Notes: generated by a model from the sequence alone, not told the origin. A stretch of 32,603 nucleotides of DNA from Chitinophaga pinensis (GCA_945885475.1 CAMCYR010000037.1:1-32603); one strand, 5' to 3'. Numbered from the stretch's first letter, positions 1 through 32,603 are shown. Numbers and translations: made by a program.

Positions 1-1094
1 TTATCACCAAGAATTGCTCTAGGTTGATGATTGCTTTCAGCTTTGCTGAATTCTAAAAATAAATTGGTTGATTCTTTATAAAGAATTTTATCTAATTCTT
101 CTATAATTACTTTGTAATTACTATTTGAGCAATTGTAGATATCAATATCAAAGTATTCGTTATATTCGTCTAATACTTTTCCAATTTTTGTTTTATCATT
201 ACTGTAGTAATTATTTTTGGGATTGGTAACAAGCCAATCAATAAATTCAGACTTTATGTTTTGTGGATCTTCAAACTTTACATTTTCTTTCCTATCCACA
301 AAAATTAATTCATCGATTTTATTTTTCTCCTCAGTATCTTTTGTCATTTCAATATATTGCTGATTATTCTTCAATTTCAATAGTAATAAGTAATAGTAAT
401 TACCAAAGTTCAATAGTTTGGGAACCCCAAGAAATTTCAATTCGCGATAATGAATACAGAATTCGTCATAATTGAATATAGTGACATTGAAGAAGTAGTG
501 AGCCTCTAATTGCCATTGCTTATAAAATAAGGGGAAGGATTCCGAATCCTGAGAATTTTTTACAACTGAATAGAAATATGGTAATAATTGAAGAAAGCCT
601 AAACTGCTAGTTAAAAAATTCTTATGAATGCTAGTATCATTGAGGAAGGCACTATAGTTTTTACTTGACTTGATTTCATTGAAAAGTTGGACTATGCTAA
701 TTGTTTCGCCTTTAATTTCTCGACCATCATAAATAGTTATTAGGTGGTTGTTCAAACCTGCCCCACTTGGCGAGGTTCCTCTTAGTACAAAATCAATTCT
801 GTTCGCAAAAACATTTAATCTTTCAATGTCATTTGGCTTAAAAGTATAGTTCGAGTCTTTGAGGTCACGAATAACAGTCTTGATGTGTTCTTTTTCCTCA
901 GAACTTACATTAGCAATTTGGTCTTTTTCAATTCTATTCTCAATGTTAATGTCATTTGGTGAAAAGTCCGTATCTAATTGCAATTTTTTTAAATGAATTT
1001 CATTGAATTCAGAACATAAGTCAGCATAACTAATATTAGCTATTTCAGAACATACATTTTTTAGTTTAATGATTCTATCTTGCTTTATTCCCAT
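1..1094 (-). CDS. Unrecognised cassette protein, 3' end cut off by the window
   Basis: The reading frame is open from ATG at 1094 to the window edge with no stop, giving 364 residues of an unfinished protein. I do not recognise the family. It has no signal peptide or membrane segment; it is rich in Asn, Lys and aromatic residues. The last visible part reads FSKAESNHQPRAILGD and resembles, weakly, the stretch that precedes the ATPase or nuclease part of some McrB-like restriction proteins, but no P-loop lies in the visible part. It is the partial leftmost cassette: the attC-like repeat A starts 26 bp upstream of its start codon. As the other cassettes include nuclease-like genes, a defence role is possible but not shown. 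Confidence 0.8.
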   Translation of the reverse strand, partial: MGIKQDRIIKLKNVCSEIANISYADLCSEFNEIHLKKLQLDTDFSPNDINIENRIEKDQIANVSSEEKEHIKTVIRDLKDSNYTFKPNDIERLNVFANRIDFVLRGTSPSGAGLNNHLITIYDGREIKGETISIVQLFNEIKSSKNYSAFLNDTSIHKNFLTSSLGFLQLLPYFYSVVKNSQDSESFPLFYKQWQLEAHYFFNVTIFNYDEFCIHYRELKFLGVPKLLNFGNYYYLLLLKLKNNQQYIEMTKDTEEKNKIDELIFVDRKENVKFEDPQNIKSEFIDWLVTNPKNNYYSNDKTKIGKVLDEYNEYFDIDIYNCSNSNYKVIIEELDKILYKESTNLFLEFSKAESNHQPRAILGD

Positions 1095-1120
1095 TTTGTT
1101 GTTTCTGTTTTATTAATATT

Positions 1121-1256
1121 GGTGCTAACGGTTTGCGGGTTTAAGAAGTTGGCGATTTCGGAGCACAAAACTGTCAAGCCACCACAAATGTTGATGCGAG
1201 GTAGAATGTTCAATTAACCACTGAACCGCCAATTTCTTAAACCCGCTGTTACAAGC
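1121..1256. repeat. attC-like repeat A
   Basis: Palindromic cassette boundary of 136 bp. Left outer arm GGTGCTAAC (1121-1129), right outer arm GTTACAAGC (1248-1256); these do not pair with each other. The inner arms GCGGGTTTAAGAAGTTGGCG and CGCCAATTTCTTAAACCCGC pair over 20 bp with one mismatch. The right outer arm pairs exactly with the left arm of repeat B. The central loop shares blocks (such as ctgtcaa and taaccactgaac) with repeats C, E and F. Confidence 0.85.
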
Positions 1257-1282
1257 TGCCCTTCTGTCCACCGCTGTTACTG

Positions 1283-1690
1283 TCATAGTCGGATTATATT
1301 AATTGTCCAGTCAATAATTAGTAATGAAAAAAGCAAAAATTTGTATTTGTTACTTATGTCCTGTTTTACAAATTTGAAAAATGTTGTTTGCTGTCTAAAT
1401 ATGTCAACTGTCAACCAAGTTAGAGAAATAATAATTGCTGCCGTAAATGGAATACAAAGAATATTGTATGAAAATGATAACGGAATGTCGCCATTTACTA
1501 ATGCAAGTGTCGCTCGTCCCATACCGCAACCTGGGCAAGGAATACTAGTCGCCAATTTGAATAAACAAAGTGTCTGATGGTTATGATTAGAAAAAGTGTC
1601 CAGTAAAACCAATGCCAAATACCCACCGATTATGAAAATAATAGTCAGCAGATATTTAGCGAAGTAGTTTTGTTGAAGTTTAGTTTGCAA
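1283..1690 (-). CDS. DUF2752 family small membrane protein
   Basis: A 135-residue protein with the DUF2752 signature CPGCGMGRA around residues 52-60, followed by a hydrophobic segment, with further membrane segments at about 12-30, 80-100 and 118-133. The function of DUF2752 is unknown; the paired cysteines suggest metal or redox binding. No ATG is available: an in-frame stop lies a few codons upstream, and the best start is TTG at 1690, which overlaps the end of the TM2 gene by 11 bp, so translation is probably coupled. DUF2752 and TM2 genes are often neighbours in Bacteroidota. Both sit in one cassette between repeats A and B. Confidence 0.8.
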
Positions 1691-2018
1691 TTTGAGTAAA
1701 AATTAGAAAGTTTTTTTCTTTCGTTGCTTTCATTATTAGGAATAAGTCTATAAAAGCCCAAATTCCAACGCCTCCACAAGTGAGCAATTTCCCAACTCCA
1801 AGTCCAGTTTGTCCAAGCATAAATCTGTCAACTCCAAGTCCACCTAAGAAAAGTGATACAATGAGTAATGTTGTTGGACTTTTATATTCGGCAGATTGTA
1901 TTGATAAAAATTTCTTGTCATCAATTTTTTCAAGTTGAGAGTGAATGATGCCAATTCTTTCGCCCGGAAATTTGCTGCCTGTTGTGGCGATAAACATGTC
2001 GATTTTACTTTGTTCCAT
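1680..2018 (-). CDS. TM2 domain-containing membrane protein
   Basis: A 112-residue protein with a soluble N-terminal part (about 1-45) and a TM2 domain: two membrane helices at about 49-67 and 78-97, joined by the typical turn [20 protein letters not shown]. The TM2 family is widespread; its function is poorly known. The start ATG at 2018 is clear. It is the first gene of its cassette and overlaps the DUF2752 gene by 11 bp. Repeat B ends its upstream side. Confidence 0.85.
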
Positions 2019-2162
2019 TTTTATTTTTTTATGTTGTTTGAAATTATTCCAACAATTTAACGACTGTCAGATAAGGTCGGGTCTGATTGTAAAACTATTT
2101 TATTTTATGAAGTGTCTATGTAATTCTTTTGGTTCATTGTCGCTGTGTCGTTTTTTAGGGTT

Positions 2163-2297
2163 GCTTGTAACGGTTTGCGGCTAAAAGAAGTGGCGGCTTT
2201 GGAAAACTAAAATGTCTATACCTACCAAACTTAATTAGTTGTACAACTGTTTATATTCGCACTTCCCCCGCCATTTTTTTTAGGTGCTGTTATGGGC
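2163..2297. repeat. attC-like repeat B
   Basis: Palindromic cassette boundary of 135 bp. Left arm GCTTGTAAC (2163-2171) pairs with the right arm of repeat A; right arm GTTATGGGC (2289-2297) pairs with the left arm of repeat C. The two arms of B do not pair with each other. Inner arms include CTAAAAGAAGTGGCGG and CCGCCATTTTTTTTAG, imperfectly paired. Confidence 0.85.
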
Positions 2298-2302
2298 TGG
2301 TT

Positions 2303-2842
2303 TTATTTTATCATTTTCAATACTTTATTAAAGTCTGTATTAATATCTTCATAGATGCGTTTCATTTCAGCGTTATCTTTTATTTCAGAAGATTTTAAAG
2401 GTGAGTCACCATTGCAATCGTTTGATTTATTCAAAATTTTAATTATATTTTCATTTAAATCATAATATACCCTATACTCATTGCTACAAGCCTCTGACCC
2501 CGAAGATATAAATACAAAGAAAATTTTATTATTTTTTAAATAGTAAATTTTATCACTTATCCATTCATATCCACAAAATTTTGCATGATATGTAATATAA
2601 TCTTTTGAAATATGACAAAGTTCAGCAGTTTGTTCAAATGGCATTTTTTCAGAACTTGGATCAAAACCTTCATAATTAGTCATCTTACCCTTTTTACACT
2701 GTTTCGAAATATTTGAATTACTTAGTTTTGTGACTTCTCCATACATTTTTTTTATTTCCAAAATCCTAGATGAATTATCTTGGGAATAACAGGATGTAAA
2801 AATAGAATTTGCTAAAAAAAAGATAATAATAGAATATTTCAT
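2303..2842 (-). CDS. Cassette-borne lipoprotein of unknown function
   Basis: About 179 residues from ATG at 2842; a longer frame from GTG at 2863 is open, but the ATG places the hydrophobic signal sequence at the N terminus. MKYSIIIFFLANSIFTSC ends in a lipobox cysteine, so the mature protein is probably lipid-anchored. The mature part has several Cys (C-K-K-G, L-C-H, F-C-G-Y, A-C-S-N, D-C-N-G), which may form disulfides. I do not recognise a family. It is the only gene of the cassette between repeats B and C; the stop codon lies 5 bp from the core of repeat B. Confidence 0.75.
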   Translation of the reverse strand: MKYSIIIFFLANSIFTSCYSQDNSSRILEIKKMYGEVTKLSNSNISKQCKKGKMTNYEGFDPSSEKMPFEQTAELCHISKDYITYHAKFCGYEWISDKIYYLKNNKIFFVFISSGSEACSNEYRVYYDLNENIIKILNKSNDCNGDSPLKSSEIKDNAEMKRIYEDINTDFNKVLKMIK

Positions 2843-2986
2843 TTTGTTTTGCGTAGTCGCCACTTTTGTTTAATTATTGTCCGTTTTTTTAGAGTGGGTT
2901 CTGGTCTCCACTTTTTAATCTTTATCTTCTGTCACTCTGGGTGTTCAGCCCTTTAGCTTTCGCAGAACGACTTATTTTTTAAACTT

Positions 2987-3122
2987 GCCCATAACGTTTT
3001 GCAGCTACCCGAAGGGCGGGACTTTTACCACAAAACTTGATTTGAAAAACTAATGTTTGATTAACCACTAAACTGTCTTTGGAACACGAAACCCCGCCTT
3101 TTGGGTAGGTGCTGTTACAAGC
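2987..3122. repeat. attC-like repeat C
   Basis: Palindromic cassette boundary of 136 bp. Left arm GCCCATAAC (2987-2995) pairs with the right arm of B; right arm GTTACAAGC (3114-3122) pairs with the left arm of D. Inner arms CTACCCGAAGGGCGGG and CCCGCCTTTTGGGTAG pair with few mismatches although their sequence differs from the inner arms of A, which is covariation. Confidence 0.85.
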
Positions 3123-3192
3123 TGCCCTTCTCTCTGTCGTGGTTTGTCTGTCCTCTGTGACGCTTTGTCTGTGCTGCTGCATGGGCTGAAAT

Positions 3193-5400
3193 TTATTCTA
3201 TTACTCTATCAAATATTCCAACTACACTAAAGGTTTTTTCATTTATTGCATTTGGGTCAATTACAATATCTTGATATGAAGCGTCAAATGACTTTGGTTT
3301 CAGAATTATTTTTTCATGGTGCCAACTTTCTTCGTCAATAGCTTTTTGACTGTAATATTCCTTGAATGTATAACAAGAACCATAATCTAAATCTTGATGG
3401 TCGTAATACTCGGCAATGACCATTAAGCCATTTCTACTGCCGCCAGTATACCTTTTAAACAAAGCTATTTGACCATCTTGTACTATTTTGTTCATGGAGT
3501 TGCCAATTATTTTGCACGCAAAATGGTCTTGTGTAATTTTTATGCCATCAGGAACTACAATGAATTTTTCTTCAGGGATACTCTCATTAAATTTGAATTC
3601 ACCGGCAGCCACTTTTAAGGAGTATAATGGCACACTATTTTCAAACGGAATTAATTTAATTTCTTTTGACTCAGCTATCTCAATTATTGGGTTTTTATTT
3701 TCCTTGAATAAATAAATATGCTTTCTAAAATAATTTCTTAAATTTTCGTCACACACATAAATATAGCAACCTAATATGCCTCTGAGCAAAATAGTTTTGT
3801 AAATATTTACTACATAGTTTTTCAATATTGCGTTATCTCTTATTGTTGCAGTTCCATTTCTGTCTCTATAATTTTCTTTGACTATCTCTATTTCTTTTGA
3901 TATTGGATTGTATATTATTTCGGGTCCAAAAATTATTGCTGCATAATTGAGGTCATAACCTTGAGTGGTATGAATACAACCTACCTCTTGTGCATCAATA
4001 TCAGAATTGATGTAATCAATTGCAGTTGAGTTCCATTTTAGTTTAATATTTTCTATTTCTATATCATATGCATCAGGGTCATTCTGACTTATCCATGGCC
4101 AAGCGTAGCCAGCAATGAATCTTGAAAGCTGATGTTTTTCGTTCTTTTCTCTAAGTTCATTTACGAAATCAGAAAAATTCTCAAAAAGCAGCAAGTCATA
4201 ATTAATATCATTGTATTTGAACTCTTTATTCTTAAAAGTATTGTCTAATAAATTATTAACAAAATCAACAAACCCATTGCCACCTTTTACTCTGAACTGT
4301 GAATGTAATTTGACATTTATAGAGTTAGAAGCATTTTTTAAATTTTCAAAATCAACAGCATCAACATCAGATGGTTTGATAGATTGTTTAGCATCATAAA
4401 AATATAATACTTTATTTGACCTTAATTGAGTCCAAGCTAATTCCGAAGTGTTTAGTTTATCTAGTTTTAGTGCGTTACAAACCCTGTCATAAATTTTGAA
4501 GTATGGACCAAGATTCACTCTTTTTCTCAAACGATGAGATTCGTCCACAAATAGAATATCATATGATTCATATTCCAGATCTGAAGGGCCAATAACAAGA
4601 TTAGAATTTAAGCCATTAATGTTTCGAAAAACTTTTTTAATAGTTTTTCGAAAAGAACCCATTGCTATAACCAAACCCATTTTAGGATTGGGAAACTTTA
4701 TCTTTAATTGTTTTACCTTATCTACAAATTCTTTTTCGTCTTCAACGAATTCTCTATAATTAAAATCCTCGTCAGAAGTTAGCATTAACTTAAAAATAAA
4801 AATAGCAAGTATGGTTTTACCAGTGCCTGCGCCTCCTTCTACCAATATTGATTTTTTATTTTCAGATAGAAGCGCGTCAATTATTAGCATCAAATTCTTT
4901 CTTTGGTCGGCAGATAAGGTCTTATAGGGTGAATACTTAAACAAGTCGCTATTTGAGATATGTTCTAAACTATGCTGGGCAAGTCCGTTACTTATAAGAC
5001 CATTCCAAATATTTTTAAACATGTCCCAATAAAACTCATCTCTTTGATAATAAGAGTGATTTACCAATCCTAAATTGCCATTTAATAATTTGTATTTGCC
5101 ATCAGCATGTAAATATTTTATTAAATTGGATTCAATATCTAACGTAACCGATTTGTTGAATTTTCTACTCGAAATTAAGTGAGCTTCTTGTAAATGGCTT
5201 TTGCTTGGTGTTTGTAGATGTGCGAAAATTCGAGAATTAGTATCAATGGTTTCACCAACATAGGCTTGACTTACACCATTGTTATTTAAAATATATACGA
5301 CAGGCCAATTTTCGCTTACAAAATATTGTGATTGAATAGAATTCAATCCATTATTATTGAACGCAATCTTATTTATTTCAAAATCTAGGTTATAGTTCAT
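3193..5400 (-). CDS. GIY-YIG nuclease / DUF2075-like SF1 helicase / LexA-type S24 peptidase fusion
   Basis: A 735-residue three-part protein. Residues about 34-62 carry a GIY-YIG nuclease core (VYILNNNG...AYVGET). Residues about 165-550 form a superfamily 1 helicase-like ATPase of DUF2075 type: Walker A GGAGTGKT (189-196), Walker B ILFVDESH (282-289), SQFR (367-370), HTTQGYDLNYAAIIFGPE (477-494) and an arginine motif near 536-547. Residues about 591-690 resemble the S24/LexA peptidase fold: VAAGEF (597-602) looks like the LexA self-cleavage site, GNSM gives the Ser nucleophile (S635), and YTFKEYYS holds the likely Lys (K680). It overlaps the upstream pyrophosphohydrolase gene by 11 bp. GIY-YIG plus DUF2075 proteins are often linked to phage defence; self-cleavage as a switch is my inference. 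Confidence 0.85.
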   Translation of the reverse strand: MNYNLDFEINKIAFNNNGLNSIQSQYFVSENWPVVYILNNNGVSQAYVGETIDTNSRIFAHLQTPSKSHLQEAHLISSRKFNKSVTLDIESNLIKYLHADGKYKLLNGNLGLVNHSYYQRDEFYWDMFKNIWNGLISNGLAQHSLEHISNSDLFKYSPYKTLSADQRKNLMLIIDALLSENKKSILVEGGAGTGKTILAIFIFKLMLTSDEDFNYREFVEDEKEFVDKVKQLKIKFPNPKMGLVIAMGSFRKTIKKVFRNINGLNSNLVIGPSDLEYESYDILFVDESHRLRKRVNLGPYFKIYDRVCNALKLDKLNTSELAWTQLRSNKVLYFYDAKQSIKPSDVDAVDFENLKNASNSINVKLHSQFRVKGGNGFVDFVNNLLDNTFKNKEFKYNDINYDLLLFENFSDFVNELREKNEKHQLSRFIAGYAWPWISQNDPDAYDIEIENIKLKWNSTAIDYINSDIDAQEVGCIHTTQGYDLNYAAIIFGPEIIYNPISKEIEIVKENYRDRNGTATIRDNAILKNYVVNIYKTILLRGILGCYIYVCDENLRNYFRKHIYLFKENKNPIIEIAESKEIKLIPFENSVPLYSLKVAAGEFKFNESIPEEKFIVVPDGIKITQDHFACKIIGNSMNKIVQDGQIALFKRYTGGSRNGLMVIAEYYDHQDLDYGSCYTFKEYYSQKAIDEESWHHEKIILKPKSFDASYQDIVIDPNAINEKTFSVVGIFDRVIE

Positions 5401-5719
5401 CGTACTTTTTTGATGTTCCCTTTGCTTTGTCTACAGGATATTTTTCTCCATTTGTTTTGATTTTGTCCAAGACAATTTCTTTAACATCGAATCCATATTT
5501 CTCAGCTAGTAAAAAGGCAAATGAAAAAATATCGGCAAGTTCCTCCTTTACCTTTTCAGAATTTGCATCGTCTGCTTTCTTCCAAAGAAATAATTCTAAA
5601 AGCTCAGCAGATTCAATGCTTATAGCTAATGCCAAATCTTTTGGATTGTGGAATTGTTCCCAATCTCTTTCATTTCTGAATTTTAAAAGTGCTTGTATTA
5701 TTTCTTCGCTTTCTTTCAT
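5390..5719 (-). CDS. MazG-like nucleotide pyrophosphohydrolase
   Basis: A 109-residue all-alpha NTP pyrophosphohydrolase of the MazG / RS21-C6 (DCTPP1-like) type. The metal-binding acidic residues are visible in two helices: IESAELLELFLW (E36, E39) and EELADIFSF (E60, D63). The family hydrolyses (d)NTPs or modified nucleotides to monophosphates and pyrophosphate. It is the first gene of the cassette between repeats C and D and overlaps the helicase fusion gene by 11 bp, so the two are probably made together. That pairing suggests nucleotide depletion or sensing as part of a defence module; this is inference. Confidence 0.88.
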   Translation of the reverse strand: MKESEEIIQALLKFRNERDWEQFHNPKDLALAISIESAELLELFLWKKADDANSEKVKEELADIFSFAFLLAEKYGFDVKEIVLDKIKTNGEKYPVDKAKGTSKKYDEL

Positions 5720-5760
5720 TTTTAATATAATTTAAAAGTTGCTAGTGTTTCTTTAGGGTT

Positions 5761-5941
5761 GCTTGTAACGTTTGAGGCTAAACGATGTGCGGTATAGAAA
5801 GCACTTCAATGTCTAGCCGCACGAATTTAATTAATATTACTATCAGTTATGGCAAGCGCCAACAAAAAGTTTACACCGATGAAAAAATGCGCTTGCAACT
5901 TGCAGGTCCCACCGCATATTCGTTTAGCCTGTGTTAGCGGT
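5761..5941. repeat. attC-like repeat D (longest)
   Basis: Palindromic cassette boundary of 181 bp. Left arm GCTTGTAAC (5761-5769) pairs with the right arm of C; right arm GTTAGCGGT (5933-5941) pairs with the left arm of E. Inner arms GGCTAAACGATGTGCGG and CCGCATATTCGTTTAGCC pair imperfectly. The loop is longer than in the other copies and unrelated to them in sequence. Confidence 0.8.
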
Positions 5942-5947
5942 TCGGCT

Positions 5948-6931
5948 TTATTTTCTTTTTTGAGTTTCGTCTCGCGCATCTTGAATTGTTTTACTTGTCA
6001 ATAAAAGGTCAAGTGCTGACCAAACTCTCATACTTCTAACTATTTTTTTTCCCGCTTTTACTTCGTGTGCAGGTCGCATTGCTGCTCCTAAATGATACAA
6101 GTAATGCGGACTCCAAGTTTGTTTTGGAGCTCCCGTAAAATGAAGTGTCGGGTCTGTAAACACTTCGTATTTGTCAATGTGATGAATACTTTGAAGTTTA
6201 CCGTTGTAACGAAATGCAATGTAGTTCGGTGGTTCTGCTGGCCAACCGCCTTTGCTTCCGCCAACTGGGTGAAAGTATTTTGAATGATTGTTTACGATGT
6301 CTTGCCACGAGATAGTCCATTTGTCTGGTGTGCCGCTACCAAGCGAAACAACGTAAACCATATTGCTGTCAATTTTTTGCATACTGCTGATTTTGTTAAG
6401 ATAAATACTTAGTTCCTTTAAAAGTCTGTTTTCTGCATCACGTCCGATTGACTTTGAAGAAGAAGAGATTTTCTCAAGGTCGTTCCACGAAATTACTTCA
6501 ACAGGAATTTTCCGAATATCTTTAATGCCAAAGTGTGTTTTGGTATATGCAGGAATACTTTCATTAAAAATAACAATTCTTTTGTCTTTCGCTGTTGATG
6601 AAACAAACGTTGGTCTAGTTGCATATTTGTCAAGTTGGTCTTTTGTCGGAAAAACCCAACCACGTTTCGCTTCAATTATTATGTGAAATTCGTTGTCTTG
6701 AATGATTTCAAAGTCAGTAAAGCCTTTGTCTTTTTCGTGTGCTTGAAGTCTAATTTTTATCTTGTCAGGTTCATATGGCGTTTTGATTTTCAAATGTTGT
6801 AAGAACTTTTGAAGAAACGTTTTGCAATTCCCAAAGGCGTATCCAACACTATAAGAGATGTCGTTTTCTTTTTGTCCAAGTAGTTGAAAAATACTTTCAA
6901 TCTTGTCGTTAAATATGTATAAGTCCGCCAT
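5948..6931 (-). CDS. PD-(D/E)XK nuclease-like cassette protein
   Basis: A 327-residue soluble protein from ATG at 6931. Residues about 65-90 show a PD-(D/E)XK nuclease core: KGFTDFEI (D73) followed by a strand FHIIIEAKRGW with the E87-X-K89 motif. The rest, including the C-terminal half (about 195-327) with a conserved-looking segment around PHYLYHLGAAMRPAHE, I cannot assign. It stands alone in its cassette between repeats D and E; its stop codon lies 6 bp from the core of D. A restriction-like or defence function is plausible from the fold; the target is unknown. Confidence 0.75.
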   Translation of the reverse strand: MADLYIFNDKIESIFQLLGQKENDISYSVGYAFGNCKTFLQKFLQHLKIKTPYEPDKIKIRLQAHEKDKGFTDFEIIQDNEFHIIIEAKRGWVFPTKDQLDKYATRPTFVSSTAKDKRIVIFNESIPAYTKTHFGIKDIRKIPVEVISWNDLEKISSSSKSIGRDAENRLLKELSIYLNKISSMQKIDSNMVYVVSLGSGTPDKWTISWQDIVNNHSKYFHPVGGSKGGWPAEPPNYIAFRYNGKLQSIHHIDKYEVFTDPTLHFTGAPKQTWSPHYLYHLGAAMRPAHEVKAGKKIVRSMRVWSALDLLLTSKTIQDARDETQKRK

Positions 6932-6976
6932 TTATTTCTGATGTTTAATTGTCGTTTGCAGGCACGTCCTAAGCTG

Positions 6977-7112
6977 ACCGCTAACGTTTTGCAGATTGGC
7001 GATGGGCGGGCTTTTTAGTACAAAAGTTAGTTCGGAGAACTGAACTTTCTGCTACCACAAAACTGTCAAGCGGAGACGAAAACCCGCCTATTGCCAATGT
7101 GCTGTTATGGGC
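6977..7112. repeat. attC-like repeat E
   Basis: Palindromic cassette boundary of 136 bp. Left arm ACCGCTAAC (6977-6985) pairs with the right arm of D; right arm GTTATGGGC (7104-7112) pairs with the left arm of F. Inner arms ATTGGCGATGGGCGGG and CCCGCCTATTGCCAAT pair well with few mismatches. Confidence 0.85.
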
Positions 7113-7117
7113 TGGTT

Positions 7118-8296
7118 TTATTGTTTAATTATTTTGAACACTTGTTTCTTATTTTCTCCAATACTCAACGCATAAATTCCACCGGTTAAATTTCCCATTT
7201 CTATAATTGTATTCTCATAATTTATAAATCCAGATAAAATGGCTTTACCTAAATTGTCATAGATAGTATATGCCGTTCCAATAATTTTACAATCTGATTT
7301 TACATTGATTTGATGTGTGGTTGGATTCGGAAAAAGAGAAATTGCATTTTTTACATCAAAATCAGAAATGTCGGTAGATAAATTCAGATTAGAAAGCGCA
7401 AAACGAAATACCCCTTGTGCATTGGTAGCTGCAATTATGTAATTGTCGTTAAGTTCTAAATCAAAAATAGTCAAATCAGTTAAACCAGTATTGATTGCTG
7501 TCCAATTATTGCCATTATCTGTTGAGTAAAAAACACCTGCGCCAAAAGAGCCAGCAACAATTAACTGTGAGTTGCTGGCAAATCCCCTATAAGATCCTGA
7601 TGCAAGCCCTCCTCCCAATAATGTCCAATTTGCACCAAAATCTGTAGAGCGATAAACGCCTGTTCCAATTTGTCCACCAGCGAAAAGTATGTTTCCTTTG
7701 CTTTCTATGGCTCTAAAATTTGTAGAACCGCCTAAGCCATTATTAATTGGAATCCAGTTAGCTCCCCAATCAATACTTTTATAAATACCAGCGCCATTTG
7801 TTCCAACAAATAATGTGTCATTTATTGCTGTAATGCATCTTACATCTGTTGTTGATAAACCTGCTGCACTCCAATTATCTCCTTGGTTAGTTGACATAAA
7901 AACACCAGTTGGTCCTACATAAAACAATCTTGTGCCTGCATTTAATATTCCGCCTCCTAGTAAATTGATTAATCCAACACTTTTAGAAACCCAAGTTGCT
8001 CCATTGTCTGAGCTTCTAAAAGCACCTTGACTTGTGCAAGTATATATATAATTGTTATCCTTTGTAAAACCTCTTGTAGGACCAACATTGTCATTTCCGG
8101 TATTTGATAATGAATAATTTGCTGCACTATCAATGGAAAGGTAAGCTCCAGTTTGTCCTCCTGCAAAATTGTAGATGCCATTTGTTAATAATGACTGCAT
8201 ATTTAATCCAGCCGTTCCTGCAGATTGTTGCCATTGGCCATAAGCTGAAACGCTTAAGCAACAGAAAAAAAGAAATTGTAATGTTATTTTTTTCAT
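7118..8296 (-). CDS. Secreted BNR/sialidase-like repeat protein with type IX sorting domain
   Basis: A 392-residue exported protein. Residues 1-20 are a signal peptide (ending SAYGQ). The middle carries about six repeats of the form S-x-D-x-G-x-N-W (for example SIDWGANW, STDFGANW, STDNGNNW), as in BNR / Ycf48-like beta-propellers. The C terminus (about 318-392) is a type A type IX secretion sorting domain: LFPNPTTHQINV, then TIYDNLGKAIL and the end KQVFKIIKQ. It is therefore probably secreted or anchored on the cell surface. It is the only gene of the cassette between repeats E and F. Propellers of this kind bind ligands or act as scaffolds; no enzyme active site is evident. Confidence 0.88.
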   Translation of the reverse strand: MKKITLQFLFFCCLSVSAYGQWQQSAGTAGLNMQSLLTNGIYNFAGGQTGAYLSIDSAANYSLSNTGNDNVGPTRGFTKDNNYIYTCTSQGAFRSSDNGATWVSKSVGLINLLGGGILNAGTRLFYVGPTGVFMSTNQGDNWSAAGLSTTDVRCITAINDTLFVGTNGAGIYKSIDWGANWIPINNGLGGSTNFRAIESKGNILFAGGQIGTGVYRSTDFGANWTLLGGGLASGSYRGFASNSQLIVAGSFGAGVFYSTDNGNNWTAINTGLTDLTIFDLELNDNYIIAATNAQGVFRFALSNLNLSTDISDFDVKNAISLFPNPTTHQINVKSDCKIIGTAYTIYDNLGKAILSGFINYENTIIEMGNLTGGIYALSIGENKKQVFKIIKQ

Positions 8297-8373
8297 TTTA
8301 GATATTTTATTAAGTTTTTTTAAGACTAATTCCCTATCAAATAGTTTAATTTAGTTTGTGATTTTTCAAACTT

Positions 8374-8509
8374 GCCCATAACGGTTTGCAGCTACAAGAA
8401 GTTGGCGATTTCGAAGCACTAAACTGTCTGCCAGCACAAAACTTGATACGAAGCACAAAGCTTCATTTAACCACTGAACCGCCAATTTCTTGTAGGTGCT
8501 GTTATGTGC
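8374..8509. repeat. attC-like repeat F
   Basis: Palindromic cassette boundary of 136 bp. Left arm GCCCATAAC (8374-8382) pairs with the right arm of E; right arm GTTATGTGC (8501-8509) pairs with the left arm of G. Inner arms CTACAAGAAGTTGGCG and CGCCAATTTCTTGTAG pair with one mismatch. Close to A in loop sequence, different in the stem. Confidence 0.85.
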
Positions 8510-8528
8510 TGCCCTTTTTTCCTGCATA

Positions 8529-9659
8529 TCATTCTTTAATTAATTTAATCATTTCGCTGTCAACTTTCAGGAAGTAAACACCCTTTGTCAAATTTGAAAA
8601 ATCTGTTTGCTCAATTTTTGACCCCCTCCAGATTATCTGCCCAATTGAATTTAATAAAATATAGTTTTCCAAACCTATTGTGTTTGTCAAATTGATTTTG
8701 TCAGTAAAAGGGTTGGGATATACTTTCAAGTTTACCTTTTCGGGAATATTATTAATTCCTGATGTCAAGCATGTGGTTGTATAATTCTGAAAGAATTGCC
8801 ACATTAAATATGTTGCACTAAACTGATTGCTAACTGTTACCCCTCCTGTTGCTTGTCCTCCAGGCCAAGAGTGTTCACCGTCATAACTCACATATTGTTC
8901 AATAATCGAGTTGCATGAACAACTTGAATATTTTAAGTGGTCATATTGGCTGACATTGTGATATAATGTATCTTTCAATATAGTGCAATTATAATTTGAA
9001 CTGATTATATTGAACATACTGTCTTGAGGAGGGAAATAAGTTCCTGTTGCCCCAACTGTTACACCACCAAAATACTTTACATTCAGGTCTAAATAGGAAT
9101 GAAAACTTATAATTGGAATAGCTCTCGATGGACTCCAAGGATAATACATTAAATCACCTGCTACTGGAGCAATTGCAGCGAATCTGTGTGTTAATTGATT
9201 TGCAAGTCTGTAACAAAGCAATGAACCATTAGAAAAGCCAGTTGCATAAACACGAGTTGTATCAATTGGCCTTGTTGAAAATAGGTTATTCAATAATGAA
9301 TTTACAAACCCGACATCGTCAATATTTAGTGTAGTTGCAGGAGCACAACAGCCACCGGCATTCCAAGTCCTATTACCTGCAACCTTTACGCCTTCAGGGT
9401 AAACCACTATAAAGTTTGAAGTGTCTGCTTTTTGGGATAGGCCAGATTGAAATTGAATTGATTGATAACCCAGAGGACTACCTCCGTGAAAAGCCAAGAC
9501 TAATGGATAGTTTGTCGAAGCATTATAACCTGTAGGAAGATGTGTTAAATATGTCCGCCATCGACCACCAACATATATGCTGTCGTAAACGTTTGTTTGT
9601 CCAAATGAGAGATTGCTCACTAAAAGAAGCAATGTAATTTGTAATAATACCTTCTTCAT
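8529..9659 (-). CDS. Secreted PHB-depolymerase/LpqC-type esterase with type IX sorting domain
   Basis: A 376-residue exported alpha/beta hydrolase. The signal peptide ends near residue 20 (LSFGQ). The oxyanion region is AFHGGSPLG (57-64); the nucleophile elbow is GFSNGS (S143); the acid is probably D191 (SYLDLNVKY) and the base H263 (DGEHSWPGG). This pattern fits the LpqC / feruloyl esterase / polyhydroxybutyrate depolymerase group, which hydrolyses ester bonds in polymers or plant cell walls. Residues about 310-376 are a type IX sorting domain (VYPNPFTDKINL). It is alone in the cassette between repeats F and G. The exact substrate cannot be told. Confidence 0.88.
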   Translation of the reverse strand: MKKVLLQITLLLLVSNLSFGQTNVYDSIYVGGRWRTYLTHLPTGYNASTNYPLVLAFHGGSPLGYQSIQFQSGLSQKADTSNFIVVYPEGVKVAGNRTWNAGGCCAPATTLNIDDVGFVNSLLNNLFSTRPIDTTRVYATGFSNGSLLCYRLANQLTHRFAAIAPVAGDLMYYPWSPSRAIPIISFHSYLDLNVKYFGGVTVGATGTYFPPQDSMFNIISSNYNCTILKDTLYHNVSQYDHLKYSSCSCNSIIEQYVSYDGEHSWPGGQATGGVTVSNQFSATYLMWQFFQNYTTTCLTSGINNIPEKVNLKVYPNPFTDKINLTNTIGLENYILLNSIGQIIWRGSKIEQTDFSNLTKGVYFLKVDSEMIKLIKE

Positions 9660-9703
9660 ATTTTTATATTTCTAAATCGTTATTATGCTGTTGTCGTAGG
9701 GTT

Positions 9704-9764
9704 GCACATAACGGTTTGCGTATAAGAGCCGTTTTTTCAATGGCTTTTATACGCTGTTATAAGC
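9704..9764. repeat. attC-like repeat G (shortest)
   Basis: Compact cassette boundary of 61 bp. Left arm GCACATAAC (9704-9712) pairs with the right arm of F; right arm GTTATAAGC (9756-9764) pairs with half-site H. Inner arms GCGTATAAGAGCC and GGCTTTTATACGC pair with one mismatch around a short loop. It lacks the large central loop of the other copies and so shows the minimal site. Confidence 0.85.
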
Positions 9765-9797
9765 TGGGGCGGTTACTTAACTAAAAATATAAATAGA

Positions 9798-9986
9798 ATG
9801 GAAAACGAAAAAGAATTAACATTAATGCCATACGGAAAACATAATGGTATATTAATTTATTGTAAGAATTGTGGAACTGAATTTGAGGAAACGGCTGATG
9901 GGCATTATCCACCAATAAAATACGAAAGAGATAAACACAATAGGGAGTGTAGAATATGCCTAACTGAATTAGGAACATTTTCTTAG
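9798..9986 (+). CDS. Small zinc-binding-type cassette protein
   Basis: A 62-residue protein from ATG at 9798 with two CxxC pairs, YCKNCGTEF (about 22-30) and ECRICLTEL, that could bind one zinc ion as a ribbon. I do not recognise a family. It fills the 288-bp cassette next to the integrase. It is the only cassette gene on the plus strand, against the direction of the array, so it needs its own promoter or is silent. The fit to the cassette limits and the two CxxC pairs support a real gene. Confidence 0.65.
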   Translation: MENEKELTLMPYGKHNGILIYCKNCGTEFEETADGHYPPIKYERDKHNRECRICLTELGTFS

Positions 9987-9991
9987 CCCTT

Positions 9992-10070
9992 GCTTATAAC
10001 TAGTATATACCCGCCATATCATGGCGGTAATCTACCCAATTTGGGGTGTATAGCCGCCATAAGGTGGCGT
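9992..10070. other. Putative attI-like site (half-site H plus direct and inverted repeats)
   Basis: GCTTATAAC (9992-10000) is the exact complement of the right arm of repeat G and so ends the first cassette. Beyond it, the sequence is not a copy of the attC-like palindrome. It holds two 15-bp direct repeats, GTATATACCCGCCAT (10003-10017) and GTGTATAGCCGCCAT (10046-10060), matching at 13 positions, an inverted repeat CCGCCAT-3-ATGGCGG (10011-10027), and a dyad ACCCAATTTGGGGT between them. Class 1 attI also carries direct repeats bound by IntI. Alternatively these dyads could end transcription of the integrase gene, which stops at 10102. Confidence 0.6.
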
Positions 10071-10101
10071 TTATGATTGTACATCAAATCTAATCTTTTT
10101 T

Positions 10102-11214
10102 TTACAGGAAGTCAAATGGCGAGGTAATCTTCTGGATACTTTTGGTGCTCACATGCGTATATATTTCTGTCGTTTTACTCGAGCTATGACCCAGAATTTC
10201 TTGGATATATCGCAGATCCGTGCCATTTTCTAATAAGTGTGTGGCATAGCTGTGTCGCAACCAATGTAGCGTTACAGGCTTTTTTATCCCCGATTTTGCC
10301 AAACTTTGTTTGAGTACATTCTGTAAACTTCGTTCATCATATGGTCTCCCTTCAACGGCCCCTTCAAATAAATATATTTTTGGCTTAAACATATTGAAAT
10401 AGGTGCGCAAAAGTGAAATTGTCTTGTCACTCAAGGGTGCTATTCTGTCCTTTTTTCCCTTCGACTGTTTAATTAACAAAATGTTTCTCTCCGATAATAG
10501 ATGCTCCGGCTTTAATCGCAAAACTTCTCCGCACCGTAATCCGCACGAATATATTAATGACAACATTGCCTGATGTTTTAGATTTTTTGGTGCTGCTAAT
10601 ATTTTTTTTACTTCCTCTTTACTCAATACATTTGGCAATACCCTTTCCCTCTTCGGACGATGGATCAACTCAATGTCAATTTTAATGTTCTGCATCGTCC
10701 TGAAAAATAATTTTATTGCATTTACTACCTGATTCTGATATGATGCTGACAACTTATTTTCTAATATGTATTTATTGTTGAACTCAATAATATCATCGTT
10801 CGTAATTTCTATTATAGCTTTTTTATGAAAATAAATTAAAAATACTTTCAAGGCTTCTGAATAGCTAATAACAGTGCTGTCGCTATATCTGCGCGAAAAC
10901 ATCCATTGTTTAAATTTTTCAATTTTCTGAATCGTTTCAATGTTGAGTAGTTTTTTTTTCTCTAGTAGAGCTTTTTCTTTAGCAACCTTCTCTTTTAATG
11001 CCTGTGGATCAATAGTTGAAATAGAATCAAAAATAGTTTTGATCTCTTTTAAAACATTAATAGAGTAGGGAGCATGCCAGGCTTTCAGACTCTGGCTCCA
11101 GCGGATGCCGGTTATTTTTCTGGCTTCTGTTCCCAGATTCAGATCGTATGGGAATTTTATTAGTACTACTTCTCTCCCTTTATGACGAATTTTGTCAAGC
11201 TTTATAGTTTTCAT
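10102..11214 (-). CDS. Tyrosine recombinase adjoining the cassette array (candidate cassette integrase)
   Basis: A 370-residue tyrosine recombinase. Residues 1-75 form an extra N-terminal domain (with GIRWSQSLKAWHAPYS at about 36-51) seen in many Bacteroidota integrases. An SAM-like core-binding domain follows (about 95-180), then the catalytic domain: R227 (CGLRCGE), K252 (SKGKKDR), H317 and R320 (LHWLRHSY), H343 (LGHSS) and the nucleophile Y352 (EIYTH). The end SPFDFL recalls SPLDAL of IntI1. The extra helix ('patch') of IntI between the second and third motif seems missing: only about 45 residues lie between the strand with K252 and the HxxR box. The gene points into the array and is preceded by the zinc-ribbon gene with a 12-bp gap. 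That it moves these cassettes is inferred from position. Confidence 0.93.
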   Translation of the reverse strand: MKTIKLDKIRHKGREVVLIKFPYDLNLGTEARKITGIRWSQSLKAWHAPYSINVLKEIKTIFDSISTIDPQALKEKVAKEKALLEKKKLLNIETIQKIEKFKQWMFSRRYSDSTVISYSEALKVFLIYFHKKAIIEITNDDIIEFNNKYILENKLSASYQNQVVNAIKLFFRTMQNIKIDIELIHRPKRERVLPNVLSKEEVKKILAAPKNLKHQAMLSLIYSCGLRCGEVLRLKPEHLLSERNILLIKQSKGKKDRIAPLSDKTISLLRTYFNMFKPKIYLFEGAVEGRPYDERSLQNVLKQSLAKSGIKKPVTLHWLRHSYATHLLENGTDLRYIQEILGHSSSKTTEIYTHVSTKSIQKITSPFDFL

Positions 11215-11226
11215 TAATAATAGCGC

Positions 11227-11589
11227 TTATTGATCGGCTGTTTCTTTTCTCTTTACCAAAAAATAATAATCTTTATCTAAAGGCAAGTAGCCATATTCGT
11301 AGCAGAAATAATAATTTGTCCCCTTTTTAGTTGTATATACATTCGTATAAAAACTAAAATTAAATCCTTTCTGTAACAGTTTTGATTTGCTTGCTTTGGA
11401 AGTTTCCTCGGGAATAAGTTCTTCCAGAATTTTATAGTTTTTTCTGAGGGATGAATTTACCGTTCGGTAATATTCGCTTGTTGCGGTTTTTATTTTGTTG
11501 TTGTAACTATTCCGACAAAGATCTGAACAGAACTTTTTGTCGATTCTTCCTTTAAAGGAGTCTCCGCAATCTAAACATACTTTACTCAT
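11227..11589 (-). CDS. Zinc-ribbon protein upstream of the integrase
   Basis: A 120-residue protein with an N-terminal zinc ribbon: CLDCGDSFKGRIDKKFC followed by LC (Cys at 5, 8, 21 and 25), then a helical, basic region and a C-terminal part rich in aromatic residues (NYYFCYEYGYLPLDKDYYFLV). Similar small proteins occur in Bacteroidota without known function; the ribbon suggests nucleic acid binding. It lies 12 bp upstream of the integrase gene, so both are likely one operon. It could be a regulator or helper of recombination; this is inference only. Confidence 0.8.
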   Translation of the reverse strand: MSKVCLDCGDSFKGRIDKKFCSDLCRNSYNNKIKTATSEYYRTVNSSLRKNYKILEELIPEETSKASKSKLLQKGFNFSFYTNVYTTKKGTNYYFCYEYGYLPLDKDYYFLVKRKETADQ

Positions 11590-11673
11590 ACACGTATTTT
11601 AAAAAAATATTAAAAAAATTTCTTTACTAAAAAATGTGCGGAGTATCGTATTTAGTGAAGTAAAGGTAGACTA

Positions 11674-11706
11674 TTTATCCGTACTACCCGTGTATACACG
11701 GATAAA
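11674..11706. promoter_or_regulatory. Nested dyads in the zinc-ribbon/ssb divergent intergenic region
   Basis: Two symmetric elements overlap in the 229-bp space between the divergent genes: TTTATCCGT (11674-11682) with ACGGATAAA (11698-11706), and a perfect 14-bp palindrome CCGTGTATACACGG (11688-11701). A third related stretch, ATATACACG, follows at 11712-11720. Such nested symmetry in a divergent promoter region is typical of operators, but the binding protein is unknown. Confidence 0.5.
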
Positions 11707-11854
11707 TTCGGATATACACGTTTAAATACCGAATCGGGTTTGCAGATAGCCACACATTTGCACCGTCAAAACAACAAAGCGTTTATTGACGAAAATGAAA
11801 TAAATTATTAATCCGTATTTGTTTATAAGCAGATACCCAAAAAAACAAAACACT

Positions 11855-12193
11855 ATGAACGCATTACGCAACAAAGTACAATTGATCGGTAACTTAGGTA
11901 TGGATCCGGAAGTGAAATCATTAGATGGCGGTAAAAAACTGGCTAAGATGAGTATCGCAACAAATGAAAATTACAAAAATGCCAAAGGAGAAAAAGTAAC
12001 AGAAACGCAATGGCATAATTTAGTTGCCTGGGGGAAAACAGCCGAGATCATCGAAAAGTTTCTGAAGAAAGGAAGTGAAGTTGCAATTGAGGGGAAATTG
12101 ATAAATCGTAACTATACTGATAAAGAAGGTATTAAACGTTATGTAACCGAGATAGAAGTGAGCGAAGTGCTTATGCTCGATGCAAAAAAATAG
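11855..12193 (+). CDS. ssb: Single-stranded DNA-binding protein, short form
   Basis: A 112-residue OB-fold protein from ATG at 11855; a longer frame from 11819 adds 12 unlikely residues. MNALRNKVQLIGNLGMDPEVKSL is the typical N terminus, followed by WHNLVAWGKTAEIIEKFLKKGSEVAIEGKL and the last OB strand. It lacks the long acidic tail (usually ending DDIPF) of the housekeeping SSB, so it cannot recruit partners in the usual way. It binds single-stranded DNA in replication, repair and recombination. It diverges from the zinc-ribbon/integrase operon. SSB is known to hinder folding of attC hairpins in class 1 integrons, so the neighbourhood may matter. Confidence 0.93.
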   Translation: MNALRNKVQLIGNLGMDPEVKSLDGGKKLAKMSIATNENYKNAKGEKVTETQWHNLVAWGKTAEIIEKFLKKGSEVAIEGKLINRNYTDKEGIKRYVTEIEVSEVLMLDAKK

Positions 12194-12217
12194 TTTGTTG
12201 ATTCGTGTGTGAATGAT

Positions 12218-12255
12218 AAGTCGTCCTCTCTTGGAGTAGAGAGGCGACTTTTTTT
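12218..12255 (+). terminator. Rho-independent terminator of ssb
   Basis: Stem AAGTCG-CCTCTC with GAGAGG-CGACTT around the loop ttggagta, followed by a run of T. It starts 24 bp after the ssb stop codon. Confidence 0.85.
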
Positions 12256-12261
12256 ATTATC

Positions 12262-12721
12262 CTTCCTTAACTTTTGAAGCCAAATTTACATTAGGTGTGT
12301 ATTTAGATTTAATAAGGTTCTCGATACGTTCCTGCGGAACACTCGAACTGACATAGTGATGGGAATAGTACTTGATGTGATCAGGCAAAAAAGAACAAAA
12401 AGGAAATTTGAATTATTATTTTACGAAGAGGCTAATTATAAAAATTCAATTTAAAATTCTCTTCTTTTACTTTTGAAGCCAAAAGTAACAAAAGCTCTTT
12501 TGTTTTATAAGGAAATTGCCTCTTCTCTATCGTTCAGAAGCACCACGGTTAATAGCTGCTAGCCGATTTATAGTCAACAATTAATAATTCTACTGGCAGC
12601 TCTTCCCGCTATTTCTGAATAAAACGAAAAGTCCTACGAGGTTATTTATCTTTCCATACACTATTACAATTCATGACAATCTTTCGGAGCCGCGCGTGAG
12701 GACTGAAAGCATACGATGCCG
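12262..12721. repeat. Non-coding direct repeat, copy 1 (about 460 bp)
   Basis: First of two diverged direct copies. Conserved blocks include a segment with the palindrome GTTCCTGCGGAAC near 12328, then gatgggaatagtacttgatg, a stretch with caaaaaagaacaaaaag, a second occurrence of aacttttgaagccaaaag, the block cagaagcaccacggttaata, and the end gaaagcatacgatgccg. No reading frame of useful length and no RNA gene is recognisable. Function unknown. Confidence 0.8.
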
Positions 12722-12863
12722 TGTAGCGATGTGCGGCTGGGATTATGCTTTCTTGATTTTTTTCGTTCTTTTTTGATCAAGCAAAAAAGAACAAAAAGGA
12801 AATTTAAAATTGGACTTATTGTTTTACAAGTAGGCTAAATATAAAAAATCAGTTTTTAATTCT
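12722..12863. other. Spacer between the two repeats, with a partial third copy
   Basis: The spacer holds an AT-rich dyad (cgttcttttttgatcaagcaaaaaagaac, 12760-12795 region) and repeats the inner segment of the flanking copies (aaaaaggaaatttaaaattgg onwards). No gene is seen. Confidence 0.5.
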
Positions 12864-13330
12864 CTTCTTTAACTTTTGAAGCCAAATTAACAAAAGGAGG
12901 GTATTTAGATTTAATAAGGTTCTCGATACGTTCCTGCGGAACACTCGAACTGACATAGCGATGGGAATAGTACTTGATGTGATCAAGCAAAAAAGAACAA
13001 AAAGAAAGTTTAAAATTGGATTTATTCATTTACAAGTAGACTGAATATAAAAATTCAATTTAAAATTCTCTTCTTTAACTTTTGAAGCCAAAAGTTACAA
13101 AAGCTCTTTTGTTTTATAAGGAAATTGCTTCATCTCTAGCGTTCAGAAGCACCACGGTTAATAGCTGCTAGCCGATTTATAGTCAACAATAAATAATTCT
13201 ACTGGCAGCTCTTCCCGCTATTTCTGAATAAAACGAAAAGTCCTACGAGGTTATTGATCTTACCATACATTGTTACAATTCATGATAATCTTTCGGAGTG
13301 GCGCGTGAGGAATGAAAGCATACGATGCCG
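12864..13330. repeat. Non-coding direct repeat, copy 2 (about 465 bp)
   Basis: Second copy, about 600 bp downstream of the first, with the same order of blocks and scattered point differences (for example gacatagcgatggg for gacatagtgatggg, and ggagtggcgcgtgag for ggagccgcgcgtgag). It ends at the same motif catacgatgccg just before the terminator at 13342. No gene is seen. Confidence 0.8.
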
Positions 13331-13341
13331 TTAAAAACAAA

Positions 13342-13375
13342 AAAACTCCCGTAAAGTCAATTACGGGAGTTTTTT
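13342..13375. terminator. Terminator downstream of the bacilliredoxin gene
   Basis: Stem AAAACTCCCGTAA with TTACGGGAGTTTT and T runs on both strands; it serves the minus-strand gene ending at 13390. Confidence 0.85.
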
Positions 13376-13389
13376 AAGAAATTTTAACA

Positions 13390-13800
13390 CTAACAAAACT
13401 CCTCAAAAGCCATTTGTAGATTATCAGCGATCATCTGAGCACTTCTACCTTCAATGTGATGACGCTCCACAAAATGCACCAATTTCCCATCTTTAAACAA
13501 GGCAATTGCCGGCGAGGATGGCGGATATGGAGCAAAATGCTTACGGGCTTCCGCAACAGCTTCTGTGTCAAAGCCTGCAAAAACAGTCGTTATTTTATCA
13601 GGGCGTTTTCCACCTGCAACGGATAGTTTAACGCCTGGGCGGGCAGCGCCGGCAGCACAACCACATACGGAATTTACAACCACCAAGGTTGTTCCATTCG
13701 CATTAATGGCAGCATTTACAGCATCAGGTGTTGTCAGGTCTTCGAAACCAACCGTCACAAGCTCTGCTTTCATTGGTAATACAATACTTTCTGGATACAT
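13390..13800 (-). CDS. BrxA/BrxB (YphP/YqiW) family bacilliredoxin
   Basis: A 136-residue thioredoxin-fold protein. The active site is the CGC motif (C46-G47-C48, in NSVCGCAAGAARPG), which defines the YphP/YqiW bacilliredoxin family; in Firmicutes these remove bacillithiol from oxidised proteins. The full-length fold (strands around VVVNS, ITTVFAGFD and AIALFKDGKLVHFVERHHIEG) is present. It acts in the cytoplasm. It diverges from the M16 protease gene. The candidate -7 box TAAATTTG lies on the minus strand at 13842-13849. Confidence 0.92.
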   Translation of the reverse strand: MYPESIVLPMKAELVTVGFEDLTTPDAVNAAINANGTTLVVVNSVCGCAAGAARPGVKLSVAGGKRPDKITTVFAGFDTEAVAEARKHFAPYPPSSPAIALFKDGKLVHFVERHHIEGRSAQMIADNLQMAFEEFC

Positions 13801-13841
13801 AATCGTTCTATTTTAAGTTTATAAATTGCATTTGAATACTG

Positions 13842-13849
13842 CAAATTTA
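13842..13849 (-). promoter_or_regulatory. Candidate -7 box for the bacilliredoxin gene
   Basis: TAAATTTG on the minus strand fits the Bacteroidota -7 consensus TAnnTTTG; no good -33 TTG is seen at the usual distance. Confidence 0.35.
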
Positions 13850-13937
13850 CGAAATTACAGTTAAAGGTGGCATCATTATTTCTATAATGTATATTAACCA
13901 GCAAATGAATATATTTGTTCCATAAAAATTAGATAAA

Positions 13938-16883
13938 ATGAATGTAAAAATCGCATTGCTTTCTGCAGCAATAGTAGTTACCGGTATCAATAATGTTGTT
14001 GGCCAAACCAAGTTGATCGAGAAGGTTTCCCGGAAAGGAAATGAATTGGTGATCTCCTATGAGAAATATAAATTAGCAAACGGCTTGACAGTTGTGGTTC
14101 ATGAAGATCATTCCGACCCTATTGTTTATGTTGACGTTACCTACCACGTAGGATCAGCGCGCGAACAGGAAGGGCGCTCAGGGTTTGCACACTTTTTTGA
14201 ACATATGATGTTTCAGGGTTCGGAGCATGTAGGAGACGAACAGCATTTTAAAATGGTAAGTGAAGCGGGTGGCACATTGAATGGCACAACTAACCTCGAC
14301 AGAACAAATTATTTTGAAGTAATCCCTTCGAATCAGCTGGAAACTGCTTTATGGCTGGAGTCGGATCGTATGGGATTTTTGTTGGATTCCGTTACTCAGA
14401 AAAAGTTTGAAGTACAGCGTGCAACAGTAAAAAACGAACGCGGACAAAATTATGACAACCGGCCATATGGTTTGGCGGGAGAAAAATCGTCCGCAGCATT
14501 GTATCCGACCACGCATCCGTATTCTTGGTTAACAATCGGTTATATCGAAGATCTCAATCGGGTAGATGTGAATGATTTGAAAAAATTCTTTATGCGTTGG
14601 TATGGTCCTAATAATGCTACACTCACCGTTTCTGGAGATGTAAGCACAGCGCAGGTTTTGAAACTGGCTGACAAATACTTCGGATCAATTGTTCCCGGAC
14701 CGGAAGTAAAAGCACAATCGTTTCCTGCTGTTATTATCGATAAAGACCGATATATTTCTTATGAAGATAATATTCGTTCCCCTATGTTAGAATTTAGTTT
14801 TCCTACTGTTCCTGCGCGCGATCAGGATGAAGCGGCGATTGATATTTTGGCGGATGTATTGGGTGGCGGAAAATCATCTGTTTTTTACCAAAATTTTGTA
14901 AAGTCAGAAAGGGCTTTGTCTGCAAGAGTTGAGCACCCAACAGCTGAATTAGCCGGAAGTATAGAATTTTCTATTCGCACGTTCCCAGGAAATTCTTTAG
15001 TACAAATGGATTCTTTGGTTCGGTACTCCCTTTTGGAATTCGAAAAGCGAGGTGTAACAGATGAAGATATCACTAAATTTAAAGCTGGATTCGAATCGCA
15101 AATGATTAATTCATTGTCGAGTGTGCAAGGTAAAGGATCTATGCTGGCGTCTTATCAGACCTTTACAGGAAATCCGAATTACATTGTTACAGATATGGAC
15201 CGTTATAATAAAGTAACGAAAGAGGATGTGATGCGCGTTTATAATAAATATATTAAAAATAAATATGCTGTCATTTTAAGTGTTTGTCCGAAAGGTAAAT
15301 CGAATCTCGCTGCAAAGCCTGATAATTTTGTTCCTGCCTTACGAAATGTAAATGCTCCTGAATCTGCTGAATACAAAAATCTAGTTTACACAAAAGCAAA
15401 AGATAATTTTGATAGGAGTAAAAAACCTGCTGCAGGCCCAAATCCTGTGGTGAAAGCGCCTGTATTCTGGACTCAGAAGTTTGATAATGGAATGAAAATT
15501 ATCGGGACAAAAAGTGATGAGGTTCCAAGTACAACTATTCAATTGAATATTGAAGCAGGCCATCGTTATGAGAATAAAGAACAATCTGGAATTTCGCAAC
15601 TGCTTACTGCTGTTATGAATGAATCCACAACAAAACACAGTGCTGAAGAGATCGGTGAGATGTTAGAAAAACTCGGTAGCAGTGTTACGATTGGAAATAA
15701 CGGTCAGGATGTTGTGTTGGCGGTTTCCTCATTAACGAAAAATATTGATGCGACACTTGCAATTGCGGAAGAGATGTTGTTCATGCCGAAGTTTGATAAA
15801 GACGAATTTGAACGGATCAAAAAGCAACGTTTGGAAGCGATTGCTAATCAAGTGACGCAGGCTACCACGATTGCAAATAATGTATACGCTAAATTAGTTT
15901 ATGGAAGCGATCACATTATGAGTATTCCTTCTTTAGGAACCAAAGAAACTGTGAGTGCATTGACACTAGAGGATGTGAAAAAATATTATGCGGCGTATAT
16001 TTCACCTTCGCTTTCTTCATTGGTTATTGTAGGTGATATTTCACAGGAAACGATTTTATCTAAAATAAATTTCCTGAAGAATTGGAAAGGTAAGGGTGTT
16101 GTTCATCCTGCTGATGTGAAAGTTCCTGCAGTAGATAAAACAAAAATTTATTTTGTAAACAAGGATAAAGCGCCTCAGTCCGAGATCAGGATCGGTTATA
16201 TGTCAATGCCTTATGATGCAACGGGTGAATATTACAGATCAGGGATCATGAATTTTACGTTGGGTGGAAATTTTAACAGCCGTATTAATTTAAATCTTCG
16301 TGAAGCACATGGGTATACCTATGGTGCTCGCTCCGGTTTTTCCGGTAGTGAATTCGTTGGGCCATATACCGCGAGTGCTGGTGTGAGAGGAAATGCAACC
16401 GATAGCTCGGTGGTTGAATTCTTAAAGGAAATTAAACTCTTTGCTGATAAAGGAATAAGTGCAGAGGAGCTTGCGTTTACAAAAAGCTCGATGGGACAAA
16501 GTGAAGCGTTGAAGTATGAAACAGCAAATCAAAAGGCCGGTTTCATAAAACGCATTATGGATTTCAATTTGGATAAAGCCTATACAGAAAAGCAAAATGA
16601 GATTTTAAAGGCGATCACCAAAGATGAAATAAATACACTTGCAAAAAAGAATTTACCCTATGATAAAATGATCATTTTGGTAGTAGGCGATAAGTCGAAG
16701 GTGTATGACGGCTTGACAAAGTTAGGGTATGAAGTTGTTGAATTGGATAGTGATGGGAATATTTTGAAAGTAGAAGTTGAACAAGCACCCGCTTCAATAA
16801 AATCAGAAGAAAAAAAGGCTGAGCCAGTTTATCCTCCAGGAAAAACACCTGCAAAGGACAGGAAGATCTCCGATCCGAAATAA
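13938..16883 (+). CDS. Exported two-domain M16 (pitrilysin family) zinc protease
   Basis: A 981-residue protein with a signal peptide (about 1-23, ending VVGQ), hence periplasmic. It has two M16 halves. The first has the inverted zinc motif HFFEH (H85, E88, H89) and the third ligand E167 (VKNERGQ). The second half (about 510-940) lacks HxxEH (its helix reads GISQLLTAVMNEST) but keeps the R/Y segment of the partner domain (LREAHGYTYGARSGF). This is the usual active plus inactive clamshell arrangement, here on a single chain. It degrades peptides. The tail (about 945-981) is Lys/Pro-rich and probably disordered. A TATATTTG box at 13910-13917 may be its promoter. Confidence 0.95.
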   Translation: MNVKIALLSAAIVVTGINNVVGQTKLIEKVSRKGNELVISYEKYKLANGLTVVVHEDHSDPIVYVDVTYHVGSAREQEGRSGFAHFFEHMMFQGSEHVGDEQHFKMVSEAGGTLNGTTNLDRTNYFEVIPSNQLETALWLESDRMGFLLDSVTQKKFEVQRATVKNERGQNYDNRPYGLAGEKSSAALYPTTHPYSWLTIGYIEDLNRVDVNDLKKFFMRWYGPNNATLTVSGDVSTAQVLKLADKYFGSIVPGPEVKAQSFPAVIIDKDRYISYEDNIRSPMLEFSFPTVPARDQDEAAIDILADVLGGGKSSVFYQNFVKSERALSARVEHPTAELAGSIEFSIRTFPGNSLVQMDSLVRYSLLEFEKRGVTDEDITKFKAGFESQMINSLSSVQGKGSMLASYQTFTGNPNYIVTDMDRYNKVTKEDVMRVYNKYIKNKYAVILSVCPKGKSNLAAKPDNFVPALRNVNAPESAEYKNLVYTKAKDNFDRSKKPAAGPNPVVKAPVFWTQKFDNGMKIIGTKSDEVPSTTIQLNIEAGHRYENKEQSGISQLLTAVMNESTTKHSAEEIGEMLEKLGSSVTIGNNGQDVVLAVSSLTKNIDATLAIAEEMLFMPKFDKDEFERIKKQRLEAIANQVTQATTIANNVYAKLVYGSDHIMSIPSLGTKETVSALTLEDVKKYYAAYISPSLSSLVIVGDISQETILSKINFLKNWKGKGVVHPADVKVPAVDKTKIYFVNKDKAPQSEIRIGYMSMPYDATGEYYRSGIMNFTLGGNFNSRINLNLREAHGYTYGARSGFSGSEFVGPYTASAGVRGNATDSSVVEFLKEIKLFADKGISAEELAFTKSSMGQSEALKYETANQKAGFIKRIMDFNLDKAYTEKQNEILKAITKDEINTLAKKNLPYDKMIILVVGDKSKVYDGLTKLGYEVVELDSDGNILKVEVEQAPASIKSEEKKAEPVYPPGKTPAKDRKISDPK

Positions 16884-16894
16884 AAAAATGAAAG

Positions 16895-16928
16895 CGCTGG
16901 TCAAAAGAAATTGATCAGCGTTTTTTTT
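16895..16928 (+). terminator. Terminator of the M16 protease gene
   Basis: Stem CGCTGGTCAA with TTGATCAGCG (one G-T pair), loop aagaaa, then eight T. It overlaps the stop codon of the convergent tadA gene. Confidence 0.85.
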
Positions 16929-17364
16929 GAAAAAAAGTTTTAATAAGTGCAGCGCTTTCGTCTGCTAAGATGCCTGAAAGGAGAGTGGTTTTAGGATGAA
17001 GTATTTTATTGTTCTCCAATAAATGAAATCCACGTTTTGTATCTGGTGCACCATAAACGAGTTTCCCGAGTTGCGCCCATGCAATAGCTCCTGCACACAT
17101 CACACAAGGTTCCAGCGTTACATAAAGCGTACATTCGTTTAGATATTTTCCGTTCAGATAATTAGCGGCAGCGGTAATTGCCTGCATTTCAGCATGTGCG
17201 GTTACATCGTTCAGTCGCTCGGTTAAATTATGCGCACGGGCAATTATTTTATTCTGACAAACTACAATTGCGCCAACCGGCACTTCGTCTGCATCAAATG
17301 CCTTTTGAGCCTCTTTTAAGGCTTCGCGCATAAACGACTCGTCACTAAATACTGTTAATTCCAT
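16915..17364 (-). CDS. tadA: tRNA-specific adenosine deaminase
   Basis: A 149-residue zinc deaminase that turns adenosine 34 of tRNA-Arg(ACG) into inosine. The zinc site is H57-A-E59 (TAHAEMQAI; E59 is the proton shuttle) with C87 and C90 (EPCVMCAGA). Length and motifs fit TadA; guanine deaminases of the same superfamily are less likely. It is convergent with the M16 gene and shares its terminator region. Confidence 0.93.
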   Translation of the reverse strand: MELTVFSDESFMREALKEAQKAFDADEVPVGAIVVCQNKIIARAHNLTERLNDVTAHAEMQAITAAANYLNGKYLNECTLYVTLEPCVMCAGAIAWAQLGKLVYGAPDTKRGFHLLENNKILHPKTTLLSGILADESAALIKTFFQKKR

Positions 17365-17514
17365 GAGGTAAAGGTACTATTCCGGATTCTAAATTTAATG
17401 CCTAAACCAAGCTTTATTTTTAGTAATTTCGCAGTTATTACAAAAATTATTAAGGTATACATGTAGATTTTAAACGGTCTAACATCTCATATCTAACATC
17501 TAATATCAAAAAAA

Positions 17515-19263
17515 ATGTTACGATCACACACTTGCGGAGAATTAAGAATTACAAACGTAGGACAAACAATTACCATCAGTGGATGGGTTCAGGGTGTCAG
17601 AGATAAAGGTTCTTTACTTTGGATCGATTTGCGCGATCGTTATGGGATCACTCAGATAACAATTGAAACAGATAATGCTTCTAAGGAATTAGTTGAAGTG
17701 GCACGTACCTTAGGACGAGAATTTGTGATCAGTGTTACCGGTAAAGTTACGGAGCGCTATTCTAAAAGTGATAAATTAGAAACCGGTGATATTGAAATTT
17801 ATCCGGATAAACTTGTTGTTTTAAATCCGGCAATTACGCCGCCTTTTACCATTGAAGACGAAACCGATGGTGGTGATGATATCCGCATGAAATACCGCTA
17901 CCTAGATCTAAGAAGAAATACCGTTCGTAAAAATTTAGAGTTGCGTCATCGTATGGCGATTGAAACACGCAACTTTTTAGATAAATTAAATTTTCTTGAA
18001 GTAGAAACACCTGTCCTTATCAAATCAACACCTGAAGGTGCGCGCGATTTTGTGGTGCCTTCGCGCATGAATCCCGGTGAATTTTATGCCTTGCCGCAAT
18101 CTCCCCAAACATTCAAACAGTTATTGATGGTGGGAGGTTTCGATCGTTATTATCAGATCGTAAAATGTTTCAGAGATGAGGATCTCCGTGCTGATCGCCA
18201 GCCTGAATTTACTCAGATCGATTGTGAAATGGCATTTGTTGAGCAGGAAGATATTTTAAATACGTTTGAAGGTTTGGTTCGTCATCTTTTTAAAAGTGTG
18301 AAAGGTGTTGATATACCTACGCTATCACGCATGACCTATGCTGATGCGATGAGGTTTTATGGAAATGACAAACCTGATATTCGTTTTGATATGAAGTTTG
18401 TGGAGTTGAATGATATCGTGAAAGGGAAAGAGTTCAAAGTGTTTGATGATGCAGGATTGGTGGTTGGTATTTGTGCCAAAGGTGCTGCAGAATATACGCG
18501 CAAGCAGATGGATGAACTTACTGATTTTGTAAAGCGTCCGCAGATTGGCGCTACCGGATTGATCTATGCCCGTTACAATGCGGATGGAACAATCAAATCA
18601 TCGGTCGATAAATTTTACAATGAAGAAGAATTAAAAAAATGGGTCGCAGCATTTGGTGCACAGCCGGGTGATTTGATGCTGTTAATTGCTGGCGATGAAA
18701 ATAAAGCGCGTAAAGCGCTTTCTGAATTGCGTTTAGAAATGGGAACGCGTTTGGGCTTGCGCGATAAAAATACGTTTGCTTGCCATTGGGTCCTTGATTT
18801 TCCATTATTGGAATACGATGAAGATTCAAAACGTTACCATGCGATGCATCATCCATTCACGTCACCAAAACCCGAAGACATTGAATTGTTGGGGTCGAAT
18901 CCTGGTGCTGTGCGCGCAAACGCATACGACATGGTGATCAATGGAGTAGAAGTAGGTGGCGGATCTATCCGTATCTTCAACAAACAACTGCAATCACGGA
19001 TGTTCGATCTTTTGGGCTTTACCAAAGAAGAAGCGCAGGCACAATTCGGTTTTTTAATGAACGCATTCGAATTTGGTGCTCCTCCGCATGGCGGATTGGC
19101 ATTAGGGTTTGATCGTTTGTGTTCACTGTTTGGCGGATCCGAATCAATCAGAGATTTTATCGCATTCCCTAAAAATAATTCAGGTCGTGATGTGATGATC
19201 GATTCACCATCACCGATTGCGCAGGCGCAGTTGGATGAACTGGCGATCGCTGTGAAGAAATAG
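17515..19263 (+). CDS. aspS: Aspartate-tRNA ligase
   Basis: A 582-residue class II synthetase of the bacterial type. An N-terminal anticodon-binding OB domain (about 1-110, [23 protein letters not shown]) is followed by the catalytic core: motif 2 [18 protein letters not shown], an inserted GAD domain (about 290-410), and motif 3 [13 protein letters not shown]. It charges tRNA-Asp in the cytoplasm. The start ATG is preceded by an AT-rich leader with a twice repeated ctaacatct; TAATTTCG at 17424-17431 is a possible -7 box. Confidence 0.98.
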
Positions 19264-19280
19264 AAAAAAATATTTTTGTT

Positions 19281-19312
19281 AAAAAAAGTCCCGGTTCAAT
19301 CGGGACTTTTTT
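19281..19312. terminator. Bidirectional terminator between aspS and the convergent lipoprotein gene
   Basis: Stem AAAAAAGTCCCG with CGGGACTTTTTT, loop gttcaat; A and T runs on both sides let it work in both directions. Confidence 0.88.
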
Positions 19313-19313
19313 A

Positions 19314-19901
19314 TTACCATGCCGGAGCGATTGAAACACTATCGCTCAGTTTAGGTTCAGGAAGTTCTTCTGCAGGATGCGGAAGCTCCTTAAAGGATTC
19401 GATCATCTTCACAATATCGCCTTCTACTTTCTCTTTATTTTTTGCGCTGGTCCAAGCTAGAATCTGATAAAACGAGTAAGGCGTTTCTATGAGCGCCAAT
19501 TTGTAATACACTTCGTTCTCTTCAATTTTTCCTGTTACTTCGGCGATTAAGGCCTTGTTGCCTGAAATGGTCTGGCGTCCGGGAATGCTCACTTTTCCAT
19601 CTTTAATATTTTCAGCAAAACCTTGTGAAACGATATTGTTGAAATAAGTGTCGATATCATAATCTAAATTATAATCCTGCATAGTTTTCTTTTTCTCATC
19701 GATCACCATAACATAAATGTCTTTTTCTACATTCTGATATTGCATAGAAGCATCTTTGTGCAAGTCAGCGCATGCCTGCAGATAATCAGGGATTGATAGT
19801 GAATACCTGTTATTTACTTTGACTTCCATAAGCACGGTTTCTCTTTTACAAGAAGCAAAGGCAAGTGCAACAATCAGCAATAAAATAGAGCGGCTATACA
19901 T
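19314..19901 (-). CDS. Lipoprotein of unknown function
   Basis: About 195 residues from ATG at 19901; a longer frame from 19931 would put ten polar residues before the signal sequence MYSRSILLLIVALAFASC. The Cys is a likely lipidation site. The mature part, with a central mixed alpha/beta region (YLQACADLHKDASMQYQNVEKDIYVMVIDEKK), resembles PsbP-like or DUF1795-like stress proteins in pattern, but I cannot assign it firmly. The tail is Pro/Glu-rich. Its stop codon adjoins the shared terminator. Confidence 0.8.
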   Translation of the reverse strand: MYSRSILLLIVALAFASCKRETVLMEVKVNNRYSLSIPDYLQACADLHKDASMQYQNVEKDIYVMVIDEKKKTMQDYNLDYDIDTYFNNIVSQGFAENIKDGKVSIPGRQTISGNKALIAEVTGKIEENEVYYKLALIETPYSFYQILAWTSAKNKEKVEGDIVKMIESFKELPHPAEELPEPKLSDSVSIAPAW

Positions 19902-20085
19902 CTGGTGTTTTTTTAGATTAGCAAAGTACATAAAAATAAATGTTAAATAAAAGAATTCATAAATATTGTTTTTAAATTTTTTCTGACTTTAAAGCCGATT
20001 TTGTTCGACTATATTTAAAATATTAAAAAAAATTAGAATCAATGTTTAGTGCATTGACATTAAAGTTCAGAATTTTGAAAATTAA

Positions 20086-20118
20086 AAACCCCAATTCGCA
20101 AAAAACGAATTGGGGTTT
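20086..20118 (-). terminator. Terminator of the hmgA-hppD operon
   Basis: Thirteen-bp stem AAACCCCAATTCG with CGAATTGGGGTTT around aaaaaac-type loop, followed on the minus strand by a T run; 21 bp after the hppD stop codon. Confidence 0.87.
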
Positions 20119-20139
20119 GATTTATCAGTTGAATCAAAA

Positions 20140-21300
20140 TTACAAAGTTCCTCTCTTTGCTTGCTCTCTTTCTATGGATTCGAACAATGCTTTGAAGTTT
20201 CCTGCACCAAATCCTGTAGCTCCCATTCGTTGAATGATCTCATAAAATAAAGTTGGTCGGTCTTCAACGGGTTTTGTAAAAATTTGCAATAAGTAACCAT
20301 CTTCATCTGCATCCACAAGAATTGATAATCTCTGAAGATGATTAATATCTTCTTTCATCATATCGCGGTGCACTCCCAACCGTGCCGGGATCTCATCGTA
20401 ATACGCTTGTGGCGGTGGGGGCAAAAATTCAACACCTCTGGCTCTTAATTCAGTTACCGTTTTTATGATATCATCTGAAGCAAGCGCTAAATGCTGCACC
20501 CCGGGTCCTTCATAAAAATCAATATACTCTTCAATTTGTGATTTTTTCTTTCCTTCTGCTGGTTCATTGATCGGGAATTTGATACGTCCATTTCCATTGC
20601 TCATTACCTTACTCATCAAAGCCGAATATTCAGTAGTGATCTGTTTGTCGTCAAACGAAAGGAAGTTCACGAAACCCATAACATCTTCATACCATTTAAC
20701 GGTAGCATTCATCTCATTCCAACCTACATTTCCTACCATGTGGTCAATAAATTTCAATCCTACAGCAGAAGGATTGTAATCACTTTCCCATTTTTTAAAT
20801 CCGGGTAAAAATTCTCCTTTATAGTTTTTACGTTCTACAAACATGTGAACAGTTTCTCCGTAAGTATAAATTCCTGCACGAACAACTTCACCCTGTTCAT
20901 CTTTTTCAACTGTTGGTTCCATAAAAGATTTAGCACCGCGTTTGGTCGTTTCTTCCCAAGATTTGCGTGCATCTTCTACCCAAAGTGCAATAACTTTCAC
21001 TCCGTCACCATGTTTTTTAACATGTTCTGCTATTGGTGAATCGCTCACCAATGCCGTTGTTAAAACGATTCTGATTTTATCCTGTTTCAATACATAGGAT
21101 GTTCTATCCTTTATACCTGTTTCCAGTCCTGCATACGCATGGGATTGAAATCCAAAAGCAGTTTTATAAAAGTGAGCAGATTGTTTTGCATTACCCACAT
21201 AAAATTCTACATAATCGGTTCCCAATAAAGGAAGGAAATCTTGTGCTCCTTCAAATATTTTTTCTAAACCGTATTCTACATTTTTTACTTCTTTAGCCAT
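20140..21300 (-). CDS. hppD: 4-hydroxyphenylpyruvate dioxygenase
   Basis: A 386-residue Fe(II) oxygenase of the vicinal oxygen chelate fold that turns 4-hydroxyphenylpyruvate into homogentisate in tyrosine degradation. The three iron ligands are visible: H187 (KFIDHMVGNV), H270 (GPGVQHLAL) and E354 (LFYEIIQRMG). The C-terminal helix (FGAGNFKALFESIEREQAKRG) that closes the active site is complete. The hmgA gene lies 150 bp upstream on the same strand, so the product is passed to the next enzyme. Confidence 0.97.
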   Translation of the reverse strand: MAKEVKNVEYGLEKIFEGAQDFLPLLGTDYVEFYVGNAKQSAHFYKTAFGFQSHAYAGLETGIKDRTSYVLKQDKIRIVLTTALVSDSPIAEHVKKHGDGVKVIALWVEDARKSWEETTKRGAKSFMEPTVEKDEQGEVVRAGIYTYGETVHMFVERKNYKGEFLPGFKKWESDYNPSAVGLKFIDHMVGNVGWNEMNATVKWYEDVMGFVNFLSFDDKQITTEYSALMSKVMSNGNGRIKFPINEPAEGKKKSQIEEYIDFYEGPGVQHLALASDDIIKTVTELRARGVEFLPPPPQAYYDEIPARLGVHRDMMKEDINHLQRLSILVDADEDGYLLQIFTKPVEDRPTLFYEIIQRMGATGFGAGNFKALFESIEREQAKRGTL

Positions 21301-21450
21301 TTTATTTTAATTTGAAAATTAGTTAATTTGAAATTTCGATAATTAAGTTTCTTGTGAAACAATAATTGCTTTTTTATTTTAATAGTCGATGTAAGATGAA
21401 ATTTAATGGAATGCGCAATTTTCAAATTGATACATTTCCAAATCCCCAAA

Positions 21451-22608
21451 TTATTCTACCCAAGATTTATAATATTTGCCGTCATCTATTCCCATCGCTT
21501 CTTCTGTTACCATTAATGATTTGAATGTATCAACCATTACAGCAAGTTCCTGAGTTTCTGTTTGCCCGATACTCCGCTCGTATGCTCCTGGAGCTGGTCC
21601 GTGAGGAATACCTTTTGGATGTAAGGTGATGTATCCTTGCTCAATATTATTTCTACTCATAAAATCCCCGTCTACATAATACAGTACTTCATCACTGTCG
21701 ATATTGCTATGATTATACGGAGCAGGAATAGATTTCGGATGGTAGTCGTATAAGCGCGGACAGAATGAGCAAACAACAAATGTTGCTGTTTCAAAGGTTT
21801 GATGAACCGGAGGTGGCTGATGCACACGTCCCGTTATTGGTTCAAAGTTGTGGATGCTGAAACCGTATGGAAAGTTATAGCCATCCCATCCAATGACATC
21901 AAATGGATGACTTGCATATACAACTTCATGGATCATTCCTTCTTTTTTTATTTTGATAAGGAAATCTCCTTTTTCATCAAACGTTTCCAAAACAGTTGGC
22001 AATTTAAAATCACGTTCACAAAATGGAGCATGTTCAAGCAGCTGTCCCGACTCATTTTTATACCTTTTGGGAGTATAAAATGGAGCGTGTGATTCAACAT
22101 AAAAAATCCGGTTGTCCGTTGAATCAAAATCAATTTGGTAGATCATTCCTCTTGGAATAATTAGGTAATCGCCATATTCAAAAGCGATATTTCCCATCAT
22201 TGTTCTTAATGTACCCTTTCCGCGATGAATAAAAAGTAGCTCATCGGCATCCGCATTTTTATAGAAATAGCTGCGTAACGATTTTTGAGGTGCAGCTAAA
22301 CCAATAATACAGTCGCTGTTTACGAGCATTGCTTTTCGGCTTTCAAGAAAATCTTCAGCAGGTTTTAATTCAAAGCCTTTTAGCAAAAGAGCTTTGATGT
22401 TTTTACCGATTGCAATCTTAGGTGCTACATCGTATGACCTTAAGATCTCTTTCACTTGGGTCGGGCGATGAACATGATATAAAAGCGAAGCATGTCCGGT
22501 AAATCCTTCTGTCCCGAATAATTGTTCGTAATAAATACCGCCAGTTTGTTTTTCAAACTGAGTATGGCGTTTTGTGGGGAATGATCCCAATTTATGGTAG
22601 ATTGGCAT
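21451..22608 (-). CDS. hmgA: Homogentisate 1,2-dioxygenase
   Basis: A 385-residue double-cupin iron dioxygenase that opens the ring of homogentisate to maleylacetoacetate. Visible are a first cupin with HRGKGTLRTMMG (128-139) and GDYLIIPRGMIYQI, and the iron-site region of the second cupin: H300 and E307 (YNHSNIDSDEVLYY) and H336 (GIPHGPAPG). It is shorter than the about 430-440 residues of human or Pseudomonas enzymes, as is usual in Bacteroidota. It is the first gene of the pair with hppD; no fumarylacetoacetase gene is in the window. Confidence 0.93.
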   Translation of the reverse strand: MPIYHKLGSFPTKRHTQFEKQTGGIYYEQLFGTEGFTGHASLLYHVHRPTQVKEILRSYDVAPKIAIGKNIKALLLKGFELKPAEDFLESRKAMLVNSDCIIGLAAPQKSLRSYFYKNADADELLFIHRGKGTLRTMMGNIAFEYGDYLIIPRGMIYQIDFDSTDNRIFYVESHAPFYTPKRYKNESGQLLEHAPFCERDFKLPTVLETFDEKGDFLIKIKKEGMIHEVVYASHPFDVIGWDGYNFPYGFSIHNFEPITGRVHQPPPVHQTFETATFVVCSFCPRLYDYHPKSIPAPYNHSNIDSDEVLYYVDGDFMSRNNIEQGYITLHPKGIPHGPAPGAYERSIGQTETQELAVMVDTFKSLMVTEEAMGIDDGKYYKSWVE

Positions 22609-22886
22609 TTTTAAAATTATAAGTGTTGAATTGTAAATTGTGTGGTATTAGCCGCCACAGGGCTCTTTTTGAGAGAGGAAAAGGAAGGACGCTTTTATTC
22701 AGGGTTGCGTTTCGTAACCTGTTTGATATCAATAATCAGAGATTTCCCTATTGGATTCATTAAACAAATCTAATAAATATTAAATACATTTGAAAGTAAA
22801 AAATGAAAGGATGATTCTGGACTTATTCTTTGCCCGAAGTTTTCCCCTAAATAGCTTATTTCAGAACGTTAATAGTAAGAAAAGTG

Positions 22887-22894
22887 TAATTTTG
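22887..22894 (+). promoter_or_regulatory. Candidate -7 box for tatD
   Basis: TAATTTTG fits TAnnTTTG and ends 5 bp before the ATG at 22900, which would make the transcript leaderless or nearly so. No clear -33 element. The rest of the 291-bp space to hmgA shows nothing else recognisable. Confidence 0.35.
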
Positions 22895-22899
22895 TCGTT

Positions 22900-23670
22900 A
22901 TGATTTTAACGGATACGCATACCCATTTATATTCAAAAGAATTTGATACCGAGCGGACAATACTGATTCAAAAAGCGATCGATTCGGGTATAAGCCGCAT
23001 GTTTATGCCGAATGTAGATAGTGATTCTATTCCGGGAATGTTCTTGGTTGAGAAACAGTTTCCTGAAAATTGCTTTGCAATGATGGGGCTTCATCCTTGT
23101 TCTGTTGGTTCTAACTATCAGCAGGAATTGCAGGTGGTTGAATATTGGTTAAACAAACGCAAGTTTGTCGCAATTGGTGAAATTGGAATTGATCTCTATT
23201 GGGATAAAACCTTTATTGCACAGCAGCAGGATGCTTTCAGAATGCAGATTCAACTGGCAAAAAAACATGAGCTGCCCTATGTGATCCATGCCAGAAATTC
23301 ATTTGATGAAGTGATGGAGATCGTTAGCGAATTTAAGAATGATCACCTCAAGGCGATTTTTCATTGTTTCAGTGGCACAATTGAACAGGCAGAACAAATT
23401 GTGGAGATGAAAAATTTTAAATTAGGAATTGGTGGTGTTGTCACATTCAAAAATTCAGGCTTGGATAAAGTCGTAGAAGCAATTGATCTCAAACACTTGG
23501 TTTTAGAAACAGATGCTCCTTATTTAGCGCCTGTTCCTTTCCGGGGAAAAACAAATCAACCGGAATATTTATTAGTGGTAGCGCAAAAAATTGCAGAAAT
23601 TAAGAATATAAGTCTGGAAGAAGTAGTGGAAGTTACAACTCAGAATTCTGTGGACGTATTTAATTGTTAA
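22900..23670 (+). CDS. tatD: TatD family metal-dependent hydrolase (DNase)
   Basis: A 256-residue TIM-barrel hydrolase. The metal ligands typical of TatD are present: DTHTHL (4-9), GEIGID (E near 92), HARNS, FHCFSG and LETDAPYLAP (D near 205). TatD proteins are Mg-dependent 3'-5' exonucleases linked to DNA repair; paralogues YcfH and YjjV are hard to tell apart from sequence. The asparaginase gene follows after 47 bp on the same strand. Confidence 0.93.
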   Translation: MILTDTHTHLYSKEFDTERTILIQKAIDSGISRMFMPNVDSDSIPGMFLVEKQFPENCFAMMGLHPCSVGSNYQQELQVVEYWLNKRKFVAIGEIGIDLYWDKTFIAQQQDAFRMQIQLAKKHELPYVIHARNSFDEVMEIVSEFKNDHLKAIFHCFSGTIEQAEQIVEMKNFKLGIGGVVTFKNSGLDKVVEAIDLKHLVLETDAPYLAPVPFRGKTNQPEYLLVVAQKIAEIKNISLEEVVEVTTQNSVDVFNC

Positions 23671-23717
23671 ACTATGATACATTCGGATGTATTTGAATAA
23701 ATATTAAATTTGAATTG

Positions 23718-24743
23718 ATGAGTAAAAGTAAAGTACTATTGATCTATACAGGTGGCACCATTGGCATGATGCAAGATCCGAAAACCGGGCAATTAAAGCC
23801 TTTCGATTTTAAACATCTGACGGAGCAGATTCCTGAGCTGAATAAATTTGATGTCGCCTTATCGGCTGTATCATTTGATAAGCCCATTGATTCAAGTGAT
23901 ATGCATCCTAGAATTTGGGTCGAGATTGCAAGCATAATCAAAAAAAATTACGATAGCGTAGATGGCTTTGTTGTTCTGCACGGTAGTGATACCATGTCGT
24001 TTACAGCTTCCGCATTAAGTTTTATGTTGGAGGATTTAAATAAGCCTGTAATTCTTACCGGTTCTCAATTGCCAATAGGAGTTATCCGCACTGACGGGAA
24101 AGAAAATCTGATCACTGCAATTGAAATTGCTGCAGCGAAAGAAAAAGGAAAACCACTTGTTTCTGAAGTTTGTATTTATTTTGAATTTCAATTGTACAGA
24201 GGGAATCGTACGCATAAATTTAATGCAGAACATTTTCAGGCTTTTCGTTCTGCCAACTATCCCGTATTGGCAGAAGCGGGCGTTCATATAAAATACAATC
24301 AGGCGGCAATAAAAAGGCGAACCACCAAAAAGTTAAAAGTTCATACGAATCTTGATCCGAATCTTGCCATCTTAAAGTTGTTTCCAGGTATTACCCAAAA
24401 TGTAGTGGAAGCAATACTAAATGCAAAAGGGTTGAAAGCAATGATTATTGAAACCTTTGGATCGGGTAACGCAACAACTCAGAAATGGTTTCTAGAAGCA
24501 ATTAAAAGGGCAATTGAAAAAGGAATTGTTGTTTTGAATGTGACGCAGTGTAATGCTGGCAAAGTGGAGCAAGGGAAATACGCTACCAGTGCCGCATTAA
24601 AAAAAATTGGTGTGATCGGTGGCTTTGACATTACTTCTGAAGCAGCAGTTGCAAAACTGATGTTTGTTTTAGGTGCCACTTCTGATAAAAAAGAAATTGA
24701 GAAAATGTTAAAGAGTGATTTGCGTGGTGAAATGACCGTTTAA
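23718..24743 (+). CDS. ansA: Type I (cytoplasmic) L-asparaginase
   Basis: A 341-residue asparaginase without signal peptide, from ATG at 23718; a TTG one codon upstream is an unlikely start. It hydrolyses asparagine to aspartate and ammonia. YTGGTIGM (T11 or T14 region) holds the first catalytic Thr; the second motif reads HGSDTMSF (88-95), with Ser in place of the usual first Thr of HGTDTM. The allosteric-type region GSQLPIGVIRTDGKENL follows. It probably shares a transcript with tatD. Confidence 0.93.
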   Translation: MSKSKVLLIYTGGTIGMMQDPKTGQLKPFDFKHLTEQIPELNKFDVALSAVSFDKPIDSSDMHPRIWVEIASIIKKNYDSVDGFVVLHGSDTMSFTASALSFMLEDLNKPVILTGSQLPIGVIRTDGKENLITAIEIAAAKEKGKPLVSEVCIYFEFQLYRGNRTHKFNAEHFQAFRSANYPVLAEAGVHIKYNQAAIKRRTTKKLKVHTNLDPNLAILKLFPGITQNVVEAILNAKGLKAMIIETFGSGNATTQKWFLEAIKRAIEKGIVVLNVTQCNAGKVEQGKYATSAALKKIGVIGGFDITSEAAVAKLMFVLGATSDKKEIEKMLKSDLRGEMTV

Positions 24744-24791
24744 ATTCAAGACCTAATAAAAACGTTTCTTTTACTTACTTGTTTTAAACCG

Positions 24792-25715
24792 CTATTTTAT
24801 TGTTTTGTAATAGCGGATATAGTCAATTTCAAAAACACTGTTAAAGGTGTTTTCATCCGGACTATTTTTTCCGGATTGTAATGCAAGGTTTGCCAAAATT
24901 GCCATTTTTTCATTTGGAAAAATAGGATTCAAATAATAGGTATTTCCTGCCTTCACATCCTTACAATCAATATCTTTTCCTCTTTTGGTTTGGTAGTAAG
25001 TGCTGGTTCGTTTTAGTTGTCCATCCACAAACCACTCGATTTTCGTGCTATCCCAAACAACGGTGAACGTATGAAAGTCCTGAGAAAAATCTTCTCCTTC
25101 ATACTTCTTTCCACTCATTTTTTTATTGTAATGGATTGTCATGTGATGGATCTTGGAAAGTTTTTTCGGAGTGTACTTTCCAAAAGAATTGGTAGGATTC
25201 CAAAATTCAAACACGTCAATTTCATTGTTTATTCGATCTTTTTCACCGTACATCCAAAATGCCGGCCACATACTTTTTCCTTTTGGGATCTTACATCGGA
25301 TCTCAAATTTCCCATAATGAAAATATTGTTTGGTTTCGATCCACCCGGAAGTATAGTCGTACTGTCTGGTATTTATTTTTCCGTCTTGCAGTATCAGGCT
25401 ATCGGCTTTCCAGCTAACAGCTTTTCTTATAATGGTTTCTTTTTTTGGAATTATTTTACAAATTCCATTTTCCACTTTTATATTGTCGAGCGTATAATAC
25501 TCGCTTGATCCTTCGTTCTCAAATGAACCTTGTGAATATTCCCGGTTTTTCCATTTGTTCAGATCAAGGTTGTTTCCATCAAAGTTATCTTCAAACTCCA
25601 AAGTCCATTTTTCTTCCATGCAATTAGCATCAGCTTTAGCAATAATTTTTTGTTTCTGAGCAAAGGAAAAGTTGTTTCCGGATAAAATAGCAAGAAGTAA
25701 GATCGTTTTTTTCAT
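24792..25715 (-). CDS. Secreted GH16 glycoside hydrolase (beta-glucanase-like)
   Basis: A 307-residue protein with a signal peptide (about 1-19, FSFAQ). The GH16 catalytic motif ExDxxE is present as EIDVFE (E165 nucleophile, D167, E170 acid/base) after the conserved MWPAFWM. GH16 enzymes cleave beta-1,3/1,4-glucans, agar or carrageenan; the plain EIDVFE form with laminarinase-like flanks suggests a beta-glucan, but the substrate is not certain. It lies 12 bp downstream of the TauE/SafE gene. A hairpin ccgctatt/aatagcgg (24789-24816) overlaps its stop. Confidence 0.93.
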   Translation of the reverse strand: MKKTILLLAILSGNNFSFAQKQKIIAKADANCMEEKWTLEFEDNFDGNNLDLNKWKNREYSQGSFENEGSSEYYTLDNIKVENGICKIIPKKETIIRKAVSWKADSLILQDGKINTRQYDYTSGWIETKQYFHYGKFEIRCKIPKGKSMWPAFWMYGEKDRINNEIDVFEFWNPTNSFGKYTPKKLSKIHHMTIHYNKKMSGKKYEGEDFSQDFHTFTVVWDSTKIEWFVDGQLKRTSTYYQTKRGKDIDCKDVKAGNTYYLNPIFPNEKMAILANLALQSGKNSPDENTFNSVFEIDYIRYYKTIK

Positions 25716-25727
25716 ACTGATTTAATT

Positions 25728-26507
25728 TTAAATAATTCCCAGTCCCAAAAGTATTGAAAATATAAATAGCAGGATGGCAACAAGAATCTGGATGGTTTTT
25801 ATGGTTACTTTTTTCAATAATTTATTTCCGATAAATGCACCCGCAAATGCAGCAAGTGTAGCACTAATGATTAGTGGATAATTAAAGGTGTGCTCTGTAA
25901 AAAAGATCTGCTTGGAGTAGATGGATAAACGTGAAATATCAACGAGGCAGGCGATCACAACCCCTGTGGCGATATATGCTTCTTTCGATAGACCGGATCG
26001 CACCAAAAATGCGGAACGCAATGCGCCTTGATTTCCTGATAATCCACCAAAAAAACCGCTTAAGAGTCCACCTACCGGTAAATATTTTTTATCGAATTGC
26101 AAATTTGCTAAGGATGGAATGATTTCAAAACAAGAGAAAAAGAACAATACAAAAGCGATGCTTAGTTTTATCGGCAGAATCATGAGCTGTTTTCCTAAAA
26201 GATTGTATTCAAGTACTGGTTCCATGCTGCTCAGCTGATGCAGGACAAAGGCCCCTGCAAATGCTGCAATAATAGAAGGTATGCCGAAGGAAAGGATCGT
26301 CTGTTTGTCAGCTTTTTTTCCTACTAATGCCAATTTGAAGAGATTATTTAAAAAGTGAACAATTGCAGTTAGAACGATGGCCAATTCGATTGGAAAAAAT
26401 AATCCAAATACAGGCAAAAGCAATGTCCCTAGGCCAAATCCGGAGAAAAGCGTAAGGCCGGATCCCAAAAATGCAACCAGACAGATGATACTATATTCCA
26501 TATGCAT
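25728..26507 (-). CDS. TauE/SafE family membrane permease
   Basis: A 259-residue integral membrane protein with about eight helices and the internal repeat of the family, including GFFGGLSGNQGALRSAFLV around residues 150-168. TauE/SafE proteins export sulfite, sulfoacetate or related organic anions. Start at either of two ATGs two codons apart (26507 or 26501). It is the first gene of an operon with the GH16 enzyme and diverges from tRNA-Ser. Confidence 0.92.
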   Translation of the reverse strand: MHMEYSIICLVAFLGSGLTLFSGFGLGTLLLPVFGLFFPIELAIVLTAIVHFLNNLFKLALVGKKADKQTILSFGIPSIIAAFAGAFVLHQLSSMEPVLEYNLLGKQLMILPIKLSIAFVLFFFSCFEIIPSLANLQFDKKYLPVGGLLSGFFGGLSGNQGALRSAFLVRSGLSKEAYIATGVVIACLVDISRLSIYSKQIFFTEHTFNYPLIISATLAAFAGAFIGNKLLKKVTIKTIQILVAILLFIFSILLGLGII

Positions 26508-26518
26508 GTAAATTTATA

Positions 26519-26546
26519 CAAATCTATGAATATAGTTTCGGCTCAA
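26519..26546 (-). promoter_or_regulatory. Promoter of the TauE/SafE-GH16 operon
   Basis: On the minus strand, TTG (26544-26546), a 17-bp spacer and TAGATTTG (26519-26526) match the Bacteroidota consensus (TTTG, about 19 bp, TAnnTTTG). The -7 box lies 12 bp before the ATG. Confidence 0.55.
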
Positions 26547-26570
26547 CTGACTTATACATTAAACTTTTAT

Positions 26571-26578
26571 TACATTTG
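26571..26578 (+). promoter_or_regulatory. Candidate -7 box for tRNA-Ser
   Basis: TACATTTG matches TAnnTTTG and lies 37 bp before the mature tRNA end; no good -33 box is seen. Confidence 0.45.
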
Positions 26579-26615
26579 CAATCCTGAAATTTAATAGTGT
26601 CGGCAGTGAATACCC

Positions 26616-26702
26616 GGAGAGGTGTCAGAGTGGCCGAACGAGCATGCCTGGAAAGCATGTATACTCGCAAGGGTATCGCGGGTTCGAATCCCGCCCTCTC
26701 CG
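26616..26702 (+). tRNA. tRNA-Ser (anticodon GGA)
   Basis: An 87-nt class II tRNA. Acceptor stem GGAGAGG with CCTCTCC, discriminator G; anticodon stem GCATGC-loop CTGGAAA giving anticodon GGA (reads UCC and UCU); long variable arm TACTCGCAAGGGTA; T arm GCGGGTTCGAATCCCGC. CCA is not encoded. Confidence 0.97.
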
Positions 26703-26705
26703 CAC

Positions 26706-26746
26706 AAAGGGACTTAGCTTGAAAAAAAGAGTTAAGTCCCTTTTTT
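26706..26746 (+). terminator. Terminator of tRNA-Ser
   Basis: Eleven-bp stem AAAGGGACTTA with TAAGTCCCTTT, loop of 16 nt, then a T run. Confidence 0.85.
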
Positions 26747-27478
26747 ATTTCTGGAATTCATTTCATTTTACTAGTAATTTCAGCCATAATGTGGATTCCT
26801 GTGGAGTTCGAAATGCTCCTTTTTACTTATCATAGACTAAACCACTATAAAATACTAATTTTTGAAGTTTCTCTTTTGTCGATTTGCTTCGCTCTACCAA
26901 TATTCTAGAGAGATTCTTGCAAATTAAAACTGTTTTTTGAGGGACTAGAAAGAGAGGAAAAAGGGTACATACATATATGGTGAATGACATCCAAAATAGT
27001 TTGAGTGATTTCTATACCAAAATGGCACGTGGAAAGGGATTTTTGCACTTCACCGATGATACTAATGAAATACAATCGGTTATAAGAACCAATGATGATT
27101 CTAAAAGCTAGCGGCGAAGAGATTCAGGTTAACATTCCTTTCCGACAATAAAAAAAACCTTTTGAATTTTAATTTGCAACTAGTAAGAAAAATCAATTTG
27201 ATTTATTTTACGATGAAAAACCAAAATTCATATTTTCGCAGCCTAAGAAATGATTTAGTTATATTATAAAATAAGGAAAATCGTCTTTTAAAATTATATT
27301 TATAGTTAACTCTGTTAACGTTCAAAATAAATAATTTGTTTAACTCACAATACTAACTTAAATTTACTCAACTAAATATCCAACTTTTATTGAATATATA
27401 TATTGTATAGACAATTTGGTGGCAATATTAGAAGTTGTCACGCCGAGAGTGATATTAAATAATAATTAAGGCAAGGAT
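26747..27478. other. Gene-poor stretch after tRNA-Ser, with one 44-residue frame
   Basis: No convincing gene lies in these 732 bp. The only notable frame runs from ATG at 26977 to TAG at 27111 on the plus strand (44 residues, with the segment DFYTKMARGKGFLHFTDDTNE), preceded by purine-rich gaggaaaaagg. It may be a small gene or the remnant of a longer one; I do not recognise it. The part from 27200 to 27478 is strongly AT-rich and probably holds the promoter of the DUF262 genes. Confidence 0.4.
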
Positions 27479-28810
27479 ATGGAAACAATACCGAAACAAA
27501 AAGTCATTAAACTAAGCGAATTAGTAAAAATAGAACTCATAATTCCAGTTTACCAACGACCATATAAATGGACTGAAAAAAATGTAGTTCAACTTCTAGA
27601 AGATATTTTCGACTACGTAATAGTTAAAAATAAAGATTATCGCATTGGCAATATTATCTTGTACAATGGAAACAAAGAAAATAATCTAGTTGATGGTCAA
27701 CAACGTTTAACAACTATTTCATTATTACTAAAAAAATTAGAAACAACTTTTTCTGGATTGCTACTAAACCAGAATTATAAACACAATATCTCCAAGAATA
27801 ATATTATTTATAATTACCGCATCATTGACAAATGGATAGATACAAAATTTAAAGAGAACGAGGAGAAAAAAGCTGATTTCAAAAGAAAAATTTTGAATAA
27901 ATGTGAATTTGTACTTTTTACAGTATTTCAACAAGACGAGGCTTTTCAACTTTTCGACTCTCAAAATGCAAGAGGTAAAGCCCTTGAACCTTATGACTTA
28001 TTAAAAGCATTTCATTTGCGGGAAATGGATTTTGACAGCGAAGATGATAGAATTAAATGTGTTGAGCGTTGGGAATTATCTGTTGATAATGGAACTTTAA
28101 AACCAATACTAGGTAATCATCTTTTTAAAATACGAAAATGGAGCAAAAATGAATGGAAATATGATTTTACAAAAGATGAAATTGATGAATTTAAAGGCAT
28201 TTCATTGCATCAAAAACAGCAATATCCTTATGAAAGTAAAATGCGAATGCTAGACGGGTTTGTGGAAAATGCTCAGAACGATAAATTTCTGAAAAACCTG
28301 CAAATTGCTCAAACCTTCCCGTTTCAAATTACATTGCCAATAATTAATGGTAAACGCTTTTTTGAATATGTTGATTTTTATATTAAACAACGTGAAAAAT
28401 TATTTGATCTGAACAAAGAAGATGCTATAGAGGCAGAAATGCCTGAATTTATAAAATTCTACAAAGATTATTGCTATGGCTATTTGGGGTGGGAGCGAAG
28501 TGGAGATGGGAAAGTAAGAAATGTTTACGAAAATATTTTAATGGCATTTATTGATAAATATGGCTACGTCGATGATTTTGATAATTTCTACAAAGCATTC
28601 TACAAACTTGCTTACGAAATACGATGCAATTCAATACCAATTAAAATTGAGACAATTAAGAACAGTTCTGCACGACAAATTTTTAGCAAAATAAACGATT
28701 CTGTCAACCCTGATACTTTCAAAAATTATCAGTATAAAAGATATAAAATTAGAGAAGAAAAATTAAGAGTAAATGGTATAAATGAAATTGCAAAATTTAT
28801 TAGTGAATAA
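27479..28810 (+). CDS. DUF262 domain protein (GmrS-like), first of a pair
   Basis: A 443-residue protein with an N-terminal DUF262 domain: IPVYQRPYKWTEKNV (22-36), YRIGNIIL, and the nucleotide-related motif DGQQR (72-76), then FDSQNARGKALEPYDLLKAFHL (about 160-181), the conserved second motif of the family. No C-terminal HNH motif is seen. DUF262 is the NTP-dependent half of GmrSD/BrxU type IV restriction enzymes that attack modified phage DNA. The next DUF262 gene starts 1 bp after the stop codon, so the two genes form an operon. A separate DUF262 partner without nuclease suggests a two-subunit complex (inference). Confidence 0.9.
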   Translation: METIPKQKVIKLSELVKIELIIPVYQRPYKWTEKNVVQLLEDIFDYVIVKNKDYRIGNIILYNGNKENNLVDGQQRLTTISLLLKKLETTFSGLLLNQNYKHNISKNNIIYNYRIIDKWIDTKFKENEEKKADFKRKILNKCEFVLFTVFQQDEAFQLFDSQNARGKALEPYDLLKAFHLREMDFDSEDDRIKCVERWELSVDNGTLKPILGNHLFKIRKWSKNEWKYDFTKDEIDEFKGISLHQKQQYPYESKMRMLDGFVENAQNDKFLKNLQIAQTFPFQITLPIINGKRFFEYVDFYIKQREKLFDLNKEDAIEAEMPEFIKFYKDYCYGYLGWERSGDGKVRNVYENILMAFIDKYGYVDDFDNFYKAFYKLAYEIRCNSIPIKIETIKNSSARQIFSKINDSVNPDTFKNYQYKRYKIREEKLRVNGINEIAKFISE

Positions 28811-28811
28811 C

Positions 28812-30632
28812 ATGGAAAATAAGGCAAAAAACATTAAAAATATATTAGCAAATGATCATTATATCATACCTCGCTACCAACGTAATTACACATGGGGAAA
28901 AGCAGAGATCACTCAGTTAATAAAGGATATTTATGATTTTTTTCCTTTGGAAAATAGCGAAGAAAAGTCATATTATATTGGTTCATTAGTTTGTTTCAAA
29001 AGAGAAAATGATAGTTTTGAATTGATAGATGGACAACAACGGCATACAACCATTACCCTGATAAATCTCGTTTTGAAAAATTGGGAAAATATTAAAAATA
29101 CGATTCCTCTGCCGAATCTTAAGTTTGATTCGCGCAAGAAGGTACAGAATTATATTGAAAATTTGTACAAAGCAGAAAAGATAAATTTTCAAAGGCAAAT
29201 CGAAGAATTAAGCATTTCGGGAACAGAGAATTTCAAAGTCGCTATTGAGCATATTCAAGAAGAATTAAGAAATAAAAATATTCAAATATTTGCAAATAAT
29301 TTTTACGAAAATGTTTTATTGTTTCGAGTAGAGGTTCCTGAAGACACTGATTTGAATCATTATTTTGAAATAATGAATAATCGCGGAGAACAGCTCGAAA
29401 AACATGAAATAATAAAAGCTCTTTTATTAGGCAAAACAAGCGATATAAAAAATCAAGCTAAATTTTCTGAGATTTGGGATGCGTGCGCAGATATGACGAA
29501 TTATGTGTTTTTGAATTTTGAAACTAAAAATAGAGAAAAGCTGTTTACCAAAGATTGTGAATTAATTGCAAAAAAGTTTGAGGAAATTTCTATTGACGAA
29601 AACAACAATGAGCATATTGAATCGTCGCTGGCTGATATTATTAAAAACCATAAAATTGACACTGATTTTCCCGAGGAAATAAAATATATTAAAGACAAAT
29701 ATAAATCACTTATTGACTTCCCGAATTTTCTGTTGCAAGTATTGAAAATCAAGAACGTTGAAGTTTCACTTGATGATAAAAAACTTTTGGAACAATTTAG
29801 CGATATAAACCCCGATCCGATTGAGTTTATTTTTGACTTATTGAAATACAGAGTTTTATTCGATAAATTTATTATTAAGCAAGATTTGGCAGATGCAGAT
29901 GAAAGTAAGCAAAATTGGGGAATAAAAAAGTTAAACACCGATTTTGAAACTAATGTAAAAACTTTCAGTCAGCCAAACAAAAACGATGACGAATTAGTAA
30001 AACTTCAAGTAATGCTTTATTATTCTGATTCTACAAACACTTACAATAATTGGTTACAAGAAATTTTGAAGAATACGGATTTTGAAATTGATAAATACAC
30101 CAATAAAGTGTGGAATATTGCAAAAGATAAATTCAAAAAAGAAAATTTATCCTATCCAAATATTAGTATTTTCAACCTTTACTTCATTGATTTTTTGCTA
30201 TGGAAATTGTACTCTGAAGATATCAAAGGAATAGAGACGTATGTGGATGATAATACTAATAAAGTAAACAACTTAAAAAAGAAAATCTTTTATCGGAGGG
30301 GATTGTTTTATTCGTTCAAATTTAGACAACTCAATTCTAAAGAACATCTTGCAGCACAAAGCAATCCAAGTTCCATAATTATACCTTCGGATGAACTGAA
30401 TGGTATTGGAAATTTATGTCTGATTTCAACTTCACAAAATTCAGCAGGTAACAAAGAAAACCCAAGCGATAAAAAGAAGAGATTTAAAAATGATATGTCA
30501 AGTTTGAAACGACTTATAATGTTTGAAAGTTATGAAAATGATAAATGGGAAGCCGAACAAATATTTAAACACAAAAAAGAAATAGAAATTTTGATAGATA
30601 AATATACATCAACTGAAAACATCAAATTTTAA
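28812..30632 (+). CDS. DUF262 protein with DUF1524-like HNH C terminus (GmrSD/BrxU-like)
   Basis: About 606 residues from ATG at 28812, directly after the previous stop; an earlier ATG at 28782 would overlap that gene. The N-terminal DUF262 domain has IPRYQRNYTW (19-28), YYIGSLV and DGQQR (73-77), then FEIMNNRGEQLEKHEIIKALLL. Near the C terminus EHLAAQ (H about 512) and GNLCLISTSQNSAGNKENPSDKK (N about 543) match the pattern of the DUF1524 HNH nuclease (EHIxPQ ... GNLxLL ... N). This makes it GmrSD/BrxU-like, a probable DNA defence enzyme. Its end overlaps the convergent gene by 11 bp. Confidence 0.88.
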   Translation: MENKAKNIKNILANDHYIIPRYQRNYTWGKAEITQLIKDIYDFFPLENSEEKSYYIGSLVCFKRENDSFELIDGQQRHTTITLINLVLKNWENIKNTIPLPNLKFDSRKKVQNYIENLYKAEKINFQRQIEELSISGTENFKVAIEHIQEELRNKNIQIFANNFYENVLLFRVEVPEDTDLNHYFEIMNNRGEQLEKHEIIKALLLGKTSDIKNQAKFSEIWDACADMTNYVFLNFETKNREKLFTKDCELIAKKFEEISIDENNNEHIESSLADIIKNHKIDTDFPEEIKYIKDKYKSLIDFPNFLLQVLKIKNVEVSLDDKKLLEQFSDINPDPIEFIFDLLKYRVLFDKFIIKQDLADADESKQNWGIKKLNTDFETNVKTFSQPNKNDDELVKLQVMLYYSDSTNTYNNWLQEILKNTDFEIDKYTNKVWNIAKDKFKKENLSYPNISIFNLYFIDFLLWKLYSEDIKGIETYVDDNTNKVNNLKKKIFYRRGLFYSFKFRQLNSKEHLAAQSNPSSIIIPSDELNGIGNLCLISTSQNSAGNKENPSDKKKRFKNDMSSLKRLIMFESYENDKWEAEQIFKHKKEIEILIDKYTSTENIKF

Positions 30633-31467
30633 CCTGCACACCTAAATTAACCGCATAATAAAAAGAGTCAATTGGTAGAGCCCTATATTCATCAAAACTA
30701 TGATCATAATGAATTAAAAAATTAACATGTTTTGTAATTTCGAAATAAAGATTGGAATCAAACGTCCATCGTGGTTTTAAAAAGTTTGAATTTATTGGGA
30801 ATTGCACATAACTCGTTGCTGCAAAATCTATTTTATTCCCCATTTTAAAAGCAGATTTCACAACCAAATTTAGGCGAAACATTTCACGATTAACTACTAT
30901 TTTTGAATCATTTTGGTAATTATAGGAGGACAAGCCAGAATTCCATTTTTCAATTTCATAAAAAGTGCCGACACTAATAAAAAGGTCAGATTTATTTTTT
31001 TCAACAAATAAGAAGCGCGCATTCATACCAGCAAGTGATCTGTTTTCCATTCCTAAAATACCATTCCATTGGAATTGACAATATGCGTCAGGAGAAATTT
31101 TTCGGCTGTCGTTATCACGAAAACGAACTTGTACATATCCATTGTTTTCGATGGCCTTTTTGCCATTATATGAAATATCGGCCTCATTTATTAGTAAAAA
31201 GAGGTACTTGTTTTTGAGAAAATAATCAAGTTCATTTATATTGGAAAATTCGATAAACCTATTCTTTTGTTTGTCGCTTGAAAAGGAGAAAGCAATAGAA
31301 GCCATTACGTTCTTTTTAATCGAATCTTGCCCATTCTCTCTGTCGACGTTTAAAACTTGTGCATTGATATTTGTAATAAAAATTACTTTAAAAAAAACAA
31401 ATACCACTTTCAATGAATTCGCTTTTGCTATAAACCTTTGTACGGTATAATTTTGCACTATTGCCAT
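30622..31467 (-). CDS. Probable outer-membrane beta-barrel protein (DUF481-like)
   Basis: A 281-residue protein. The N terminus has a basic stretch followed by a hydrophobic segment (about 20-34) ending INAQ, consistent with a signal peptide although the n-region is long. The rest is a series of alternating strands (ARFLFVEKNKSDLFISVGTFYEIE, NREMFRLNLVVKSAFKM, NLYFEITKHVNFLIHYDHSFDEYR) ending in FYYAVNLGVQVKI, as in DUF481-type barrels. Function unknown. Convergent with the DUF262 pair. Confidence 0.7.
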   Translation of the reverse strand: MAIVQNYTVQRFIAKANSLKVVFVFFKVIFITNINAQVLNVDRENGQDSIKKNVMASIAFSFSSDKQKNRFIEFSNINELDYFLKNKYLFLLINEADISYNGKKAIENNGYVQVRFRDNDSRKISPDAYCQFQWNGILGMENRSLAGMNARFLFVEKNKSDLFISVGTFYEIEKWNSGLSSYNYQNDSKIVVNREMFRLNLVVKSAFKMGNKIDFAATSYVQFPINSNFLKPRWTFDSNLYFEITKHVNFLIHYDHSFDEYRALPIDSFYYAVNLGVQVKI

Positions 31468-31590
31468 AAGTTTACTTGTTTTTTAAAAAGCTTTTTTAAA
31501 AATGCTATATTTGCTCTTTATCCGCATGTTTCATTGTACGCGCTAATAGTATTAAGCATTAAAAAATTTCAAAACCAACCCAACGCATTT

Positions 31591-32289
31591 CTATATTCCT
31601 TTTAATTCCAAATTCGACAAATGAATCAATAAAATATAGGATTTATCTTTTACTCTGCCTTCTAAAAAGGCGCGATAGGTTTTTCCGCCATCCTGAAACA
31701 CCAATGGTTCATTGCCCTTTACTCCTCCTGCTAACATCATCATTGACTCTTTTTCTTGCAATTCTTGCGCCATTTCATATAAAAAATCGAATGTTAGCCC
31801 ATTGATATGGGTTAGCTGATATTTTTTTGAAAAAACAAATTTGTTATAAACTTCCTTTTTAGGCAATAATTTCCCAGCAGGTTTTATGGGATGTTCCGCT
31901 AAAATATTTGCAATGGTTTCTTTGGGAGTTCGTTCTTCTTTTAATGAACCATCCGGTAAATAAACGGCTTCTGTTTTCTGAATTCTAAAGACAGGCTTCA
32001 AATCTGCATTGATATATACTTTGCTTGTTTCATCGACAAAAAGGCCGGTCATTGACACATCAAACTCGGGATCAGAAGTTATTAACGCTTGTGCAACACC
32101 CTCATCGCCTCCTTTTGCTTTAAGCAAATGTTCATATGAATTTTGAGCAACTGATTTTAACACGCGCACAGTTTGCGTTGCCTCACCTTTTGGTGTTACT
32201 GTTTTTACTAATGGTTTTTTTGTGAAACTTTTAAAAATCACTTCGGCATTACGGCCTTTGTTATCTGCTAAATTTATTTGTCTTGACAT
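31591..32289 (-). CDS. Conserved-looking protein of unknown function
   Basis: A 232-residue soluble protein from ATG at 32289, MSRQINLADNKGRNAEVIFKS. It has no signal peptide or membrane segment. The C-terminal part (YRAFLEGRVKDKSYILLIHLSNLELKGI) has strand-like hydrophobic patterns. I do not recognise the family. It follows the next gene upstream after 12 bp and forms an operon with it. Confidence 0.8.
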   Translation of the reverse strand: MSRQINLADNKGRNAEVIFKSFTKKPLVKTVTPKGEATQTVRVLKSVAQNSYEHLLKAKGGDEGVAQALITSDPEFDVSMTGLFVDETSKVYINADLKPVFRIQKTEAVYLPDGSLKEERTPKETIANILAEHPIKPAGKLLPKKEVYNKFVFSKKYQLTHINGLTFDFLYEMAQELQEKESMMMLAGGVKGNEPLVFQDGGKTYRAFLEGRVKDKSYILLIHLSNLELKGI

Positions 32290-32301
32290 CGCTTTTATTT
32301 T

Positions 32302-32603
32302 TTATAACATTCCAAAATCCATTCCTTCTTCTTCTTCAACTGTTTCCTCAACTAAGGTTGCAGCTATTGGCGCTAATTTATTTTCTAAATATGGAAAATC
32401 AATGATGCGACCAGTTAATACAAAAATACCATCCGCATTAGCAATTAAAATAGCATCAGCACCTTCGTAATCGGCACGGTAATTAAATACAAAGCGGGCT
32501 ACTTTTCCATCAGCTAAATAATCGCTAACTGATTTTTTTTGCGCAGCATCTTCAAAATCTAATTGATACACAGATGTAATTTCTAAATTAAACAAATCAT
32601 CTA
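32302..32603 (-). CDS. Unrecognised protein, 5' end probably beyond the window
   Basis: The visible frame has about 100 residues (LFNLEITSVYQLDFEDAAQKK...) and a Glu-rich tail ending EEEEGMDFGML. The only start codon inside the window is a TTG at 32595; the frame stays open through DD to the edge, so the real start is probably outside. Family unknown. The downstream gene starts 12 bp after its stop, suggesting one operon. Confidence 0.65.
   Translation of the reverse strand, partial: DDLFNLEITSVYQLDFEDAAQKKSVSDYLADGKVARFVFNYRADYEGADAILIANADGIFVLTGRIIDFPYLENKLAPIAATLVEETVEEEEGMDFGML

Follow-up and report, generated by a model that had tools for sequence, protein, structure and literature searches.

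A GIY-YIG nuclease-helicase paired with a MazG-like pyrophosphatase in Bacteroidota bears a predicted self-cleaving LexA-like tail that also occurs on restriction enzymes

Introduction

It has long been asked how restriction-type nucleases spare the damaged cells that produce them. Restriction alleviation of type I enzymes involves degradation of HsdR by ClpXP, through a degron that was not found (PMC4231737), and in E. coli this alleviation is independent of SOS (PMC11109961). SauUSI cuts m5C/hm5C DNA (PMC3874153). Within the S24 family, cleavage competence of Bacteroidetes LexA has been judged by an Ala-Gly bond together with a Ser-Lys dyad (PMC8565304), and cleaved LexA fragments are degraded via latent ClpX signals (PMC9578287, citing Neher 2003). 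Among nucleotide pyrophosphatases, the substrates of DCTPP1 include dCTP and 5-formyl derivatives (PMC7162842), and both RS21-C6/DCTPP1 and the E. coli Nudix protein Orf135 have 5-methyl-dCTP hydrolase activity (PMC10742078).

Here we describe a two-gene module in which a nuclease-helicase ending in an S24-like domain is encoded next to a MazG-like pyrophosphatase. The window, that is, the whole stretch of 32,603 nucleotides that was analysed, corresponds to contig 37 in a draft genome of 3.06 Mb, which was assigned to Bacteroidota on the basis of its relatives. The original prediction for this locus was a mobile, defence-like cassette whose LexA-type domain could respond to DNA damage or phage infection. 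Neither this module nor an S24 tail on a restriction enzyme turned up in the open-access papers that were searched.

Results

Architecture of the gene pair

The MazG-like gene comes first in the pair, and the gene for the 735-residue protein starts 11 bp before its end (Table 1); both ORFs are present and overlap as originally described. The larger product unites a GIY-YIG domain, a DUF2075-type helicase with Walker A and B motifs and an S24-like domain in one chain, an architecture proposed from the sequence at the outset and now borne out by Pfam matches, conservation across 87 homologues and AF2 models. In the helicase, Walker A (GGAGTGKT) occupies residues 189-196 and the Walker B DE residues 286-287; the Walker A lysine and this DE are invariant in the 87 homologues, and the helicase motifs overall are invariant or nearly so. 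The Pfam match to GIY-YIG is weak in the window copy (0.025), and a 52%-identical homologue passes the cut-off (7e-6). All six motif residues of this domain are invariant in the same 87 homologues. The PDB structure closest to its AF2 model (pLDDT 85) is the UvrC GIY-YIG domain, at a probability of 0.96 and a modest E of 0.14, and Slx1 and I-TevI are among the next hits. Judged by its modelled fold and its conserved catalytic Tyr, Arg, Glu and Asn, the N-terminal domain is a predicted GIY-YIG nuclease domain.

Two related loci carry shortened versions. A natural tailless homologue of 563 aa (L043:6645-8336) ends after the helicase and keeps its MazG gene, and a truncated copy (L045:2358-2487 + 2578-3590) consists of MazG and part of the GIY-YIG domain only, with an attC-like site just upstream. 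Residues 301-450 of the large protein belong to its most variable stretches and may help to determine which targets are recognised.

Table 1 Features of the gene pair and its cassette array, with positions in the window.
Feature	Position	Strand	Basis
GIY-YIG + SLFN-g3/DUF2075 helicase + S24 tail protein, 735 aa	3193..5400	-	ORF call, Pfam and conservation
MazG-like (DCTPP1/RS21-C6-type) nucleoside triphosphate pyrophosphatase, 109 aa, first gene of the pair	5390..5719	-	PF12643, 4.5e-20
Predicted GIY-YIG nuclease domain, residues ~30-120 (Y36, Y47/G49, R57, E90, N107 invariant)	5041..5313	-	Conservation, AF2 and Foldseek
SLFN-g3 (DUF2075) helicase domain, residues 183-551	3748..4854	-	PF09848, 1e-53, over cut-off
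LexA/UmuD-like S24 tail, residues 585-735	3196..3648	-	PF00717 and Foldseek
Predicted scissile Ala599-Gly600 bond (V-A-A/G-E-F)	3601..3606	-	A599 and G600 86/86; A598 85/86
Predicted catalytic Ser635 (GNSMN)	3496..3498	-	Invariant 86/86
Predicted catalytic Lys680 (YTFKEY)	3361..3363	-	Invariant 86/86
attC-like site, 3' end of the cassette	2990..3120	+	attC scanner
attC-like site, upstream edge of the pair's cassette (belongs to the neighbouring cassette as its 3' site)	5764..5939	+	attC scanner
Xer/IntI-like tyrosine recombinase beside the attC-like array, without IntI-specific domain	10102..11214	-	Alignment to 2a3v, TIGR02249

The LexA-like tail

Residues 591-667 match Peptidase_S24 (PF00717) at 3.3e-7, over the curated cut-off, and LexA was the sole match of the tail in a sequence profile search. 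The original prediction depended on an S24-like fold of this C-terminal domain, and an AF2 model of residues 572-735 built from 62 homologues (pLDDT 79) retrieved LexA, the RecA-bound lambda repressor (CI) and, lower down, UmuD from the PDB with Foldseek (probability 1.00, best E 2.5e-5). The cleavage-site and dyad residues had been placed exactly: A599, G600, S635 and K680 are identical in all 86 tailed homologues and are among the most conserved positions of the protein, whereas residue 598 is Ala in all but one of them and residue 597 is Val or Ala in most. Because the Ala-Gly bond and the Ser-Lys dyad that mark cleavage-competent Bacteroidetes LexA (PMC8565304) are present throughout this set, we predict that the tail can cleave itself.

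A profile of the tail gave 18 strong matches in 396 Bacteroidota genomes, comprising 10 GIY-YIG-SLFN proteins, five SauUSI-like proteins (1127-1160 aa), two HsdR proteins (~1200 aa) and one match at a contig end, and the same profile revealed no stand-alone copy of the tail in these genomes. The second tailed class has a PLD nuclease-helicase-DUF3427 architecture and is SauUSI-like by its match to PADLOC mREase_IV (type IV) at 1.2e-223; the third is type I HsdR. The AAG sequence, the Ser and the Lys are kept in 7/7 of the SauUSI-like and HsdR tails. Ordinary S24 matches in 61 genomes fell nearly all in ORFs shorter than ~320 aa, the long ones being these fusions only. Two type I HsdR genes (L051:4025-7570 and L052:6036-9584) encode a C-terminal LexA-like tail with VAAG, Ser and Lys kept.

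The pyrophosphatase partner

A MazG gene lies directly upstream in 80/80 loci of the genome scan, three of which have it truncated where the contig begins. The 396-genome sample, which overlaps with that scan, shows this arrangement in 11/11 loci. In most pairs the two genes overlap by 1-14 nt. The closest solved relatives of the small protein are human and mouse dCTP pyrophosphatase 1/RS21-C6 (5.8e-17), and its metal ligands E36/E39/E60/D63 are invariant in 91 homologues. By these ExxE...ExxD ligands and its sequence, it is a predicted pyrophosphatase of the MazG-like/DCTPP1 type. The proposed MazG partnership therefore holds in every one of the 80 loci, and the general change in the nucleotide pool that had been attributed to it is narrowed by the likeness to DCTPP1 to dCTP or 5-modified dCTP.

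The SauUSI-like genes have a partner of their own. A Nudix gene (NudG/MutT-like) lies directly upstream of 8/8 SauUSI-like genes examined in the set L046-L050 and L193-L197, five of them tailed and three untailed, and two other DUF3427 helicases also have a Nudix gene directly upstream. One of these Nudix proteins was compared with solved structures and was closest to 3gwy, a putative CTP pyrophosphohydrolase (1.6e-39), with CTP pyrophosphohydrolase 2rrk also matched.

C5-methyltransferases are encoded by 6/11 carriers and 51/118 background genomes, and none is encoded in the window's own genome. An avoidance of C5-methyltransferase hosts by carriers was thus not seen, and the presence of these enzymes in 6/11 carriers implies that 5-methylcytosine alone cannot be enough to make any DNA a target of the nuclease.

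Cassette array

Seven attC-like sites occur in the window, all within 1124-9762 and none elsewhere in it, compared with 0 in 20 shuffles, and five of the six matches to a strict attC pattern in the whole genome fall in this array. The array ORFs lie on one strand and the neighbours of the pair share its orientation. The pair itself is flanked by two of these sites, which delimit the cassette of ~2.8 kb that had been proposed. A segment that spans 65 aa in the integron integrase 2a3v is 23 aa long in the nearby recombinase, whose comparison with TIGR02249 skips positions 180-237 and scores below the cut-off; this rules out a bona fide IntI. Since the IntI-specific domain is missing, we refer to an integron-like attC cassette array and not to an integron; the original assignment stands for the attC-like sites between same-oriented cassettes but not for the recombinase.

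At related loci, an attC-like sequence recognised by sequence similarity follows the operon in two cases (L065 and L066) and a half site is present in another (L053), and a relaxed attC scan of related loci performed no better than chance. Rfam searches over bases 1-11700 yielded nothing at gathering level. A sub-threshold DUF805 RNA match (31.6 bits vs gathering 51.1) lies at 2862-2916 on the minus strand, upstream of a 186-aa cassette ORF. The neighbouring cassette (5948-6931) encodes a weakly matching PD-(D/E)XK-type protein (PDDEXK_4, E 0.0018, below cut-off). Further along the window, a non-coding repeat block at 12251-13312, between ssb and a 136-aa ORF on the opposite strand, contains copies of ~300 and 171 nt with 89-92% identity, 602-609 nt apart.

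Distribution and transfer

A scan of public genomes returned 390 relatives, spread over many Bacteroidota and some proteobacteria. Of these, 80 were kept, mostly from Bacteroidota but also from Marinobacter, Natronospirillum, Castellaniella and a Neomarinimicrobiota bin. In the 396-genome sample, relatives at any similarity were present in 34 genomes, ~10 of these being full length. Copies with 87-94% protein identity occur under Sphingobacteriales, Flavobacteriales, Saprospiraceae and Chitinophaga names, and their DNA similarity is mostly limited to the two genes, the flanks being different. These closely similar pairs across Bacteroidota families bear out the mobility claimed for the cassette, and sequence comparison indicates that the module is horizontally transferred and recently exchanged. 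Mosaic pairs also occur: at locus L069 mazG is 89.6% identical in DNA and the large gene far more diverged, whereas L059 has the opposite pattern. More broadly, in L069, L072, L059, L060 and L063 mazG has a history separate from that of the large gene, and the helicase segment in the centre of the latter (residues ~301-570) has one of its own.

No relatives were found in viral contigs in two scans, and phage and plasmid records contained no full-length relative; the matches there were mostly GIY-YIG-SLFN or helicase-only proteins, with the S24 tail in one Halomonas replicon. PADLOC analysis of 103 neighbouring ORFs of related loci detected dCTP deaminase (3), SoFic (2), PD-Lambda-2_B (2), type IV restriction, DndC and others, and one locus (L035) adjoins a RADAR-like RdrA/RdrB pair. 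These defence-type neighbours are supportive rather than statistical evidence. Elsewhere in the window (27479-30632) are two adjacent DUF262/GmrSD_N-type genes, a GmrSD/SspE-like and possible type IV restriction pair.

Discussion

Based on these observations, we propose that the pair is a translationally coupled, horizontally exchanged restriction-type module, in which the tail would cleave itself on RecA filaments and thereby shut restriction off, while the pyrophosphatase would sanitise the dCTP pool. We assign this reading a probability of roughly 45%, i.e. somewhat below even odds. A role of the tail in restriction control is favoured because it also ends SauUSI-like and HsdR motors. Given its domains and the restriction enzymes bearing the same tail, the large protein would act as an ATP-driven motor on DNA (or RNA) whose GIY-YIG nuclease cuts foreign nucleic acid, and from the tail and partner logic common to SauUSI-like enzymes we infer type IV (modification-dependent) restriction.

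The first gene product would remove 5-modified dCTP, or dCTP, and thereby probably keep modified cytosines, which the nuclease may recognise, out of the host's new DNA. Such recognition is suggested by the SauUSI-like m5C/hm5C enzymes that are paired with CTP/5-methyl-dCTP-type Nudix proteins. Nucleotide sanitation as self-protection is proposed because nuclease-motors, including one m5C/hm5C-dependent class, have beside them enzymes of two unrelated folds that probably share one activity. A competing view, possible but somewhat unlikely, is that the pyrophosphatase is an effector that uses up dCTP or other dNTPs upon infection, or reduces the level of nucleotides that inhibit the nuclease. 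DCTPP1 hydrolyses plain dCTP too (PMC7162842), so depletion of the dCTP pool could occur; MazG-type domains are predicted, unvalidated defence domains (PMC13092281), and dCTP deaminase genes are among the neighbours. However, the SauUSI-like partner has an unrelated fold, and 5-methyl-dCTP is among the substrates of its E. coli relative too; sanitation accounts better for this coincidence.

With regard to the tail, the intact machinery and the precedent of the S24 family suggest that RecA filaments would stimulate cleavage of Ala599-Gly600 by the Ser635-Lys680 dyad, leaving a nuclease-helicase that ends in (V/A)-A-A-COOH as in cleaved LexA. Owing to this likeness, removal by ClpXP is probable, and we infer that -AA serves as a degron here. 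It may instead reflect S24 catalysis, since -AA also precedes the scissile Gly in ~5/14 readable S24 proteins of the ordinary kind from Bacteroidota, in which the sequence before the Ala is more variable. The outcome would be restriction alleviation built into the enzyme itself, which would be stopped upon damage to host DNA. E. coli restriction alleviation needs no SOS (PMC11109961), so a RecA-coupled tail would be an extra control. Bacteroidota SOS boxes were found upstream of the operon in none of 78 loci, at or below expectation, which is consistent with post-translational control.

The same cleavage machinery could also serve an activating switch, in which RecA filaments induced by phage or damage lead to cleavage that frees an inhibited nuclease-helicase for damage-triggered (abortive) defence. 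UmuD, a structural match to the tail, is activated by cleavage (PMC8565304), and the tailless homologue implies that the protein can be stable in the absence of its tail. That homologue would, however, be always active, the tail is common to HsdR, a class with documented proteolytic shut-off on host DNA (PMC4231737), and cleavage would leave the -AA end of LexA, which is destroyed after cleavage. We therefore regard activation as unlikely and lean towards shut-off over release of the nuclease.

S24 domains dimerise. A tail that merely mediates dimerisation or partner docking, with cleavage absent or unimportant, might suit double-strand cutting by GIY-YIG domains, but it is an improbable explanation given that all three enzyme classes keep Ala-Gly, Ser and Lys without exception, residues that dimerisation does not need. 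A DNA-repair or housekeeping module would accommodate a helicase, a GIY-YIG domain and a damage-sensing domain beside a relative of the house-cleaning enzyme DCTPP1 (PMC7162842), but is hardly probable in view of the patchy distribution (34/396 genomes, ~10 full length), the 87-94% identity between families with unrelated flanks, the location in a cassette array, the tail common to restriction enzymes and the defence-type neighbours.

Extending the shut-off reading beyond this locus, we tentatively suggest that one LexA-type tail subfamily is a portable RecA-operated off-switch, in which autocleavage exposes a ClpX degron, on three unrelated classes of restriction motor. Two of these classes would be paired with unrelated pyrophosphatases that remove 5-modified dCTP and so spare the host attack as modified DNA. 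The module suggests an unreported route by which restriction-type enzymes could be switched by damage to the cell's own DNA. If this is true, a self-cleaving LexA-like tail in three restriction classes would be a direct and genetically simple answer, for these enzymes, to how the damaged host is spared. The repeated association with probable modified-dCTP hydrolases from two unrelated families would add nucleotide sanitation as self-protection for modification-dependent defence.

Comparison with known systems

The tail shares its fold, Ala-Gly scissile bond and Ser-Lys dyad with LexA, lambda CI and UmuD. Those proteins control a DNA-binding repressor domain or a polymerase subunit, whereas the tail described here sits on a nuclease-helicase and forms a distinct S24 subfamily, with restriction-type motors as its only carriers in 396 genomes. 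The small protein aligns over its full length with DCTPP1/RS21-C6 and has the RDWEQFH, ExxE and ExxD motifs in common with it, but unlike DCTPP1 it is bacterial and operon-locked with a nuclease-helicase. As in an integron cassette with a defence gene, attC-like sites flank the pair and its neighbours have the same orientation; the site core here is TAAC...GTTA, compared with the canonical integron RYYYAAC/GTTRRRY. Nhi (nuclease-helicase immunity) has a related helicase (PADLOC Nhi, 7.3e-13). This match is restricted to part of the helicase, which rules out Nhi as a full-length identity, and the GIY-YIG domain, S24 tail and pyrophosphatase partner are additions relative to Nhi.

HsdR resembles the large protein in being a motor-nuclease that needs restraint on host DNA, and some Bacteroidota HsdR proteins bear the same tail, whereas canonical type I restriction alleviation works without an S24 domain and does not belong to the SOS functions (PMC11109961). 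SauUSI-type IV enzymes are likewise single-chain nuclease-motors whose Bacteroidota members can bear this S24 tail, although the 953-residue SauUSI-type model stops before it. They combine a PLD nuclease, an SF2 helicase and a DUF3427 recognition domain and have a Nudix pyrophosphatase gene directly upstream, whereas the module described here has GIY-YIG and SLFN-g3 domains, no DUF3427 and a MazG-like gene in the upstream position.
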